The notes beneath the pieces are model-generated. The model was not told the origin of the DNA, did no database searches, and worked only from the letters and a program-made list of their open reading frames with translations. Below are positions 1-64,000 of a stretch of 64,000 nt of DNA, one piece after another; position 1 is the stretch's first letter, and each line of letters starts with the position of its first letter. Location: contig JANQLG010000042.1 in NCBI GenBank assembly GCA_028280715.1, forward strand, positions 1-64,000, in the 5' to 3' direction. This DNA is from Spongiibacteraceae bacterium. Lineage in GTDB: Bacteria > Pseudomonadota > Gammaproteobacteria > Pseudomonadales > Dasaniaceae. The translations under genes were made by a program, and so were the position numbers.

Positions 1-410
1 AACAGCTACAATAACTGTAAAAGCTTACCTATCGATTCCGTCGCGATGGCGCCAGGATTTCTGGATTGGATACATCAGATTTATCCCAGGCTGATGCATC
101 TGTGGTACTACCTGTAACTGATCGCTGGTCATTCATTGCCCGCTATCGCTACGATGTAGAGCAACATCACTCCATTGATGACTTAGTCGGCCTGAGTTAT
201 GAAGACTGTTGCTGGGCCGCCAGAATTATCTACCAGCGCAGCCTGGATGATGAATTTGTCGAAACAGATGGTATGGGACAACAAAATACTTTCGTCGAAT
301 GGGATCATTTATTTATTTTAGAATTCCAACTAAAAGGACTTGGCAGCCTGGGCAACAAAGCCCGCAGCCTGTTGGAAGAAACTATTTTAGGGTATGAAGA
401 CATTGATTAA
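1..410 (+). CDS. lptD: LPS-assembly protein LptD, C-terminal fragment
   Basis: This is the C-terminal end of the outer-membrane beta-barrel that inserts lipopolysaccharide into the outer leaflet. The reading frame is clear from base 21 (LTYRFRRDGARISGLDTSD) to the stop before 411, and contains the family-typical strand pattern and ending: the CCW motif (GLSYEDCCWAARI) and the terminal FELKGLGSLG-like stretch (here FQLKGLGSLG). The adjacent CCW cysteines are those that take part in LptD disulfide bonds in known members. It overlaps surA by 17 bases, as expected for the lptD-surA-pdxA order. Oddity: in this frame there are stop codons at 12-14 and 18-20, so the first 20 bases do not continue the frame; a one-base sequencing or assembly error or a real frameshift would explain this. 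Identity is confident; intactness cannot be judged because the gene starts outside the window. Confidence 0.9.
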
Positions 411-1677
411 ACACATTCTTACATTTGCTGCCTTAGCTACATTGACCATTACAGCGACGTTAGCCAACGCGCAGGTTGAGTATAAAGATCGTATTGTTGC
501 TATTGTTGACGATGATGTCGTCTTGGCTAGCGAGCTGGACGCACGACTGGAACTGATTCAGCAAAACGCAGCCAAGGCCGGGCGAGAAGCACCGCCAGCG
601 GAACAAATTCGCAGCGATGTTCTGGAACAACTCATCATCGAAAACATTCAGTTACAGCGAGCACAACGCGTGGGCGTTCGCATCAGCGATGCACAGCTCA
701 ATGAAGCCATGCTACGTGTTGCACGCCAAAACAATATGGATTTACTGCAATTTAAAGCGGCCCTCGAACAGGGCGGGGGCTCATACAATGCTACTCGCGA
801 ACAGATTCGTCAGGAGCTGATGATTCAGCGAGTTCAGCAGGGCCATGTCAATCAGCGGGTACAGATTACCGATCAGGAAATTACCAACTTCCTGGATTCG
901 GAAGAAGGCGGCCTGATGGCATCACCAGAGTACAATATGCTACATACGCTGGTGCAGGTTTCTTCCGGCAGCTCTGAAGCAGACATCAACAAAGCCAAAG
1001 CCTATGCCGATTCACTGTATCAGCGAATTCAACAGGGTGAGGCCTATGAACAGGTAATGTCGGGCCAGCATCCCTTTCCATTGAACGGTTCGAATTTAGG
1101 ATGGCGCAAGACGCAGGAACTACCAGGACTGCTCTCAGGATTAACGGAAACACTTGGTGAAGGTGAAACCGCCGCCCCGATTAAGAGCCCCAGCGGTTTC
1201 CATATCGTAAAAATGCAAGATACCCGTGGTGTAGATGAAGTCATTGATCAAACCAAAGCACGACATATTCTGTTGGAGCCTTCGGCTATCCGCGATGAAG
1301 AGGCTACCGAGACTGAAATCAATTCTCTGAGAGAACGCATTTTAGCCGGCGAGGATTTTGCCGAATTAGCCCGTGAATTTTCCGAAGATATAGGCTCTGC
1401 CCTAGAAGGTGGTGATCTCGGTTGGACCAGCCCGGGACAATTGGTCGGGGCTTTTCAACAGACCATGGACAATACTGAAATCGACGAAATCAGCCTACCA
1501 TTTCGCAGTGAATACGGCTGGCATATCCTGCAAGTACTAGAGCGCAGGGAGAAGGATGTCACTGAAGATATCCGCAAAAATATCGCCCGCAACTTTATCC
1601 ACAAACGCAAATTTGATGACGAGCTGCAAACCTGGCTGCAGAAAATTCGCGACGAAGCCTATGTGGACTTCAAATAA
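394..1677 (+). CDS. surA: Periplasmic chaperone / peptidyl-prolyl isomerase SurA
   Basis: SurA escorts unfolded outer-membrane proteins, including LptD, through the periplasm. The 427-residue product begins with a Sec signal peptide (about residues 1-26, cleavage after ANA), followed by the SurA N-terminal chaperone domain (DRIVAIVDDDVVLASELDARL, about 30-165) and two parvulin-type PPIase domains (about 175-275 and 285-385; the second has the KARHIL start and the GGDLGW motif). Length agrees with E. coli SurA (428). The start overlaps the lptD end by 17 bases, suggesting coupled translation, and pdxA follows 35 bases downstream. All three lie in the usual lptD-surA-pdxA-rsmA-apaGH order. No anomalies were seen. 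Confidence 0.97.
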   Translation: MKTLIKHILTFAALATLTITATLANAQVEYKDRIVAIVDDDVVLASELDARLELIQQNAAKAGREAPPAEQIRSDVLEQLIIENIQLQRAQRVGVRISDAQLNEAMLRVARQNNMDLLQFKAALEQGGGSYNATREQIRQELMIQRVQQGHVNQRVQITDQEITNFLDSEEGGLMASPEYNMLHTLVQVSSGSSEADINKAKAYADSLYQRIQQGEAYEQVMSGQHPFPLNGSNLGWRKTQELPGLLSGLTETLGEGETAAPIKSPSGFHIVKMQDTRGVDEVIDQTKARHILLEPSAIRDEEATETEINSLRERILAGEDFAELAREFSEDIGSALEGGDLGWTSPGQLVGAFQQTMDNTEIDEISLPFRSEYGWHILQVLERREKDVTEDIRKNIARNFIHKRKFDDELQTWLQKIRDEAYVDFK

Positions 1678-1712
1678 CAATACATACATAGAAGGATTGC
1701 CACTAGCCGCCC

Positions 1713-2714
1713 ATGAGCATACTGCGTATCGCCCTCACCTGTGGGGAACCCGCAGGCATTGGCCCGGATCTCACGATTCAGATTGCTCAACGCCCACATC
1801 CATTTCAGTTAGTGGCAATTGCCGACCCAGACCTGCTAAAACTACGAGCTGCACAACTGGGCCTGCCACTCACCGTTAAATGCTTTGAAGCTGATGCTCC
1901 TGCTGGCCCGAGTGAAATATCAGAATTGCAGGTACTGCCGATAGAGCTGGCACAGACCGTTACGCCAGGCACACTCAATCCCGCTAATGCCCACTACGTG
2001 TTATCAACATTACAGACCGCAGTTGACGGCTGCCAAAGCGGCCTGTTTGATGCCATGGTGACAGCCCCGGTACACAAAGCAGTGATCAACGATGCCGGCA
2101 TCAACTTTAGTGGTCACACCGAGTTTTTGGCAGAAAAGACAGGTACTGATCAGGTTGTCATGATGCTGGCTACTGAAGGCCTCAGAGTGGCATTAGCAAC
2201 CACTCACTTACCATTAAAGGATGTGCCAGAAGCTATCACCCCAAATGGATTGGAACGCGTACTACGGATTCTGCATAAAGATTTACAGCAACATTTTGGG
2301 CTACCCTCACCACGCATCTTGGTACTGGGGCTTAACCCTCATGCCGGCGAAGGCGGCCATATGGGACGGGAAGAAATCGAGACCATTATCCCTTGTCTTG
2401 AAAAACTCAGAGCAAAGCAGATGCAATTAATCGGGCCATTACCCGCTGATACTGCCTTCACAGAAAAACATCTGACCGAATGTGATGCCGTATTGGCCAT
2501 GTACCACGATCAGGGCTTACCGGTGCTGAAATACAAGGGATTTGGACAGGCCGTTAATATTACGCTGGGACTGCCCATTATTCGTACATCGGTAGACCAT
2601 GGCACCGCCCTCGATCTCGCTGGCTCCGGCACAGCCGATGCTGGTAGCTTGCTCACCGCTCTTCACTATGCTCAGGACATGGCGCAACAAATGGCAGTTC
2701 ACAAAAATAAATAG
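1713..2714 (+). CDS. pdxA: 4-hydroxythreonine-4-phosphate dehydrogenase
   Basis: PdxA oxidises 4-phosphohydroxy-L-threonine with NAD+ in the DXP-dependent pathway of pyridoxal 5'-phosphate synthesis, in the cytoplasm. The 333-residue protein has the conserved opening [12 protein letters not shown], the substrate/metal site segments [27 protein letters not shown] and [12 protein letters not shown], and the C-terminal [14 protein letters not shown]. The conserved metal-binding histidines of the family are visible in these three motifs. Length matches the family (about 330). ATG at 1713 directly precedes the first beta strand, so the start is secure. It sits between surA and rsmA as in most Gammaproteobacteria. 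Confidence 0.97.
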
Positions 2715-2874
2715 TCGCCATTAATTAGAAGCCCTACTTCTGCTCACTCTAGCTCTACTCATCCTCTGCCTATAACCATCTCAACCTTTACTCACCTCAA
2801 CATCCAAGCATCCTGATTGATAGCCAGATCGTGGTATGATCGCGCCCTTCGCAGCAAGGGTAAATTTTCCAGGC

Positions 2875-3687
2875 ATGAACAACACATCGCAGCATCAAGC
2901 CAGAAAACGTTTCGGCCAGAATTTTCTGCAAGATCCCGGCATCATCCAGCGCATAGCCCGCGCGATCAATGCTAATACTGAGGATCATGTGGTGGAGATA
3001 GGCCCAGGACAGGGTGCGCTGACGGCTTCGATTCTGACCAGTGGCTGCCAGCTGGATGCCATTGAACTGGACCGCGACTTAATACCCATCCTGGAAAATC
3101 AGTTTTCGCAAATCAATCATTTTCATTTGCATCAAGGCGATGCTCTTAACTTCGACTTTTCCACACTGGGTAATGATTTGCGGGTAGTCGGCAATTTACC
3201 CTACAACATTTCGACCCCGTTAATTTTTCACCTGCTGAGCCAGCAAACCCTGATTAAAGACATGCACTTTATGTTGCAGCTGGAAGTGGTTAACAGGCTG
3301 GCCGCAACACCGGGCAACAAAAATTATGGTCGATTGAGCGTAATGGCCCAGTACTACTGCCAAGTCTATTCATTGTTTGAAGTACCGCCGGAAGCATTTA
3401 ACCCCAGGCCTAAGGTGCAGTCGGCGATAGTTCGATTGACACCGCATGTTAGTCTTCAGAAAAGCCTGCCTCACCCTGCACAGGATGTTAAAACCCTGGA
3501 ACGGGTGCTGCGAACGGCATTTAATCAACGCAGAAAAACCTTGCGCAATTCCTTGAAGGAATTACTCTCGGAATCAGAGATCAAATCACTGGGTATTAAC
3601 CCATCAGCAAGACCTGAAACCTTAACACTACAGCAGTTTGTCAGCCTTAGTGACGCCATAACTGACGCCCAGACTGCCAAGGAATAA
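2875..3687 (+). CDS. rsmA: 16S rRNA dimethyladenosine transferase RsmA (KsgA)
   Basis: RsmA dimethylates two adjacent adenosines near the 3' end of 16S rRNA during 30S maturation. The protein (270 residues from the ATG at 2875) starts with the family hallmark ARKRFGQNFLQDPGI, then SAM motif I (VVEIGPGQGALT), the acidic ribose-binding residue in AIELDRDL, and the catalytic motif NLPYNIS (N-L-P-Y). A longer reading from 2836 is possible, but the 13 added residues are not family-like and the shorter start matches the usual beginning. The 160-base gap to pdxA suggests its own promoter, but I cannot define it. apaG begins three bases after the stop. Confidence 0.96.
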   Translation: MNNTSQHQARKRFGQNFLQDPGIIQRIARAINANTEDHVVEIGPGQGALTASILTSGCQLDAIELDRDLIPILENQFSQINHFHLHQGDALNFDFSTLGNDLRVVGNLPYNISTPLIFHLLSQQTLIKDMHFMLQLEVVNRLAATPGNKNYGRLSVMAQYYCQVYSLFEVPPEAFNPRPKVQSAIVRLTPHVSLQKSLPHPAQDVKTLERVLRTAFNQRRKTLRNSLKELLSESEIKSLGINPSARPETLTLQQFVSLSDAITDAQTAKE

Positions 3688-3690
3688 AAT

Positions 3691-4068
3691 ATGGAACTCG
3701 CTTCTTCAATCAACATCAATGTCGAAAGCCAATACATGGATGAACAATCTTCTCCAGCTAATGATCGCTACGCCTTTGCCTACACCATCACTATCAGCAA
3801 CAAGGGCAACGAACCCGTGCAATTATTGACGCGCCACTGGCTCATTACCGATGGTAATAACAATGTGCAGGAAGTTCGTGGCGAAGGCGTTGTGGGCGAA
3901 CAACCCATTATTAATCCCGGCAGCAGTTATCGTTACAGCAGCGGAGCACTGCTGGATACCGCCGTTGGCACCATGGAAGGCAGCTATCATATGCAGTCTC
4001 AGTCAGGGCAACAATTTGATGCACCCATTGCCCCATTCCCATTGATACGCCCAGGGGCCGTGCATTAA
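3691..4068 (+). CDS. apaG: Co2+/Mg2+ efflux-associated protein ApaG
   Basis: ApaG is a small beta-sandwich (DUF525) protein; its biochemical role is poorly defined, although it is linked genetically to metal efflux and Ap4A metabolism. The 125-residue product contains the typical segments YTITISNKGNEPVQLLTRHW, VRGEGVVGEQPIINPGSSY and the C-terminal FPLIRPGAVH, spanning the whole family length. It starts three bases after rsmA and precedes apaH, the standard rsmA-apaG-apaH arrangement, which implies cotranscription. No unusual features. Confidence 0.96.
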   Translation: MELASSININVESQYMDEQSSPANDRYAFAYTITISNKGNEPVQLLTRHWLITDGNNNVQEVRGEGVVGEQPIINPGSSYRYSSGALLDTAVGTMEGSYHMQSQSGQQFDAPIAPFPLIRPGAVH

Positions 4069-4161
4069 TGCTTGCTACACACAGCCTCACCGATAACCCG
4101 AAGACACAACAATACGAGACTCAATAATAAAAAGCGCAATGGTACAAGGTATCTTAATAAA

Positions 4162-4965
4162 ATGACCCGCTATGCCGTTGGTGATCTTCAAGGCTGCCTG
4201 AGCCCGTTGAAATGCCTGCTAAAAGACGTGAGCTTTGATAGCGACAAGGATCAGCTGTGGATAACGGGCGACTTAATCAATCGCGGCCCTGACTCATTGA
4301 AAACCCTTCATTATGTAAACAAGTTGGGCGATTGTGCTCGCATCGTGCTGGGTAATCATGACCTACATTTTCTCGCTGTAGCGGTGGGCGCAACGACTCC
4401 GGGCAGCTCAGACACCTTCAATGAAATTTTAACCGCACCCGATTGTGAAGAACTGGTTGATTGGTTAAGACACCAGCCACTCTTTTATAGTGACCCCAGC
4501 GATGATTACCATATGGTTCATGCTGGTATTCCCCCTAACTGGTCGATTAAAAAAACGCGCCGATTAGCCCGCGAAGTGGAAGACATTTTACGCAGCAACG
4601 GTTTTGAAAAATTCCTGAGCAAGATGTATGGAAATTTCCCCACCAAATGGGACAACGGATTACAAGGCATGGCGCGTGCGCGAGTCATCACTAACTATTT
4701 AACACGCATGCGTTTTTGCAGTATTGATGGCGAACTGGAATTCAATAATAAACTGGCCACCATCGAAAAAGCTGGCTTCGCTCCCTGGTTTTCTTACCAT
4801 GATCGCAAAACAAAACACGATCAAATTATCTTTGGCCACTGGGCAGCACTGGAAGGTCAAACCAATACCAAAAATGTTTTTGCGTTGGATACTGGCTGTG
4901 TCTGGGGACGCTCAATGACATTAATGAATCTTGAAAACCGGCAACTCCATCACTGTCACTGTTGA
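4162..4965 (+). CDS. apaH: Symmetrical bis(5'-nucleosyl)-tetraphosphatase ApaH
   Basis: ApaH hydrolyses Ap4A to two ADP and also acts on Np4-capped RNA 5' ends in known members. The calcineurin-like metallophosphatase motifs are present in order: GDLQGC, GDLINRGP, LGNHDLH and a distal VHAGIPP, followed by FGHWAALEG and the terminal LDTGCVWG. The ATG at 4162 gives 267 residues beginning TRYAVGDLQG, matching the family; an upstream in-frame TTG at 4072 would add 30 residues with no family resemblance and is rejected. The sequence between apaG and 4162 (93 bases) is therefore intergenic. Last gene of the surA-to-apaH group. Confidence 0.95.
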   Translation: MTRYAVGDLQGCLSPLKCLLKDVSFDSDKDQLWITGDLINRGPDSLKTLHYVNKLGDCARIVLGNHDLHFLAVAVGATTPGSSDTFNEILTAPDCEELVDWLRHQPLFYSDPSDDYHMVHAGIPPNWSIKKTRRLAREVEDILRSNGFEKFLSKMYGNFPTKWDNGLQGMARARVITNYLTRMRFCSIDGELEFNNKLATIEKAGFAPWFSYHDRKTKHDQIIFGHWAALEGQTNTKNVFALDTGCVWGRSMTLMNLENRQLHHCHC

Positions 4966-5372
4966 TTGTCTTGAATATCAGAAAATCCAACAAAGTTATA
5001 AAAATATTTTTTTTAATCCCATTAGTACTTATCACAATTCAATATTGGCATCGTCGCTGCATATATTGTCATTACATAGCTACTATATAGCCTCTACATA
5101 AAGGCATAGCGTTAGAAAGTCTTGTTACAGTTGATGGTTTTTTCACCCACTGCTATGAATCAAATTTTTAACATCGCCGTAAAATGTTAAATCATAGCTT
5201 TTGCAAATAAGCACGTAACAAATAAAACAAAAAAGCTCTCACACAGTCTATCAATATGCGACTATGATTAACTTAGTAACAAATTTTTTGATTAGTAGGA
5301 TATGAATTTCATGTAATTTTATTCGAGACGAGCACAATTTCTGATTCTCGGTAAGGAATTTTGGGGGCTGTG
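4966..5372. other. A+T-rich intergenic region upstream of prkA
   Basis: About 400 bases separate apaH from the prkA operon. The stretch is rich in A and T, contains no plausible coding frame, and presumably carries the prkA promoter. I see no convincing sigma-70 pair, long inverted repeat or terminator. Given that prkA-type operons are usually controlled by stress sigma factors, a sigma-S promoter is plausible but not demonstrated here. Confidence 0.4.
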
Positions 5373-7295
5373 ATGGGTATATTTAATCATTTTCAAGACC
5401 GCTACGAATCAACCCAGCAAGAAGAGTTGTCACTGCAAGAATATCTCGATTTATGCAAAAACAATCCCGCTGTATATGCCAATGCTGCGGAACGCCTGTT
5501 AATGGCTATTGGCGAACCCGAGCTAATAGACACATCTCAAGATCCTCGCCTAAGTAGAATTTTTTCTAACAAGATCATTAAACGCTATTCTGTGTTTGAT
5601 GAATTCTTTGGCATGGAAGAAGCCATTGAGGATATCGTTTCGTATTTCCGACATGCAGCACAAGGCCTGGAAGAGAAAAAACAAATTCTTTATCTGTTAG
5701 GCCCTGTCGGGGGCGGTAAGTCTTCTCTGGCTGAAAAGCTGAAAGCTTTAATGGAAAAAGAACCGATTTACTGTTTAAAAGATTCACCGGTGTTTGAATC
5801 ACCATTGGGTCTATTTGACCCTACAGAAGATGCGCATATTCTAAAAGAAGATTACGGCATTCCCGAACGTTACCTCAATAACATCATGTCGCCCTGGGCA
5901 GTGAAACGCCTGCATGAATACAACGGCGATTTGAGCAAATTCAAAGTCGTTAAACTCTTTCCATCACGCCTTGATCAAATTGGTATCACTAAAACCGAAC
6001 CCGGCGATGAAAACAATCAGGATATTTCTTCACTGGTCGGTAAAGTCGATATTCGAATGCTGGAAGATTTTCCGCAAAATGATCCTGACGCCTATAGTTT
6101 TTCCGGTGGTCTTTGTCGATCCAATCAAGGCATTATGGAATTTGTAGAAATGTTTAAGGCACCGATTAAAGTACTGCACCCTTTACTCACCGCGACCCAG
6201 GAAGGCAATTACAATAGCACCGAAGGTTTAAGCGCGATTCCATTTGATGGCATTATTCTCGCGCACTCTAATGAATCCGAGTGGCAATCCTTTAAAAACA
6301 ACAAAAACAACGAAGCCTTCATTGACCGCGTGTACATTGTTAAAGTCCCCTACTGCCTACGCGTCACCGAAGAAGTGCATATTTATGAAAAGCTGCTACA
6401 AAATAGTTCGCTTAATGAAGCCCCCTGTGCACCTGACACTCTAAAAATGCTGGGGCAATTTACGGTGCTATCTCGTTTAATCGATCCCGAAAACTCTAAT
6501 CTGTATTCAAAAATGCGCGTCTACGATGGCGAGAGTTTAAAGGACACCGACCCCAAAGCAAAAAGCATGCAGGAATACAAAGACAATGCCGGCGTGAACG
6601 AAGGCATGGAAGGTTTATCAACACGCTTCGCATTTAAGATCCTGTCGAAAGTCTTTAATTTCGATCCTAGTGAAGTCGCCGCCAACCCGGTACATCTGCT
6701 TTACGTATTGGAGCAACAAATTGAGCAAGAACAATTTCCCCCTGACACCGCGCAACGTTATTTGAACTTTATTAAAGAATATTTAGCGCCACGCTATATC
6801 GAATTTATCGGCAAAGAAATTCAAACAGCTTATCTGGAATCTTACTCCGAATACGGCCAAAATATTTTTGATCGCTATGTCACCTATGCAGATTTCTGGA
6901 TTCAGGATCAGGAATATCGCGATCCCGAAACTGGAGAGCTACTAGACCGCCCAGCGCTGAATGAAGAGCTGGAAAAAATCGAAAAACCTGCAGGCATATC
7001 TAACCCTAAAGATTTCCGAAACGAAATAGTCAACTTTGTATTGCGCGCCAGAGCAAACAATGATGGTCGCAACCCTGCCTGGAACAGCTACGAAAAATTG
7101 CGCACCGTTATTGAGAAGAAAATGTTTTCCAACACAGAAGACTTACTGCCCGTTATTTCTTTTAACGCCAAAGCTTCAGCGGAAGATAAGAAAAAACATA
7201 CTGACTTTGTTAAACGCATGGTGGAAAGAGGTTATACCGAGAAGCAAGTCAGGTTGCTATCTGAATGGTACTTGAGGGTTAGAAAATCACAGTAG
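5373..7295 (+). CDS. prkA: PrkA family serine protein kinase (YeaG)
   Basis: PrkA is a cytoplasmic AAA+-like serine kinase (some members also described as ATP-dependent proteases) acting in stress and stationary-phase adaptation. From the ATG at 5373 the protein has 640 residues, close to E. coli YeaG (644), and opens IFNHFQDRYESTQQEELSLQEYL as that family does. A Walker A motif GPVGGGKSS is at about residues 110-118, within the PrkA AAA domain, and the C-terminal PrkA domain follows to the end. Upstream in-frame TTG/GTG codons at 5361 and 5370 are possible but less likely. It is first in a three-gene set with the DUF444 and SpoVR genes, the widely conserved yeaG-yeaH-ycgB module. Confidence 0.95.
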   Translation: MGIFNHFQDRYESTQQEELSLQEYLDLCKNNPAVYANAAERLLMAIGEPELIDTSQDPRLSRIFSNKIIKRYSVFDEFFGMEEAIEDIVSYFRHAAQGLEEKKQILYLLGPVGGGKSSLAEKLKALMEKEPIYCLKDSPVFESPLGLFDPTEDAHILKEDYGIPERYLNNIMSPWAVKRLHEYNGDLSKFKVVKLFPSRLDQIGITKTEPGDENNQDISSLVGKVDIRMLEDFPQNDPDAYSFSGGLCRSNQGIMEFVEMFKAPIKVLHPLLTATQEGNYNSTEGLSAIPFDGIILAHSNESEWQSFKNNKNNEAFIDRVYIVKVPYCLRVTEEVHIYEKLLQNSSLNEAPCAPDTLKMLGQFTVLSRLIDPENSNLYSKMRVYDGESLKDTDPKAKSMQEYKDNAGVNEGMEGLSTRFAFKILSKVFNFDPSEVAANPVHLLYVLEQQIEQEQFPPDTAQRYLNFIKEYLAPRYIEFIGKEIQTAYLESYSEYGQNIFDRYVTYADFWIQDQEYRDPETGELLDRPALNEELEKIEKPAGISNPKDFRNEIVNFVLRARANNDGRNPAWNSYEKLRTVIEKKMFSNTEDLLPVISFNAKASAEDKKKHTDFVKRMVERGYTEKQVRLLSEWYLRVRKSQ

Positions 7296-7337
7296 CTTAT
7301 ATAAGCCAACCTGTGTCTAAGATCTAAGGAGTACCTT

Positions 7338-8606
7338 TTGAGCTATTTAATTGATCGACGTCTCAACGCTAAAAACAAAAGTGCTGTTAATCGACAGCGC
7401 TTTTTGCGTCGTTATCGAAAACACATAAAGAAAGCGGTAGCTGATGCTGTCAATAACCGTTCTATCACCGATATTGAGAGCGGTGAGCAGATCACCATTC
7501 CAAACCAGGATATTCAGGAGCCTGTTTTTGGTCACGGTTCTGGTGGCAAGCGATCTATCATCCACCCTGGCAATAAAGAATTTGTCCAAGGCGACAAAAT
7601 AAAACGCCAGAAGGCTGGTGGTGGATCAGGTGCGGGATCTAAAGCCAGCAACACTGGCGAAGGTATGGACGATTTTGTTTTTCAAATTACCCAGGATGAA
7701 TTTCTGGAATTTATGTTTGACGATCTGGAACTGCCCAACCTGGTTAAACGCCAGCTCGCAGGCTCAGATTCTTTCACCTATAAACGCGCTGGCTATAGCA
7801 CCGTCGGAACTCCTAACCAAATTAATGTAGTGCGCTCTTTACGCGCAGCTAATGCCAGACGTATTGCTCTTGGTGCGCATTCCAAAAGAAAGCTACATAT
7901 GCTGGAACAAGAGCTGGAAGCATTAAAAAAAGACGAGCCAGGTAATCACGCCAAGATTATATTGCTTGAAGAAGAAATCGAAAAACTTCGCACCAAGCTC
8001 AATCGAATTCCCTTTATTGACACATTCGATATACGGTACAACCTGACAGTAAAAGACCCACTGCCGAGTTCCAAGGCGGTGATGTTTTGCATTATGGATG
8101 TATCTGGCTCAATGAATCAAGCCACCAAGGATATGGCTAAGCGCTTTTTCATTTTATTGTATTTATTTTTACAACGAAATTATGATCACACCGAAGTAGT
8201 GTTTATTCGTCATCATACCAGCGCCAAAGAAGTGGATGAAGAAGAATTCTTTTATTCACGGGAAACTGGGGGCACTATTGTTTCCAGCGCACTGAAGTTA
8301 ATGAAAAGTATTATCGAAGCTCGTTTTCCGGAAACCGAATGGAATATTTACGCGGCCCAAGCCTCCGATGGTGACAATTGGAATGATGACTCTGACATCT
8401 GTTTTGATCTGTTAGTAAACGATCTTATGCCGAAGCTGCAACACTACTCCTATATCGAAATTACACCTCGCGAGCATCAAGCACTTTGGCACCAATACGA
8501 ACAAGTTATGGCACAATACGAAGATAGCTTTGCCATGCAACAAATTATTGAACCTAAAGATATCTATCCTGTTTTCCGAGAATTGTTTCAACGGAGAACA
8601 GCATGA
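7338..8606 (+). CDS. yeaH: DUF444 / von Willebrand-type protein YeaH
   Basis: YeaH-type proteins accompany PrkA and SpoVR; their molecular role is unresolved. The 422-residue product matches the E. coli YeaH pattern: [22 protein letters not shown] at the start, a Gly/Ser-rich low-complexity stretch near 92-107, a coiled-coil-like acidic/basic segment about 185-225, and a VWA-like C-terminal half with a MIDAS-type motif DVSGSM near residue 254 and [14 protein letters not shown] further on. The start is a TTG at 7338 preceded by a good ribosome-binding site (TAAGGA at about 7325-7330). No ATG fits the conserved N-terminus, so the TTG start is well supported. Its end overlaps the SpoVR gene by four bases. 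Confidence 0.94.
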
Positions 8607-10129
8607 GTAAAGCGCAAACAGTAAAAAAGCAACAACCGATTTCGACAGGATCAGAGTGGACCTTTGAATTAATCGACCGCTATAACGATGCGATTACTGA
8701 AATCGCTGATGACTTTGGGCTCGAAACCTATCCCAACCAGATAGAAATTATCAATTCCGAACAGATGATGGATGCCTATTCCTCTTCGGGCATGCCGCTG
8801 TTCTACAATCACTGGTCCTATGGCAAACACTTTCTGGGCATAGAAAACAACTACAATCGCGGCCAGATGGGGTTGGCCTACGAAATAGTGATTAACTCCA
8901 ATCCGTGTATTGCCTACCTCATGGAAGAAAATACAATGACCATGCAGGCACTCGTCATTGCTCATGCCTGTTATGGCCACAATTCATTTTTCAAAGGTAA
9001 TTATTTATTTCGGACCTGGACAGAAGCCGATTCGATTATTGATTATTTGCTATTTGCAAAAAACTATATTGCCAAATGTGAAGAACGACATGGCATCGAT
9101 GCTGTGGAACAGTTACTGGACTCATGTCACGCTCTGATGAACTATGGCGTGGATCGCTATAAACGCCCCCATCCCATTTCCGCAGAAAAAGAACGTCTCC
9201 GACAAGAAGAACGCGAAGAAATTTTGCAACAACAGATTAATGATTTGTGGCGTACCATACCCTTTTCCAAAGATGACAAAAAAGAGAAAAACAGTAAACG
9301 CTTTCCCTCCGAGCCCCAGGAAAACCTGTTGTACTTTCTGGAAAAAAATGCACCGCTACTAGAACCCTGGCAGCGCGAAATAGTGCGCATCGTTAGGAAA
9401 ACGGCCCAATATTTCTATCCACAACGGCAAACTCAGGTAATGAACGAAGGCTGGGCCTGTTTCTGGCACTACACCATACTCAATGAAATGTATGACAGAG
9501 GGCTGGTAACAGACGGCTTTATTATGGAATTTCTGCAATCACATACCAGTGTCATCTATCAACCTGACTTCGACAGTCCCTATTACAGCGGCATCAACCC
9601 ATACACTCTGGGCTATGCCATGATGACCGATATTCGTCGTATTTGTGAGCATCCAACAGAAGAAGATAAAAAATGGTTTCCGGAATTTGCCGGTAGTGAC
9701 TGGCAACAAACCCTGCAATTTGCCATGCGTAACTTTAAGGATGAAAGCTTTATACAACAATTTCTCTCGCCCAAAGTCATGCGTGATCTAAAGCTGTTCT
9801 GTGCCCTCGACGATGACAGTAAATCAGAAATTGAAATTACTGCTATCCATGATGATCCTGGCTACAATATCATCAGAGAACAACTGGCCAGCCAATACAA
9901 TTTGGGAGACCGCGAACCCAATATACAAATTACCAGCATTGATATTCGTGGCGATCGGTCAATGCATTTGCAACACCAACAACATAATCGCAAACCGCTC
10001 AATGACAATACCCTGGAGGTTTTGAAGCACCTTCATCGCATATGGGGCTTCAATATTCATCTGACATCTCACGAAGGCGGTAAAGTCAACCAAAGCTATC
10101 ATTGCCCCGAACTTCCAGTTGAGGATTAA
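8603..10129 (+). CDS. ycgB: SpoVR family protein (YcgB)
   Basis: This 508-residue protein is a full-length SpoVR family member. Typical family segments are visible: [60 protein letters not shown] and [12 protein letters not shown]. The E. coli homologue YcgB and the Bacillus protein SpoVR (spore cortex formation) lack a defined enzymatic activity, although the conserved His/Glu-containing motifs resemble a metalloprotein core; that last point is inference. The ATG overlaps the yeaH stop by four bases, consistent with translational coupling in the prkA-yeaH-ycgB operon. The identification is firm, the function is not. Confidence 0.94.
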
Positions 10130-10198
10130 AGAAACCTTCTAACAGCCTTCGCCTCACTGCGTTATACTCTTCACGCATTTTTATATCGAATAAAACCC

Positions 10199-11287
10199 AT
10201 GAATATCTACTTGGTTGGCGGTGCAGTTCGCGACTCATTACTAAATTACCCTTTCACCGAAAAAGATTGGGTCGTTGTCGGCGCCACTTCAGATGATTTA
10301 ATCACTCAAGGTTACACACCTGTAGGAAAAGATTTTCCCGTTTTTTTACATCCGCAAACCAAGGAAGAATATGCATTGGCACGGACAGAAAAGAAAAGTT
10401 CACCGGGATATACCGGCTTTGATTGTTACACAAGCCCTGACGTTACACTGGAAGAAGATTTACTTCGCCGCGACCTGACTATTAATGCTATGGCGCAGGA
10501 TACTGAAGGGCGCATCATTGACCCCTATGGCGGCCAACAGGATTTGCAAGACCGGGTACTGCGCCATGTCTCACCTGCTTTTGTCGAAGACCCATTACGC
10601 GTGCTACGTGTTGCAAGACTACAGGCACGTTACGCACATCTAGGGTTTTCCATTGCAAAAGAAACTATGGCACTAATGGAGCAGATATCATTAAGTGGCG
10701 AACTGCAAACGCTGCCTGCAGAACGCATTTGGAGAGAATGCGAAAAAGCTTTGCAAGAACAGGCTCCAGCAGATTTTTTTCAAACACTGAAAAATTGCCG
10801 AGCACTACAGGTCATCATGCCAGCATTGAATAAGCAATCGGATTCAACATACCAGCTTGCCAATTCAGCTGCTAAGCACTCTTCAATTTTGACCCTACGC
10901 TTTGCTGTTTTATTTAGCGATATAGCATTACCCCAAACGCAACAACTATGTGAATCTATTAAAGCTCCGAATCCGTATAAAGAACTCGCTTGCATGGTCA
11001 GTGAACACGCAAAACTAACAAGCCAAATGTCACCCAATGCTGAAACACTGTTACAACTACTGGAAAAGCTTGATGCCTTTCGTCGATTTGAACGCTTCGA
11101 ACATTTTCTAATCTGCTGCAAACTGTTATATCCAAGCTCACAACGATGGCAGTTATTAACAGAAGCCGCCGAACAATGCCTCGCCGTTGACACTAAGGCT
11201 ATCGCAAAGTCTGGTATTAATGGCAAAGCCATCGGCGAAAAAATACGGCAACAACGACTTGAAACACTGTCAGCATTAGTAAACTGA
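10199..11287 (+). CDS. cca: CCA-adding tRNA nucleotidyltransferase
   Basis: This enzyme adds or repairs the 3' CCA of tRNAs without a template. The nucleotidyltransferase signature opens the protein (MNIYLVGGAVRDSLL), followed by the metal-binding segment EKDWVVVG (Glu21 and Asp23, where E. coli has Asp-x-Asp), the RRDLTINAMA motif, a DPYGG element and the ERIWRE helix. At 362 residues it is shorter than E. coli Cca (412) and I do not see the HD phosphohydrolase domain that E. coli carries, so it looks like the short bacterial type. It is followed 14 bases later by a pteridine reductase gene, probably in the same transcript. Confidence 0.93.
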   Translation: MNIYLVGGAVRDSLLNYPFTEKDWVVVGATSDDLITQGYTPVGKDFPVFLHPQTKEEYALARTEKKSSPGYTGFDCYTSPDVTLEEDLLRRDLTINAMAQDTEGRIIDPYGGQQDLQDRVLRHVSPAFVEDPLRVLRVARLQARYAHLGFSIAKETMALMEQISLSGELQTLPAERIWRECEKALQEQAPADFFQTLKNCRALQVIMPALNKQSDSTYQLANSAAKHSSILTLRFAVLFSDIALPQTQQLCESIKAPNPYKELACMVSEHAKLTSQMSPNAETLLQLLEKLDAFRRFERFEHFLICCKLLYPSSQRWQLLTEAAEQCLAVDTKAIAKSGINGKAIGEKIRQQRLETLSALVN

Positions 11288-11301
11288 AAACGGATAACAC
11301 A

Positions 11302-12057
11302 ATGTCATCAGATAGAAAAGTTGTTCTTATTACCGGCGCAGCCCAGCGCATTGGTGAAGTGATAGCTCGGAAACTACATCAACATGGATTTAATATCGCT
11401 ATTCACTATCGAAACTCTAAAGAAAAAGCTGAATCTCTGGCCAACGAGCTAAACCAGGCTAGAGATAATTCCGCAATGTGTTTTCAGGCAAATCTTGTCG
11501 ATATAAACACAGTGAAAACATTAGCTAATAATGTCACAAACAAATGGGGACGATTGGACGCACTCATAAACAACGCTTCAAGCTTTTATCCAACCTCACC
11601 AGACACTGCAAGCGAAGATGACTGGCACGCCTTAATTGACAGCAACCTCAAAGGCCCATTTTTTCTTAGTCAGTCTTTAGTTCCAGAACTAAAAAAAACT
11701 AACGGCTGCATTGTTAACATTGTCGATATTTATAGTGAGCGCCCGTTAAAAAGTCACAGCATTTATTCTATCGCCAAAGCAGGCGTTGCCATGATGACCA
11801 AAAGTCTGGCTCTAGAGTTGGCCCCCGACATTCGTGTTAACGGTATTTCTCCGGGCGCTATTTTATGGCCCGATGAAGTAGCTACAGGGCAAACGGTAAC
11901 TGACAAGGAAAAAGAAATTGCTTTATCACGTATCGCCATGAAGCGACTCGGTGATCCAGCCGACATCGCTAAAGCTGTAACTTTTCTTTTGGAAGATGCG
12001 CCTTACGTGACTGGGCAAATTATTACTGTGGATGGCGGGAGAACTTTAAGCATGTAA
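11302..12057 (+). CDS. Pteridine reductase-like short-chain dehydrogenase
   Basis: A 251-residue short-chain dehydrogenase/reductase. The cofactor motif is TGAAQRIG (residues about 11-18) with the Arg-Ile-Gly form typical of pteridine reductases, followed by NNAS, the catalytic segment with Y-S-I-A-K (Tyr and Lys present), SPGAILWPDE and the C-terminal VTGQIITVDGGR. Pteridine reductases reduce dihydropteridines or dihydrofolate with NADPH; E. coli FolM is a relative. The nearby folK and folB genes on the opposite strand support a folate/pterin role. Which pterin it uses cannot be told from sequence. Confidence 0.82.
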   Translation: MSSDRKVVLITGAAQRIGEVIARKLHQHGFNIAIHYRNSKEKAESLANELNQARDNSAMCFQANLVDINTVKTLANNVTNKWGRLDALINNASSFYPTSPDTASEDDWHALIDSNLKGPFFLSQSLVPELKKTNGCIVNIVDIYSERPLKSHSIYSIAKAGVAMMTKSLALELAPDIRVNGISPGAILWPDEVATGQTVTDKEKEIALSRIAMKRLGDPADIAKAVTFLLEDAPYVTGQIITVDGGRTLSM

Positions 12058-12120
12058 CTTTCTTTCACTAAAAGAATTAACATAAAACCAATAATGATTA
12101 ATCGACAAATCAATAACAAT

Positions 12121-13122
12121 CTAAAGACCAAACTGCTCCTTTAGCCCCAAGGAAACAAATTCGCTCCATGGAGCTGGAATAGAACGACCATTAACATTTA
12201 AATCAGCTATAGAGTCAGACATATTCAAAACACCAACAGAAGCATAAGTAGAGTCAGCACCTTCACACCGCAACAACTCTCCATTAATAGGGAAGCCAGG
12301 ACTTAACAAAAGAAGCTCAAAAGAAGAAGCAGGGCAACTATAAGTCGCACCTAGTGTTGTATCAGCTACTCTATTTATTCCCAAAGTGTGAGTAAATGTA
12401 TATGTATTAGGATCTTGCAGCATCCCACTAAGAACATCCTCAAAATAATCAGGATCGATTTCTAACGAATACAATAACTCTCTGAGAATAAAACTATCAA
12501 CACCTGAAGAAAACTCTATCGACGCTCCTTCATGGGTAGTAAGATTATTAAAAATATAACCTATGATTAATGCAGGCTCTGGATTTATATAGTCAATTAC
12601 GTAAGTTCCTGTAATCGATATTATTACGCCATCTAGATTTATAGACAAATCATCCAGCACTAACTCTACTGACATTCCAAACAGACCGTTATAATCAGTA
12701 ATTAAAACTTCTGCTTGGCCACTATATATAATCGAATAACCTGCATGGTCATAGGCACAATTTAACAATGTTAGAGCTACCACATCATCTACAGATATAT
12801 CCCCGGAAACGTCTCTATCCTGAAAATCATAATCACACTCTGCCGTCGAACGACTTTCGATAGAGTCCCCTAGATAAATAGGAGTAAACAAACTACGCGC
12901 CAAATGATTCTGAATACTTATCGATAACTCAAGAGCAAATATGGCCTGCTCCAATACATCCTCTTGGGCATTATCTTCATCAACTGTCAACAAGGGCATC
13001 AACATAGGATCTAAAGAGGCTGACTGCTCCGGTGCAGAATCATCACCCCCGCCGCCTCCACCACATGCAGCAAGAGTAAAAACTAGCAACAATAAAAAAA
13101 ATTTAGCGCGAAAAAAATCCAT
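12121..13122 (-). CDS. Hypothetical lipoprotein with Gly-rich tether
   Basis: A 333-residue exported lipoprotein of unknown function. The N-terminus is a type II signal peptide ending LTLAAC-like (FTLAAC, Cys at residue 20) followed immediately by a run of six glycines, a common flexible tether in marine gammaproteobacterial lipoproteins. Position +2 is Gly, so outer-membrane sorting is likely. The rest is acidic, rich in Ser, Asp, Ile and Leu, with no motif I recognise; two internal segments (CDYDFQDRDVSGDIS and GYSIIYSGQ) read like beta-sandwich strands. It lies between the pteridine reductase gene and folK, convergent with the former and in the same direction as the latter. No function is assigned. 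Confidence 0.75.
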   Translation of the reverse strand: MDFFRAKFFLLLLVFTLAACGGGGGGDDSAPEQSASLDPMLMPLLTVDEDNAQEDVLEQAIFALELSISIQNHLARSLFTPIYLGDSIESRSTAECDYDFQDRDVSGDISVDDVVALTLLNCAYDHAGYSIIYSGQAEVLITDYNGLFGMSVELVLDDLSINLDGVIISITGTYVIDYINPEPALIIGYIFNNLTTHEGASIEFSSGVDSFILRELLYSLEIDPDYFEDVLSGMLQDPNTYTFTHTLGINRVADTTLGATYSCPASSFELLLLSPGFPINGELLRCEGADSTYASVGVLNMSDSIADLNVNGRSIPAPWSEFVSLGLKEQFGL

Positions 13123-13215
13123 ACATCAATGTCCTTATATATCCCCAGTATTTGTTATTTATTTATGATCAATTATTTATTATTTAGTCACAAGGTAATT
13201 AATACGCCCTATTGC

Positions 13216-13707
13216 TCAAGGCCAGTCAAAATCCACAACCCACAATTTCTGAATAGATTGATCATACTGCCGCCACAACTGCTGATAAGTTTTATCCAAT
13301 CCAGGACACTTTTTTTCTGGCGCGACATCAGTCATGGGCAATAACACAAAAGCATTCTTGGTGATTTCATCCCTTGGCAACACCACACCATCGACCTCAC
13401 CCACTACATCATCGTAGGTGAGAATATCTATATCTAACGTTCTTGGTCCAAATTTCGGACCATCACGAAGACGACCATTATCATCTTCTATTTGCCGCAA
13501 CACTACCGACAGCTCGCCAACCGACTTATCGGTTTTAAATCCTGCCACCAGATTTAAAAAATTGTCACCCTCAAAACCCACGGCTTCACTTTCATAAACC
13601 TTGGAAACGGACAATTCACCGAATTGATGCTGTAATGCATCAAGCGCCGAAGTGATATGACGGTAGCGACCTATATTGCTACCAATACTGACATAAACAT
13701 AAGCCAC
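13216..13707 (-). CDS. folK: 2-amino-4-hydroxy-6-hydroxymethyldihydropteridine diphosphokinase
   Basis: FolK transfers pyrophosphate from ATP to 6-hydroxymethyl-7,8-dihydropterin in folate synthesis. The 163-residue product begins AYVSIGSN-like (AYVYVSIGSNIG), has the pterin/ATP-binding E-S-E-A-V-G-F-E-G and Q-I-E segments, and the diagnostic RTLDIDIL motif with the metal-binding Asp pair, then LPRDE. Length is typical. It lies downstream of folB on the same strand (61 bases apart), so the two are probably cotranscribed. No anomalies. Confidence 0.95.
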   Translation of the reverse strand: MAYVYVSIGSNIGRYRHITSALDALQHQFGELSVSKVYESEAVGFEGDNFLNLVAGFKTDKSVGELSVVLRQIEDDNGRLRDGPKFGPRTLDIDILTYDDVVGEVDGVVLPRDEITKNAFVLLPMTDVAPEKKCPGLDKTYQQLWRQYDQSIQKLWVVDFDWP

Positions 13708-13768
13708 TTTTTTACTCAGCTTTTTACCTAGCTTCTTTCAAGCGTAATTTTTTAAACCTAACTATTAC

Positions 13769-14125
13769 CTAACACTTTTTGCCGCGCTCAATAATAACAC
13801 CTACGTCCTGGGAACCTCTCACCGCTCCGGGTTTACTTAACCGAAGCTTTAACCAGGGCACTGAAAACTCTTCCAGTACAATTTTGGCACAATGTTCTGC
13901 CATGGTTTCTACCAGCTGAAATTCACTCTCACTAATAAAAGCAATGAGCCGTTTGGCAACTGCCTTATAATTCAACGTATCTTCAATGCTATCGGTCTCG
14001 GCAGCGCGACGAATATCGTGCGCCATTTCCAGATCGAGACTCACGGTCTGTTTAATCTCCCGCTCCCAATCGTAAATGCCGATAATGGTTTCAATTTTTA
14101 AATCGCGTATATAAACGATATCCAT
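13769..14125 (-). CDS. folB: Dihydroneopterin aldolase
   Basis: FolB converts 7,8-dihydroneopterin to 6-hydroxymethyl-7,8-dihydropterin and glycolaldehyde, the step before FolK. The 118-residue protein shows the family start VYIRDLKIETIIGIYDWER, the substrate-binding VETMAEHCA segment containing the conserved Glu, and the C-terminal LRLSKPGAVRGSQDVGVIIER with the catalytic Lys. Full length for the family. It lies between tsaD and folK on the minus strand, a common gammaproteobacterial order (tsaD-folB-folK). Confidence 0.95.
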   Translation of the reverse strand: MDIVYIRDLKIETIIGIYDWEREIKQTVSLDLEMAHDIRRAAETDSIEDTLNYKAVAKRLIAFISESEFQLVETMAEHCAKIVLEEFSVPWLKLRLSKPGAVRGSQDVGVIIERGKKC

Positions 14126-14181
14126 TTAATGGTCCCAACAATTCTTAAACAAAACCGATACGCACAATGTCATCACAAAGT

Positions 14182-15210
14182 TCACACAGCCGCTAAATTT
14201 TCCATCGGCCAACGAGGATACGCCTTCACCGACAAATCATCTACCTGGCCGGCCAATAGTCTTTGGCAACCGGCATAGGCGATCATTGCACCGTTATCTG
14301 TACAAAATTGTGGCCGGGCATAAAACACTGATGCATCAATTTTTTTCAAAGCTTTTTCCAGCGATACTCGCAGCTGTTTATTGGCACTGACACCACCAGC
14401 AATGACCAATCTCGATAAGCTCTCCTGCTGCAATGCTCTTCGACATTTGATTACCAAGGTTTCCACCACCGCCTGCTGGAAAGCATGGGCAATATCCGCC
14501 TTAGTCTGTTGATCAATCTTGCCCTGTTCATCACTGTGCTGATGCACCGTATTCAGGGTAAAAGTCTTTAGGCCACTAAAGCTGAAATCCAGGCCCGGAT
14601 GTTTCACCATCGGCCTTGGGAAAGTAAAACGCCCCTCCTCTCCCTCTTCAGCCAATTTGGCCAAATGAGGACCACCAGGATAAGGCAGCCCCATCATTTT
14701 TGCCGCCTTGTCAAAGGCTTCACCTGCGGCATCATCCAGTGATTCACCCAACATTCGATACTGACCGATACCATCCACTCGAACCAACTGGGTATGGCCG
14801 CCAGACACCAACAAAGCAATAAAAGGAAAGGCCGGCGGATTCTCTTCCAACATAGGGGCCAGCAAATGTCCCTCCATATGATGCACACCAATAGCCGGTA
14901 CACTCAGTGCGTAGGCCAAGGAGCGACCAATCATCGACCCAACCATCAAAGCACCTACCAAGCCAGGACCTGCGGTATATGCAACACCATCGATATCCTG
15001 CCGCTGACATCCAGCATCCTGCAGCACCTGCTCAATCAGGGGCAACGCTTTACGAATATGATCACGAGAAGCCAGCTCCGGCACTACGCCGCCATATTCG
15101 CTGTGCAATTCCACCTGACTGTATAGCGCATCAGCCAGCAAACCCTGCTGGTCGTCATAAAATGCTATTCCTGTCTCATCGCAGGAGGTTTCTATACCCA
15201 AAATTCGCAT
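14182..15210 (-). CDS. tsaD: tRNA N6-threonylcarbamoyladenosine transferase subunit TsaD
   Basis: TsaD transfers threonylcarbamoyl to A37 of ANN-decoding tRNAs together with TsaB and TsaE. The 342-residue product starts [16 protein letters not shown], contains the metal-binding HHMEGHL motif (about residues 110-116), [33 protein letters not shown] and the C-terminal VSANKQLR and [12 protein letters not shown]. All conserved ASKHA-fold segments are present at the expected length. It is divergent from rpsU across a 277-base region that should hold both promoters. Nothing unusual. Confidence 0.97.
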
Positions 15211-15487
15211 AACTTAAATTTGCATAAAACAGGCGATACCCAATACGTCTTAGTCTTGCCGAATTTCTCGCTATTCAGCCAGCCATTTCACTCAAACGGC
15301 GAATCATACTGATAGCCCCCTTACCTGGCTAGAGACTTGGCCAGGAAAATCCCTGCCAATAGGCTAATCTGTACTTTGCATTTGCCGATTTGACAGTATA
15401 CAATGCCGGCCCCTTGCGATTGGTGGCCTTTTCATCAGTCTCAAATTAACTGCTAACCGACTTATGATATAGGGAAAAAGGTACAAC

Positions 15488-15703
15488 ATGCCTTCAGTGA
15501 AGTTAAAAGATAACGAGCCATTTGATATTGCTCTGCGTCGTTTCAAGCGCTCTTGTGAAAAAGCGGGTATTCTTGCAGAAGTGCGTCGCCGCGAATTTTA
15601 CGAGAAGCCAACATCTGTGAGAAAGCGTAAAGCTGCTGCAGCTGTTAAGCGTCACGCCAAAAAAGTGATGCGCGAAAACCGCAAACAACAACGCCTCTAC
15701 TAA
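15488..15703 (+). CDS. rpsU: 30S ribosomal protein bS21
   Basis: A 71-residue, very basic protein matching bS21 from end to end ([44 protein letters not shown], and an Arg/Lys-rich tail). bS21 binds near the anti-Shine-Dalgarno region of the 30S subunit and influences initiation. It is the first gene of the macromolecular-synthesis group rpsU-(yqeY)-dnaG-rpoD. A purine-rich ribosome-binding site (about 15471-15481) precedes the ATG. Confidence 0.98.
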
Positions 15704-15743
15704 TTAGAGTACCGCCTCCCATATCCCTGGATGCCAACCCGCT

Positions 15744-16196
15744 ATGACTGATCAAACGCTCAAAGCACGCATCCAGGATGAAATGAAAGCCGCCCTCCGC
15801 GCCAAGGAAAAACAGCGTCTAGGTACCATCAGGCTGATTCAAGCCGAAATTAAACGAATCGAAGTCGACGAACGCATTGAGATTGACGATGCTCGTCTAC
15901 TCGCCGTTTTGGACAAAATGTGCAAACAGCGCCGCGATTCTATCGATCAATATGAAAAAGCCGAGCGCACTGATCTCGCTGACATCGAAAAGGCTGAAAT
16001 CGCTGTCATTCAGGAATTCCTACCTGCACAACTCAGCGAAGAAGAACTAATCTCGCTGATCTCCGATGCTATTGCTGCTACCGGCGCCGGATCCATGAAG
16101 GATATGGGTAAAGTAATGGGCCAGTTGAAACCCAAACTACAGGGCCGTGCTGATATGGGCGAAGTCAGCAAGTTGATCAAGGCCAAATTAGCCTAA
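15744..16196 (+). CDS. yqeY: GatB/YqeY domain protein
   Basis: This 150-residue protein is a stand-alone YqeY domain, homologous to the C-terminal tail of the amidotransferase subunit GatB, which contacts tRNA. The helical start (LKARIQDEMKAALRAKEKQRLGTIRLI), the central EIAVIQEFLPAQLSEEEL and the C-terminal MKDMGKVMGQLKPKLQGRADM are all conserved. Its cellular role is not established; the domain suggests tRNA or translation-related binding. It is located between rpsU and dnaG as in Pseudomonas and relatives. Confidence 0.94.
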   Translation: MTDQTLKARIQDEMKAALRAKEKQRLGTIRLIQAEIKRIEVDERIEIDDARLLAVLDKMCKQRRDSIDQYEKAERTDLADIEKAEIAVIQEFLPAQLSEEELISLISDAIAATGAGSMKDMGKVMGQLKPKLQGRADMGEVSKLIKAKLA

Positions 16197-16343
16197 CCGG
16201 CTACCCATAGAGCCCCCCTCTGCTCATTCACACGCTACATCCTCTACAACATCCTGGGTTTCCACTCACCAGTTTAATGCTACACTGCCTCTCCATTTAA
16301 TATTCTTTTTAATAAATTAGACGCACCTCGTATAAGAATTTTC

Positions 16344-18167
16344 ATGAGCGGCCGCATACCACAAAGCTTTATTGATGACCTGCTTGATCGCCTCGACATT
16401 GTCGAAGTTATCGACCGCCGCGTCAGCCTAAAAAAAAGCGGCCGCAACTACACCGCCTGTTGCCCCTTTCACGACGAGAAAACCCCCTCCTTCAGCGTCA
16501 ATCAGGAAAAACAATTTTTTTACTGCTTTGGCTGCGGTGCCGGTGGTAATGCCATCGGTTTTATTATGGACTATGAGCGCATGGGCTTTCCGCAGGCGGT
16601 AGAAACGCTGGCAGATACCGTTGGACTAGAAGTTCCCAGAGAGGCCACTGTTTTTCAAGAAGAGCCTCAGCAGAAAAAAAATATCTACAGCACACTGGAA
16701 AAAGCGACAGATTTTTATCGCCAACAATTAAAGACTCATCCACAAAAAAGCCGTGCGGTGGACTACCTGAAAATGCGTGGACTATCCGGGGAAATCGCCC
16801 GTGATTTCGACCTGGGTTACGCACCACCGGGCTGGGATAACTTGCTAAAAGCCATCGGCCAAAGCAATGAAAACTCACAACTGTTGATTGACGGCGGCCT
16901 GTTAATAGACAAGCCCGAAGAAAACAAATGCTACGACCGCTTTCGTGACCGCATCATTTTCCCCATTCACGATATTCGCGGGCGCGTGATCGCTTTCGGC
17001 GGTCGCGTTCTCGGTGACGAAAAACCTAAATATCTCAACTCCCCAGAGACCACCGTTTTTCACAAGAGCCGTGAACTCTATGGCTTATACCAGTCACGAA
17101 AGGCCAATCGACAACTGCAACGACTACTCATTGTTGAGGGCTATATGGACGTGGTCGCTCTGGCTCAGCACGGCATTAATTGGGCCGCTGCCACCCTGGG
17201 AACCGCTACCAGCACCGAACACTTAACCAAGGTGTTTCGCCTCTGCTCGGAAGTTATTTTCTGCTTTGATGGCGATGAAGCCGGCAGAAGAGCCGCTACC
17301 CGAGCATTAGAATCAGCCCTACCCGTCATGGAAGATGGACGACTGGCGCGCTTTTTATTTTTACCGCAGGGAGAAGACCCTGATACCCTGGTAAGACAAA
17401 TCGGTGCCAGCCGTTTTACTCACTTAGTCGATCAGGCTCAGCCACTGGAAGACTTTCTGTTCGAATCCATGGCCGCCAATTTAAACCTGAACACACTGGA
17501 TGGCCGCGCCCGATTTAGTAAAACTGTTACCCCGATGATCAATCAGCTCCCTGCAGGCATCTTTAAAGAATTAATGATGACACGACTGGCTGAAACCACC
17601 GGTCTCTCCACAGAGAAACTGGCTGAGATTCAGGAACTTCACGAAGCCAGCAAACATAGCGAAGAAGTCAGCGCCGCACCCGATTCCAAGCCCACCCCCG
17701 AAGCAGCTAATCCTGTTCAGAGAAGCAGCAAGCCGTCACCACCCGAGGCGACACGCAACCCCATACTCTATGCAATAGCCCTGTTGCTGCATGAACCCAA
17801 AGCAGCAAAAAAAATCGAAATTCCTTCCAGCCTTGAACATAACGAGTCAATACACGCACCATTGCTAATGGCCATATTGGAACTCCTGCACAAGCGCCCT
17901 GAATCGACTTCAGCCATGCTTATCGGACGCTGGTATGGCGAACCATGGGGAGAAACTCTGCAGCAGTTATTACAACTCGAGCAATTCATCTCCGAAGCAG
18001 ATTTGGAGCAAGAATTGATCGATACCTTGAGCTATTTAGACCAACTGCACCAGCGCACAAAACTGGACAACCAAGTCGACAAACTCCTGAGCAAAGACTA
18101 CGCTCAATTAAGCGAAGAGGAAAAGACTTTGCTAAAACAGTCACTATCAGACATGCACAGCAAGTAA
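16344..18167 (+). CDS. dnaG: DNA primase
   Basis: DnaG makes RNA primers at the replication fork with DnaB. The 607-residue protein has the N-terminal zinc-binding domain with C40, H43, C61 and C64, the RNA polymerase core with the basic region FRDRIIFPIHD, and the TOPRIM domain (LLIVEGYMDVVAL and the acidic FCFDGDEAGRRA motif). A low-complexity Pro/Ser/Glu linker around residues 430-470 leads to a C-terminal DnaB-interaction domain. Length is typical of the gammaproteobacterial enzyme (E. coli 581; longer linker here). It sits between yqeY and rpoD, the classic arrangement. Confidence 0.97.
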   Translation: MSGRIPQSFIDDLLDRLDIVEVIDRRVSLKKSGRNYTACCPFHDEKTPSFSVNQEKQFFYCFGCGAGGNAIGFIMDYERMGFPQAVETLADTVGLEVPREATVFQEEPQQKKNIYSTLEKATDFYRQQLKTHPQKSRAVDYLKMRGLSGEIARDFDLGYAPPGWDNLLKAIGQSNENSQLLIDGGLLIDKPEENKCYDRFRDRIIFPIHDIRGRVIAFGGRVLGDEKPKYLNSPETTVFHKSRELYGLYQSRKANRQLQRLLIVEGYMDVVALAQHGINWAAATLGTATSTEHLTKVFRLCSEVIFCFDGDEAGRRAATRALESALPVMEDGRLARFLFLPQGEDPDTLVRQIGASRFTHLVDQAQPLEDFLFESMAANLNLNTLDGRARFSKTVTPMINQLPAGIFKELMMTRLAETTGLSTEKLAEIQELHEASKHSEEVSAAPDSKPTPEAANPVQRSSKPSPPEATRNPILYAIALLLHEPKAAKKIEIPSSLEHNESIHAPLLMAILELLHKRPESTSAMLIGRWYGEPWGETLQQLLQLEQFISEADLEQELIDTLSYLDQLHQRTKLDNQVDKLLSKDYAQLSEEEKTLLKQSLSDMHSK

Positions 18168-18309
18168 ATATTTACTTACTTTTCCCAGCTAACAAAAACT
18201 AAGAACAAAAAACCCTCAATGCTTCTCGTTATGAGGCTAGTATTGAGTCAAATTATTCAGTTATAATAGCGGGCTAACTTTCGAACCTGTCCCACAGAAA
18301 AGACCAATT

Positions 18310-20112
18310 ATGAGCGGAACCGAGCAACAACAGTCTCGTCTGAAGACCCTTATTGCCAAAGGAAAAGAGCAGGGTTACCTCACGTACTCCGAGGTAAACG
18401 ATCACCTTCCACAAGATATTTCTGACCCAGATCAAGTCGAAGAAATCATTCAGATGATTAACGACATGGGCATTCAGGTGTTCGAACATGCACCCGATGC
18501 CGATGAACTTTTGATGACTGAAGGGGATGATTCTACCGACGATATCGCTGCAGCTGAAGCTGCAGCCGCCCTGGCCGCCGTAGAAACCGAAGCCGGTCGC
18601 ACTACCGACCCAGTTCGCATGTACATGCGTGAAATGGGTACTGTCGAACTACTAACCCGTGAAGGCGAGATTGCCATCGCCAAGCGTATAGAGGAAGGCA
18701 TCCGCGATGTGATGGCTGCTGTCGCCTACTACCCTGGCTCAGTGCAGGACGTTATCGATGAATACGACAAAGTCGATACAGAAGAGCGCCGACTGGCCGA
18801 TGTGCTGACTGGCTATTTGGACCCTTCTGATAACGTACCACCCGCGGCTCAACAAGCCGCTGAAGCAGAAGAATCCGACGACGATGAAGAAGGCGTCAGC
18901 GGCCCTGATCCGGTTGAAGCAAAAGAGCGCTTTACCAAGCTACGCAAGCAACAGCAAAAGCTGGATAAAGCCATTGAAAAGCACGGCCGCTACAGCAAAG
19001 AATCCGCCAAGGAACTTCAAGCCCTAGCCGAGATTTTCAAATTCTTCAAACTGACACCTCGCATATTTGATCCCCTTGCCATTCGCGTACGATCCAAGCT
19101 GAACCTGATCCGCGAAAATGAAAGAAACATCATGGCGCTATGCGTCAAACACGCGAAAATGCCTCGTCAAAAATTCATCAAGGCATTTCAGGGACAAGAG
19201 ATCAATCTCGACTGGGTTGACGAACAAATCAAAGCTCACCCCGACCTAGCAGCCGGTCTTGAAGCACAAAAAGAAGAGATTCAGCGCGCGCAGAGAAAAC
19301 TGCAACAGCTTGAGATCAACACCGAGCTAACCATTATTGACATCAAAGAAATCAATCGCCGCATGTCGATTGGTGAAGCACGCGCTCGTCGCGCCAAGAA
19401 AGAAATGGTTGAAGCCAACCTGCGTCTGGTTATTTCGATTGCCAAGAAATACACCAACCGTGGCTTACAATTCCTGGACCTGATTCAGGAAGGCAACATC
19501 GGCCTAATGAAAGCCGTGGACAAATTTGAATATCGCCGCGGCTACAAATTTTCTACCTACGCCACATGGTGGATTCGTCAGGCGATCACTCGCTCTATCG
19601 CCGACCAGGCTCGCACGATTCGTATTCCTGTTCACATGATTGAGACTATCAATAAGCTCAATCGTATCTCTCGTCAAATGCTGCAGGAAATGGGTCGCGA
19701 ACCTACACCTGAAGAGCTGGGCGAGCGCATGGACATGCCAGAAGATAAAGTTCGCAAGGTGCTGAAAATCGCCAAAGAACCTATCTCCATGGAAACACCC
19801 ATCGGCGATGACGAAGATTCACATCTGGGCGACTTTATTGAGGACAACACCATTGCACAGCCAGTCGACTCTGCCACCGGTGAAGGTCTGAAGGAAGCCA
19901 CCAAGGACGTACTCAGTGGCCTCACCGCCAGAGAGGCAAAAGTATTAAGAATGCGCTTCGGTATCGACATGAACACTGACCATACTTTAGAAGAAGTCGG
20001 CAAACAGTTTGACGTAACTCGTGAGCGGATTCGTCAAATTGAAGCCAAGGCTCTGCGCAAGTTGCGCCACCCTTCTCGCTCTGATCATTTGCGCAGCTTC
20101 CTCGACGAGTAA
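18310..20112 (+). CDS. rpoD: RNA polymerase sigma-70 factor RpoD
   Basis: The primary sigma factor, 600 residues. Region 1.1 begins [28 protein letters not shown], region 1.2 is [22 protein letters not shown], a variable acidic non-conserved region lies about 175-200, then region 2 ([57 protein letters not shown]), region 3 and region 4 with the helix-turn-helix [20 protein letters not shown]. The length and domain order agree with E. coli RpoD (613). Followed by a strong intrinsic terminator at 20148-20175, closing the rpsU-rpoD group. Confidence 0.98.
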
Positions 20113-20147
20113 TCCCTCATATAAGACGGTTTTAAGCTAACAACAAT

Positions 20148-20175
20148 AGCCCGGCACCAGCCGGGCTTTTTATTT
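20148..20175 (+). terminator. Rho-independent terminator after rpoD
   Basis: Perfect 8-bp stem AGCCCGGC (20148-20155) and GCCGGGCT (20160-20167) with the loop ACCA, followed directly by a T-rich tract (TTTTTATTT). It lies 36 bases after the rpoD stop and is a textbook intrinsic terminator. Confidence 0.95.
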
Positions 20176-20278
20176 CCACGCTGCTTGTACTTTCAAAAGC
20201 CAACTCCCCTAGTTACACTAATCGACCTAATTCATTGCGGTCCCACAGCGCAGCAATAACAAAGAAAGGAGATCAGTC

Positions 20279-21253
20279 ATGAGCGCATTTGATGACAACA
20301 GCCTCTCAATTGGCAACACCCCTCTGGTAAAAATAAACCGCATCAGCACAGGCAATATCTTCGCCAAACTCGAGAGTCGCAACCCGGCCAATTCAGTTAA
20401 ATGCCGGATTGGCGCCAATATGATCTGGGAAGCCGAAAACAGCGGCGCTCTCAAACCCGGTATGGAAATAGTAGAACCAACCAGCGGTAACACCGGTATT
20501 GCACTTTGCTTCGTCGCAGCCTCACGGGGCTACCCACTGACACTAATCATGCCTCACAGTATGAGCCTGGAACGTCGGCAAATCATGAAGGCACTGGGCG
20601 CCAACATCATCATCACCGATGCTGCATTGGGAATGAAAAAGTGTATTGAAGTCGCCAAAGAAAGAGTCGCCGAATCACCTGAAACCCGCTGGATGCCAAG
20701 CCAATTCGATAACCCGGCCAACCCTGCTATCCATGAAAAAACCACAGGCCCTGAAATCTGGCAAGATACCGGCGGCCAAATAGATATCCTCATCAGCGGC
20801 GTCGGCACTGGCGGAACCATTACCGGCGTATCGCGTTACATCAAAAATACTCAAGGTAAAGCCATTACTTCGGTCGCCGTCGAGCCCAGCACCACCACTA
20901 TGATCACCGCAGCCAAAGCAGGAGAAGAGCCCACCCATGCGCCGCATAAAATCCAAGGCATTGGCGCTGGCTTTGTGCCAGTCAATCTGGATTTAGAGAT
21001 GGTCGATCAAGTAGAACAGGTTACCAATGAAGAGGCCATCGAATGGGCCCACAAACTTATGAAAGAAGAAGGTATCCTGGCCGGCATTTCCAGCGGCGCA
21101 GCCATGGCAATTGCTGATCGTGTTTCCAAACAGCCCGGCAACGAAGGCAAAGCCATTGTAGTAATCCTGCCAGACTCAGCGGAGCGCTATCTTACTTCAC
21201 CATTGTTTGAAGGTGCCTTTGGCGAAAACGAAACCGTACAAGCGATCCAATAA
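20279..21253 (+). CDS. cysK: Cysteine synthase A (O-acetylserine sulfhydrylase)
   Basis: CysK forms L-cysteine from O-acetyl-L-serine and sulfide using PLP. The 324-residue product is close to E. coli CysK (323): [19 protein letters not shown] at the start, the PLP lysine in [11 protein letters not shown] (family pattern N-x-S-V-K), the substrate loop [11 protein letters not shown], the phosphate-binding [15 protein letters not shown] and the terminal [13 protein letters not shown] strong ribosome-binding site AAGGAGAT is at 20266-20273. The gene lies between the rpoD terminator and a tRNA. A second family member lies at 57639-58643. Confidence 0.95.
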
Positions 21254-21374
21254 TCTATGCTTTTAAGCGCCGTATTTTTCGGTATAATGCGGCGCTTCGT
21301 TGCCTGTGACCTGACACAACTCATAATCGTTAGGGAAGACACCGTCCAAAAGCGCAGTTACCAGCGAACCCCGA

Positions 21375-21451
21375 GGGCCCGTAGCTCAGTTGGTTAGAGC
21401 ATCCGACTCATAATCGGCAGGTCCCCCGTTCAAGTCGGGGCGGGCCCACCA
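21375..21451 (+). tRNA. tRNA with CAT anticodon (Ile2 or elongator Met)
   Basis: A complete 77-nt tRNA with encoded CCA. The acceptor stem GGGCCCG pairs perfectly with CGGGCCC; the D arm is AGCTCAGTTGGTTAGAGC; the anticodon loop is CTCATAA with CAT at 34-36; the T arm is CCCCG-TTCAAGT-CGGGG. The anticodon stem has one weak outer position (T27 opposite C43). Pairs C4-G69 and C5-G68 are present: in E. coli these are recognition elements that let TilS modify C34 to lysidine in tRNA-Ile2, whereas elongator tRNA-Met has U4-A69 and A5-U68. Ile2 is therefore somewhat favoured over Met, but this needs a covariance model. Initiator tRNA is excluded by the paired 1-72 position. Confidence 0.95.
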
Positions 21452-21528
21452 TTCACTATCGCTAATGAAAAACCTGCTCATGGAGCCATATTCGTAATAT
21501 GTGGATATGTGTTGAATTAGCAATGTAT

Positions 21529-24156
21529 TTATTCTTCAAAAATAGTGTGCTGTAAAAATTGGGCAAGCTGGCCTCTTTCAGTTAACTTTTCAAGGATGTT
21601 GTGGCCAACATTTTTGACAGTAAATAATTTTCCACCCGTTAACCATGCGAATAATTTTGCATAGTGTCGATCACGAGTAACGTTTGGATCATAACTCATT
21701 AATACTTTCGTATTTTGATTCTTGTGAATACCTTTCCAACTGATAAATATTCGTTCTAAAATCTTTCCAGGATGGCGCTCAGAGTGGAATCTCCCACCCA
21801 CACAGGAAACCAACTCTGCTCCCAGTCGATAACCGGCAATAATAGCCGGGTAGCATCCAGCACTACAGCCAAGTACGCGAATTTTTTTATACTGATTAAT
21901 CAGGTCAAACTCTGTTAGCGATTCAATGACTTCATTCACTGAATTTCCAAGCAAAGGAATACCCAGGCGGTAACTTTGGTTAAGCGGTTCAGAAACAACC
22001 AGTAAATCATATTTAGCTGAGTCAGTATGTTGCATGAGTATGGCATTAGGCATCATTAGAGATCGCCCACCTGCTACAGAAAAACAGATCACCAAGGTCT
22101 TGTCGATAGTTGAACCAATGCCCTTATAATGAGTGACACATGGATGAACTCTGTGAGCGGTAAATGGCTCTGGTTCATCGTTTCCGCTATCGAGAATCAT
22201 TTTTTGTATTCTGCTGAACCAGAGATTACATGCAGCATGAAATTTTTTTTCAGCGGTAGCAGGAATAAGATGCTGGCTAGTATGCCACTTTAATAAATTT
22301 TGCATATCTCCAGGAGTCAAACGGTGCTCAAGAGTAGTAAAAGCTTTATTGAGCTGTGCTACAGTTTGGCAACAATTGAAGGTACGCTGAAAAAAAGTCA
22401 CAACGTATGGCCGTGATAAGGTTGTAGTTTCTATTGAATCAACAAACGCTGTTCGCAGAAGTATCTCTTCTTCTTGATTCTGTTCTGGTAATAAAACGTG
22501 TGCGACAATATTGCCAAGCGACCGAAATTTGGTAAATTCCTGCGGTGTGATAATAGTGTTATGGTTAACCTCTAGTGCAACCAGCAAATCCATTCGTGAT
22601 ATTGAGTCGATATCTAGATCACCCAACGTTATGTCAATATCACCCATTTCAAACTCAGCAAGTATCGATGACATCTGCTCATCTTCACTGTTTGTTAACA
22701 GTGCCTGAGCAATAGTTTGTCGAACGAGCTCACTTTTTAGTGACATATTTATTGCATCGTCTCGACAGATTTTGAAATTAGCATTTCTTGGGATTTCTTC
22801 AACGATAATGAATTGTCGAGGACAGCGAATGCCCACCTGATTTTTTACATATTTAATCAATGGTGGCAACTTAGATTTTTTACTTTTATCAAAAACAACT
22901 AAAGCGATGGGGATACTGCCATGAATCGGCGATGCTTTGGGCAAAACTGCTGCATCGACAATATCCGGGTAGCGACAAATCTGTGATTCAATATCCTGAG
23001 GATAGATATTGATACTATTAAATACGAACATGTCGTCTGACCGGCCACAGAGATGGATGCGCTGATGTCGATCCAAGTAACCAATATCACCCGTATAAAA
23101 CCAATTATCTTGAAGCCGCTCAAGTGTTTTTTCAGGCATGCCATGATAACCACGAAACATTCCCTCACAGCGAATAGCTAATTCACCGCGCTGCTCAGGA
23201 CCAAGTGCTTTTCTATCGGGTGTGACAACTTTAACTTCAATACCAGATAAAGGCTGCCCTACGCTCTCGCCTGCATTTTCATCATGAGGATCAGTAAAAG
23301 CGATGGCACCAGTTTCTGTTGTGCCATAGCCTGCTTGCAGGCTGTCTGTGATTTGATTTCTAAGCTGCTGCCTAAGCGAGGTAGGGACATGTGAACCACC
23401 AAGCTTTAAACGGATACCAGATAAAGTAGATATATCATTAGTTGCAAGTAATTCTCGCGCCTGGAATGCTGATACATGTATGACATTAACACTATATTTT
23501 TGACAAATAGCTACTAATGAATCCTCACCTTCATCAACAAATATATTACTTGCGCCCTCGGCCACACAGTATAGACGATGTCTTTTAGAAAAATTATGTT
23601 CTATAGAAGCAAGGCAGAGAAATCGTTCCTGATCTGAACTTATGTGACGATGAGCCTGTGCGACTAAATCATTATCGTGAAGCACAACCAATTTCGGCTC
23701 ACCAGTTGTTCCAGAAGTGGAAAATAACAGTCGCGCTGATGACGACTGTGAATAACGTTTACTTTGATCCTGTTCTAATGAATTAAAATTTATTGCGATA
23801 GCTTCATCAGCAATAAAATCTACATTACATCTTTGCACGGTCGCTTGTTGCTGTTGTTCCGATTCATAGCATGGAATTGTACAGGATGTACTGCCTAGGT
23901 GGATGGCAGCAAGACATAGCACTAAATGCTGTACATTATCATTACACCTAATACCAACTATCGATTGGTTATTAACTCCGTTTTTTTCAAGAATATCAGC
24001 TTGTGCAATTACTGCATGAGCAAGCTGTTGATAAGATAAGCTAATCTGTGGTGAAACTACTGCTTCGTAATTTGGAGTAGCTTCTGCATGCGTAAATAGA
24101 CGCGCGATTAAAGAACAATCAACACTTTCATCATAACTGGCTGAGACAGCCATCAT
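21529..24156 (-). CDS. Fused acyl-AMP ligase / carrier protein / alpha-beta hydrolase
   Basis: An 875-residue multidomain enzyme. Residues about 1-470 form an ANL-superfamily adenylating domain: STSGTTGEPK (146-155), YGTTETG (277-283), YTGD (354-357), GRSDD (371-375) and a catalytic Lys at 462 (PRNANFK). The GRSDDMFVFNSINIYPQDIE region resembles acyl/aryl ligases (MenE-like) more than amino-acid-specific NRPS A domains. Residues about 475-555 form a carrier domain with the phosphopantetheine serine at 518 (LDIDSIS). A 100-residue segment of unknown fold follows, then an alpha/beta hydrolase (about 685-875) with GCSAG (Ser765), and candidate Asp823 and His852. The inferred route is activation, loading, processing on the carrier and release. 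No condensation domain is present. It overlaps the upstream methyltransferase gene by four bases. Substrate unknown. Confidence 0.85.
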   Translation of the reverse strand: MMAVSASYDESVDCSLIARLFTHAEATPNYEAVVSPQISLSYQQLAHAVIAQADILEKNGVNNQSIVGIRCNDNVQHLVLCLAAIHLGSTSCTIPCYESEQQQQATVQRCNVDFIADEAIAINFNSLEQDQSKRYSQSSSARLLFSTSGTTGEPKLVVLHDNDLVAQAHRHISSDQERFLCLASIEHNFSKRHRLYCVAEGASNIFVDEGEDSLVAICQKYSVNVIHVSAFQARELLATNDISTLSGIRLKLGGSHVPTSLRQQLRNQITDSLQAGYGTTETGAIAFTDPHDENAGESVGQPLSGIEVKVVTPDRKALGPEQRGELAIRCEGMFRGYHGMPEKTLERLQDNWFYTGDIGYLDRHQRIHLCGRSDDMFVFNSINIYPQDIESQICRYPDIVDAAVLPKASPIHGSIPIALVVFDKSKKSKLPPLIKYVKNQVGIRCPRQFIIVEEIPRNANFKICRDDAINMSLKSELVRQTIAQALLTNSEDEQMSSILAEFEMGDIDITLGDLDIDSISRMDLLVALEVNHNTIITPQEFTKFRSLGNIVAHVLLPEQNQEEEILLRTAFVDSIETTTLSRPYVVTFFQRTFNCCQTVAQLNKAFTTLEHRLTPGDMQNLLKWHTSQHLIPATAEKKFHAACNLWFSRIQKMILDSGNDEPEPFTAHRVHPCVTHYKGIGSTIDKTLVICFSVAGGRSLMMPNAILMQHTDSAKYDLLVVSEPLNQSYRLGIPLLGNSVNEVIESLTEFDLINQYKKIRVLGCSAGCYPAIIAGYRLGAELVSCVGGRFHSERHPGKILERIFISWKGIHKNQNTKVLMSYDPNVTRDRHYAKLFAWLTGGKLFTVKNVGHNILEKLTERGQLAQFLQHTIFEE

Positions 24157-24899
24157 TTACTTACCTTGAATAGCACGTGTAATGGTTCATTCAATAATGG
24201 TGAGAAAAACGTTTCATCTAATTTTGCTAGCTCAGGTGTTACCGTTAACTCTTTTATTTCAGGCATTTTATTGAAGCCGGCTAGCTTGAGATTATCAAAA
24301 TAGTCACTGAAGGTTTTGTGTACACATTGTACATGTAAAGATTCACCATTACGTTTCCATATCTCGCCTTCAAGTTTTTTATTTACATCAGAAAAATAAT
24401 TTTTATTGCTTGATTCAAAATAAAAAGGAGCTGATTGCTCAGTGCGAACAAAAGGGAAAAAAGGGTGAGGCACACTAAAAATAAAATTCCCATTTGGCTT
24501 TAGCGCATCGTAAACCATGGAAAATACTTTTTGCATTGGTTCTACTTGTAGATAGTTAAACAAGAATACAGCTATGCAAAGATCAAATTTTCTAGTGGGA
24601 GTAAACTCGACAATATTGCATGCCAAATACTCAATACCATACTGATCTATTGCTTCCTGCGAACGCGCCGCTGCAATCATTTCAGTGGATAAATCAATGC
24701 CTAGATAATCACTCGCGCCACGATTTTTTAATTCTCTTGCACAATAACCCTCGCCACATCCGATATCTAATATTGATCGGCCTGTTACATCACCGCAGGC
24801 ATCAAATACCAAAGGGCGGGCAGTAAAATCTGATAGTGAGCTCGGCTTTAAGCGTAACCACTTCTGGGCATTATCGTTATAAACTTGCTTCGTATCCAA
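24153..24899 (-). CDS. Class I SAM-dependent methyltransferase
   Basis: A 248-residue class I methyltransferase. Motif I is ILDIGCGEGY (about residues 43-52), the acidic ribose-binding residue is in YLGIDLS (about 65-71), and the strand-4/5 segments FDLCIAVFLFNYL and LKPNGNFIFSVPHPFF follow. The aromatic-rich PHPFFPF stretch is typical of small-molecule O-, N- or C-methyltransferases, not rRNA ones. It overlaps the diiron-oxidase-like gene by 23 bases and the ligase gene by four, so all three are translationally coupled. It most likely methylates an intermediate or product of this operon (inference). Confidence 0.85.
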   Translation of the reverse strand: MDTKQVYNDNAQKWLRLKPSSLSDFTARPLVFDACGDVTGRSILDIGCGEGYCARELKNRGASDYLGIDLSTEMIAAARSQEAIDQYGIEYLACNIVEFTPTRKFDLCIAVFLFNYLQVEPMQKVFSMVYDALKPNGNFIFSVPHPFFPFVRTEQSAPFYFESSNKNYFSDVNKKLEGEIWKRNGESLHVQCVHKTFSDYFDNLKLAGFNKMPEIKELTVTPELAKLDETFFSPLLNEPLHVLFKVSK

Positions 24900-25725
24900 A
24901 CTCAGACTCTTCCTCTGGGCTCATTGTTTTAGATGAAATATTCTGAGCGCGTACAAGCATTTGATCCCAGAACATGGTTCGCATATTGACGGCAAGCATC
25001 GCGCCGCGCTCGATTTCTTGACATGAACGTTCATCTACCGCTAGCTCTTCTGCGATAGTTAATAGCTGTTCGGCATGGTCATCATCACACTGGCTATGGA
25101 GATCAAAGAATACTCGTTCGTTAACCGTTAAGCTGCTGTGAGCTTTGAGCCCTTTGAGTATTTGACGATAAATACTGGAGACAATTAATTCGGTGCCGAT
25201 GCCGATCGCGCCAACGCCTACATATTCGTTTTCATTACAAAGTTGTAAGAATTGCTTACTCCACAATTGTCCTATCTCAGAATGCGAATAATTCTTCTGT
25301 GATGCTGTATCAACACCTACAGCTGTCTGGAAACGTTGATATAAGCGAGTGTGTGGCTGCCCTTGTATGCTTGCAATAATTTCTTCTGGTAAATCTATAT
25401 CGTGCATCTTTCCCTTTTCTTCAGCCAAGTTACAAAGCAGGGTCTGTTTATGTTCGTTATTGGATAATTGCTCAATAACAGCTGACAAACAACGAATAAA
25501 AGACGCACTATATAATCCGTACTGAACGGCAAAATCTTTAAGAGCTAGATTGAAGTTTGGAAAACCACCATTGCTAAAAACTTGCAAATAAGGGTGGTTT
25601 ACAGCTGAAGAGTCTAGAACTTCAGCACTAATGCGCTTGATAAATACGGCGCCAAAGTGATTATTGCTCATGAAATATCTCGAATAGATTTTTCGAATAG
25701 ACCAGCCGCACAAGTTGAGTTTCAT
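24877..25725 (-). CDS. Haem-oxygenase-like diiron oxidase (iron-containing redox enzyme family)
   Basis: The 282-residue protein resembles the TenA/haem-oxygenase-fold diiron enzymes (UndA, CADD and similar). Likely metal ligands can be seen: Glu in NLAEEKG (102/103), His125 in the HTRLYQRF helix, Glu179 in GTELIVSSIY and H210-x3-D214-x2-H217 in DLHSQCDDDH. This E-H-E-H-D-H order is the family's signature. Known relatives perform O2-dependent decarboxylation, N-oxygenation, C-C cleavage or amination on small carboxylic or amino acids. The start may be the internal ATG at 25671 (264 residues, MSNNHFGAVF), since the first 18 residues look non-homologous and no good ribosome-binding site precedes 25725. 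First gene of the three-gene operon. The reaction is unknown. Confidence 0.8.
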   Translation of the reverse strand: MKLNLCGWSIRKIYSRYFMSNNHFGAVFIKRISAEVLDSSAVNHPYLQVFSNGGFPNFNLALKDFAVQYGLYSASFIRCLSAVIEQLSNNEHKQTLLCNLAEEKGKMHDIDLPEEIIASIQGQPHTRLYQRFQTAVGVDTASQKNYSHSEIGQLWSKQFLQLCNENEYVGVGAIGIGTELIVSSIYRQILKGLKAHSSLTVNERVFFDLHSQCDDDHAEQLLTIAEELAVDERSCQEIERGAMLAVNMRTMFWDQMLVRAQNISSKTMSPEEESEFGYEASL

Positions 25726-25738
25726 AGCAAAATGCTAT
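25724..25738. promoter_or_regulatory. Palindrome upstream of the biosynthetic operon
   Basis: A perfect inverted repeat ATAGCA-AAA-TGCTAT at 25724-25738 lies just at the 5' edge of the minus-strand operon, about 50-70 bases upstream of the preferred start codon at 25671. It is short, so an operator role is only suggested by its placement. No regulator gene is adjacent. Confidence 0.35.
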
Positions 25739-26028
25739 ACATAACACAGAACGAATGTTGCCAGCAGATCTTTAAGGCCGAACAATTCTGCAATACCCTA
25801 GACTTATGTGTCAAACAATCGGCGACTATATTTTTCTTTTATTGACGACTGATTGTAATATTTACACTGTTAGTCTTGCAGATTTTTGTGTTTGTTGCTG
25901 TAGCGTTAATTTCATTAGTCACTTCCTCTTTTGACAACAGCCAACGTGTTTTACTGACATTTCGCTTACTACGCCTGTGACCAACTGACGAGAAACTTAT
26001 TGGGCAAGCCATTACCTCGGACCACACG
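25739..26028. other. Intergenic region between biosynthetic operon and RND pump gene
   Basis: About 290 bases of A+T-rich sequence separate the 5' end of the minus-strand biosynthetic operon from the 3' end of the RND gene. A 68-codon minus-strand reading overlaps the region but has no recognisable features. Presumably it holds the promoter for the operon and the end of the RND transcript. I find no clear terminator hairpin. Confidence 0.4.
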
Positions 26029-29000
26029 TTAAATCTCCAGCCCACCCTCTGTCTTATAACCCAATTGCTTTGTTAACTTAGGCCATTGGTACTGACCAAA
26101 GGACAGCAGTACAGGAATCAAGATCAATGTAATGGGGGTGGCAAACAATTCACCAAATACCAAGGACACGGCGGCGGGTTTTAAATACTGAGCTTGTTCA
26201 CTGGTTTCACTCAGCAGGGGTAACAAACCACAAACGGTGGTGACGGTGGTTAAGAAAATTGCTCGCAAACGGCTTTTGCCCGCTTCAAGCAACGCCGCTT
26301 GCACTGACATACCTGACTTGTACAACTGATTGAACCGCGTCATTAAAACCAGCGAATCGTTAATCACCACTCCAGTCATTGCCATCATGCCAAATAACGA
26401 TAGCAAACTCACCGACAGTCCCAGTAGACCGTGGCCAATAATTGCACCAGCAAAACCGAAGGGTATAACCGACATAATAATGAAAGGCTGCCAGTAGGAC
26501 TTTAGGGGTATCGCTAATAAAATATAGATCAGCAATAACGTCAGTAGCATGGCTTTTTTAAAACCCGCTTGTACTTCAACAATTTCAGCAAACTCACCAA
26601 CGGCTTTAATTGTTACCTCAGGATAAAGGCGTTCCAGCTCAGATATCGTCTCTGCCTGCAACCGTTCCCAAGTTTTTTCGGGCGAACTGATTGTACGATT
26701 CTGTCGCCAATAAATACTGACAACTTCGTCGCGATCACGACGATAAACAACTTCTGGCTCACGCTCGTATTCGAATTTAGCAATTTCACCTAAACGCACG
26801 TGACTATCTTTTGCCAACATAACCGGCGTTGCTTTTAATTGTTCAAGCGTTTTTGTTTGAGCCTCTGGGAATCGCACCAACACACGAGTTTCTTCACCCT
26901 TATCCAACAAGCGATGTATTTCGATTTGACCAAAAGCACCACCCACTAACGCGGCCAAGCGACTCTGGTCAACACCTAACATAATACCTCTATCGTTCAA
27001 GGTTATTTTCAGCTGCTTTTTTGCCAGTTGGCTATCATCATAAACATCGTTAACACCAGGTAAATTTGCTAACGACGTTTTTATGCGCTCCGCAACTTGC
27101 TTGGCTAAATCTCTATTCCGTGCTGATACCGCAATAGCAGTGCCACCCGCAGGCTCCTCTGCAAGGGTAAAGTTCACTGCGTAGCTACCTTCGAGGGTGC
27201 CGGTCTGTTGCCGAAGTTCATCTAAAAAGCGATTACTCGGCAAATGAGTTAACGCTTCTTGTGTAAGCTCTGCTGTTAACTCAATGTTTTCAGCGCCCTC
27301 CTTTGCCACGATAGTTTTACTGACTGGTGATTTGGGAAGTTCATATTCCTGCTGTAAAACCTCAGCAGTATTATGGATGGCCTGTTCCAACTGATAGGTA
27401 TTACGTTCTGTTAAAGCATTCGCAACGCCGTGTTCCATGGTGACCTTAACTGTCGCATAACGCCCAGGGATTTCCGGAAAAAACACCGAACTAATATGTC
27501 CTTTCATTAACGCGCCATAGGCCAACAGAATACAGGCTATAAACAGTGCAAAGCTTGTCTTTCGCTTCGCTAAACTTAACGACAATAGGGGTAAGTAAAC
27601 TTTATTGGTGAACTGGTCTAAAGCACTGTGACACTTCTCTCGGGCAAACGCTAACCATTGCGCGACTTTGTTATTACCGCTTTTTGTATGGGAATAGCTT
27701 AAATGGCTCGGCAATATAAACTTGCTTTCAATCAGTGAAAAAATTAACGCAAAAATAACAACGGCGGAAAAACCCGCTAACACTTTTGCCAATTCGTTTT
27801 CAATCCATAACATGGGTGAGAAAGCCGCAATAGTGGTGAGTGCGCCAAATATGGTGGGTACCGCAACCAACTCTACACCTTGCCAAGCCGCTTCTTTCGC
27901 GTCTTTTACAGAACGCTTGGCCTGGTGAATACTTTCTCCCACTACCACGGCATCGTCCACTAAAACCCCTAACACTAAAATCATGCCGAACAAGGTAATA
28001 TCGTTGAGGCTGTAATCCAGCGATGGAAACCCCATCAACCAAACCGCTCCCGCCAAAGATATCGGGATACCCAACGCTACCCAAAAAGCCAATCGCAATT
28101 CTAAAAACAGCGTTAATAACAACAATACGATGAGCAATCCCTGCCACGCATTAGTTCCCAACAGTTCTAGCTGTTCGGAAATATAGGGCGACATGTCGGC
28201 CATGACATCCAGCTGAATGCCTTTGGGCAAAGTGGGCTGCAGTGCATCCAATACCGATTGTGTCGCTTCACTGATGTGAAACAGATTGTCTTTTTGGCTG
28301 GTAGATACCATCAAGGCGATGGCGGGTAGACCTTGATAACGGACAATGCTATCGGTTTGCTCGTAATCTCGCCTGACATTGGCAATATCGCCTAGTTTCA
28401 CACTGGCGTATTGCGTGGTGACAATGGGGATATTCTCTAACTCAACCAGATTGTCCGCCAGAGTGCTGCCCTGCAATACAATATTGCCACGAGCTGTTCT
28501 CAATTCCCCACTTCGATACTCCACCGACCATTGCCGAATCCGGTCAGCCAATGCTTCTAGTGGCAAACCGTAGCGTTGTAATTGTTCTGGATCGGGTTCC
28601 ACCACCAACAAGCGTTTTCGTTTGCCCAGGTTGGTTACTTTGGAAATGGCCGGGTGTTTTTTTAGTGCCCGTTCAACCCGAGAGGATACCTGCTGCAACA
28701 CATCATCACTATCTCCCCCATAGATCATGACAAATGCGGCGAGGTTGGTATATTCATTGCGATAAATGCGAGGTCGCTCCGCTAAGGCGGGAAAGCTTTC
28801 AATACTCTCAACTTGATTGCGAATATCCTCCATTAAGCGGTCCAGCTTCACGCCGGTATTTTTCTTCACTACTACCGATGCATAGCCCTTGCTGGATTGA
28901 CTGGTAATACGATTAATGCCGGCAACGCCGCTAATCGCATCTTCGATGCGTTGGGTGATGCTCTCATCCACCTGGCGGGCCGTACCACCCGGGTAAACGA

Positions 29001-29148
29001 CGGAGATCTCTAATTCCGTTGGCGGTATTTGCGGGAAACTTTCGACGCGCAGATTTTGAAACGTTAAGCCTCCAGCCACCAGGGTAAACACCATCAATAA
29101 GTTGGCGGCTACCGGGTTATCCAAAAACCAACGAGTAATTGTTTTCAT
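26029..29148 (-). CDS. RND efflux pump inner-membrane transporter (AcrB/HAE-like)
   Basis: A 1039-residue resistance-nodulation-division transporter that would export substrates using the proton gradient. It begins with a first membrane helix (FLDNPVAANLLMVFTLVAGGL), has a large periplasmic loop with FPQIPPTELEISVVYPGGTA and ITSQSSKGYASV, then the helix cluster with GMILVLGVLVDDAVVVGESI, the acidic Asp pair in helix 4 that relays protons, a second periplasmic loop, and a second helix block with PFGFAGAIIGHGLLG and GVVINDSLVLM. Length is typical. The upstream neighbour, 10 bases away on the same strand, is its membrane-fusion protein. No outer-membrane channel gene is nearby, so a TolC-like partner must be elsewhere. 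Confidence 0.94.
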   Translation of the reverse strand: MKTITRWFLDNPVAANLLMVFTLVAGGLTFQNLRVESFPQIPPTELEISVVYPGGTARQVDESITQRIEDAISGVAGINRITSQSSKGYASVVVKKNTGVKLDRLMEDIRNQVESIESFPALAERPRIYRNEYTNLAAFVMIYGGDSDDVLQQVSSRVERALKKHPAISKVTNLGKRKRLLVVEPDPEQLQRYGLPLEALADRIRQWSVEYRSGELRTARGNIVLQGSTLADNLVELENIPIVTTQYASVKLGDIANVRRDYEQTDSIVRYQGLPAIALMVSTSQKDNLFHISEATQSVLDALQPTLPKGIQLDVMADMSPYISEQLELLGTNAWQGLLIVLLLLTLFLELRLAFWVALGIPISLAGAVWLMGFPSLDYSLNDITLFGMILVLGVLVDDAVVVGESIHQAKRSVKDAKEAAWQGVELVAVPTIFGALTTIAAFSPMLWIENELAKVLAGFSAVVIFALIFSLIESKFILPSHLSYSHTKSGNNKVAQWLAFAREKCHSALDQFTNKVYLPLLSLSLAKRKTSFALFIACILLAYGALMKGHISSVFFPEIPGRYATVKVTMEHGVANALTERNTYQLEQAIHNTAEVLQQEYELPKSPVSKTIVAKEGAENIELTAELTQEALTHLPSNRFLDELRQQTGTLEGSYAVNFTLAEEPAGGTAIAVSARNRDLAKQVAERIKTSLANLPGVNDVYDDSQLAKKQLKITLNDRGIMLGVDQSRLAALVGGAFGQIEIHRLLDKGEETRVLVRFPEAQTKTLEQLKATPVMLAKDSHVRLGEIAKFEYEREPEVVYRRDRDEVVSIYWRQNRTISSPEKTWERLQAETISELERLYPEVTIKAVGEFAEIVEVQAGFKKAMLLTLLLIYILLAIPLKSYWQPFIIMSVIPFGFAGAIIGHGLLGLSVSLLSLFGMMAMTGVVINDSLVLMTRFNQLYKSGMSVQAALLEAGKSRLRAIFLTTVTTVCGLLPLLSETSEQAQYLKPAAVSLVFGELFATPITLILIPVLLSFGQYQWPKLTKQLGYKTEGGLEI

Positions 29149-29158
29149 TTCGCCCGCC

Positions 29159-30277
29159 TTAGAATACCGCCGTCGAAACCGACTGGCCTTCTAAAAAACT
29201 ACTTAAGGGAAAACGTACCAGCAGGCGTTTTTGTTCAGGGCGATCGAGATATCGAAACAGTACAAACTCCGGCTGCTCATTGAGCAGCTCTATTGTTTCT
29301 AATCGAAGCGCGTTATCGATCACACTCCACACCTGCCCATCGTCAGTCAATACAGACGCCGGCGCGTTCACTACAAAGCTCTGTGCCTCTCCCTCGAAAA
29401 CAACACTGACCTGTTGATCTGCAAGTAAAGGCTTACTGCGTTGAAAGGGGCTCGCAAGCTGTAACATCATGCTGCGTTGCCGTGTAATGGAATCCATCAC
29501 CGGACTCAAATAACGAATAGAGGCTGGCCAGTGTTGGCCGCTTTCTGCCACAACCGTTATTGCATCCGCACGTTGCTGAATACCCTGCAAACGCTGCCAA
29601 TTGATCTCGGCCAACTCCACTTTCACATCCAGAAAATCGCTCGCGGCAACATGAAAAAGTACATCACCGGCATTCACCCACTGACCCGGATGCACCAAAT
29701 CCGCTATGACAACAGCATCAAAAGGAGCTTCGATGCGCGTGTCGGCCAATTGTTGCTCCGCAGACGCGAGTGCTGCCTTGGCCGCCGCGAAATTGGCTTC
29801 GGCCGCGCTAACGTGGGGCTCAAATCGACCGAATGCAGATTTCGCTGCGTTGCTGGTTTTGGCGACATATTGGCGATTGCGCATTTCGGACAAATTGAGC
29901 TCTGCTTCTGACACTCTGGCTCGCGCGGCCTCCACTTCTGATTGGTAGTAGGTATCTAGTAGCGACACCAACGCCTCACCTTTTTTCACCAGGCGGCCGG
30001 GCATTGCGTTATTTGCCACTTCAATCACTCGCCCACTCACCGAAGCTGTCATCTCTGTGGACCAGCGAGCTATGGTAATACCGGTAGCATTCACCTCAAT
30101 GCGGGCATCGGCGGGAATCGCTTCGATAACGGTAACGGAAAGACCGGCAGTCTCAGGTTTTTCCGCCATCGCGGCTGACTGCTCTTCTGCCATTAGCCAA
30201 AGCACTGCTGAGATCAACAACAAAGTGACAACAAGGCTGCCAACTCGACGTTTTAACCACTTCAACACGCTACTCAC
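29159..30277 (-). CDS. RND efflux membrane-fusion protein (periplasmic adaptor)
   Basis: A 372-residue adaptor of the HlyD/AcrA type. It has an N-terminal membrane anchor (LVVTLLLISAVLWLMA, about residues 14-30) rather than a lipobox, a barrel-sandwich/lipoyl half (GRVIEVANNAMPGRLVKKGEALVSL), an alpha hairpin (about 110-175), the returning half (IEAPFDAVVIADLVHPGQWVNAGDVLF) and a beta-barrel domain. The gene is the first of the two-gene efflux operon and lies immediately downstream of a double TetR-type operator (30299-30355), with tetR on the other side. Substrate specificity cannot be inferred. Confidence 0.92.
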   Translation of the reverse strand: MSSVLKWLKRRVGSLVVTLLLISAVLWLMAEEQSAAMAEKPETAGLSVTVIEAIPADARIEVNATGITIARWSTEMTASVSGRVIEVANNAMPGRLVKKGEALVSLLDTYYQSEVEAARARVSEAELNLSEMRNRQYVAKTSNAAKSAFGRFEPHVSAAEANFAAAKAALASAEQQLADTRIEAPFDAVVIADLVHPGQWVNAGDVLFHVAASDFLDVKVELAEINWQRLQGIQQRADAITVVAESGQHWPASIRYLSPVMDSITRQRSMMLQLASPFQRSKPLLADQQVSVVFEGEAQSFVVNAPASVLTDDGQVWSVIDNALRLETIELLNEQPEFVLFRYLDRPEQKRLLVRFPLSSFLEGQSVSTAVF

Positions 30278-30298
30278 CCTTCACCGAAACCTTAATTT

Positions 30299-30355
30299 TA
30301 TGGAACACACTTGTACCATAACTAAAAGCGAGATATGATACAAGTGTGTTCCATA
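30299..30355. promoter_or_regulatory. Paired TetR-type operators between tetR and efflux operon
   Basis: Two copies of one site are arranged head to head: TATGGAACACACTTGTA (30299-30315) and its exact reverse complement TACAAGTGTGTTCCATA (30339-30355), a perfect 17-bp inverted repeat with a 23-base spacer. Each arm is itself an imperfect palindrome (TGGAACA-CACT-TGTACCA at 30301-30318; TGATACA-AGTG-TGTTCCA at 30336-30353), the expected shape for a TetR dimer site. The pair lies between the divergent efflux operon and the tetR gene and so could control both. Confidence 0.85.
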
Positions 30356-30374
30356 AATTGAGAGTGATTTTCCT

Positions 30375-30953
30375 ATGACCATTCCCACGACCAGGAATCT
30401 GGATGCGCGTATCAGAAAGTCTCAGGCGGCGATTTTAAAGGCCGGCATAGAGTTATTGAGCAAGAACAGCGATGCCACGCTGACGGATATCGCCGAACAC
30501 GCGGGGGTCGGACGCACTACCTTGTATCGACTTTATGAAACAAAAGAACAACTCATCAAGGCTGCGGCGATTCACTGCTTGGAAGCTTTCGATACAGCCA
30601 CCGAACACCTCGAAAACGACGCAAAATCCGATTTGCACGCCTTTCACCTGATGTTTAAAGCGATCTTACCTCTATCCGCCGAACTGGAATTCTTGATGGG
30701 TTTAGGTGACCTTGCGGAAGACGATCCTGAGCTCGTTGCCATCTACCAACAGCAACAGAATGAAATTGCCGAACTGGTGGAATACGCAAAAGACGAAGGC
30801 AGTTTATCAACGGAGATTCCCACTCTGTGGATGGTGAATTTAGTCGAGGGCTTGCTTTACTCTGCCTGGTTAACCCTGAGCGAAGAGAAGATGAGCCACG
30901 AAAAGTTAGCTGACCTGGCATTTCACACATTTTGCCATGGCGTCACTCGCTGA
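30375..30953 (+). CDS. TetR family transcriptional regulator of the efflux operon
   Basis: A 192-residue TetR-type repressor. The N-terminal helix-turn-helix is LTDIAEHAGVGRTTLYRLYETKEQLIKAA (about residues 36-64), and the remainder is an all-helical ligand-binding domain without recognisable ligand clues. The gene is divergent from the efflux pump genes, with a double palindromic operator between them, so auto-regulation and repression of the pump are likely. The ATG at 30375 is 19 bases after the second operator arm. Confidence 0.9.
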   Translation: MTIPTTRNLDARIRKSQAAILKAGIELLSKNSDATLTDIAEHAGVGRTTLYRLYETKEQLIKAAAIHCLEAFDTATEHLENDAKSDLHAFHLMFKAILPLSAELEFLMGLGDLAEDDPELVAIYQQQQNEIAELVEYAKDEGSLSTEIPTLWMVNLVEGLLYSAWLTLSEEKMSHEKLADLAFHTFCHGVTR

Positions 30954-31005
30954 TAGTACCGAGCACTAATCGATGTAGCCGCCAGTTCCCTCTATTACAA
31001 CAGCT

Positions 31006-31902
31006 ATGACGACAACTATCACCACGGCAATCACAACAACGACCAGCGATCACGCCAATAGCGCCTCTTCGCTGTCATTGAAATCCATTTTTATGCGGTT
31101 CAAATGGCGTATTTCATTGACATTATCATTGGTTGTTATCGAAACGCTTTTAGCATTGCTGTATCCGCTATTTATTGGCTGGGCCATTAACGATTTATTA
31201 AACAATTCTTTTAGTGGCATCTATTGGTTGGTGGGGCTCGGAATAACTTCTGTTCTTATGGGAAGCGCGCGACGATTTTACGATACACGCATTTACGCAA
31301 GGATTTACCAAACCATCACACCCGAAATGGTGGTCAATGAAAAGGCACGAAAACAGTCAATTTCAACCATTGCGGCCCGATCCAGATTATTAACTGAACT
31401 CGTCGAATTCTTTGAGAACGCGCTACCGGAAGTGATTACATCCATTATTGGACTGGTTGGAGTTTTGATAATTATTAGCACCTTAAATATTAAGGTATTT
31501 TTTGTGTGCTTAGCTTTACTTGGCTTAGTCGCCCTAATTTATTTAATGATTGGAAATCGGAACTATCGGCTCAACGCTGGCTACAACACAGAACTGGAAA
31601 ACCAAGTCGAAGCCATTAAGCATCCTGATAGCAAACAAGTACAGGCACATTACAGGCGTCTAATGCGATGGAATATCCAGTTAAGCGACCTCGAGACGGT
31701 TACTTATTTTATTATTTGGATCGGTGTAGTGGCCCTGTTTGTGTACACCCCTATTGTAGCAATCGACGGAGGCATCACCGACTACGGCTTAATCATTGCC
31801 TTACTGATGTACGTTTTCGATTACATTGAAAAAATCTCGACATTGCCACTCTATGTGCAGCAAGTTATTCGTTTAAAAGAGATCACTAATAGAATCAGTT
31901 AG
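31006..31902 (+). CDS. Stand-alone ABC-exporter-type membrane domain protein
   Basis: A 298-residue integral membrane protein with the topology of an ABC exporter transmembrane domain (ABC_membrane_3-like): a Thr-rich N-terminus (residues 2-16), then hydrophobic segments around 36-60, 69-88, 143-165, 168-188, 233-255 and 262-283. There is no nucleotide-binding domain, Walker motif or ABC signature here or in the next gene. An ATPase partner would have to be encoded elsewhere, or the protein works without one. It starts 52 bases after tetR and precedes a TonB-dependent receptor gene by 281 bases. Confidence 0.75.
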   Translation: MTTTITTAITTTTSDHANSASSLSLKSIFMRFKWRISLTLSLVVIETLLALLYPLFIGWAINDLLNNSFSGIYWLVGLGITSVLMGSARRFYDTRIYARIYQTITPEMVVNEKARKQSISTIAARSRLLTELVEFFENALPEVITSIIGLVGVLIIISTLNIKVFFVCLALLGLVALIYLMIGNRNYRLNAGYNTELENQVEAIKHPDSKQVQAHYRRLMRWNIQLSDLETVTYFIIWIGVVALFVYTPIVAIDGGITDYGLIIALLMYVFDYIEKISTLPLYVQQVIRLKEITNRIS

Positions 31903-32183
31903 TAAAATCAGCTCATTGAAATGACCTCTGTTATAGAAATACTTTCTTACTCTTTCGGCCAAACCAAAGCTCACATAAAAGATTATTAATATTTCATATG
32001 GTTATAATTATGCCCTATAAAATTGTAGTACGATATTGCATATCAATAATAAATATAAATATGCCGAAACAAATTACATAACTAACTGGCTATAACCATA
32101 AAAGGACGTAATAACGATTCATAACAAGCTATACAACTTTTTCTCACTCTCATTTCTAATAATATCTATAGAGGAAGACGAAA

Positions 32184-34718
32184 ATGGCACCAAAACTTAA
32201 CAATAAAAACGGGCTTCTATCATCATTCGTATTAGCACCAAAGACATTATCAAATACGCTGTACAAGCAAATCCGGGAAATAACCCGTACTAAACAGCTG
32301 GCAAAACTGGCACTAATTTCAGCATCGGCTGCAGCATCTACAGGCGTATTTGCTCAATCAGAATCTAATTCTTTAGTCCTAGAAGAACTCATCGTTACTG
32401 CACAAAAGAGAGAGCAAAATCTGCAGGAAGTACCCATTTCGGTTGCCGCCTTTGACAACGAGTTCCTGGAACAAGCCAATATAGATGACATCCTAGAGCT
32501 ACAATTTTTTACTCCTGGCTTACAAACACTGATTACAGGCAATATCGGCGCAACTTCAATTGCTATCCGTGGCCTCGGTACCACGGGGGGCGGAGTCTCT
32601 TTAGAGTCTGCAGTTGGCATATACGTCGATGGCGTTTATCGCGCCCGTCAATCTTCTGCTATTAGCGACCTTATCGATCTTGAGCGAGTCGAGGTGTTAA
32701 AGGGACCACAAGGTACTCTATTCGGACGCAATACCATTTCTGGCGCTATTCAATACATCTCTGTTGCTCCACAACCTGAATTTGAAGGTTGGGTAGAAGT
32801 ACAAGCGGGCAATCTTGACCACAAAAATATTAAAGGCGCAATCAACATTCCTATTAGTGACACGCTATCGACTAGGTTTTCAGGTAACTGGTCAGAGCGA
32901 GATGGCTTTGTCGATAACTTGCTGACTGGAACAGAAACCCATAACCGAGATCGTCATCAACTTCGAGCTCAAGCATTATTTACGCCGACAGACGATATTT
33001 CTTTTCGTTTAATCGCTGATTATTCAAAGCTGGATGAGAAATGTTGCGCGATTGGTATTACCTACGACGGCCCAACCAATCAAATATTAAGTGGCTTAGG
33101 GCTCAGTGTTAGCGCAGATCGGTTCGATAATGATGAATATATTGCCAATTTTGACTCTGCAGCAGAAATTGAAGAATGGGGCGTGTCTGGCGAGTTAAAA
33201 TGGGATATTAATGAGGACATGACGCTCACCTCAATCACTGCCATTCGCAGTTACGAATTAGAAAGCCTTGTTGATGCTGACGCTATCGCTACTGAAATTG
33301 TTTATGCAGGTAATGATACCGATCAGGAATCTTTCAGTCAGGAACTGCGTGTCAATGGTAACTTCAACGAGAAAATAGAATATGTTGCCGGCGTTTATTA
33401 TTTCGAACAATCGCTTGATGATACTGATATTCTTTTCTCTGGTATTGATGCTACAACATTTTTATTTGGTGGCCCCTTTACACTAGCGCAAGCTGTTGCT
33501 GGAGGACTTTATGATCCACTTTACCCAATAGGATCAAACTGTACGACAGATTTACCGTCAGTCTTTACCGCAGCATGTAGCCAACTATTACTTCCCGAAG
33601 ATGAAGGCTCTTCAGATATTTCTGAACAGGATCATCAAAGCTGGGCTGTTTTTGCGCAAGCTGAATATTTTTTCAGTGAGCAATTGGTTGCAACTTTAGG
33701 TCTACGTTATAACGAAGAGGAAAAAGAGCTGGATGCACGTTTTGTCGAATCAGGTGCCTTCCCAGGTTTTCTTCGCTCTCCCTTTTACACCCCCGTTACC
33801 CCTGATCAAAACGGTATCAAGTTTGAAGATGAAGAAGTATCTGGAACCGCTAAGCTAACCTATTTCTGGACTCCAGAAATTATGACGTATATCTCCTATG
33901 GTCGCGGTTACAAAGCAGGCGGCACCAACACGGCTCGACTAGCAGTCACGCCTGCTAGTGCGATTGCAGCATCGGTTGAGTATTTGTTGACAGGCTCAAC
34001 GAATGGCGGAGAAACCGCTGTGCCTGCTGTATTTAGCCCAGAAACTTCAGAGTCCTGGGAAATAGGTATGAAAGGTGACTTTTTCGATAATCGCATCCGT
34101 CTTAATGCGGCTATTTTCCAAACTGAGTTTGAAGATTTACAACAAAACATCCAAATAAATCAGACCACCGCACTCGGTAACGCCGGTAAAGTCACCTCAG
34201 AAGGGGTTGAATTAGAACTACAAGCAGTTGTTACCGAGTGGTTAAATCTTACCTCAAGCGTAGCCTATCTGAACGCCAAGTATGATGAATTTGAAGGCGG
34301 AGCCTGTATTCGTACCGGAGCAGATGCCATTCCTCCTACTATTCAAACTTGTGATGCGACAGACAATAGGGTGCAAGGCATACCACAGTGGTCATGGACT
34401 GGATCCGCACGAGTCAACCAACCCATCAACAATGATTGGACTGGCTTCGGTCAACTGGATATCCGCTGGGAAGATGAAACCTTTTACGGAAGTGAAAATG
34501 ATCCCAACAAAACCGTTGACCCTTATACGCTGGTTAACCTGAGCTTCGGCGCCATGACCAGCGACGGTGACTTGACTGTGACATTCTGGGGGAAAAATAT
34601 CTTTGATGAAGACTACCCTATAGTGCCACTAGGCGGCGGCGCCATTAGACCAGGATCAGTTATTGCGACACATTCTGAACCTCGCACCTATGGAGTCAGC
34701 ATAAACAGAAAATTCTAA
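32184..34718 (+). CDS. TonB-dependent outer-membrane receptor
   Basis: An 844-residue TonB-dependent receptor. A long N-terminus (about residues 1-57) ends in a signal-peptide-like segment (LALISASAAASTGVFAQ), followed by a TonB-box-like LEELIVTAQKREQNLQEVPISV, the plug domain (NIDDILELQFFTPGLQT, IAIRGLGTTGGG, VGIYVDGVYRAR, RVEVLKGPQGTLFGRNTISGAI) and a beta barrel ending in aromatic F (YGVSINRKF). This class is abundant in Cellvibrionales and sphingomonads and takes up diverse organic substrates as well as siderophores, so the ligand cannot be named. A good ribosome-binding site (AGAGGAAG) precedes the ATG. An apparent terminator follows at 34751-34803. Confidence 0.93.
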   Translation: MAPKLNNKNGLLSSFVLAPKTLSNTLYKQIREITRTKQLAKLALISASAAASTGVFAQSESNSLVLEELIVTAQKREQNLQEVPISVAAFDNEFLEQANIDDILELQFFTPGLQTLITGNIGATSIAIRGLGTTGGGVSLESAVGIYVDGVYRARQSSAISDLIDLERVEVLKGPQGTLFGRNTISGAIQYISVAPQPEFEGWVEVQAGNLDHKNIKGAINIPISDTLSTRFSGNWSERDGFVDNLLTGTETHNRDRHQLRAQALFTPTDDISFRLIADYSKLDEKCCAIGITYDGPTNQILSGLGLSVSADRFDNDEYIANFDSAAEIEEWGVSGELKWDINEDMTLTSITAIRSYELESLVDADAIATEIVYAGNDTDQESFSQELRVNGNFNEKIEYVAGVYYFEQSLDDTDILFSGIDATTFLFGGPFTLAQAVAGGLYDPLYPIGSNCTTDLPSVFTAACSQLLLPEDEGSSDISEQDHQSWAVFAQAEYFFSEQLVATLGLRYNEEEKELDARFVESGAFPGFLRSPFYTPVTPDQNGIKFEDEEVSGTAKLTYFWTPEIMTYISYGRGYKAGGTNTARLAVTPASAIAASVEYLLTGSTNGGETAVPAVFSPETSESWEIGMKGDFFDNRIRLNAAIFQTEFEDLQQNIQINQTTALGNAGKVTSEGVELELQAVVTEWLNLTSSVAYLNAKYDEFEGGACIRTGADAIPPTIQTCDATDNRVQGIPQWSWTGSARVNQPINNDWTGFGQLDIRWEDETFYGSENDPNKTVDPYTLVNLSFGAMTSDGDLTVTFWGKNIFDEDYPIVPLGGGAIRPGSVIATHSEPRTYGVSINRKF

Positions 34719-34750
34719 AATAGTTTTATCTTAACCTCTCTCGGTAAGGT

Positions 34751-34803
34751 GGTGACAAATTAATTGCGATCGATATTTGAGAATCATTTTGTCACCTTTT
34801 TTG
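34751..34803 (+). terminator. Terminator-like hairpin after the TonB receptor gene
   Basis: Inverted repeat GGTGACAAA (34751-34759) and TTTGTCACC (34788-34796) with a long, A+T-rich loop of 28 bases, followed by a run of six T (34797-34802). It lies 33 bases after the receptor stop. The long loop makes it less certain than the other terminators in the window. Confidence 0.6.
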
Positions 34804-34849
34804 TTTTACTTAAGAAAAATTATTTGGCCTATAAACCGATATTAAATAG

Positions 34850-34939
34850 CTACTTCCTCACTTTTTTGTAATCTACTGACACTAGCAGGAAAGCTAACAG
34901 TAGAATCAACCCTGTAATACCTATTAAAATGTCTTGCAT
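34850..34939 (-). CDS. Candidate 29-residue single-span membrane peptide
   Basis: A small open frame from ATG at 34939 to TAG at 34850. It encodes a strongly hydrophobic core (ILIGITGLILLLAFLLVSV) followed by a basic tail ending YKKVRK, the design of a one-helix small membrane protein with its C-terminus inside. The ribosome-binding site is weak (AAGG about 13 bases upstream). It lies alone in the gap between the receptor terminator and the AI-2E gene. KdpF-like peptides have a similar shape, but no kdp genes are nearby and I do not claim homology. Confidence 0.35.
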   Translation of the reverse strand: MQDILIGITGLILLLAFLLVSVDYKKVRK

Positions 34940-34991
34940 ATTATCAACAGCCTTTTGCTTTTAAAGTTTTGCTCAAAGAGGTTTCTTCTGC

Positions 34992-36008
34992 ATGCAAACA
35001 AATCAGGCTTTACGCATTTTATTGGGCACTGCTGCATTGGTGATTATTGTGGCAGGCATGAAAAGTTCTGCTGAACTCTTCGTGCCATTTTTATTGGCCT
35101 GCTTTATTAGTATTCTCTGTGCACCGCTGATGAGCTGGATGACGGCACATAAAGTTCCTGCAGGCATATCAGTGACCATGATCGTACTGATGCTGATCGG
35201 ACTGTTTATGGTATCAGGTTCTCTACTGGGCGCATCGACTCAGGCATTGCGCGACAATATCCCGGAGTACCGAGACAGTTTTAATGCGTTACTGCAAACG
35301 TTAGCCATTCGACTCAATAACATTGGCATCGCTGTCGATGAGAACTTGTTGAGCAATATGGAACCCAGTTCTGCTTTAGCCTGGGTAGGAACGATTTTCG
35401 CCAGCCTGCGCGATATGCTGATCGATTTTATTATCATCATTTTTATTGTCGCCTTTGTTTTGTTGGAGGCGAATACATTACCCGCAAAAATTCAACGCGC
35501 CTTTGGCGATAACAACACACTGGGTTATACCAAACGCTTTACCGATAATGTGAAAAAATATTTGGTGATCAAGGCCTGGATTTCTTTAGCAACAGGCATC
35601 CTTATTGGCCTCGCTGTTTGGGCTATTGGTCTCGACTACCCCCTGCTCTGGGGTTTACTCGCTTTTTTCCTCAATTTCGTACCAAGTATTGGCTCTTTTC
35701 TGGCATCGTTGCCGGCCATTGCCGTGGCACTGGTAACCGGGGGCTGGTTACTGGCCAGCTACACCGCTATTATTTTTATTATTGCCAATACACTAATTGG
35801 TAATATTATTGAACCACGAATCATGGGAGCGAATATGGGGCTGTCTCCCCTAGTGGTATTTTCTTCTCTGATTATCTGGGGCTGGATACTGGGGCCAGTA
35901 GGTATTTTACTGGCGGTGCCCCTGACCATGGTGCTACATATTGCTCTTCAATCTCACCCCGATACCCAGTGGCTTGCTGTACTACTGGAACGTGCACGCA
36001 GGGAATAA
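34992..36008 (+). CDS. AI-2E family transporter
   Basis: A 338-residue polytopic membrane protein of the AI-2E (TqsA/YdiK-like) family. Paired helices at the N-terminus (ALRILLGTAALVIIVAGM and LFVPFLLACFISILCAPL), a soluble segment about 85-140, then a helical C-terminal block including LLWGLLAFFLNFVPSIGSFLASLPAI and the conserved GNIIEPRIMGANMGLSPLVVFSSLIIWGWILG signature. Family members have been linked to export of autoinducer 2 or to sodium/lithium-proton antiport; the actual substrate here is unknown. It appears to be a single-gene unit, convergent with the PhzF-like gene. Confidence 0.9.
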   Translation: MQTNQALRILLGTAALVIIVAGMKSSAELFVPFLLACFISILCAPLMSWMTAHKVPAGISVTMIVLMLIGLFMVSGSLLGASTQALRDNIPEYRDSFNALLQTLAIRLNNIGIAVDENLLSNMEPSSALAWVGTIFASLRDMLIDFIIIIFIVAFVLLEANTLPAKIQRAFGDNNTLGYTKRFTDNVKKYLVIKAWISLATGILIGLAVWAIGLDYPLLWGLLAFFLNFVPSIGSFLASLPAIAVALVTGGWLLASYTAIIFIIANTLIGNIIEPRIMGANMGLSPLVVFSSLIIWGWILGPVGILLAVPLTMVLHIALQSHPDTQWLAVLLERARRE

Positions 36009-36028
36009 ATAAAAACCTCTGGGACCTT

Positions 36029-36928
36029 TTAAATAAGCAGCGAACCTTCGCCCATTTTAACAACTCCACCACCAATTCGACATTGGATGGCTTTTCCGGG
36101 GCGTTTATCAAACTCTGTATGCAGAATACTTTTGCGCGAATTATGGCTACCGCGATCGATAGTAAAAGTATGCGTACCGTCGGTAATGTTATCTTGTGCA
36201 GCTAAATAACCAATAAATTCCGGTATTACATTACCAATTGGCGGATAGTCGTTTCGCGCCACATCGGGATTTATCAAGCGCCCGTGAAAATCTGATAAAC
36301 CCGAAATCGTACCAGGAGCAAAAAGCAAAATATCCTTCGCATACACTTCGTATAACAATTCATTCCACTGATGATTGTCCAGTTCCGCCGCAAGCACATG
36401 CTCAGGACGAGTAGCCGGCACGATTAATACCGGGTTGTCGACACTGACTACTAAGGGTTTATACTTGCTGTAGCTGAGGTGTTTCTCATCAATATTTAAC
36501 GCTTTAGCTATGCGGGAAACTTCGGGCACATAGCTATCAGTGGTCACGTTAAAGGTGCGTGAAAACTGTATCGAACCGGCATGACCATCCACTACATCAA
36601 TATAACTATGAATGATTTGACCATCGTCTTTAAGATCGATACTGGCCGTTGCACCATCCATCTTAGTCATTCCCAATTCAAAGGCGGAATAGGATGCCGC
36701 TAAGGTGGTATGTGCGCCAAAGGCTATACGCTCTTTGGCGTTATAAACAGTTACCGGCACATCAGTATTTGCCTTATCTATAAAGACGGTTTCAGTTTGT
36801 TTGAATTCACTGGCAATGGATATTCGCGTTGATTCTGGAACATCCTGATCAAGCACCACAACCGGAATTTGCGTCCCTTGAAATGGAGCCTCCGCAAAAA
36901 CATCCAACAATGAATAATGTAATGACAT
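36029..36928 (-). CDS. PhzF family isomerase/epimerase-like protein
   Basis: A 299-residue protein of the PhzF family, which has a diaminopimelate-epimerase fold. The N-terminus LLDVFAEAPFQGTQIPVVVLD corresponds to the family start (DVFtd.pf.GNPlaVv), the catalytic Glu is in KQTETVFID (about residue 46), and the C-terminal half contains the paired domain with FTIDRGSH. In PhzF itself the Glu shifts a double bond in phenazine synthesis. Most family members, like this one, occur without phenazine genes and have unknown substrates. It is a monocistronic-looking gene upstream of a sirtuin gene on the same strand. Confidence 0.85.
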   Translation of the reverse strand: MSLHYSLLDVFAEAPFQGTQIPVVVLDQDVPESTRISIASEFKQTETVFIDKANTDVPVTVYNAKERIAFGAHTTLAASYSAFELGMTKMDGATASIDLKDDGQIIHSYIDVVDGHAGSIQFSRTFNVTTDSYVPEVSRIAKALNIDEKHLSYSKYKPLVVSVDNPVLIVPATRPEHVLAAELDNHQWNELLYEVYAKDILLFAPGTISGLSDFHGRLINPDVARNDYPPIGNVIPEFIGYLAAQDNITDGTHTFTIDRGSHNSRKSILHTEFDKRPGKAIQCRIGGGVVKMGEGSLLI

Positions 36929-37009
36929 GCGCCCACCTCTTTTTTATTTAATTTCTTTCAGGTTACTTATTATCAGTGTATGTCGACCGTCGAAGTTTGC
37001 AAATACTGA

Positions 37010-37753
37010 TTAAGTGGATTCAGCAACTAATAACTGAGTTAGAAAATCCGGCACCAATTCACCTGCTTTACCTTGGATATGCCAATCAAAATAACTATTG
37101 ACTGCTGAGGGTTCCAAATTGATCTCAACGGTATCTGCACCAGCCAGTCGCGCCTGCTCTACAAAACCTGCAGCCGGATAAACATTGCCAGAGGTACCAA
37201 TTGAGATAAATAAATCACACTGGGCCAAGGTTTGATAAATAACATCCATCTGCAAGGGCATTTCGCCAAACCACACCACATGCGGCCGCAGGTTACCCGA
37301 CTGTCGACAACATTCACAGACGGTAGTTTGATCAAAATTTTCGCGGGTGATAAAAACTTCCCCGGAATTCTGGCAACGCATTTTTAGCAGTTCGCCATGC
37401 ATATGAATTAAATTTCCGGAACCTCCGCGTTCATGCAAGTCATCAATATTTTGTGTGACGAGTAACAACTCACCATTAAATTTACGCTCAAAATCACCCA
37501 GAGCAATATGGGCCGGATTAGGCTGTATATGCGCTTTGAGTAAATCCTGTCTGCGCATATTGTAGAAACGATAGACCAAATCAGGGTTGACGTAGAAACC
37601 CTGCGGCGAAGCCACGTCTTCAATACGATGGTTTTCCCACAAACCATCCGCTGCGCGAAAGGTATTAATGCCTGACTCGGCGGAAATTCCTGCGCCTGTT
37701 AATACCACAATTGATTGATAATTTTTTTTAGTAAGCTGGTCATCTATCAACAT
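37010..37753 (-). CDS. cobB: NAD-dependent protein deacylase (sirtuin, CobB type)
   Basis: A 247-residue class III sirtuin that removes acetyl or succinyl groups from lysines using NAD+. Motifs are GAGISAESGINTFR, the YxxR pair in YNMRRQ that favours acidic acyl groups in desuccinylating sirtuins, QNIDDLHERGG with the catalytic His in IHMHGEL, a zinc site with RC...VCECC spacing as in E. coli CobB, RPHVVWFGEMP and GTSGNVYPAAGF. Length fits. The protein would act in the cytoplasm as a general regulatory deacylase. No operon partner is obvious. Confidence 0.93.
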   Translation of the reverse strand: MLIDDQLTKKNYQSIVVLTGAGISAESGINTFRAADGLWENHRIEDVASPQGFYVNPDLVYRFYNMRRQDLLKAHIQPNPAHIALGDFERKFNGELLLVTQNIDDLHERGGSGNLIHMHGELLKMRCQNSGEVFITRENFDQTTVCECCRQSGNLRPHVVWFGEMPLQMDVIYQTLAQCDLFISIGTSGNVYPAAGFVEQARLAGADTVEINLEPSAVNSYFDWHIQGKAGELVPDFLTQLLVAEST

Positions 37754-37831
37754 TTTTTGCCCTGATTACTGATACCAAAAAAGCCATTGCCAGGACATAT
37801 TATGTTTGATCTATCATTTAATCCACATGAT

Positions 37832-38713
37832 TTATTCTTGCAAGAGGCTAATATCACGCCCCGGAGGATTCCCAAACATTCGAGAATATTCGCGGCTAAA
37901 TTGGGAGGAGCTTTCATACCCAACGCGGTAGGAAGCCGTGGCAGCATCCATATTGTTCGAGAGCATTAGATTCCGCGCTTCCACAAGTCGGATCGATTTT
38001 TGAAACTGCAACGGACTCATGGATGTAACAGATTTAAAATGTGCGTGGAAGGAAGATACGCTCATTCTCGAAAGTTCGGCCAATTCCTCTACGGTCGTTG
38101 GTAAATGAAAATCCCGCTTTAATTTTTGTATGGCAATTGAAATGCGTTGCATATGGCTGCCTTTGAGGGCGATTTGAGCAAGCGTGTCGCCATAATCACT
38201 GCGCAGAATGCGATAGTAAATTTCGCGCAAGATCTGTGTTGCAAGCACTGGAATATCTTCTGGCATCTCCAGTAAGCGTACGAGGCGCAAAACAGCGTCT
38301 CCCACGAGAGGGGTTACGTTGCCGACGAAAAGCCCGCCAGCCGCTTTGTTACTTATCGCTGGATGTTCTGCGTGGATGAGAAGTTCTGAAAGCTGGCTGA
38401 TATCGATATCGATTTTAATCACAAAATAGGGCTTATTTTTAGATGCCTCGGTCACTCTTCCGATGACGGGCAGGTCGACGGAGGCAATAAGACATTCCGA
38501 TGGGCCGTAATGGTACAAACTGTTCCCTAATAAGACATCCTTGCTTCCCTGCACAATGATGCATAATGACGGATTGTAAACGGCAGGCAAGGGTGTATTC
38601 GTCGTAGAAAATTTATAGAAACATACACTTGGAATCGCTGTTTCATTTAATTCTTCTTCACTGGAGAATTTGGCAACTAAGCGAATCAACTCTTTTCTTT
38701 GTTGTTCGTTCAT
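37832..38713 (-). CDS. AraC family transcriptional regulator
   Basis: A 293-residue regulator: an N-terminal AraC_N-type cupin-like domain (CFYKFSTTNTPLPAVYNPSLCIIVQGSK) and a C-terminal double helix-turn-helix (TTVEELAELSRMSVSSFHAHFKSVTSMSPLQFQK and AATASYRVGYESSSQFSREYSRMFGNPPGRD). It is divergent from the SDR gene at 38889, with 175 bases between the start codons, a common arrangement in which the activator controls the neighbouring oxidoreductase. The inducer is unknown. Confidence 0.92.
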   Translation of the reverse strand: MNEQQRKELIRLVAKFSSEEELNETAIPSVCFYKFSTTNTPLPAVYNPSLCIIVQGSKDVLLGNSLYHYGPSECLIASVDLPVIGRVTEASKNKPYFVIKIDIDISQLSELLIHAEHPAISNKAAGGLFVGNVTPLVGDAVLRLVRLLEMPEDIPVLATQILREIYYRILRSDYGDTLAQIALKGSHMQRISIAIQKLKRDFHLPTTVEELAELSRMSVSSFHAHFKSVTSMSPLQFQKSIRLVEARNLMLSNNMDAATASYRVGYESSSQFSREYSRMFGNPPGRDISLLQE

Positions 38714-38888
38714 ATCACATAAAAGCTATAAATAACCGATTTTTATTATAAGCCTTTATGGTGCTTTGACGATGGTGATTTTAAATTGTTAGAGAAATAG
38801 GCAATCAATCCAGAGTTTTATGTATCTTCAATATGTTCCTTCATCGCTATATTGGACAAAAGGCAATGGTTCATTAGAGGAATGTGAA

Positions 38889-39611
38889 ATGAATAAAATC
38901 ATACTAGTCACTGGTGCCAGTAGCGGTATCGGTGAAGCGACTGCAAAAGAGCTGGCCAAGCAAGGGCACATCGTTGTGTTGTGCGCGCGACGTATTGACA
39001 GGTTAGAGACGCTTGCCAAAAAAATTGAAGACGATGGCGGTTCTGCTAAAGCGCATGTTTTGGATGTCACCTCTCGCGAGAACTTTCACGCGGTCATCAA
39101 AGCTGTGATTGCGGAATATGGACGCATTGATGTTGTTGTCAATAATGCCGGGCTTATGCCTTTGTCACCTTTGAACGCACTAAAAGTTGATGAGTGGGAG
39201 CGCATGATTGATGTGAATATCAAAGGTGTTCTTTATGGTATAGAAGCTGTTTTGCCTCTTATGGAAGCGCGTGGTCAGGGACATATCATAAATATGGCTT
39301 CCATCGGCGCGCATGCGGTTTTTCCCACAGCGGCCGTGTATTGTGCGAGCAAATTTGCGGTGCGGGCGATTTCAGAAGGGCTGCGACAGGAAACCGATAA
39401 GATTCGTGTTACAACCATTTCCCCCGGCGTTGTCGAGAGTGAATTGGCGAACACCACGACGGATGAAGCGAGTAAAGAATGGTTGGAAAACTTTCGTTCA
39501 ATTGCTTTAAAACCAGAAGCGATAGGGCGTGCCATTGCATACGCGATTGAGCAGCCTGTAGACGTGGATGTAAATGAAATTATCGTACGGCCGACGGCGT
39601 CCGCTCACTAG
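38889..39611 (+). CDS. Short-chain dehydrogenase/reductase (classical SDR)
   Basis: A 240-residue classical SDR. Cofactor motif TGASSGIGEAT (residues about 8-18), NNAGLMPLSPL, the active-site Ser in INMASIGAH, the catalytic YCASK (Tyr and Lys present) and SPGVVESEL. ARR after the second strand (LCARRIDRL) points to NADP(H) preference. The start is set at the ATG at 38889, preceded by GAGG; an upstream ATG at 38820 would add 23 residues without family similarity. Divergent from the AraC-type gene, which probably controls it. Substrate unknown, probably a ketone or aldehyde. Confidence 0.92.
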   Translation: MNKIILVTGASSGIGEATAKELAKQGHIVVLCARRIDRLETLAKKIEDDGGSAKAHVLDVTSRENFHAVIKAVIAEYGRIDVVVNNAGLMPLSPLNALKVDEWERMIDVNIKGVLYGIEAVLPLMEARGQGHIINMASIGAHAVFPTAAVYCASKFAVRAISEGLRQETDKIRVTTISPGVVESELANTTTDEASKEWLENFRSIALKPEAIGRAIAYAIEQPVDVDVNEIIVRPTASAH

Positions 39612-39671
39612 GCCAGTAAAGAAAAACGCGCTTACCATTGATTAAACCAAAAAATAAAACAACGAGAGTCC

Positions 39672-40508
39672 TTACCACGCCCATATGCCAATATTGCTTT
39701 GAACAAAAGTGTCGAAAGATGTTGGCGCCTGACCGGTAATGACTTGGACGTTGTCGGTCACGCGATCTTCCGAACCCGTTGCAATTGTCTCATCCATGCT
39801 GGCCAGTGCCCTGGCATAGTCATCCGGAAATCCGAGATCACGAAAACGTTTTGCAATACCATCGGATGTCAGGCGCTTGTGCTCGATAGTCCGGCCGAGG
39901 TGATGAGACAAGGTCTCTGCAACAACATCGTAAGAAATTGCCTCTGGCCCAGTGAGAATATAGTCAGTATTTTTGATCTGCGGAGCGGTAAGTAGTTTTC
40001 CCGCACAATTCGCAATGTCTTCAGCGGAGATAAACCCGATGCGCCCGTCCTGGGTAGCCGAATAAATTGACGATTCTTTTCGAATGGGATCATAGTGCTG
40101 GCCTTCAGAAAAATTCTGCATGAACCAACTAGGGCGTAATACCGCCCACTCCTGTGCATTTGCGCGCAACCATGCATGCACTGCTCCCATCATAGGCCCA
40201 CCTTCTTCAAGCGATGAAGCACTAAGCAAGATGAAGCGTTTTACGCCTGCTTTCAGAGCAGCCTCCAGGCCATCCCTCATAGCGCCCATCGTGTCGAGGT
40301 TGTCCGTTGGCGCAACCAGGTAAACAGCCGTGATGTCAGTAAAGGCACTTTCAAAGGATGTGGGATCTTGCCAATTGAAACGCACAGTATTGGGTTTGTT
40401 TGGGGTGCGGCTAGCAACACGTGGAGTCCATGCATCAGCGCGAAGAAATTCGACCACGCGGTGCCCAGTCTTCCCAGTACCGCCGGTCACAAGTATTTGC
40501 TCAATCAT
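39672..40508 (-). CDS. NmrA-like NAD(P)-binding protein (atypical SDR)
   Basis: A 278-residue atypical SDR of the NmrA/NAD(P)H-binding type. The Rossmann motif is VTGGTGKTGHRVV (about residues 7-19), basic residues follow beta-2 (ASRTPN), and KRFILLSASSLEEGG and WFMQNFSE are typical of the family. Members act as quinone oxidoreductases or redox sensors; no assignment can be made here. The gene overlaps the upstream SnoaL-like gene by eight bases (40501-40508), so the two are cotranscribed, and both are divergent from the TetR gene at 41090. Confidence 0.86.
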   Translation of the reverse strand: MIEQILVTGGTGKTGHRVVEFLRADAWTPRVASRTPNKPNTVRFNWQDPTSFESAFTDITAVYLVAPTDNLDTMGAMRDGLEAALKAGVKRFILLSASSLEEGGPMMGAVHAWLRANAQEWAVLRPSWFMQNFSEGQHYDPIRKESSIYSATQDGRIGFISAEDIANCAGKLLTAPQIKNTDYILTGPEAISYDVVAETLSHHLGRTIEHKRLTSDGIAKRFRDLGFPDDYARALASMDETIATGSEDRVTDNVQVITGQAPTSFDTFVQSNIGIWAW

Positions 40509-40962
40509 GAATGAAATCCTCCAGATGAGATTTAAGAACCTCTACTCCGCCTACGGCATTGAGCAGAATCAGTGGGTTCCAGTAGTCGCGATAGTGAATA
40601 ATCCGTCCTTCCCGAAGCTGAATAACCGAAATATATTGCTGGTCGTATCGCGCTCCTGTATCGGTTCCACTTCCCCGGCAGGAAAATTCGAGAATAAAAG
40701 TTTCTCCGTCTTTCGATGGATGGGTTACCGGTTCATTCATAGATTCGAAAGTAATCATTGCCCCAATTTCTGGAAGGTATTCAGCAAGAGTGTTGCGCCC
40801 ACGTAGTTCGGTTACCGTTCCCATGGGAGCATAGGGAAATTGAAAGACGATGTCCTCGGCGCACATGGCGAGAAAATCTTCGCCTGCGTCCGACACTAGC
40901 GCATCGCCAAGGGCTTTGCGGAGCATCGCGCCAAAACTGGGTATTGTGTTTGTTTCGGACAT
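40501..40962 (-). CDS. SnoaL-like / NTF2-fold protein
   Basis: A 153-residue protein that looks like a ketosteroid-isomerase/SnoaL-type alpha+beta barrel. The pattern (FLAMCAEDIVFQFPYAP, a central ITFESMNEPVTHP and the C-terminal YISVIQLREGRIIHYRDYWNP) is typical. Members include isomerases and many uncharacterised detoxification or biosynthetic proteins. It is first in a two-gene unit with the NmrA-like gene and is probably repressed by the divergent TetR regulator through the palindrome at 41044-41067. Confidence 0.8.
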   Translation of the reverse strand: MSETNTIPSFGAMLRKALGDALVSDAGEDFLAMCAEDIVFQFPYAPMGTVTELRGRNTLAEYLPEIGAMITFESMNEPVTHPSKDGETFILEFSCRGSGTDTGARYDQQYISVIQLREGRIIHYRDYWNPLILLNAVGGVEVLKSHLEDFIHD

Positions 40963-41043
40963 TTCACCCTCCTGTTAACTATACAAGATCTGTTTTATCG
41001 GCGAATTCAGCGGTTGCAGATCTTTTAGGATTTGTGTAAATTT

Positions 41044-41067
41044 CGTCGGAACGAAATCGTTCCGACG
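41044..41067. promoter_or_regulatory. 24-bp TetR operator palindrome
   Basis: Arms CGTCGGAACGA (41044-41054) and TCGTTCCGACG (41057-41067) are exact reverse complements around a 2-base centre. The site is in the 127-base region between the divergent SnoaL-like and tetR starts, 22 bases before the tetR ATG. A related half-site GTTCCGACG recurs at 41103-41111, just inside the tetR coding region. Confidence 0.85.
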
Positions 41068-41089
41068 ATGAAATATAGAGGATTTAACA

Positions 41090-41719
41090 ATGGAACACAA
41101 TAGTTCCGACGTAAATAACCCCAAAAAAACCAATCGCAAAGTGGCTGGTGCAGCGGTTTTGCAGTCATCTGTCACCAATGCACTGCATCGGGCTTTGTTT
41201 GAGGAATGGGCGGAGACTGGTTACGCCGCGTTGCGAATGGAGCGCATTGCAGCACGAGCAGGGGTGGGGAAAGCAGCGCTTTACCGTCGTTGGAAATCCA
41301 AATATGCGCTAGTGACTGACGCCGTGAGTTCCACGGCAACAGCGATTACTCCGATACCTGACACTGGTTCATTGGAAAGTGATGTCGAAGCGATCATTCG
41401 ATCCATTGCCGTAACGCTTCGTCATCCATTGGTGCGACGCATTCTTCCAGATCTTCACGCCGAACGCGCGCGCTCAGATGAGCTGGCAGAGCTTTTGGTC
41501 AGTGTTTCTCATGATCGTCGAGAGCAGGCATCTGTATTGCTTGAAAGGGCAATCGCGCGGGGTGAAATTTCTGAAACGATAGATCGCGAACTGGCTTTGG
41601 ATTTTCTTATCGCTCCAATTTACTGGCGCATTGTGGTACAGCGACATAGTGTAACTACTACACAACTCAGAAAGATCGCAAATGCCGTGATAATCTCTAT
41701 AACGAAAATTTTTCAGTAA
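41090..41719 (+). CDS. TetR family transcriptional regulator
   Basis: A 209-residue TetR-type repressor with the helix-turn-helix RMERIAARAGVGKAALYRRWKSKYALV (about residues 50-76) and a TetR_C-type ligand domain. It is divergent from the SnoaL-like/NmrA-like pair, with a 24-bp palindrome 22 bases ahead of its start, so self-regulation and control of that pair are likely. The ligand is unknown. Confidence 0.92.
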   Translation: MEHNSSDVNNPKKTNRKVAGAAVLQSSVTNALHRALFEEWAETGYAALRMERIAARAGVGKAALYRRWKSKYALVTDAVSSTATAITPIPDTGSLESDVEAIIRSIAVTLRHPLVRRILPDLHAERARSDELAELLVSVSHDRREQASVLLERAIARGEISETIDRELALDFLIAPIYWRIVVQRHSVTTTQLRKIANAVIISITKIFQ

Positions 41720-41775
41720 ATTTTGTAAAAAAACTAAAAGTGATTAGATAATAATGTCCCTTGATATATTTCCAT

Positions 41776-42426
41776 TCATGTAGATCTTTCATAGCAAAAT
41801 GTCTTTGAACATATTTGCCGATATCGAGACATTGATCTTCTTTGTGCCACTCTGTAGAACCATAACAAATTTTTAGAGAAATAATTATAAGACTGATACA
41901 CACGCTTCATAGATATTAACTTGGCATCTGCAGGTACTTTTTTATCAGACGGCTCTCTGCGTTTTATCCAGTCTTTTATCGCTCTACCTGTTCCACCTTG
42001 CCAGGGTTTCAATTCTGAAACAGGCACTATTCTATAATCATCAAGCTCATGGTTTAATTTAATAACTCCAAATGCCTTTACATGATAAGCAATTATAATC
42101 TGATTATTAGCAGGATATTCGTAACACCCTACCAGATCTATTTTTTCTACCGTTAAATTTAGCTCTTCTTTTGTTTCTCGAACAGCACAAGCCTCAGGGC
42201 TTTCATTACTCTCGAGAAAACCACTAATGACTGAATAAAAATCTTTTTGCCACTTCACATTATGTGCTAAAACAACTCCGGAAGAGACCTCGACAATAAC
42301 CGCGACAACAGGTATTGGATTATTCCAGTTTACATAAGCACATGTTTTATTTTGACAGCGATATCGCAGCGCATGTGATTTCTGTTGTTTTATCAATGTA
42401 GATTTACAATAGGGGCAATATTTCAT
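41776..42426 (-). CDS. Nudix hydrolase with N-terminal zinc ribbon
   Basis: A 216-residue protein with an N-terminal zinc ribbon (C4, C7, C24, C29) joined to a Nudix domain. The Nudix box runs from G69 (GFLESNE) to R83-E84-T-K-E87-E88-L-N90; it keeps the metal-binding Glu residues but has Asn where the consensus has Gly. The domain order resembles NudC-type NAD(H) pyrophosphatases, though the NudC SQPWPFPxS motif is absent, so the substrate is uncertain. The last 35 residues are basic and unlike the family. It is a separate unit, followed on its upstream side by a strong hairpin (42439-42473). Confidence 0.8.
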   Translation of the reverse strand: MKYCPYCKSTLIKQQKSHALRYRCQNKTCAYVNWNNPIPVVAVIVEVSSGVVLAHNVKWQKDFYSVISGFLESNESPEACAVRETKEELNLTVEKIDLVGCYEYPANNQIIIAYHVKAFGVIKLNHELDDYRIVPVSELKPWQGGTGRAIKDWIKRREPSDKKVPADAKLISMKRVYQSYNYFSKNLLWFYRVAQRRSMSRYRQICSKTFCYERST

Positions 42427-42438
42427 GATTATTTCCTA

Positions 42439-42473
42439 TTAAATAAGGCCATAAAATCTATGGCCTTATTTAA
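42439..42473 (-). terminator. Long perfect hairpin, probable terminator of the SDR operon
   Basis: Perfect 15-bp arms TTAAATAAGGCCATA (42439-42453) and TATGGCCTTATTTAA (42459-42473) with a 5-base loop. It lies 13 bases after the stop of the second SDR gene and 12 bases before the Nudix start. The A/T-rich outer stem supplies its own T-rich exit tract, so it can serve as an intrinsic terminator for the minus-strand operon that begins with the TetR gene at 45831. Confidence 0.75.
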
Positions 42474-42486
42474 TACGGCTTGTTAA

Positions 42487-43251
42487 TTACCACTTTTCAG
42501 CATAAGGACGAATAATGTGATCGAAAGACCAGGTGCTTTTGTGTTGATGTGCAATGTGATAAACCTCATCGGCAATAGCACCGGTATCTGCGAAAAAGTC
42601 TTCACGTGGATGTGGCCAATCTTCAGGAGGCTCTAACCAGTCGGGCCGGTCATTCGATGTCCAGGGAGAATCTATCGCCGCATCTATCGTGATATAACCT
42701 ACATGTATTCCCTTAGGACCAAGATCTCTAGCTAATGATTGCGACAAAACTCTCTGCGCAGATTTAGTAGCAGCAAACACTGAGTATGTAGGAACTCCAC
42801 GCAAAGAAGAGGTATTACCCGTCACCATAATGGCCCCTCCACCCGCTTCTATCATTTTTGGAGCAAGTTCTCTTGCAATATACAGCAGAGATGTAGCATT
42901 AACCCGAAAGTTTTTTTCCAGATCTTCAGGGTCGGCATCCATAAAACGAGAAAATCCACCTCGCACTGCGTTATGAACTACAACCTTTGGCAATCCCATC
43001 TCCGAAATAACTTGATGAATTTTTTCTACCAAATTGGATAAATCAGCTACATCACAGGCATAGGCTTTACTTTCCTCAACCTCTTTCTCAATAGATTTCA
43101 GATAGGCCTCGTTGCGCGCCAACATCGCTACTCGATAACCTTCACGCGCAAATTTCTTGACGATCGCAATACCAGTGCCACCACCGACGCCTGTTACTAA
43201 ACATACAGGTTTTGTCATTTTTTCCTCCACATATTTAAATACATTAATCAC
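42487..43251 (-). CDS. SDR family protein lacking the catalytic Tyr (copy 2)
   Basis: A 254-residue SDR with cofactor motif TGVGGGTGIAI (residues about 20-30) and NAVRGGF in place of the usual NNAG. At the catalytic position the sequence reads SVFAATKSAQ: the YxxxK motif is FxxxK, so the Tyr is replaced by Phe while Lys is kept. It is paired with a close paralogue at 43248-43988, overlapping it by four bases. Both carry the same substitution and share the C-terminal HKSTWSFDHIIRPYAEKW-like ending, so they are products of tandem duplication. The last gene before the hairpin terminator. Likely roles are binding, regulation or a non-classical reaction; no substrate is assigned. Confidence 0.88.
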   Translation of the reverse strand: MINVFKYVEEKMTKPVCLVTGVGGGTGIAIVKKFAREGYRVAMLARNEAYLKSIEKEVEESKAYACDVADLSNLVEKIHQVISEMGLPKVVVHNAVRGGFSRFMDADPEDLEKNFRVNATSLLYIARELAPKMIEAGGGAIMVTGNTSSLRGVPTYSVFAATKSAQRVLSQSLARDLGPKGIHVGYITIDAAIDSPWTSNDRPDWLEPPEDWPHPREDFFADTGAIADEVYHIAHQHKSTWSFDHIIRPYAEKW

Positions 43252-43988
43252 CAGTTTTCTGCATAAGGTCTGACCACATGATCAAAGGACCACGTACTTT
43301 TGTGCTGATGTGAAACATGAAAAATTTCGTTAGCAATAGCTTGGGTATCAGCATAATAATCCTCTGGTGGATGCGACCAATCTTCAGGCCTTTGCATCCA
43401 GGGCCTATCTTCATCTGGTAACCAGGTAGACATAATTGCTGCATCCACACTGACATATGCAACGTGGATACCTTTAGGCCAAAGTTCGCGAGCCAAAGAC
43501 TCAGACAATACACGCTGTGCTGCTTTAGTTGCTGCAAATACCGCATAGCGAGGTATTCCCCTGTAACTTGCTGTATTTCCTGTAACCACCAATGCCCCGC
43601 CACCACCACGTTGCATTGGCTGATGAAGAAATCTGGTTAAACACAACAACGAGGTAACGTTTACTCTGAAATTACGTTCAAAATCTTCTGGGTTAGCTGT
43701 GTCATAAAAATCAAACTTAGCGCGAACTGCGTTATGCACTACAACTTTTGGCACACCTAATTCAGATAGAATTTTAGTCAGAGTGTTTTCAAACGCATAA
43801 AGGCTGCCTATATCACATGGATACCCCACCGCCGACGACAGCTCTCTCTCAAGCTTTCTGAGATAGGCATCATTTCTGGCAATCATAGCAACGTTGTATC
43901 CTTCATCGAGAAAACGACGAACTACCGCTTCACCGGTCCCACCACCTACACCGACAACCAGGCAAAGTGGTTTATTTTCATCAACCAT
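43248..43988 (-). CDS. SDR family protein lacking the catalytic Tyr (copy 1)
   Basis: A 246-residue SDR with GVGGGTGEAVVRRF as the cofactor motif, NAVRAKFDF, VVTGNTASYRG and AVFAATKAAQRVLSESLAREL at the active site, again FxxxK rather than YxxxK. SDRs with this F-A-A-T-K / F-A-A-x-K segment form a recognised group of unknown activity. It ends HKSTWSFDHVVRPYAENW. It directly abuts the HCCA-isomerase-like gene upstream and overlaps the second SDR copy downstream by four bases. The paralogues are about as similar as ancient tandem duplicates. Confidence 0.88.
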   Translation of the reverse strand: MVDENKPLCLVVGVGGGTGEAVVRRFLDEGYNVAMIARNDAYLRKLERELSSAVGYPCDIGSLYAFENTLTKILSELGVPKVVVHNAVRAKFDFYDTANPEDFERNFRVNVTSLLCLTRFLHQPMQRGGGGALVVTGNTASYRGIPRYAVFAATKAAQRVLSESLARELWPKGIHVAYVSVDAAIMSTWLPDEDRPWMQRPEDWSHPPEDYYADTQAIANEIFHVSHQHKSTWSFDHVVRPYAENW

Positions 43989-44603
43989 CTACAACTCGCC
44001 GGCACTATCAAGCGCTTCTATCAAATGAGAAATTCGATCATTACCCCAGAACATTTCACCATTGAAAACAAAAGTCGGCGCTCCAAATATACCCAGCTCA
44101 TCACGCATCTGATGAATATCAAGTAACCTCTGGTGATACTCGGTATCGTTGATTGCAGTTCTCAATAAACCGCTATCAAGGCCAAGTTTATTTCCAATAT
44201 TTTCCAATACATCAGCTGAAGAAATATCCAGCCCATCTATCCAGCGAGCCGAAAAAACAGCTTTATTAAATTCATCACCAACACCCTGATCTACAGCATA
44301 GAGATATGCAGCACTTGCAGAATAGCTCTCACTCAATATGGGATTTTTATGCACATTGATACCAATCTTCTTTGCATATCTCGGCACATCCTGGCTGTAA
44401 ATATATTTCAATCTATCGGGATGAAAATTAGGAGCATCACCATCGACCCTGTGTGCAACAGGTAAATACCGTATCTTCGCGGCAAAAGGAGCCAAATCAT
44501 TCTGTATCGATAAATTTGATAAAAATGAATATGGACTTAAATAAGCGAAATAAAAATCAACTACTGGTTTCGTGTTATTGTTTTGAATGACTGTATCGGC
44601 CAT
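43989..44603 (-). CDS. DsbA-fold / 2-hydroxychromene-2-carboxylate isomerase family protein
   Basis: A 204-residue thioredoxin-fold protein of the kappa-GST/HCCA isomerase type. The glutathione-interacting serine is in YLSPYS near the start (after DFYFAY), and the C-terminal GIFGAPTFVFNGEMFWGNDRI is the family's cis-Pro strand and following loop. Such enzymes isomerise or conjugate aromatic-degradation intermediates with glutathione. It ends one base before the first SDR copy and belongs to the TetR-led operon. The physiological substrate is unknown. Confidence 0.87.
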   Translation of the reverse strand: MADTVIQNNNTKPVVDFYFAYLSPYSFLSNLSIQNDLAPFAAKIRYLPVAHRVDGDAPNFHPDRLKYIYSQDVPRYAKKIGINVHKNPILSESYSASAAYLYAVDQGVGDEFNKAVFSARWIDGLDISSADVLENIGNKLGLDSGLLRTAINDTEYHQRLLDIHQMRDELGIFGAPTFVFNGEMFWGNDRISHLIEALDSAGEL

Positions 44604-44622
44604 TTTTTTCTCCTTTATTTAA

Positions 44623-45168
44623 TTACTTTTCCAACATGCCAATGATTGGCTGGTAACCCTGCGAAGCAAGCATTCCCCCTACCATCTTGTAATAATCCTC
44701 GGTACTTTTAATACCTAAACCATCAACTAGCCGATTAACATAATTGAATAACGCAACAACGTTTATCGCATCTTCTATTGTTTGTTCGGACCAACCACTT
44801 TGAACCAGAGCGTCAATATGCTCCTGTTCAACCTTTAAATGGGTCAGATTCAAAATACGTGAAAATTTCAGTATTTCGGAAAATTCTCCAAGACTTGAGA
44901 AATCCTCTTTATCACTAAAAACACAATCGATAATGTCAGAATCGACATTGAGACTAATCAATGTCTGTTTATGAACACCGACACAGAAATCACATTGGTT
45001 CAATGAGGATACGTAACCAGCAATCATCTCTCGTTGAGCAACGCTAAGGTCTGATTCTCTGGTCATTACCGCTGACACAAACTCAGCCAATGGCAAATAT
45101 AACTCTGGGTCTCTGGCCCACACATCCGCAACACCTTTAAATTTTTTTGTAACGCCAAGGTAACTCAT
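44623..45168 (-). CDS. AhpD-like carboxymuconolactone decarboxylase family protein
   Basis: A 181-residue helical protein of the AhpD/CMD type. The redox pair is present as C-D-F-C followed by H (NQCDFCVGVHKQTL, about residues 55-68), with the preceding Glu helix typical of alkylhydroperoxidase members. It probably has peroxidase or thiol-disulfide activity. It is the second gene of the operon after tetR (87 bases downstream), with a 14-bp palindrome (45183-45196) ahead of its start, and precedes the HCCA-isomerase-like gene by 19 bases. Confidence 0.87.
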   Translation of the reverse strand: MSYLGVTKKFKGVADVWARDPELYLPLAEFVSAVMTRESDLSVAQREMIAGYVSSLNQCDFCVGVHKQTLISLNVDSDIIDCVFSDKEDFSSLGEFSEILKFSRILNLTHLKVEQEHIDALVQSGWSEQTIEDAINVVALFNYVNRLVDGLGIKSTEDYYKMVGGMLASQGYQPIIGMLEK

Positions 45169-45182
45169 GATTTCACCATTTC

Positions 45183-45196
45183 ATATCAATTGATAT
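45183..45196. promoter_or_regulatory. 14-bp palindrome upstream of the AhpD-like gene
   Basis: A perfect palindrome ATATCAATTGATAT lies 15 bases upstream of the AhpD-like start codon, in the 87-base gap after the tetR stop. It is A/T-rich and could be an operator or a chance sequence; it does not resemble the palindrome in front of tetR. Confidence 0.4.
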
Positions 45197-45255
45197 TTTA
45201 TAATCAAAAAAAATATCAATCTCTTATCTGATTAAATTTCAATTCACCATAAAAA

Positions 45256-45831
45256 TTAACGAATAGCCTGCATTGCGACATTAACATAGTCCTTTATGTA
45301 CCTTTTATCTCTGCCCGAACGCACTAATAAAGCGATACTATAAACAACATTTGCTAGGTAGCTTGCCAAACTTTTCGGTTTTTGTTGTATGTCACCATGT
45401 TCATACATCACTTTTAAAGGAACTAAAAATGCATTCGATAGTTTTTCTGTATTTTTACTAACAAAACCCTTAATTTCGTCATCACTGGATCCAATTTCAA
45501 TAGCCGTGTTACACATCAAACAGCCTGAGTGTCCATTGGCAGTAATTAAAAAATCATGGCACTCAATTAGACAAGTATTAATACCCTCCACATCCGGTGT
45601 AACTCCTTCAACAATTCGGGCAATTTTTGCCCCCACCGAGCGTTGATATAGCTCTAGTGACTTAATAAAGAGCTGACGTTTATTGCGAAAATCTCCGTAC
45701 AAGCCATGAAAATTAACACCGGTATGTTCAATTAAATTGCGTATCGATGTTTGTTTATAGCCATGAGTCCAAAAAACCTTCATAGCCTTTTCCAGAGCTT
45801 CTTCTGTAGAGTATTCTTTTGTCCTAGGCAC
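45256..45831 (-). CDS. TetR family transcriptional regulator
   Basis: A 191-residue TetR-type regulator (KQTSIRNLIEHTGVNFHGLYGDFRNKRQLF helix-turn-helix, about residues 24-53). The C-terminal ligand domain has two cysteines (C75-like GHSGCLMCN) which might sense electrophiles or oxidants; that is inference from the redox nature of its operon. It lies first in the unit tetR-ahpD-hcca-sdr-sdr and has a near-perfect 24-bp palindrome just upstream of its start (45852-45875). Confidence 0.9.
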   Translation of the reverse strand: MPRTKEYSTEEALEKAMKVFWTHGYKQTSIRNLIEHTGVNFHGLYGDFRNKRQLFIKSLELYQRSVGAKIARIVEGVTPDVEGINTCLIECHDFLITANGHSGCLMCNTAIEIGSSDDEIKGFVSKNTEKLSNAFLVPLKVMYEHGDIQQKPKSLASYLANVVYSIALLVRSGRDKRYIKDYVNVAMQAIR

Positions 45832-45851
45832 TATATATTGACCACCAACTC

Positions 45852-45875
45852 ATTTCATAACGACCGTTATGAAAT
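45852..45875. promoter_or_regulatory. 24-bp TetR operator palindrome
   Basis: Arms ATTTCATAACG (45852-45862) and CGTTATGAAAT (45865-45875) are exact reverse complements around two central bases. The site begins 21 bases upstream of the minus-strand tetR start and is the likely autoregulatory operator for the whole unit. Confidence 0.85.
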
Positions 45876-46023
45876 AGATTATAGAATTTTTTGATAATGT
45901 CAACCGTACTGGTTAAATATTTATCAGCAACATATCGAGATAATGTTTATAAAGAAAAAGGAGACATCACCAACACTGAACATCGCCGCCGACTTACAGA
46001 CTCGGCGGCAATATATGAAGAGA

Positions 46024-46869
46024 TTAAGAGGCATTCATATAAGACATCATTACATAAGCAACATCACCCACTAATAAAAACAATATCCCTGCACAAGCCG
46101 TTACAAAGGGTGCATAGCTGGGCAGATTGTTAAATTTTCCAGCACGGCGCAGGCGTAAGTACCCTTCATAAATAGCCAATGGCATCATATAAAAACCAAA
46201 CGCATTGAGCACGCCAAAACCTCCAGGCGGCAAAATATGCTGCAAACCTACTAAATTTCCTGTTGCATAGACTCCGATATTGACGCGAAACAACCAGGAG
46301 CCAATTGCCAGCATAAATAATCGGATCGCCCATTCTTTATGTGCGCTGTAATTTCTTGTCATTAATGTTTGCACTACTTTATAGGTGACGTAAAACATCA
46401 CGACGCCATAAATGGTGCCCGCCTGAAAAATCAGGAAATGTTCCCTGTCTCCAGCGTTGGTATCGGGAGCCATAGAAAAATAGAGAGTACCTGCTGTAGC
46501 GCCAAAAAATGCTATGGCAATAGTGCTAAACCCAATCCAACGATGAAGTATTTTACTTTTCTGTGTTCGCCCCAGATAAACTTGAAAGGGCGATAAAATA
46601 TTCATCGACGCACCCATCATCATATGAATAGCTAGCAAGTACAGGGCTATTGGAAATCGGCTATCATCAGCTCGATTAAAAGCACCATGCTCGCCAGCAC
46701 CATCAACCACATAATCAAGGCCCGACATAAAAGCATGATAAACAAAGGGAATAGATAAAATAGCTACCGCTACCAGGAACATGTTTACGGCAAATTCCTT
46801 ACTGGTCATAAAGCTCGGTAACTGACTGGATTGGCCAGATGTATGTTGTAAAGTTGAAGCCGTTGCCAT
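46024..46869 (-). CDS. DUF2306 membrane protein
   Basis: A 281-residue polytopic membrane protein with several hydrophobic segments (about 27-50, 76-98, 113-136, 151-170, 187-200, 228-245, 254-276). The conserved features of DUF2306 are visible: the LAIHMMMGA and LHRWIGF histidine-bearing helices and the HKEWAIRLFML segment. The histidines could bind haem or metal, but the function is unknown. It ends about 150 bases from the TetR operator and is separated from the sox genes by 208 bases; whether it belongs to that unit cannot be decided. Confidence 0.82.
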   Translation of the reverse strand: MATASTLQHTSGQSSQLPSFMTSKEFAVNMFLVAVAILSIPFVYHAFMSGLDYVVDGAGEHGAFNRADDSRFPIALYLLAIHMMMGASMNILSPFQVYLGRTQKSKILHRWIGFSTIAIAFFGATAGTLYFSMAPDTNAGDREHFLIFQAGTIYGVVMFYVTYKVVQTLMTRNYSAHKEWAIRLFMLAIGSWLFRVNIGVYATGNLVGLQHILPPGGFGVLNAFGFYMMPLAIYEGYLRLRRAGKFNNLPSYAPFVTACAGILFLLVGDVAYVMMSYMNAS

Positions 46870-47077
46870 ATCAAAACCTCCGTATTTAAGAGACGATTTA
46901 TTATTTTTGTTTTCTGATACTAGTCAGTTTTGGGTTCGAGCAAGATTACAAAACAATTACCGTATGTTAAGAATACGAATGACGCTGCACAGTCAAACTA
47001 AAACCTAATAATTAACTACGATTCATATAATTTTTTGAGATATGCGAAGTCGTTCTCGTGTTGAGGGTTTTATTAAT

Positions 47078-47896
47078 TTATCGACGTACACCTGGAGATT
47101 CTATATGCAAATCCGCCGCACGCCATGAGAGATAAAGCTCCAAACTTTTATAAATATCAGCACCTAATTGATAAGGCTCAGCTCTGACGCCGACATCACA
47201 ATCACGAATCCTGCGATGTAGAGAACCGAAAGTCTGCCATTCCAAACGATAGCCGGGGAAGGCATTACTATGCCCCTGACTGATGCGATCACCACGCAAC
47301 ATTTTTCCCCAGCTATCGTCATGGCATTGACTGCATGCGAGATTTAACTGGCCTTTGCGCTGAAAAAAATATTCACGCCCTTGATTAAAAAAAGGCTCTG
47401 CATCGCCATCGACAACAACATCAAATGGCATACCTTGAGACAGGTTAGCTACGTAAGCAGTTAAGGATAACAACTCGTCGGATTCATAGATAAACTCAGG
47501 TAATTGTTGGTGACGCGTACGGCAAAGATTAATTCTCTCCTCTAAATTAACCAAAGCATTGGTAGCACTATCAACGAGTGGGTAACGCGTCGCTGCACCA
47601 ATTAAACTACCTTCGCTATTTGCATCATGACAGAACTGGCAGCTTTTTCCCTCCTTTGAATCAGTAAATAATCTTTGTCCTTTATCAACCCATAAATAAC
47701 CAGGATTAGCAAAACTGTCGGTTTGTAATTGTTGCGTTTCCGCGGTAAGAAAGTTAAAACCCGACTGAACTTTGTCTGGCGATAAATCAGGCCGATCAGC
47801 AAAAGAGGTTATCTCCTGAGCGATCATTTTTTCGCTGGCAAAAGCAACAATTAACGCGCCACAAAAAACAGTTAACCTTGCTGCCATACCGCTCAC
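47078..47896 (-). CDS. soxA: Diheme c-type cytochrome SoxA
   Basis: SoxA, with SoxX, couples a sulfur substrate to the SoxY carrier cysteine and takes electrons. The 272-residue protein has a signal peptide (about 1-26) and two haem motifs, C86-Q-F-C89-H90 and C188-S-Q-C191-H192, making it the diheme type. The C-terminal RDCDVGVRAEP contains Cys233, the position of the conserved axial/active-site cysteine, and the ending LELYLSWRAADL is typical. Last of an eight-gene minus-strand unit; overlaps soxZ by four bases. Acts in the periplasm. Confidence 0.93.
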   Translation of the reverse strand: MSGMAARLTVFCGALIVAFASEKMIAQEITSFADRPDLSPDKVQSGFNFLTAETQQLQTDSFANPGYLWVDKGQRLFTDSKEGKSCQFCHDANSEGSLIGAATRYPLVDSATNALVNLEERINLCRTRHQQLPEFIYESDELLSLTAYVANLSQGMPFDVVVDGDAEPFFNQGREYFFQRKGQLNLACSQCHDDSWGKMLRGDRISQGHSNAFPGYRLEWQTFGSLHRRIRDCDVGVRAEPYQLGADIYKSLELYLSWRAADLHIESPGVRR

Positions 47897-48213
47897 GACA
47901 CCTCTAACTCCACCGATTGTGAAGAAGCGACACCGTTCTGATCAATCCAACGAAATTCCAACGTACCAGACTCTGTTGCAGTGGTAAAAAAACTGAGAAA
48001 AGGATTGGCGGCAATGGCTGCAAAAAATTCTGCTTTAAAAACCGATTCACCATTATAAAAACACTCAAAATACTTCAAAATATCGCGAGTAATTTCTTTA
48101 CCAAATCGATCACGTCGATAGCCTGTTTCCATTTCATGCTGGATCATCGCTTTTAGTTCTATCACTTCACCTTTGTTGGCTATTGTAGGCGCTGCGATTC
48201 GTATAGTACTCAT
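47893..48213 (-). CDS. soxZ: Sulfur-oxidation protein SoxZ
   Basis: SoxZ pairs with SoxY as the carrier protein of periplasmic sulfur oxidation. From ATG at 48213 the product has 106 residues (STIRIAAPTIANKGEVIELKAMIQHEMETGYR) and matches the family in length and in the segments YFECFYNGESVFKAEFFAAIAANPFLSFF and GTLEFRWIDQNG. A longer start at 48240 would add nine residues and overlap soxY; the shorter start is preferred. It follows soxY directly and overlaps soxA by four bases. Confidence 0.92.
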   Translation of the reverse strand: MSTIRIAAPTIANKGEVIELKAMIQHEMETGYRRDRFGKEITRDILKYFECFYNGESVFKAEFFAAIAANPFLSFFTTATESGTLEFRWIDQNGVASSQSVELEVS

Positions 48214-48217
48214 AAAC

Positions 48218-48709
48218 TTAGGTTCCTGGATCAAATACACAGGCAGCTAGTGTGACAATACTGAACGCGTAGCTGGTCCACAGTGAACCATCGTTCATTT
48301 CTGCAATGGCACGAATACGCTGTGTACCGCCCATACGTATACGCGTTTTAATAGAGGCTTTGCCTGCACGCGGCCCCAGCTCAAAACGCGCAACATTGGG
48401 CTGCGGATTTTCTTCAGCAAAAACAACTATCCGCACTACGTGATCTTCTTCTGTCATAGGGCTTTCAACATCGACAGCAAAGGGTACTGAATAACCATTT
48501 TCAGAAATTGGCGGCACCGTAACGGTCACTTTACCCTGTTGAATTTCACGCGTATCAAATAGCTCCGCAATCTCTGCTTCAACATCTTCAGGCAGCGCAT
48601 GGCTGACCTGCGGCAATAGCAACAAGCCAACTGCAGCGGCACTACCCTTTATCAATGTTCTGCGATCAATCAAATCGTAGCGGCTATTTTCAGTTGCCGT
48701 TTTTTTCAC
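48218..48709 (-). CDS. soxY: Sulfur-carrier protein SoxY with altered C-terminus
   Basis: SoxY carries sulfur on a cysteine at a flexible C-terminal arm. The 163-residue protein has a Tat signal (twin Arg 16-17 in DRRTLIKGSAAAVGLLLL), the SoxY beta-sandwich (ARFELGPRAGKASIKTRIRM, QRIRAIAEMNDG) and ends TLAACVFDPGT. Known SoxY ends GGCGG or very similar, with the cysteine next to or at the end. Here Cys157 is present but flanked by Ala-Ala and followed by six residues including Asp and Pro. The reading frame and stop were checked in the sequence. Overlaps soxX by four bases. Confidence 0.88.
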   Translation of the reverse strand: MKKTATENSRYDLIDRRTLIKGSAAAVGLLLLPQVSHALPEDVEAEIAELFDTREIQQGKVTVTVPPISENGYSVPFAVDVESPMTEEDHVVRIVVFAEENPQPNVARFELGPRAGKASIKTRIRMGGTQRIRAIAEMNDGSLWTSYAFSIVTLAACVFDPGT

Positions 48710-49164
48710 AAATCTTGCCCCTTTAATGACGATAAATATATAACTAAGTGCTCAATTTGAGCCGCAGTGAGGGCTGGCTCATTTTGATATTTGACCGCCA
48801 CTTGATTGAGATTATCCCTGCGATAGTAGGGCGGCATGATGGTATTGGGATTAAGTTTGGACGCATCGACAATACGAAAACGTATTTGTTCTGCTGTTAG
48901 TCTCGCACCAACGGATGAGAGTTCAGGACCTATATCCCCTTGAAAAGGCGCATCTGACTGCGCCACCCGATGACACAGTAAACAGTGGCCAGCGTTGCGA
49001 TCTTCAAACACTTGGCGACCAATAACTACCGAGCTATTCTGCTCAACCAGAGGCTGAGTAATCGCATCACCATCAACCACGTAAGAAAGATTACCTTGAG
49101 GTGAAACGTGTGAACACGATAACAGGCATAACACCACCAGCCCGGTAATCACAAATTTCATCAA
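48706..49164 (-). CDS. soxX: Monoheme c-type cytochrome SoxX
   Basis: A 152-residue exported cytochrome with a lipoprotein-type signal (LLSCSH, Cys17), a haem site C61-L-L-C64-H65 and a candidate axial Met in NTIMPPYYR (about residue 110). SoxX is the small partner of SoxA. The C-terminal LTAAQIEHLVIYLSSLKG is the usual cytochrome c helix. It overlaps fccB upstream and soxY downstream by four bases each. Confidence 0.92.
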   Translation of the reverse strand: MMKFVITGLVVLCLLSCSHVSPQGNLSYVVDGDAITQPLVEQNSSVVIGRQVFEDRNAGHCLLCHRVAQSDAPFQGDIGPELSSVGARLTAEQIRFRIVDASKLNPNTIMPPYYRRDNLNQVAVKYQNEPALTAAQIEHLVIYLSSLKGQDL

Positions 49165-50438
49165 CTAAAGGCCTCGCCGGTTATTGCCTTAAACCAGTCA
49201 GCGGCCTGTGCCGCTTCCTGCTGTTGAAAACTGATGGATAAATCAGCAGGGCTGACACCACCAGCACCGGGCATATTGGCAAATTGCCCGCCTTCGTTGG
49301 AATAAACACCAGAAACAGAAATAGCTTTGTCTTCAGCAACGTAGGAAAAGCACGTATTTGCCAAGGTGGTTGCTTCTGCATCCAAACCTGTCAGTAATCT
49401 CACTATCTGAATGGCACAAACCTTGGCCTGAGCATTGGCCGAAAAGGCCGATTTTGGCATCGGTGATGCTATTGAGGCATCGCCGATAACATGCACATTG
49501 GGAACTAACGTCGATTCAAAGGTGGTCGCATTAATTGGACACCAACCTGAATCGCTGGCTGCTCGTACACGCTGTGCTATCACTCCTGCGTGCTGTGGTG
49601 GAATAATATTAGCTACGTCAGCTTTAAGCGACTCAAAGTCTGTATGCAGTGTTTTGCTATTGGCTTCGACGCGATTAACACGGCCATCATTGGACGCCGC
49701 ACGCCACTCCACCATATCGCCATATAAATTTTTCCAGGATGTTGTGAACAGGCCCTGTTTGGAAAATTTTTCATTACTGTCCAAAATCAATAACTTCGAT
49801 TTTGGCTTATTTTTTTTCAGATAGTATGCAATTAAACTCGCACGCTCGTACGGGCCAGGCGGGCAACGAAAGGGAGCTGCTGTAACCGAAATGGCTACGA
49901 CACCACCATCGTCCATGGCCTGCAATTGCTTGCGTAACAATTCTGTTTGCGCACCTGCTTTCCAGGCATGAGGCAGTTGTTCACTGGCCGCTTGATCGTA
50001 GCCTTGCAAAGCATCCCAACGAAAATCGATGCCCGGCGACAAAATCAACCGGTCATAGTTTAGCGTTGTGCCATTATCCAAGGTGACAATTTTAGCCGCC
50101 GCATCCACATCCCGAGCCATTGCCCGCACGATGGTGATACCTTCAGCAGATAACGCACCATAGGAGAAAGTTTGTTGCTCAATCGAGCGCAAACCACCTA
50201 TCACCAAATTACTAAAGGGACATGCAACATAATTGGCATTAGGCTCAACCAACGTCACAGACAAACTCGGCAATAAACGTTTGGCAAAACGTGCCGCCGT
50301 GGCACCACCAAAACCGCCACCGATGACCACTAATTTCGCCTTTGCCGTTTGAGCTAAAACTGAAGGGGCCAACAAACCACTTAAGCCCAACGCTGACATT
50401 GACATAATCAAGCGGCGGCGGGAAATGGATATTGTCAT
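49161..50438 (-). CDS. fccB: Flavocytochrome c sulfide dehydrogenase flavoprotein subunit
   Basis: A 425-residue periplasmic FAD protein. It has a Tat-like signal with three arginines (ISRRRLIMSMSALGLSGLL), the FAD dinucleotide motif VVIGGGFGGATAARF, the redox-type segment APFRCPPGPYERA with its Cys, a second NAD-binding-like segment and a C-terminal FCSD-type flavin-binding region. Family members oxidise sulfide to sulfur, passing electrons to a cytochrome c subunit, here the product of the adjacent gene. It is cotranscribed with fccA and soxXYZA. Confidence 0.91.
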   Translation of the reverse strand: MTISISRRRLIMSMSALGLSGLLAPSVLAQTAKAKLVVIGGGFGGATAARFAKRLLPSLSVTLVEPNANYVACPFSNLVIGGLRSIEQQTFSYGALSAEGITIVRAMARDVDAAAKIVTLDNGTTLNYDRLILSPGIDFRWDALQGYDQAASEQLPHAWKAGAQTELLRKQLQAMDDGGVVAISVTAAPFRCPPGPYERASLIAYYLKKNKPKSKLLILDSNEKFSKQGLFTTSWKNLYGDMVEWRAASNDGRVNRVEANSKTLHTDFESLKADVANIIPPQHAGVIAQRVRAASDSGWCPINATTFESTLVPNVHVIGDASIASPMPKSAFSANAQAKVCAIQIVRLLTGLDAEATTLANTCFSYVAEDKAISVSGVYSNEGGQFANMPGAGGVSPADLSISFQQQEAAQAADWFKAITGEAFS

Positions 50439-50441
50439 GTG

Positions 50442-50813
50442 TTACTTGCCTGCTGATTGAATTTGGTTCTGAGCTGAAACATAGTCTGCAATTAACACTA
50501 TTTGTTGCTCGCTATAACCACGGGCAATGCGATGCATAACGGTTGCCCCATCGGCTTCATTTTTATATTCAAGTAATTTTCTTTGCAAAAGATTGGCGCT
50601 GTAATCCTGCAAGCTCACTAACGCTTTAGCCGAGCCGCCACTGGTATGACAGCCTGTGCACACAGAGGAAAGCACAGCAGCCTGACTAACACCTGTCGAC
50701 AAATCGGGCATTGCACCCGATTTATTCGAAACCGCGGTAGAACATGAGGCCAATGCAATGAACATTAGCCCCAGCACTAAAGCTAATGAAGCATCCACAA
50801 GTGGACGATTCAT
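50442..50813 (-). CDS. fccA: Cytochrome c subunit, FccA-like lipoprotein
   Basis: A 123-residue monoheme cytochrome c with a lipoprotein signal (LASC, about residue 24) and the haem motif CTGCH near residues 52-56, plus the cytochrome c C-terminal helix (YSEQQIVLIADYVSAQ). It is the likely electron acceptor for the adjacent FccB-like flavoprotein, though the two-base gap to iorB also makes it a candidate acceptor for the molybdenum hydroxylase. Being one-haem, it is simpler than the diheme subunit of Allochromatium. Confidence 0.85.
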   Translation of the reverse strand: MNRPLVDASLALVLGLMFIALASCSTAVSNKSGAMPDLSTGVSQAAVLSSVCTGCHTSGGSAKALVSLQDYSANLLQRKLLEYKNEADGATVMHRIARGYSEQQIVLIADYVSAQNQIQSAGK

Positions 50814-50815
50814 TA

Positions 50816-53011
50816 TTAGGCTCTCAGGTTGGTATCTTTGAGCGGTAATGTTGTTACTCGCTTACCGGTGGCAGCAAAAATGGCATTCAATACCGCAGGT
50901 GCTGCAACACCAATAGTTGGCTCACCGACACCACCGTAGAAATCACCCGAAGGCATAATAATGGTTTCTACTTCAGGCATATCGGCAATACGCATGGACG
51001 AGTAGTTGTGGAAGTTAGTTTCCTGTACTTGCCCTTTGTCGAAAGTAATTTCCTGGAACAATGCCGCTGATAAACCGTAAACAAAGGAGCCTTCAACCTG
51101 CGCTTCAATTTGTTGCGGGTTAACTGCTGTACCACAATCGGTAGCCGCGACAATACGATCAATTTTCAGCTTGCCTTCATCACTGACTGTGACTTCAGCA
51201 CAAGCAGCTACATAACTGCCAAAGGCGTAAAGTACTGCCAGGCCACGCGACTTACCATCATCGCTACCCCAACCAGACTTCTCTGCCACCGCTTTCAGTA
51301 CTGCAGCACCTTTGGGCTTATTTTTCATCAGAGCAAGACGGAACTCCAGCGGATCGCGACCAGCTTCCGTCGCCAACTCATCCATAAAACATTCCAAATA
51401 GATGGCATTTTGATTCACGTTAACCCCACGCCAGAATCCTGGGCGAATAGGTGGGTTACGCATAGCATGGTCAACCAACAGATTAGGAAAATCATAGCTG
51501 ATCTGGTGTTGGTCCAATGCCGGGTGAATACCAGGTCTGACTACCCCCTGGAAGGTGGCATAGTCGACACCGTTGGCCAGCATATGTGGCAACAATGCTG
51601 CCAGAATCGATTGACCGGAAATGCGCATATGCAAACCTGTTAGGTTACCATCGGCATCAAGGCTGCCGCGCATTTTCGCCATCGTGGTTGGATGGTAAAA
51701 GCCATGCATTTGGTCTTCTTCCCGCGACCACTGCAATTTAATCGGCGTACCGGGAAATTCCTTGGCAATAACAACAACCTGATGAACATAATCAGGGATT
51801 CCGCGACGACCAAAGCCACCACCCAAAATGGTTTTGTAAACGTCACATTGTTGAATCGGTAAACCAGATGCTTCTGAAACAGCAGCCAGTGCTGCTTCAC
51901 CGTTTTGCGTTGGACACCACACTTCACACTTCTCAGCGGTGTACACAGCCGTTGCATTCATGGGCTCCATTGGTGCATGGTTTTGTGCAGGCACTTTGTA
52001 AACCGACTCAACCATTCTATCAGCAGAGCCAAAAGCGGATTTCAGATCACCTCCCCAGTTACCAGGAAAAGCTTCTTCGGCATCCAGCCCGCTTTCCAGC
52101 AATTGTGTCAACGCCGCTTCGTTAAATTGACCCACTGGACCGAAGTCCCACTCTATAGGTAATTTGTTAAGCGCATTGTTAGCCTGCCACCAGCTGTCGG
52201 CAACCACGGCTACGCCATTGGTTCCCAAGCTAGTTTGTACTTTGACCACTTTGCGCACACCTGGCATATCCGCAATAGCAGCTTCATCGTAGCTAACTAG
52301 GCTGCCACCAAGTACCGGACAATCTTTTATGCTGGCCATCAGCATGCCAGGCATAGTGATGTCTGCACCGTACTCTAGTTTGCCTGTCAGCTTATCGACT
52401 GTATCCAGGCGCATTTTCGATTGACCTGCAATGGTCCACTCACTGGGATCTTTCAATGTGATATCAGTGGGCACTTCTAACTGAGAAGCAGCAATCGCAA
52501 CCTTACCGAAGGTAGTTTTCTTGCGAGAGTTATTGTGAGAAATCACACTATCTTTCGCAGTACATTCTTCTGCAGGCACACCCCACTCATTAGCCGCAGC
52601 CTGAATCAGCATCAGACGCGCTGCTGCACCGCCTTCGCGCACGTACTGCTGACTACCTCTCAGGCCAACACTGCCACCAGTTTGATAATCTCCCCAAACC
52701 CGTTCTCTAGCGAGGTTTTCACCTGGTGTTGGAAATTCCCAGGTCACTTTATCCCAGTCGCACTGTAGTTCTTCGGCCACCAACTGAGCTAGACCAGTTA
52801 AAGTACCCTGCCCCATCTCGGAACGGGCGATACGAATTGTCACAGAGTCATCAAGACCGATGTGTACCCAGGCATTGACCTCATCAATTTCTGGCAGTGG
52901 CTCACCACCTGTACTGGCACAGCCCGGCAATAACCCAATGGAAAGACCGGCACCGACTACAGAGCTGCCAATAATAAAACCGCGACGCGTAATGGTATGT
53001 TGTTCACTCAT
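50816..53011 (-). CDS. iorB: Molybdenum hydroxylase large subunit (IorB-like)
   Basis: A 731-residue exported xanthine-oxidase-family subunit. It has a Tat signal (TRRGFIIGSSVVGAGLSIGLLPG), the molybdopterin-binding regions (GRRGIPDYVHQVVVIAKEF, GQSILAALLPHM, NPPIRPGFWRGVN) and the active-site Glu in GGVGEPTIGVAAP near the C-terminus. The layout is that of the isoquinoline 1-oxidoreductase beta subunit and related periplasmic aldehyde oxidases. These hydroxylate N-heterocycles or oxidise aldehydes, passing electrons through the 2Fe-2S subunit encoded just upstream to a cytochrome. Substrate unknown. The gap to fccA is two bases, so it shares that transcript. Confidence 0.92.
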   Translation of the reverse strand: MSEQHTITRRGFIIGSSVVGAGLSIGLLPGCASTGGEPLPEIDEVNAWVHIGLDDSVTIRIARSEMGQGTLTGLAQLVAEELQCDWDKVTWEFPTPGENLARERVWGDYQTGGSVGLRGSQQYVREGGAAARLMLIQAAANEWGVPAEECTAKDSVISHNNSRKKTTFGKVAIAASQLEVPTDITLKDPSEWTIAGQSKMRLDTVDKLTGKLEYGADITMPGMLMASIKDCPVLGGSLVSYDEAAIADMPGVRKVVKVQTSLGTNGVAVVADSWWQANNALNKLPIEWDFGPVGQFNEAALTQLLESGLDAEEAFPGNWGGDLKSAFGSADRMVESVYKVPAQNHAPMEPMNATAVYTAEKCEVWCPTQNGEAALAAVSEASGLPIQQCDVYKTILGGGFGRRGIPDYVHQVVVIAKEFPGTPIKLQWSREEDQMHGFYHPTTMAKMRGSLDADGNLTGLHMRISGQSILAALLPHMLANGVDYATFQGVVRPGIHPALDQHQISYDFPNLLVDHAMRNPPIRPGFWRGVNVNQNAIYLECFMDELATEAGRDPLEFRLALMKNKPKGAAVLKAVAEKSGWGSDDGKSRGLAVLYAFGSYVAACAEVTVSDEGKLKIDRIVAATDCGTAVNPQQIEAQVEGSFVYGLSAALFQEITFDKGQVQETNFHNYSSMRIADMPEVETIIMPSGDFYGGVGEPTIGVAAPAVLNAIFAATGKRVTTLPLKDTNLRA

Positions 53012-53026
53012 TGTTACATCCTCCCC

Positions 53027-53479
53027 TTACGATTTCTTAGCGGCTAGATGGACGCCCTTGCGGACACGCTGGAAGGTGCCACAACGACAAATATTGGTGA
53101 TACTGGAATCAATATCAGCATCCGATGGATTGGGGTTCTCATTTAACAAACTCGCAGCAGCCATCATCATGCCAGGCTGACAATAACCACACTGAGGCAC
53201 ATCCAGCTCTTGCCAAGCCTGTTGAACCGGGTGATCTCCATCTTCAGACAGCCCCTCAATGGTAGTGATTTCATTACTATCAGTTACCGCAGACACAGGG
53301 TAGACACAGGAACGTACCGCTTTACCATCAATATGAACCGTACAAGCCCCACACTGGGCAACACCACATGAGTATTTGGTGCCTGTCAGCCCAAGCTGCT
53401 CACGTATTACCCAAAGTAAGGGTGTGCTCGCATCAACGTCGACATCTATCGACTTGCCATTAACTTTCAATGTTTTCAT
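53027..53479 (-). CDS. iorA: Molybdenum hydroxylase 2Fe-2S subunit (IorA-like)
   Basis: A 150-residue iron-sulfur subunit with two 2Fe-2S clusters: plant-type C38-x4-C43-x2-C46-x11-C58 and all-alpha type C97-x2-C100 ... C131-x-C133 (CRCGTF). It has no signal peptide and probably crosses the membrane folded in complex with the Tat-tagged large subunit. First gene of the eight-gene unit iorA-iorB-fccA-fccB-soxX-soxY-soxZ-soxA, 15 bases before iorB. Confidence 0.94.
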
Positions 53480-53990
53480 CGGAACCTCTCCAACGTTTTA
53501 GAATCATCTCACCGATACCCAAAGAAAAGACATTAAACCTATTCTTCAAATAATTATTAATTATACTTGCCAGACAACCAACAAGTTTAAGGGCATAAAC
53601 ATTAATTAAAAAAAGGGGGCACTACAACTAAAATCGGTCGAAAAAAACTAACCCTACCAAACTGTAACTTTACGCTGAGCACCTTACTCTTACGGCAACA
53701 TAAACTGTTGACATACCAACTGTATGTACATACGTGCCAACTATCTTCTTTGATCACAAGCTCTTTAAATCACAAATTCTTTAATTACAAAGCGCAATGA
53801 TAAAAAGCAGTATGACTGATATTCAACCATAGGCGTTTACTATTTAGTAAGGCTTAATAAACACCCAACAATCGCCATAAACAAGCAACACATCACTTGA
53901 ACGTGATCACCGCGTCATCTTTCTTTCACAATCAATCAATAAACTGGCTGCTCGCAACTGATAATCATTCACTTTTGTACCAACATCGCC
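53480..53990. other. A+T-rich divergent promoter region
   Basis: A 511-base gap between iorA (minus) and the diheme lipoprotein gene (plus). It holds no plausible coding frame and should contain both promoters. It includes a 12-bp palindrome at 53722-53733, described separately, and several A/T tracts. Confidence 0.6.
53708..53733 (+). promoter_or_regulatory. Promoter-like TTGACA with overlapping 12-bp palindrome
   Basis: A consensus -35 hexamer TTGACA lies at 53708-53713. The perfect palindrome GTATGTACATAC (53722-53733) overlaps the place of the spacer and the -10 element, which is poorly matched (TACGTG at 53731-53736, or TATGTA at 53723). The arrangement fits a repressible promoter for the plus-strand gene at 53991, although the leader would be long. 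Confidence 0.4.
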
Positions 53991-55673
53991 ATGATCACAA
54001 AACAGTTTTTGAGCCACGCACTCTTTATCACTACAACCTTGGCTTTAGCGGCCTGTAGTCCTTCAGTACAACAATCACCAACTGCATATTCTGAAGTTAA
54101 TGACCTGCACAAGCAGGTAATAACAATGCTCAAGGGCAGTGATGCAGTAGTACCGCCACGCCCCGATATTCACCCAGTCACGGCCATGTACAATCGTGAA
54201 GCGATTATTCCGCCGATGTGTTACACACAAACTGAAGGCCAGTTTAATCCCTGCTACGTCTGTCATCAGGACAAAATTCCCGGGCGTGAAAACACCATGA
54301 ACGATGCGGATTTACAGGAAGCCTATAGTTTTAGCGATCTTGGCATGACTAATCGCTGGGACAATTTATTTGTTGATCGCACTGACCGTGTCAACGCGAT
54401 TAGTGATGATGAAATTAAAAAGTGGATTAACCAAGATAATTATAGCGAGTTAGCACCCAGGCTCCGCGAAGCAGGTTTTACCGGCTGGATTCCTGATCTT
54501 GAAAATTTGCAAGAAGGTACCACAGCCTTTGATAGCGAAGGTTTTGCAAAAGATGGTTCGCTCTGGGTCGCATTTAGTTACAAACCTTTCCCTAGTACCT
54601 TTTGGCCTACCAATGGTTCCACCGATGATGTAATGATTCGTTTGGACAAGCCCTACCGCACAAATACCAAAGGTGAGTACTCAAGGGATATTTACAAAGC
54701 TAATCTCGCTATTCTCGAGGCAAACATCAAAGGCTTGAACAGTATCGGTAGTCTCCCTATCGATGAACATAATGTTAATGTCGATCTTAATGGCGATAAC
54801 CAACTCACCGTCATTACTGAAATTAGCAAAGTAGATAGCTACGTTGGCGCAGCGAGTGAATTTTTTATCGATACGCACTTATATCCTGAGGGCACCGAGT
54901 TCTTCCACACAGTTCGTTACATTGGCATCGACGACCAAGGTCAAATTACCAATGCCCGTCGAATGAAAGAAGTGCGCTATATGAAAAAACATCGCACCTA
55001 TCCTAAGTTCGCATTGAATCAATATTACATTGAAGAGGGTTGGGAAAAAGATGCCGGTTATCTACCCGGTTATACCAACCTCGGCCAACATGGTTTAGAC
55101 AATGGGATGGGATGGGCTATTCAAGGCTTTATGGAAAATAGCGAAGGCCGGTTGCGTGAAAATAGTTATGAAGAAACTTTTTTCTGCATGGGCTGCCACA
55201 GCTCAGTTGGCTCAACTATTGATAAGACTTTTAGTTTTTCCCGCAAGGTTGATGGTGCTGAGGGGTGGAAATATATTTCTTTAAAAGGTATGCCGGACGC
55301 ACCTAATATGGGTGAGACACAGGGTGAAATTGCTACTTATTTTCAACGTGTTGGTGGTGGCGGTGAATTCCGCAGCAATCCTGAAATGCAACAGCGTTGG
55401 TTCCACGCCAATGGCAAACCTAATATGGATGCCATCAGTAAGGCTAAAGATGTCTATGAATTAATCACACCTTCCACTGAGCGCGCATTAACACTCAACA
55501 AGGCATATAAAGTACTGGTGGAGGATCAAACCTTTGCATACGGACGAGATGCCACAGTGACTTCACCGGTTAATGTTTACGACAAAGTAGATAACGAAAC
55601 CACTCCTACCTTACCGAAAGAATTCCAATACAGTTGGGATATTCGTCTGGACTGGAAAAAAGACGAATCATAA
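53991..55673 (+). CDS. Diheme c-type lipoprotein of unknown function
   Basis: A 560-residue lipoprotein (lipobox LALAAC, Cys22) with two haem-binding motifs: C88-Y-V-C91-H92 and C399-M-G-C402-H403. The long region between contains no motif I recognise; WVAFSYKPFPSTFWPTNGSTDDVMIRL and YNREAIIPPMCYTQTEGQFNPCYVCH look like conserved blocks. Outer-membrane-anchored multihaem-like proteins of this size often act in extracytoplasmic oxidation or electron exit. It is divergent from the iorA-soxA unit, so a link to sulfur or aldehyde oxidation is possible but not shown. Confidence 0.8.
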   Translation: MITKQFLSHALFITTTLALAACSPSVQQSPTAYSEVNDLHKQVITMLKGSDAVVPPRPDIHPVTAMYNREAIIPPMCYTQTEGQFNPCYVCHQDKIPGRENTMNDADLQEAYSFSDLGMTNRWDNLFVDRTDRVNAISDDEIKKWINQDNYSELAPRLREAGFTGWIPDLENLQEGTTAFDSEGFAKDGSLWVAFSYKPFPSTFWPTNGSTDDVMIRLDKPYRTNTKGEYSRDIYKANLAILEANIKGLNSIGSLPIDEHNVNVDLNGDNQLTVITEISKVDSYVGAASEFFIDTHLYPEGTEFFHTVRYIGIDDQGQITNARRMKEVRYMKKHRTYPKFALNQYYIEEGWEKDAGYLPGYTNLGQHGLDNGMGWAIQGFMENSEGRLRENSYEETFFCMGCHSSVGSTIDKTFSFSRKVDGAEGWKYISLKGMPDAPNMGETQGEIATYFQRVGGGGEFRSNPEMQQRWFHANGKPNMDAISKAKDVYELITPSTERALTLNKAYKVLVEDQTFAYGRDATVTSPVNVYDKVDNETTPTLPKEFQYSWDIRLDWKKDES

Positions 55674-55926
55674 AAATATTTCATGATGACGACATATTCT
55701 TTACACAACATACTTTTTTGTTAGCAACTTTTGTTAACCACTTTATATTAGCAACGATAAGTCGTCATCAAACCTGCACAAAAATTTCATGTAGTAGTCA
55801 CCTCATTTTCATTTCACTGCTCAACAATACTTGGCAGCGGGATTATCCCTTATCCGCTAAATAACTAATCAAATTGCCAGCTGTGTACTGGCAACCAACT
55901 TTTAATTTCACATACATGGGATCTAA

Positions 55927-57465
55927 ATGATGAAAACTAAACTTACCTGTTTGGCAGGTGCGGCTGCTTTAACAGCTGCACAACTGTCCGTTGCAGGCAC
56001 TTCGCCTTACTTTTCTCCTTTGACACAATCTTCTGCTGTTGCAACGCCAAACCATGTCAACGAATTAAATTCGCCCTGGCAAGCTCCTGCGGGTGTTAGT
56101 CAAGTTAAGTTGACTAGCATGAGCGAAATCGAAGCTGACATTAATCAATCAGTTATTCGTGTTCCTGGCTTATCTACTGGCGCCTCAATGTGGGACATGG
56201 TTGCCTTTGATGATGAAGGCGAAAATATCTTTATCCCTCATGAAACATTCGTTGGTGCTGGTGCTACTCGTTACAACATTGCCAGCGATACCGCTGAAGT
56301 TATTTTTGCAGGTGACATGGGCGGTCTTAACGGTGACTGGTCTGCTGACTGGGGTGCTTTTGACCCTTCAACATTTACTCCAAATGGTACTCTACTGTTG
56401 GCTGAAGAATGGTCTGGTGAAGGCCGCGTAATGGAAATTCTTAACCCAATGGATGCTCCTGCCTTCATCGAGTATCGTGAGTTAACTAGCATCATCAATG
56501 TTAGCCATGAAGGTCTGCGTTTTTCTCACGATCACAAAACTCTGTACTTCGTTGACGAAAACAATTCTGGCTCTGTGTACAAATTCGTAATGACTAACAC
56601 TGGCGATTACACTCATGGCCAAATTTTTGTATTAGCAATAGATGACTTCGCTGGTAACCCTGCTGAAAACTACAACAGCGCAACTAACACCGCCGCTGTT
56701 CGTACTGGTGAAGCCACATGGATTCCAGTAACCGACGAAGACGGTAACCCACTCACCACTATAGACCCATTTAGTAACGAAGGTGGTTCAGGTGCTCGTG
56801 CTGGTCGCTTGGCTGTTGATGAATTAAACGCTACACCTTACGGCCGCCCGGAAGATATGGAAATTGGTAAATTGAAGAATGGTCGTGAAGTGATGTACTT
56901 TGCTGCGACTTCTGAAAAACGTGTTTACTCTGTAGAAATGAAGAACGGCCACAAAGCCATGGTTCGCATTTTTGCCGGTGAATCTGAAACTGAAAAGAAC
57001 GTAGGTTTCACTCCTACTACAGCTACTTTGAGCTCTCCAGATAACTTGGCTCAAGATGCACTGGGCAATATCTACATTATTGAAGATAAACCAAATGGTG
57101 ATGACATCGGTGGCGACATCTGGTTCGCTCGCGATACTAACACCGATGGTGTTGCCGAGTCTCTGGATCACTTCTTGAGCATTCAGGTAGACGGTGCTGA
57201 AGCAACCGGTATGATCTTTAACCCAGCCAAGCCAACGCAATTCGTTGTTGCTGTTCAACATCCAGACAGTACTAATCTGGACAACATTCCTGGTGGTCAC
57301 GGTGATGCATTATGGTTGTTCGACGTTTCTAAGGTAGTTCCTCCCAAGTGTATAAAAGGCTACCAGAAGAACAGATGGCGCCATCACTATAAGCGCGTTA
57401 AGACTTGCTCAAGCACTGGCGATTTCAACTTCATTAACTGGTTGTCAGCGAGAGGCTATCGTTAA
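55927..57465 (+). CDS. PhoX-like (DUF839) secreted protein
   Basis: A 512-residue exported protein with a signal peptide (about 1-23, cleaving after SVAG). The PhoX/DUF839 pattern is visible: EGENIFIPHETFVGAG, GAFDPSTFTPNGTLLLAEEW, VSHEGLRFSHDHKTLYFVDENNSGSVYKFV, YGRPEDMEIG and LSSPDNLAQDALGNIYIIED, the loops of a beta-propeller that bind Ca2+/Fe in PhoX phosphatases. The C-terminal 40 residues are basic and extra. Known PhoX enzymes hydrolyse phosphomonoesters; whether this divergent member does is unproven. It is followed by a strong terminator. Confidence 0.82.
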   Translation: MMKTKLTCLAGAAALTAAQLSVAGTSPYFSPLTQSSAVATPNHVNELNSPWQAPAGVSQVKLTSMSEIEADINQSVIRVPGLSTGASMWDMVAFDDEGENIFIPHETFVGAGATRYNIASDTAEVIFAGDMGGLNGDWSADWGAFDPSTFTPNGTLLLAEEWSGEGRVMEILNPMDAPAFIEYRELTSIINVSHEGLRFSHDHKTLYFVDENNSGSVYKFVMTNTGDYTHGQIFVLAIDDFAGNPAENYNSATNTAAVRTGEATWIPVTDEDGNPLTTIDPFSNEGGSGARAGRLAVDELNATPYGRPEDMEIGKLKNGREVMYFAATSEKRVYSVEMKNGHKAMVRIFAGESETEKNVGFTPTTATLSSPDNLAQDALGNIYIIEDKPNGDDIGGDIWFARDTNTDGVAESLDHFLSIQVDGAEATGMIFNPAKPTQFVVAVQHPDSTNLDNIPGGHGDALWLFDVSKVVPPKCIKGYQKNRWRHHYKRVKTCSSTGDFNFINWLSARGYR

Positions 57466-57486
57466 GTCCTTTTTTATTACTCTTAA

Positions 57487-57515
57487 GGGGCGACTTTGTC
57501 GCCCCCCTTTTTATT
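57487..57515 (+). terminator. Rho-independent terminator after the PhoX-like gene
   Basis: Perfect 8-bp stem GGGGCGAC (57487-57494) and GTCGCCCC (57498-57505), loop TTT, then a T-rich tract (CCTTTTTATTT). It is 21 bases after the PhoX-like stop. Confidence 0.93.
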
Positions 57516-57638
57516 TCCAGATTTAGTTTTTACCTCTTCAAAACAACTGCCTAAACATATCAGCAAATTGTTGCCTATATCTGCACCGATGGTTACCATC
57601 CCGGTAAAGATTGCGTGCTTATCGGAAAAGGTTGTTTT

Positions 57639-58643
57639 ATGACCACCCATCAAATGCTGACGGACATGATTGGTAACACCCCTTTGGTGTATCTACGCGA
57701 GGTGTCTGAAGCAACTGGCTGTGAGATCTACGGCAAAGCTGAATTCCTAAATCCCGGTGGCTCCGTTAAAGATCGTACTGCGCTAGGCATTATCCGTGAT
57801 GCCGAAGCCAGCGGTAACCTGCAACCTGGCGGCACTATCGTTGAAGGAACAGCCGGCAACACGGGTATTGGCCTAACCTTAATTGCCAATGCCCTGGGTT
57901 ATAAAAGTGTTGTGGTTATGCCACAAACCCAAAGCAAAGAAAAAATAGAATTGCTGGATTTATACGGAGCCGATTTACGTTTGGTAAAAGCCACCTCCTA
58001 CGATGATTCCAACCACTATATCCACCAGGCGGAAAGACTGGCAGAAAAGCTGAACAGTGAATCGGAGCATGGCGCCATTTGGGCAAGGCAGTTCGACAAC
58101 CTCGCTAACCAGGAAATTCACTGTCGCACAACGGGGGAAGAAATCTGGCATCAAACCGATGGCAAAGTCGATGGATTTATTTGTTCGGTAGGTACGGGAG
58201 GTACGTTGGCGGGTGTCAGTAATGCTCTAAAGCACCACAACCCCGATATCAAGATTGGTTTAGCCGACCCGATGGGCTCCTCACTCTATGGCTACTACAC
58301 CAATGGCGCACTAAAAGCTGAAGGGCGTTCCATCGCCGAAGGAATTGGCATCAGTCTTATCACGGATAATCTTAAACAAGCAAAAGTCGATTTGGCTTAT
58401 CAAATCAGTGATGAAATAGCACTACCTTACATTTACTCGTTACTAAAACATGAAGGATTATGTTTAGGCGGTTCATCGGCAATCAATATTGCTGGCGCTG
58501 TGGAATTGGCAAAAGAATTAGGGCCTGGAAAAACCATCGTTACTATTCTTTGCGACTATGGTAATCGCTATCAAAGCAAATTGTTTAACCCGGCTTTTTT
58601 ACAGCGTATGCACTTGCCGGTTCCCGAATGGCTTAATAGCTAA
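57639..58643 (+). CDS. Cysteine synthase family protein (second copy)
   Basis: A 334-residue PLP enzyme of the cysteine synthase/CBS family. The PLP lysine is in NPGGSVKDR, the substrate loop is EGTAGNTGIGL (TAGNTG instead of the TSGNTG of CysK), and the phosphate loop is SVGTGGTLAGVS. The ATG at 57639, which follows a GGAAAAGG ribosome-binding site, gives a normal family start; an upstream ATG-like start at 57615 would add eight residues. The protein is clearly diverged from CysK at 20279-21253. Its substrate may be another activated serine or homoserine derivative; this is not resolved. Flanked by terminators, so it is its own transcription unit. Confidence 0.87.
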   Translation: MTTHQMLTDMIGNTPLVYLREVSEATGCEIYGKAEFLNPGGSVKDRTALGIIRDAEASGNLQPGGTIVEGTAGNTGIGLTLIANALGYKSVVVMPQTQSKEKIELLDLYGADLRLVKATSYDDSNHYIHQAERLAEKLNSESEHGAIWARQFDNLANQEIHCRTTGEEIWHQTDGKVDGFICSVGTGGTLAGVSNALKHHNPDIKIGLADPMGSSLYGYYTNGALKAEGRSIAEGIGISLITDNLKQAKVDLAYQISDEIALPYIYSLLKHEGLCLGGSSAINIAGAVELAKELGPGKTIVTILCDYGNRYQSKLFNPAFLQRMHLPVPEWLNS

Positions 58644-58676
58644 GAAAAAAACTACCGTTATGTGAGATGTTTTTTA

Positions 58677-58703
58677 GGGGTGGCGTTTTGCCACCCCTTT
58701 TTA
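58677..58703 (+). terminator. Rho-independent terminator after the second cysteine synthase gene
   Basis: Perfect stem GGGGTGGC (58677-58684) and GCCACCCC (58690-58697) with a 5-base loop, followed by a run of T. It also lies near the 3' end of the opposing chemoreceptor gene and may act from both sides. Confidence 0.93.
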
Positions 58704-58738
58704 CTTTCTTATTAACCCCATATCGTTATTAACTGCCG

Positions 58739-61700
58739 TTAAAATTCCTCCCACTCACTATCGGGCACAGCAGAAAGATGAGGTCTGGCTGCAGCGGCCC
58801 GGCTTTTTGCTGGAGCACTTCGTACCGCTCCATGATCTGTATCTGAATCGGCGCTGTCACCGGTATTGAAGAAACTAACTTGTTCCTGTAATCCTTGAGC
58901 CTGTTCTTCCATTGATTTACTGGAAGCCGATGCCTCTTCTACCAAAGCAGCATTTTGTTGCGTCATCTCATCCATTTGCGCGATGGCCTGATTAATTTCG
59001 TTAATGCCTGAGGCCTGCTCTTTACTGGCACTCTCTATATCGGTGATTTTGGCTACTACCTCACTGACCGCATCCACCAACTCGGTAAATGTTTTTCCAG
59101 TATCATCGACCAGTTTAGTACCTTTGCCAACCGCTTCGACGCTGTCATTAATCAAACCTTTAATTTCTTTAGCTGCACCGGCACTACGCTGCGCCAGATT
59201 GCGTACTTCTGCAGCGACTACTGCAAAACCGCGACCCTGTTCACCAGCCCGTGCTGCTTCCACTGCTGCGTTTAAAGCCAACAGATTAGTTTGGAAGGCT
59301 ATTTCATCAATCACACCAATAATGTCAGAAATCTTTTTACTGGAACGATTAATTTCTTCCATCGCAGTGACGGTATTGTTTACTACCTCGCCACCATTAC
59401 TGGCTTGATTCATCGCATTGCTAGCTAACTTGGTCGCCTCAGTAGCGTTCTCCGAATTCTGTTGTACTGTGGTGGTTAATTCTTCCATTGCCGAGGCAGT
59501 TTCTTCCAGACTGGATGCCTGAGCCTCAGTACGTTGACTCAGATCAGTGTTACCTTGAGCAATCTCTCTGGAAGCGCTAAATACATTATTTGAAGCACCG
59601 CGAATTTCTCCTACCATATTGCGCAGGTTACCCATAGAATCGTTAACCGCAGTAGCCAGCGCCAAAAATTCGCCCTCGTATTCGCCATCCATATTCTGGG
59701 TGAGATCACCTCTGGCCAAAGATTCGGTCACTTTAATCGCACCGTTGATCGGTTGAACAATGGCATCGAGCATATTATTAATGCCGTCACCCAGCCCTTT
59801 GATGAAGCCCTGGTATTCAGAGGTATCGATACGCTTATCAAGTACGCCATTTATTGATGCCTGTATCATTGATTCTATTTGCCGTTGGGCATCTCTTTCC
59901 TCAGTGATATCCAACCACTGCACAGCCGTACCCTGGTGGTTACCATTGACATCTTTCAGTGCAATTGCCATGACATTAAATTCAAGCCCGGCCACTTCTA
60001 TATCTGACGATACTGGCAAGTTATCAGGGTTACCTAACAGGTTTTGTTGATGCGCTGGATTTTTATGGAAAACATCAAAGTTGGAACCAACGATTTTATC
60101 CACACTGAAATTCGGTAACACCGTTCTTAATTGTGCTTCCCGACGTCGCATCATCGATTCTACCGCTGGGTTCATATAAACGATATTACCCTTGGGATCA
60201 GCCATCATCAGGTTAGTGCTCATACCTTGTACGGCTGAACTTAATCTGCCGACTTCAATTTCATTGGCTCTCTCAGCAGTCACATCCTGCCATTCCAAAG
60301 AATTACCCACATAATTACCGCCAGCATCCATAATGGCCGTCACGTTAAGTTCGAATTTTAAATGCTCGATTTCAATATCTGTTTTCCAAGGAAGATTATT
60401 GGGATCATTTAAAATTTTGCGCTGGTGCTCTGGGTTCTTGTGGAAAGAATCGATGCAGGTACCAATCAAAATATCGGCATCAGCTTTAAATCCTGGGTAT
60501 TTCTGTTGGAAAGTCTGCTCATGTTTTTTCAATAACTTCAACGTCGCTGCGTTAGCATAGGTGATAATAAAGTCCCTATCGATCAACACACTTGCAGTAC
60601 CAGATTGATCTACCGCGCCCTGTAACTGGGCAGCTAAATCTTCCTGCATACGCAGCCGGGTCACATCCTGCCACTCTAATGCATTACCCACGTAATTACC
60701 GCCAGCATCCATAATCGCCGTCACATTGAGTGCAAACTTCAAGTGCTCAATTTCAATGTCCGTCTTCCAGGGTAAATTATTGGGGTCAGCTAATAGCTTG
60801 CGTTGGTGCTCCGGATTTTTGTGGAAAGTATCGATACAAGTACCAATCACTACCTCAGGATCTGCACTGAAACCGGGATATTTCTTTTGAAAAGTGGCTT
60901 CGTTATCTTTCAATAATTTTAGTGTCGCCTCGTTGGCATAGGTGATAATAAAATCCCTGTCAATCATTACCTGTGCTGTACCGGATTGATCTGCAGCGCC
61001 TTGCAGTTGAGCAGCTAAATCTTCTTGCTTACGCAATTCAGTTACATCCTGCCACTCCAATGCATTGCCCACGTAATTGCCACCGGCATCCATAATGGCC
61101 GTCACATTAAGCGCAAATTTCAGGTGTTCAATTTCAATATCCGTTTTCCAGGGAAGATTGTTTGGGTCATCCAGTAGCCGGCGTTGATGCTCTGGATTTT
61201 TGTGGAAAGTATCAATGCAAGTACCGAGCACTACTTCTGGATCAGCACTGAAACCAGGATATTTTTTCTGGAAGGTTGCCTCGTTATCCTTCAATAATTT
61301 CAGTGTCGCCTCGTTGGCATAGGTGATAATAAAATCCCTGTCAATCATTACCTGTGCAGTACCGGATTGGTCCACTGCTCCCTGCAGGCGTGCTGCCTCA
61401 TTTTCTTTCTGTCGTACTGCGGTAACATTCTGCCACTCCAGGGAGTTGCCGATATATTTGCCATTGGTATCCATAATCGCTGTGACATTGAGTTCAAATT
61501 TTAAGCCCTCAATGTCAATTTCCGCTGTCCAGGGAAGATTTTTCGGATCATCCAACAGCTTGCGCTGGTGTTCTGGGTTTTTGTGGAAAATATCGATACA
61601 CGTGCCGATCAGTTTTTTCGGGTCGACATTAAAACCGGGATATTTTTTCTGGAAGGCGGCTTCGTTATCCTTCAGCAATTTTATCGTCGCCTGATTGACA

Positions 61701-61801
61701 TAGGTGATTTTAAAATCCCTATCGATCATTACATTAGCTGTGCCTGATTGTTCGAGCGCACCTTTAAAAAAGGCATCGTTGTCAGTTGTACTATTATCCA
61801 T
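58739..61801 (-). CDS. Soluble chemoreceptor with five PAS domains
   Basis: A 1020-residue methyl-accepting chemotaxis protein without membrane segments, so it is cytoplasmic. It begins with four PAS domains of 127 residues each, nearly identical (repeated QSGTA-x-V-x-IDRDF, KYPGF, GTCID[10 protein letters not shown], [14 protein letters not shown]-x-VT), then a fifth, diverged PAS ([22 protein letters not shown]). A HAMP-like stretch (about 660-720) leads to the long coiled-coil signalling domain with the conserved tip [35 protein letters not shown]. The C-terminus is EWEEF, matching the xWxxF pentapeptide that docks CheR/CheB methylation enzymes. The stimulus is unknown; PAS domains suggest a redox, light or small-ligand cue. 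Confidence 0.94.
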
Positions 61802-62593
61802 CTGAATTTACCCCAGTTGTACTTGCCTCAGTCATTGTGTTTATCATCTTTAATGCAGATGCCAAACAGCCTGGAAGCTGATGACTTCCATCAATTTTTC
61901 ACAGTTAGGTACTACCCTTGAGCAAGGGCTCGAATAATATATGTATTTTAAAAATTTTGATCTTGCTTCCTTTCAACCTCAACAACTCAGCCTCCATGCA
62001 CACTCCGAATGTCTGTACAGTAAAATTAAGACACTAAATAATATTGATAAGTATTGTATAACTAGGCATTGAATGTATTTCCATTAGCCTCTTAATTACA
62101 CTAGATCAGGAACTACAAATTCGTAATATTTTAAATATAAAAAATAGAAATATAAAAAAGCGCAATTATTCTGAATAGTAAAATATTAGGATATAAGTAC
62201 TTCCTTCTACTACTAACCGTTACCCTGTTTTAATACCATCGGCCAATCGGCTATTTGCTTAATTAGAATTTTTAGATTCAGCCTATTTTAATAGTCTAGT
62301 CGAGTTTTTTGTTCACAACTCTAGCCATGAAGCGAAGGCTCAATATAAATACTGGGTGATTTCTGATATCAGGCTGCTTCTCTACAACAAATTTTGCAGT
62401 GGTGTGGAATGAGTAAAAGCACTATGAGTTTGGAGGCAACTCAGCTTCGCGTTTTTATAGCACGCAGTTACCTGTTTCGAACTGATTGAATGGCTAACCG
62501 GTCTAGGGTTTAGTTAATCGCTCAATAAATAACCGCACTATTTAATGTTTAATTACGCAGCTAACTTGATGCAACTACTTCACGCAACTAATT
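61802..62593. other. A+T-rich region without recognised genes
   Basis: A 792-base stretch between the chemoreceptor start and the PilZ gene end. I find only very short open frames (for example 26 codons at about 62409-62489) with no supporting features. It contains several A/T-rich tracts and presumably the chemoreceptor promoter; I could not identify a convincing sigma-28 or sigma-70 promoter. No tRNA, IS end or long inverted repeat is apparent. Confidence 0.5.
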
Positions 62594-63385
62594 TCATGCA
62601 ACGAAGGCATTAGATGCCATGTCATTCATCATCCGAATTCTGTTGCGCTGAATTTTCATAATGGATTTGTTCAGGTAGTTTTGCTCCGCTGGAGAGATAT
62701 CGATGAATTCCCCTCCAATGATCACAATACCGGTTTCTTCGTCCTCTTCTTCAACTGATCGAATAGCTAAATCACAATCGATATTGACGCCGACAAAATC
62801 AAAGGCAACATGCTTGAGTTTATCGTTAAAGTGGAAATCACCTTCAGCATTTTTTACTTGCATAGCCAAACCATTTCTCGACAAATTTTTTATCCGAGCA
62901 GTATAAGCGGTTTGGTCAGGGCCAATAAAGTTGGAATCAATACTGATAGATTCACCAAGCGGCAAACGATAGGCATTACGGCGTTGATCAGATTCAAGAT
63001 CGCGCGGCATTAATAACACGTACAAAGGCGCACCTTCATGCATGTGATTGGACATGATCTCGGTGGCAAACTTAATCCTGCCACCGTCCTTCTGCCTGAT
63101 ACAGACATTAACGCGCTGACCGGGCATACCAAAAAAACCGGTCGGGAAAAATTCATCAATCAGAATTGTTCGTTCTTCGGGATCAACCGATAGAATCATT
63201 GTTTGGTAGATAACGGTATCACCGGGCAGGGTAACTTCTACAAAACTGTGTTCTCGTTGAGCCTTGTGTAGTTGCAGGTAGGTTTGGTTACGGGCGTGAT
63301 CCACCGCCTCTTTGCGAGGCTTGCTGCCATTGCCTTTCAGGCGCTCCAGTATTGAACTAATCACCGACACACTCCAAATTAACAC
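62594..63385 (-). CDS. PilZ domain protein (YcgR-like flagellar brake candidate)
   Basis: A two-domain protein: an N-terminal YcgR-type beta-barrel region (about residues 40-125, with ILIDEFFPTGF and PGQRVNV) and a PilZ domain with the c-di-GMP motifs RRNAYR (135-140) and N167-L-S-R-N-G172 (N/DxSxxG). YcgR-type proteins slow flagellar rotation or alter motility when c-di-GMP is high. The start is uncertain: GTG at 63385 gives 263 residues, while other GTG codons at residues 6 and 8 would give a slightly shorter product. The neighbouring chemoreceptor supports a motility theme. Confidence 0.86.
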   Translation of the reverse strand: MLIWSVSVISSILERLKGNGSKPRKEAVDHARNQTYLQLHKAQREHSFVEVTLPGDTVIYQTMILSVDPEERTILIDEFFPTGFFGMPGQRVNVCIRQKDGGRIKFATEIMSNHMHEGAPLYVLLMPRDLESDQRRNAYRLPLGESISIDSNFIGPDQTAYTARIKNLSRNGLAMQVKNAEGDFHFNDKLKHVAFDFVGVNIDCDLAIRSVEEEDEETGIVIIGGEFIDISPAEQNYLNKSIMKIQRNRIRMMNDMASNAFVA

Positions 63386-63535
63386 GCTAGATTGGCTCGA
63401 CTCTACTACAAATCGGCACGCTTTGTTAATTCTTTAATAACAGTTGACGGGGAGATAAAAGCAAGCTTTTTCTAACGAAAGGATAAGATTTTATAAGCGG
63501 CAACCATTCTTATTCGATTACCATCTTAGTAGCAC

Positions 63536-63721
63536 TTAATACACCCCTGCCCAGCTGGCCAAAACAAGGCTTAATACACTCAAACCGGTGACGATGACCA
63601 ATAGTATCGCGAGCAATCTCAAAGGCTTAAAAGGTTTTCTCTCAACAGAGTTAACCCCCCTCGATAAGAATTGATCTACCTTTTCCTGATCTTCTGGATA
63701 GAGCCGATTCTCTCTGGGCAT
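63536..63721 (-). CDS. DUF3094 small membrane protein
   Basis: A 61-residue protein with an N-terminal acidic/polar segment (RLYPEDQEKVDQFLSRG), a Pro/Lys-rich bridge (ERKPFKP) and one membrane helix (LRLLAILLVIVTGLSVLSLVLASW). This is the pattern of DUF3094, found mostly in Pseudomonas and relatives. Function unknown. Confidence 0.8.
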   Translation of the reverse strand: MPRENRLYPEDQEKVDQFLSRGVNSVERKPFKPLRLLAILLVIVTGLSVLSLVLASWAGVY

Positions 63722-63876
63722 AAACAGTTACCTATACATTTTTAAACGGGTTTTGCTGGGAGTAGACACAGTAGTTAATGCCACTGTCGCGACGAACCAC
63801 AGTGTACCACCTCGTCAACAGCAGGGGGAATGATGGAGTTGAATGTAGGTAAATTAAGAAACGTCTGCGGAAAATC

Positions 63877-64000
63877 CTAGGCCAGCTGATCGAGAACAGC
63901 ACCGACTGTTCTTTCTACGGCTTCTCCGGTAATCAATTGATTGCTCAATTGCTGACTACGACGCGACGCGATTCTGAGTTCTTCCAGACGATCCTCACGC
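63877..64000 (-). CDS. 3' end of an unidentified gene
   Basis: An open frame enters from the right edge on the minus strand and stops at TAG (63877-63879). The 40 visible C-terminal residues are charged and helical (REDRLEELRIASRRSQQL ... VGAVLDQLA). Codon use looks like that of its neighbours. Too little is visible to name the protein. Confidence 0.55.
   Translation of the reverse strand, partial: REDRLEELRIASRRSQQLSNQLITGEAVERTVGAVLDQLA

Follow-up and report, generated by a model that had tools for sequence, protein, structure and literature searches.

The stretch of DNA analysed here, referred to as the window, covers 64,000 nucleotides of a contig from a Spongiibacteraceae bacterium and contains three overlapping genes on its minus strand. 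These encode a candidate heme-oxygenase-like dimetal oxidase (HDO), a methyltransferase and a large fusion protein with the parts of a ligase, a carrier and a putative hydrolase. The main features are as follows.

21375..21451, plus strand: tRNA-Met(CAT), 77 bases past the end of the trio (ARAGORN)
21529-24156, minus strand: gene for the fusion protein, 875 amino acids (open reading frame)
21529..22434, minus strand: C-terminal part of the fusion, residues 575-875, a helical stretch followed by a putative alpha/beta hydrolase (catalytic triad pattern)
22495..22641, minus strand: carrier domain of the fusion with D517-S518 (PP-binding)
22753..24156, minus strand: acyl-adenylating (ANL) domain of the fusion, residues 1-468 (AMP-binding, E 1.1e-44; AMP-binding_C, E 1.9e-9)
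24153-24899, minus strand: methyltransferase gene, 248 amino acids, TTG start (open reading frame, Methyltransf_25)
24877-25725, minus strand: HDO gene, 282 amino acids (open reading frame, Haem_oxygenas_2)
26029-29148, minus strand: RND efflux protein (Pfam ACR_tran), a neighbouring gene outside the trio
29159-30277, minus strand: membrane-fusion protein (Pfam HlyD_3), likewise a neighbour outside the trio

The fusion and methyltransferase genes overlap by 4 bases and the methyltransferase and HDO genes by 23 bases, a layout that had been proposed in the original prediction and is borne out by the open reading frames. Matches above the curated Pfam cut-offs were obtained for AMP-binding, AMP-binding_C and PP-binding in the 875-residue protein, for Methyltransf_25 in the 248-residue protein and for Haem_oxygenas_2 in the 282-residue protein. 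The earlier calls of an HDO candidate, a class I methyltransferase, and an acyl-adenylating domain followed by a carrier with Ser518 are thus upheld.

The HDO matches Haem_oxygenas_2 with an E value of 1.5e-18 (67.7 bits against a cut-off of 28.9) and is a candidate dimetal oxidase with a full predicted set of metal ligands, namely E102 (or E103), H125, E179, H210, D214 and H217. All six ligands (E-H-E-H-D-H) are identical in 15 of 15 sequences, the window included, and they align with those of CADD. The site is read as a 3H/3C arrangement because no glutamate is conserved between the first two ligands; an extra glutamate ligand of the SznF type was rejected on the same grounds, as the homologue in L086 has none in this region. 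The true start of the protein is probably Met19, at position 25671, since close homologues such as those in L042 and L083 begin near there. A profile search of the PDB with the HDO gave six matches at E<=0.01, of which the closest are two CADD-type self-sacrificing 4-aminobenzoate (p-aminobenzoate) synthases (8va9/1rcw, E 1e-15; 9pj4, E 5e-10). The distant HDOs BesC, a 4-chloro-allylglycine synthase (E 3e-8), and HrmI (E 0.007) are also among the six, and UndA is not. The CADD-type synthases share the ligand set with the HDO but differ at two positions: the sacrificed tyrosine of CADD, which we take to be Tyr27, aligns with Leu47, a residue shared by all 15 sequences, and its lysine, presumably Lys152, with Ile189. 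With the cleaved tyrosine replaced, a role as a CADD-type p-aminobenzoate synthase was ruled out; the corresponding family model, TIGR04305, gave 69 bits against a cut-off of 200. A single-sequence AlphaFold2 model of the HDO, for which a seven-helix heme-oxygenase fold would be expected (mean pLDDT 35.4), and a second structure model (mean pLDDT 39) were both too poor for use.

The methyltransferase is the most conserved member of the trio, with 69-77% identity, and its start codon is TTG in eight of 11 sequences and ATG in the other three. Among solved structures it comes closest to 5jdz (‘Methyl transferase’) and ToxA (8rdl), the latter with a profile E value of 3e-28 over a match limited to profile positions 30-149, which represent the SAM-binding half. 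Phosphoethanolamine N-methyltransferases are found among the more distant matches, but the list of matches also includes O- and C-methyltransferases, and N-methylation is therefore not proven by the profile. An anti-phage role was also considered and rejected, as the sole PADLOC match, that of the methyltransferase to mad2 (E 1.2e-16), is read as general methyltransferase similarity.

Within the fusion protein, the ANL domain contains the AMP-binding motifs and a catalytic lysine, K462, that is invariant in 11 of 11 sequences. It also contains an invariant polar stretch, H187-N188-F189-x-K191-R192-H193-R194, in which the four residues K191 to R194 beside the H187 motif suggest a polar substrate. 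The carrier scores 31.1 bits in the genome search and 25.5 bits in the protein scan (cut-off 20.8), and both D517 and S518 of its attachment motif are invariant in all 11 sequences, including that of the window. The C-terminal domain, which had been predicted as an alpha/beta hydrolase with Ser765 as its nucleophile, is less clear. Its putative triad of S765, D829 and H852 occurs in order, with a GxSxG motif, and is invariant in all 11 sequences including the window, whereas the domain in the window has no Pfam hit even with the threshold relaxed to E<=10. The hydrolase label is based on this GxSxG...D...H pattern together with a weak Abhydrolase_6 match (E 0.0017, 19.5 bits, cut-off 26.3) in one of two stand-alone relatives of the domain. 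A further weak match to the hydrolase domain was seen in genome G022. A contig search with the whole fusion, of a kind that finds close relatives only, yielded four hits, partial ones within the ligase region.

The copy of the cassette in the window has a low G+C content and adjoins a tRNA gene, tRNA-Met(CAT), which is the probable boundary of an inserted segment. Eight other genomes of the same family have a match to cysM, and in all six of these that were compared cysM and the downstream tRNA-Met(CAT) occur without the trio. The RND pump and membrane-fusion protein lie upstream of the trio on the same strand after a gap of 303 bases, and they too have no match (E 1e-8) at the corresponding place in the six relatives. 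The earlier statement that no transporter is attached therefore holds within the trio but not for its surroundings, where this pump lies upstream in the window and a gene for an MFS protein comes after the trio in L045 and L085. Promoter predictions carried no information (12 against 14.0 +/- 3.3 in shuffled sequence), and seven terminators were predicted against 4.0 +/- 1.8 in shuffles.

A strong HDO homologue (50-59% identity) is present in ten further genomes, and every one of them contains the trio in the same order, giving 11 genomes with the window; a 12th has the methyltransferase and fusion genes at a contig end. The possibility raised beforehand, that the three genes are never conserved together, has thus failed. 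The 11 loci fall into nine distinct genomic contexts, and across the 11 genomes the three proteins have correlated pairwise distances (r 0.77-0.86, Mantel p 0.0005). For L083 and L084, the sole pair of three tested with values for all three genes, dN/dS is 0.08-0.21; NG86 dS was saturated for the methyltransferase in the other two pairs and those values were dropped. The retained order and these dN/dS values together indicate that the trio is more than a chance arrangement. In the same pair, the HDO proteins are 70.5% identical, against 94.0% for the methyltransferase and 93.1% for the fusion. For L082 the fusion was taken from 8587, a position set by alignment that has no start codon. The cassette resembles a mobile, travelling unit of biosynthesis. 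The argument from low G+C is limited to the window, because the other ten loci differ from their flanks by <=0.044, in either direction. A plasmid search gave two records for the HDO, from Indioceanicola (37%) and Burkholderia stagnalis (29%), and Indioceanicola only for the methyltransferase. The fusion gave 360 records, with none covering 80% of the protein among the eight matches listed, and scans of viral contigs with all three alignments gave pattern matches with no confirmed relative.

Both halves of the cassette also occur apart. In L046 and L079, homologues of the HDO and methyltransferase are found without the fusion protein, and the two loci share an ATP-grasp-like gene, a gene for a 280-294-residue protein and a TylF-like gene. 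The ATP-grasp assignment is a weak one (in L046 the score of 20.5 bits is just above the cut-off of 19.8, and L079 gives no Pfam match), and in L046 the HDO and methyltransferase genes lie 4.4 kb apart on opposite strands of a contig of just 9.7 kb. No carrier domain was found among the other open reading frames scanned, eight in L046 and five, a part of the total, in L079. Conversely, in two genomes of one genus (L129 and L130) the carrier, hydrolase and ligase are three adjacent genes, with identities of 29-36%, 24% and 34%, respectively, to the corresponding regions of the fusion. The split ligase of L129 has the EHNxSKRHRLYCV stretch in common with the fusion ligase, and these loci, of 12.8-14 kb, contain no HDO or methyltransferase match at E 1e-3. 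A new observation is thus that the cassette seems to combine two separate modules. As both modules also occur apart, it is probable that the HDO and methyltransferase modify a small acid that the fusion handles.

The preferred reading, a tentative one at a little below even confidence, is that of a self-contained, horizontally spread small-molecule cassette built from these two modules. In the scheme that we infer, for its chemistry, substrate class and order of steps as well as for the hydrolase nature of the last domain, the HDO and methyltransferase would tailor a small acid, most likely derived from an amino acid. The HDO would activate O2 at its predicted dimetal site and oxidise the acid by N-oxygenation, desaturation or C-C cleavage, and the methyltransferase would add a methyl group, most likely on nitrogen. 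The ligase of the second module would adenylate a small, probably polar acid and load it onto the phosphopantetheine of Ser518, from where the Ser765-Asp829-His852 domain may release it or hand it on. The substrate and the order of steps are guesses, since the searches made found no characterised close relative for any enzyme of the trio.

The same genes could instead work as an on-carrier assembly line, as in the original prediction, in which oxidation and methylation act on the thioester once the acid has been loaded, and hydrolysis then frees it. This is rather unlikely, but it accounts for the fusion of ligase, carrier and hydrolase and for their travelling with the HDO and methyltransferase, and the split genes of L129 and L130 show the three domains as a working set. 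The gene set of the prediction stood, and its members travel as a unit; oxidation and methylation on the carrier fare less well, as the modules occur apart and the HDO and methyltransferase homologues beside an ATP-grasp-like gene have no carrier among the open reading frames scanned. Tailoring by the HDO and methyltransferase, followed by an exchangeable activation module, fits the data at least as well. A product that binds copper, a chalkophore like fluopsin C made by N-oxygenation and N-methylation, is improbable. Fluopsin C is formed by the HDOs FlcE and FlcD with SAM-dependent N-methylation by FlcA (PMC11363339, excerpted text), FlcA being likened to the trio methyltransferase by description and not by sequence. 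Copper-type genes are adjacent in four of 11 loci, from two genera. In L044 and L082, whose other flanks differ, the cassette is followed by the gene of a TonB receptor. The best NCBIfam model for this receptor is that of the copper receptor, although its scores of 184 and 178 bits fall short of the cut-off of 472, and a structure search on the L082 protein gave OprC as its best solved match. The cassette of L083 adjoins CopA, CopB and a copper ATPase, with the same flank in L084, but these two share a site and count as one event, and no copper genes were noticed beside the other loci among the minority of flanking open reading frames profiled. Among 28 hand-picked genomes, the receptor (E 1e-30) is present in four of 12 with the cassette and two of 16 without it, all of one family. 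As its distribution follows this family and not the cassette, the copper chelator is kept just as a rival.

Two further readings concern the nature of the product. A betaine or other quaternary ammonium compound, with the methyltransferase permethylating an amine and the oxidase modifying the carbon chain, is quite improbable. It is prompted by L114 and L115, where the gene for a 50%-identical methyltransferase overlaps that of a TauD-family oxygenase. The best NCBIfam matches of the L115 oxygenase, gamma-butyrobetaine, trimethyllysine and trimethylaminoethylphosphonate dioxygenases, act on trimethylammonium substrates, but all lie far below their cut-offs (best 66 bits against 415), and the methyltransferase-TauD pair is a different system. 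Fatty-acid chemistry of the UndA type, in which the ligase activates a fatty acid that the HDO turns into an alkene or desaturated lipid, is very improbable. The top NCBIfam match of the ligase is indeed the long-chain acyl-CoA ligase model PRK06187 (205 bits, below the cut-off of 476), and a Pseudomonas alcaligenes HDO adjoins an acyl-CoA synthetase of another type (PMC8304167, excerpted text). Against this, the invariant K191-R192-H193-R194 suggests a polar substrate, and UndA is missing from the six structure matches of the HDO profile at E<=0.01.

The two-module cassette has partial parallels among known systems. No described pathway with an HDO, a methyltransferase and a ligase-carrier-hydrolase was found among the matches listed from the open-licence PMC literature, in keeping with the first impression of an unrecognised gene set. 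The fluopsin C cluster (flcABCDE) is likewise compact, HDO-based and dependent on one SAM-dependent methylation, but it employs a pair of HDOs, has L-cysteine and fumarate as its starting materials, and includes no ligase, carrier or hydrolase in the excerpts of its description (PMC11363339). It also has C-S bond-forming and -cleaving enzymes, whereas the trio has one HDO, a methyltransferase and the ligase-carrier fusion. In the HDO-cupin operons of Iyer et al. 2010, amino-acid methylases occur and ATP-grasp and NRPS/acyl-CoA ligases interchange, according to the excerpts of PMC2922099. The HDO/methyltransferase loci follow the same ligase-swapping logic, although those operons encode an oxygenase-cupin fusion and the trio has no cupin and a ligase-carrier-hydrolase fusion instead. 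In the mangotoxin cluster mboABCDEF, an HDO adjoins an ATP-grasp ligase, as in L046 and L079, but the available portion of the account mentions no fusion of the ligase-carrier-hydrolase type (PMC13185094). The sfm flagellin cluster of Shewanella, described in excerpt as encoding PseI-like, TPP-dependent, ACP-reductase-like, 395-residue methyltransferase and ATP-grasp proteins (PMC3765264), agrees with L046 and L079 in the last two only and was set apart by this description. An Acinetobacter HDO is described, in the portion available, without the trio gene set (PMC13232832), and PMC10811679 and PMC13061610, as excerpted, treat different families of enzymes and were not considered further.

About a dozen HDOs have been characterised among more than 10,000 members (PMC13108848, excerpted text). 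Those that have been characterised differ widely in chemistry. The whole pathway may consist of three proteins that can be expressed and tested together, and the split carrier, hydrolase and ligase genes and the loci of HDO, methyltransferase and ATP-grasp-like ligase provide ready controls for assigning enzymes to substrates. There is also some chance, albeit a limited one, that the HDO and methyltransferase are an interchangeable module for a building block, a chemically new methylated and oxidised acid that is used by several kinds of system: the cassette described here, and a flagellar and a surface-glycan locus with an ATP-grasp-like ligase. If so, one undescribed warhead or decoration would be deployed in two ways, in some systems as a small molecule and in others at the cell surface.

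The three overlapping minus-strand genes of the original prediction are present in the window, and the ligase, carrier, methyltransferase and oxidase domains assigned to them agree with a Pfam scan. They are listed here with the genes that adjoin them:

21529-24156, minus strand, 875-residue fusion (AMP-binding, AMP-binding_C, PP-binding and a putative hydrolase)
24153-24899, minus strand, 248-residue class I methyltransferase (MTase)
24877-25725, minus strand, 282-residue heme-oxygenase-like dimetal oxidase (HDO) candidate, Haem_oxygenas_2
26029-30953, RND pump, membrane-fusion protein and divergent TetR-family regulator

The true start of the HDO is probably 18 residues past the first ATG of its reading frame. 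The alpha/beta hydrolase also proposed for the fusion stands in part: a Pfam search gave no match for this C-terminal domain in the window protein, but S765 (within GxSxG), D829 and H852 are unchanged in 11 of 11 aligned sequences and, of two stand-alone relatives, one gave a weak match to Abhydrolase_6, and it is for these reasons that the domain is called a hydrolase.

The trio is real and conserved. An order-wide HDO search found a match in 17 of 293 genomes, of which five were strong (the window and four at 50–56% identity), one intermediate (G210, 36%) and 11 remote (E 6e-16 or weaker). Family-level searches at E 1e-20 were positive in 4/112 and 6/21 genomes, two of them known before in each case, and so added six new genomes. 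Neighbourhoods were fetched for all 10 strong matches other than the window, and the HDO, MTase and fusion lie together in every one, in the same order and on one strand, which bears out the conservation on which the original prediction was to be judged. An MTase profile search of the order (E 1e-40; 11 of 390 genomes positive) included a twelfth cassette genome, G020, where the MTase and fusion sit at the edge of a contig, beyond which the HDO would fall. Further afield, a class-wide HDO search of 369 genomes matched 27 others (best E 4.5e-14) at 22–30% identity, save one of 36% across 75 residues, and a phylum-wide MTase search (398 genomes, E 1e-30) returned nothing beyond the window's own MTase. 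Within the window's own family, the HDO found no match at E 0.001 in any of the nine other genomes.

Pairwise distances of the three proteins correlate across 11 genomes (r 0.77, 0.86 and 0.81; Mantel p 0.0005 each). For the syntenic loci L083 and L084, dN/dS is 0.113 for the HDO, 0.078 for the MTase and 0.207 for the fusion, and four usable values from two further pairs span 0.09–0.19; such ratios indicate that the trio genes are under purifying selection. The HDOs of this syntenic pair (L083 9033-9818, L084 9378-10199) are 70.5% identical, as against 93–94% for the MTase and fusion, a difference that may reflect recombination or fast change.

Parts of the cassette also occur separately, in the following arrangements:

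L046 (G210, 9.7-kb contig) 3014-8939 and L079 (Indioceanicola profundi plasmid) 11914-16411, HDO, MTase, ATP-grasp-like protein, 280-294-residue protein and TylF-like methyltransferase
L129 (G243), split module: 6049-6324 carrier, 6308-7288 hydrolase, 7326-8726 ligase
L130 (G726) 6621-9298, adjacent carrier, hydrolase and AMP ligase

The HDO and MTase are 35% and 48% identical to those of the window in L046, where they lie 4.4 kb apart, and 37% and 49% in L079, where they are side by side; the fusion found no match in either locus at E 1e-3. Between the two, the ATP-grasp-like proteins are 35% identical, the 280-294-residue proteins 41% and the TylF-like methyltransferases 64%. The ATP-grasp assignment is weak: the L046 protein scores 20.5 bits where the cut-off is 19.8, and that of L079 gives no Pfam match. 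L046 is surrounded by glycosyltransferase, asparagine-synthase and sulfotransferase genes, a glycan-like locus, and L079 neighbours genes that by eye resemble those of flagellin, FlgK and FlgL, along with one glycosyltransferase-like and one DegT-type aminotransferase gene. The split genes of L129 and L130 correspond to fusion residues 500-554 (carrier), 588-874 (hydrolase) and 13-480 (ligase), and both loci lack HDO and MTase matches. Since each set exists alone, the cassette reads as a merger of two independently occurring units.

In L114 (8195-9893) and L115 (8012-9728) the gene of a 50%-identical MTase homologue overlaps that of a TauD-type oxygenase, and an adenylosuccinate-lyase-like gene is close by. 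Another HDO type lies beside an aldolase-like gene in L047 (7749-9330), L048 (7678-9386) and L080 (Burkholderia stagnalis plasmid, 7941-9479); the L080 neighbour is annotated as an aldolase, and the L047 and L048 pairs are near an EpmA/EF-P-like pair (by eye).

The cassette is apparently mobile. Shared flanks among the 11 loci are confined to the pairs L083/L084 and L045/L085, with one gene common to L044 and L082, giving nine distinct contexts. In the window the trio has a G+C of 0.375-0.411, whereas dnaG, rpoD and cysM are at 0.50-0.51; a tRNA-Met(CAT) gene is found 77 bases away from the trio. All six fetched relatives have cysM and the downstream tRNA-Met(CAT), 3.7 and 1.1 kb apart in two of them, and within their 13.5–14 kb neither the trio genes nor the RND and membrane-fusion genes were matched at E 1e-8. 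The window copy was thus probably gained at or beside the tRNA gene, and the pump genes, missing here in the six relatives, may have arrived together with it. Locus L081 has a tRNA-Met(CAT) (13815-13891) 0.4 kb beyond the trio, in the opposite orientation to that of the window; no tRNA is as near in the remaining cassette loci, and the G+C contrast outside the window is small and in either direction.

The contexts also raise a possible link to copper, in which the cassette would make a copper chelator: in L044 and L082 it is followed by an OprC-like receptor gene, and L083 and L084 have copper-resistance genes beside it. Among 28 chosen genomes, however, the receptor is present in 4 of the 12 that carry the cassette and in 2 of the 16 that lack it, every one of these from a single family, so that copper stays a rival rather than a finding.

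Six HDO ligands, E102 (or E103), H125, E179, H210, D214 and H217, are the same in all 15 aligned sequences and, in a profile alignment to the solved structure of CADD, a self-sacrificing p-aminobenzoate synthase, line up with the residues we take to be its metal ligands. The HDO differs from CADD, however, in having Leu47 (Leu in 15/15) where CADD has its sacrificed Tyr and Ile189 at the position of its Lys152, and a CADD-type enzyme is thereby excluded. PMC11363339 reports an E-H-X-H-D/E-H motif in ~85% of the HDO groups analysed. The E-H-E-H-D-H (3H/3C) set leaves the chemistry unfixed, as it is common to HDOs acting on fatty acids and on amino acids (PMC13108848).

Beside the H187 motif of the ligase, N188, F189, K191, R192, H193 and R194 are invariant in the cassette alignment, and the split ligase of L129 retains this stretch despite 33% overall identity. 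We infer that the substrate would be a small polar acid. Asn188 occupies what we take to be the position of the alpha-amine-binding aspartate in amino-acid-specific adenylation domains, and this makes an amino-acid domain of the standard kind less likely. The solved structures nearest to the MTase, matched over its SAM-binding half only, are 5jdz and ToxA; ToxA methylates nitrogen, and the MTase may likewise be an N-methyltransferase.

Elsewhere in the window genome, contigs C16, C30 and C33 carry large carrier-domain ORFs (1043–1905 residues), probably further PKS/NRPS-like clusters.

Most likely, the HDO and MTase would tailor a small acid that the fusion would activate, carry and then release or transfer, and tailoring either before or after loading would fit. 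The chemistry of the cassette lies beyond what sequence alone can tell; the trio is a new variant of the compact HDO-based pathways.
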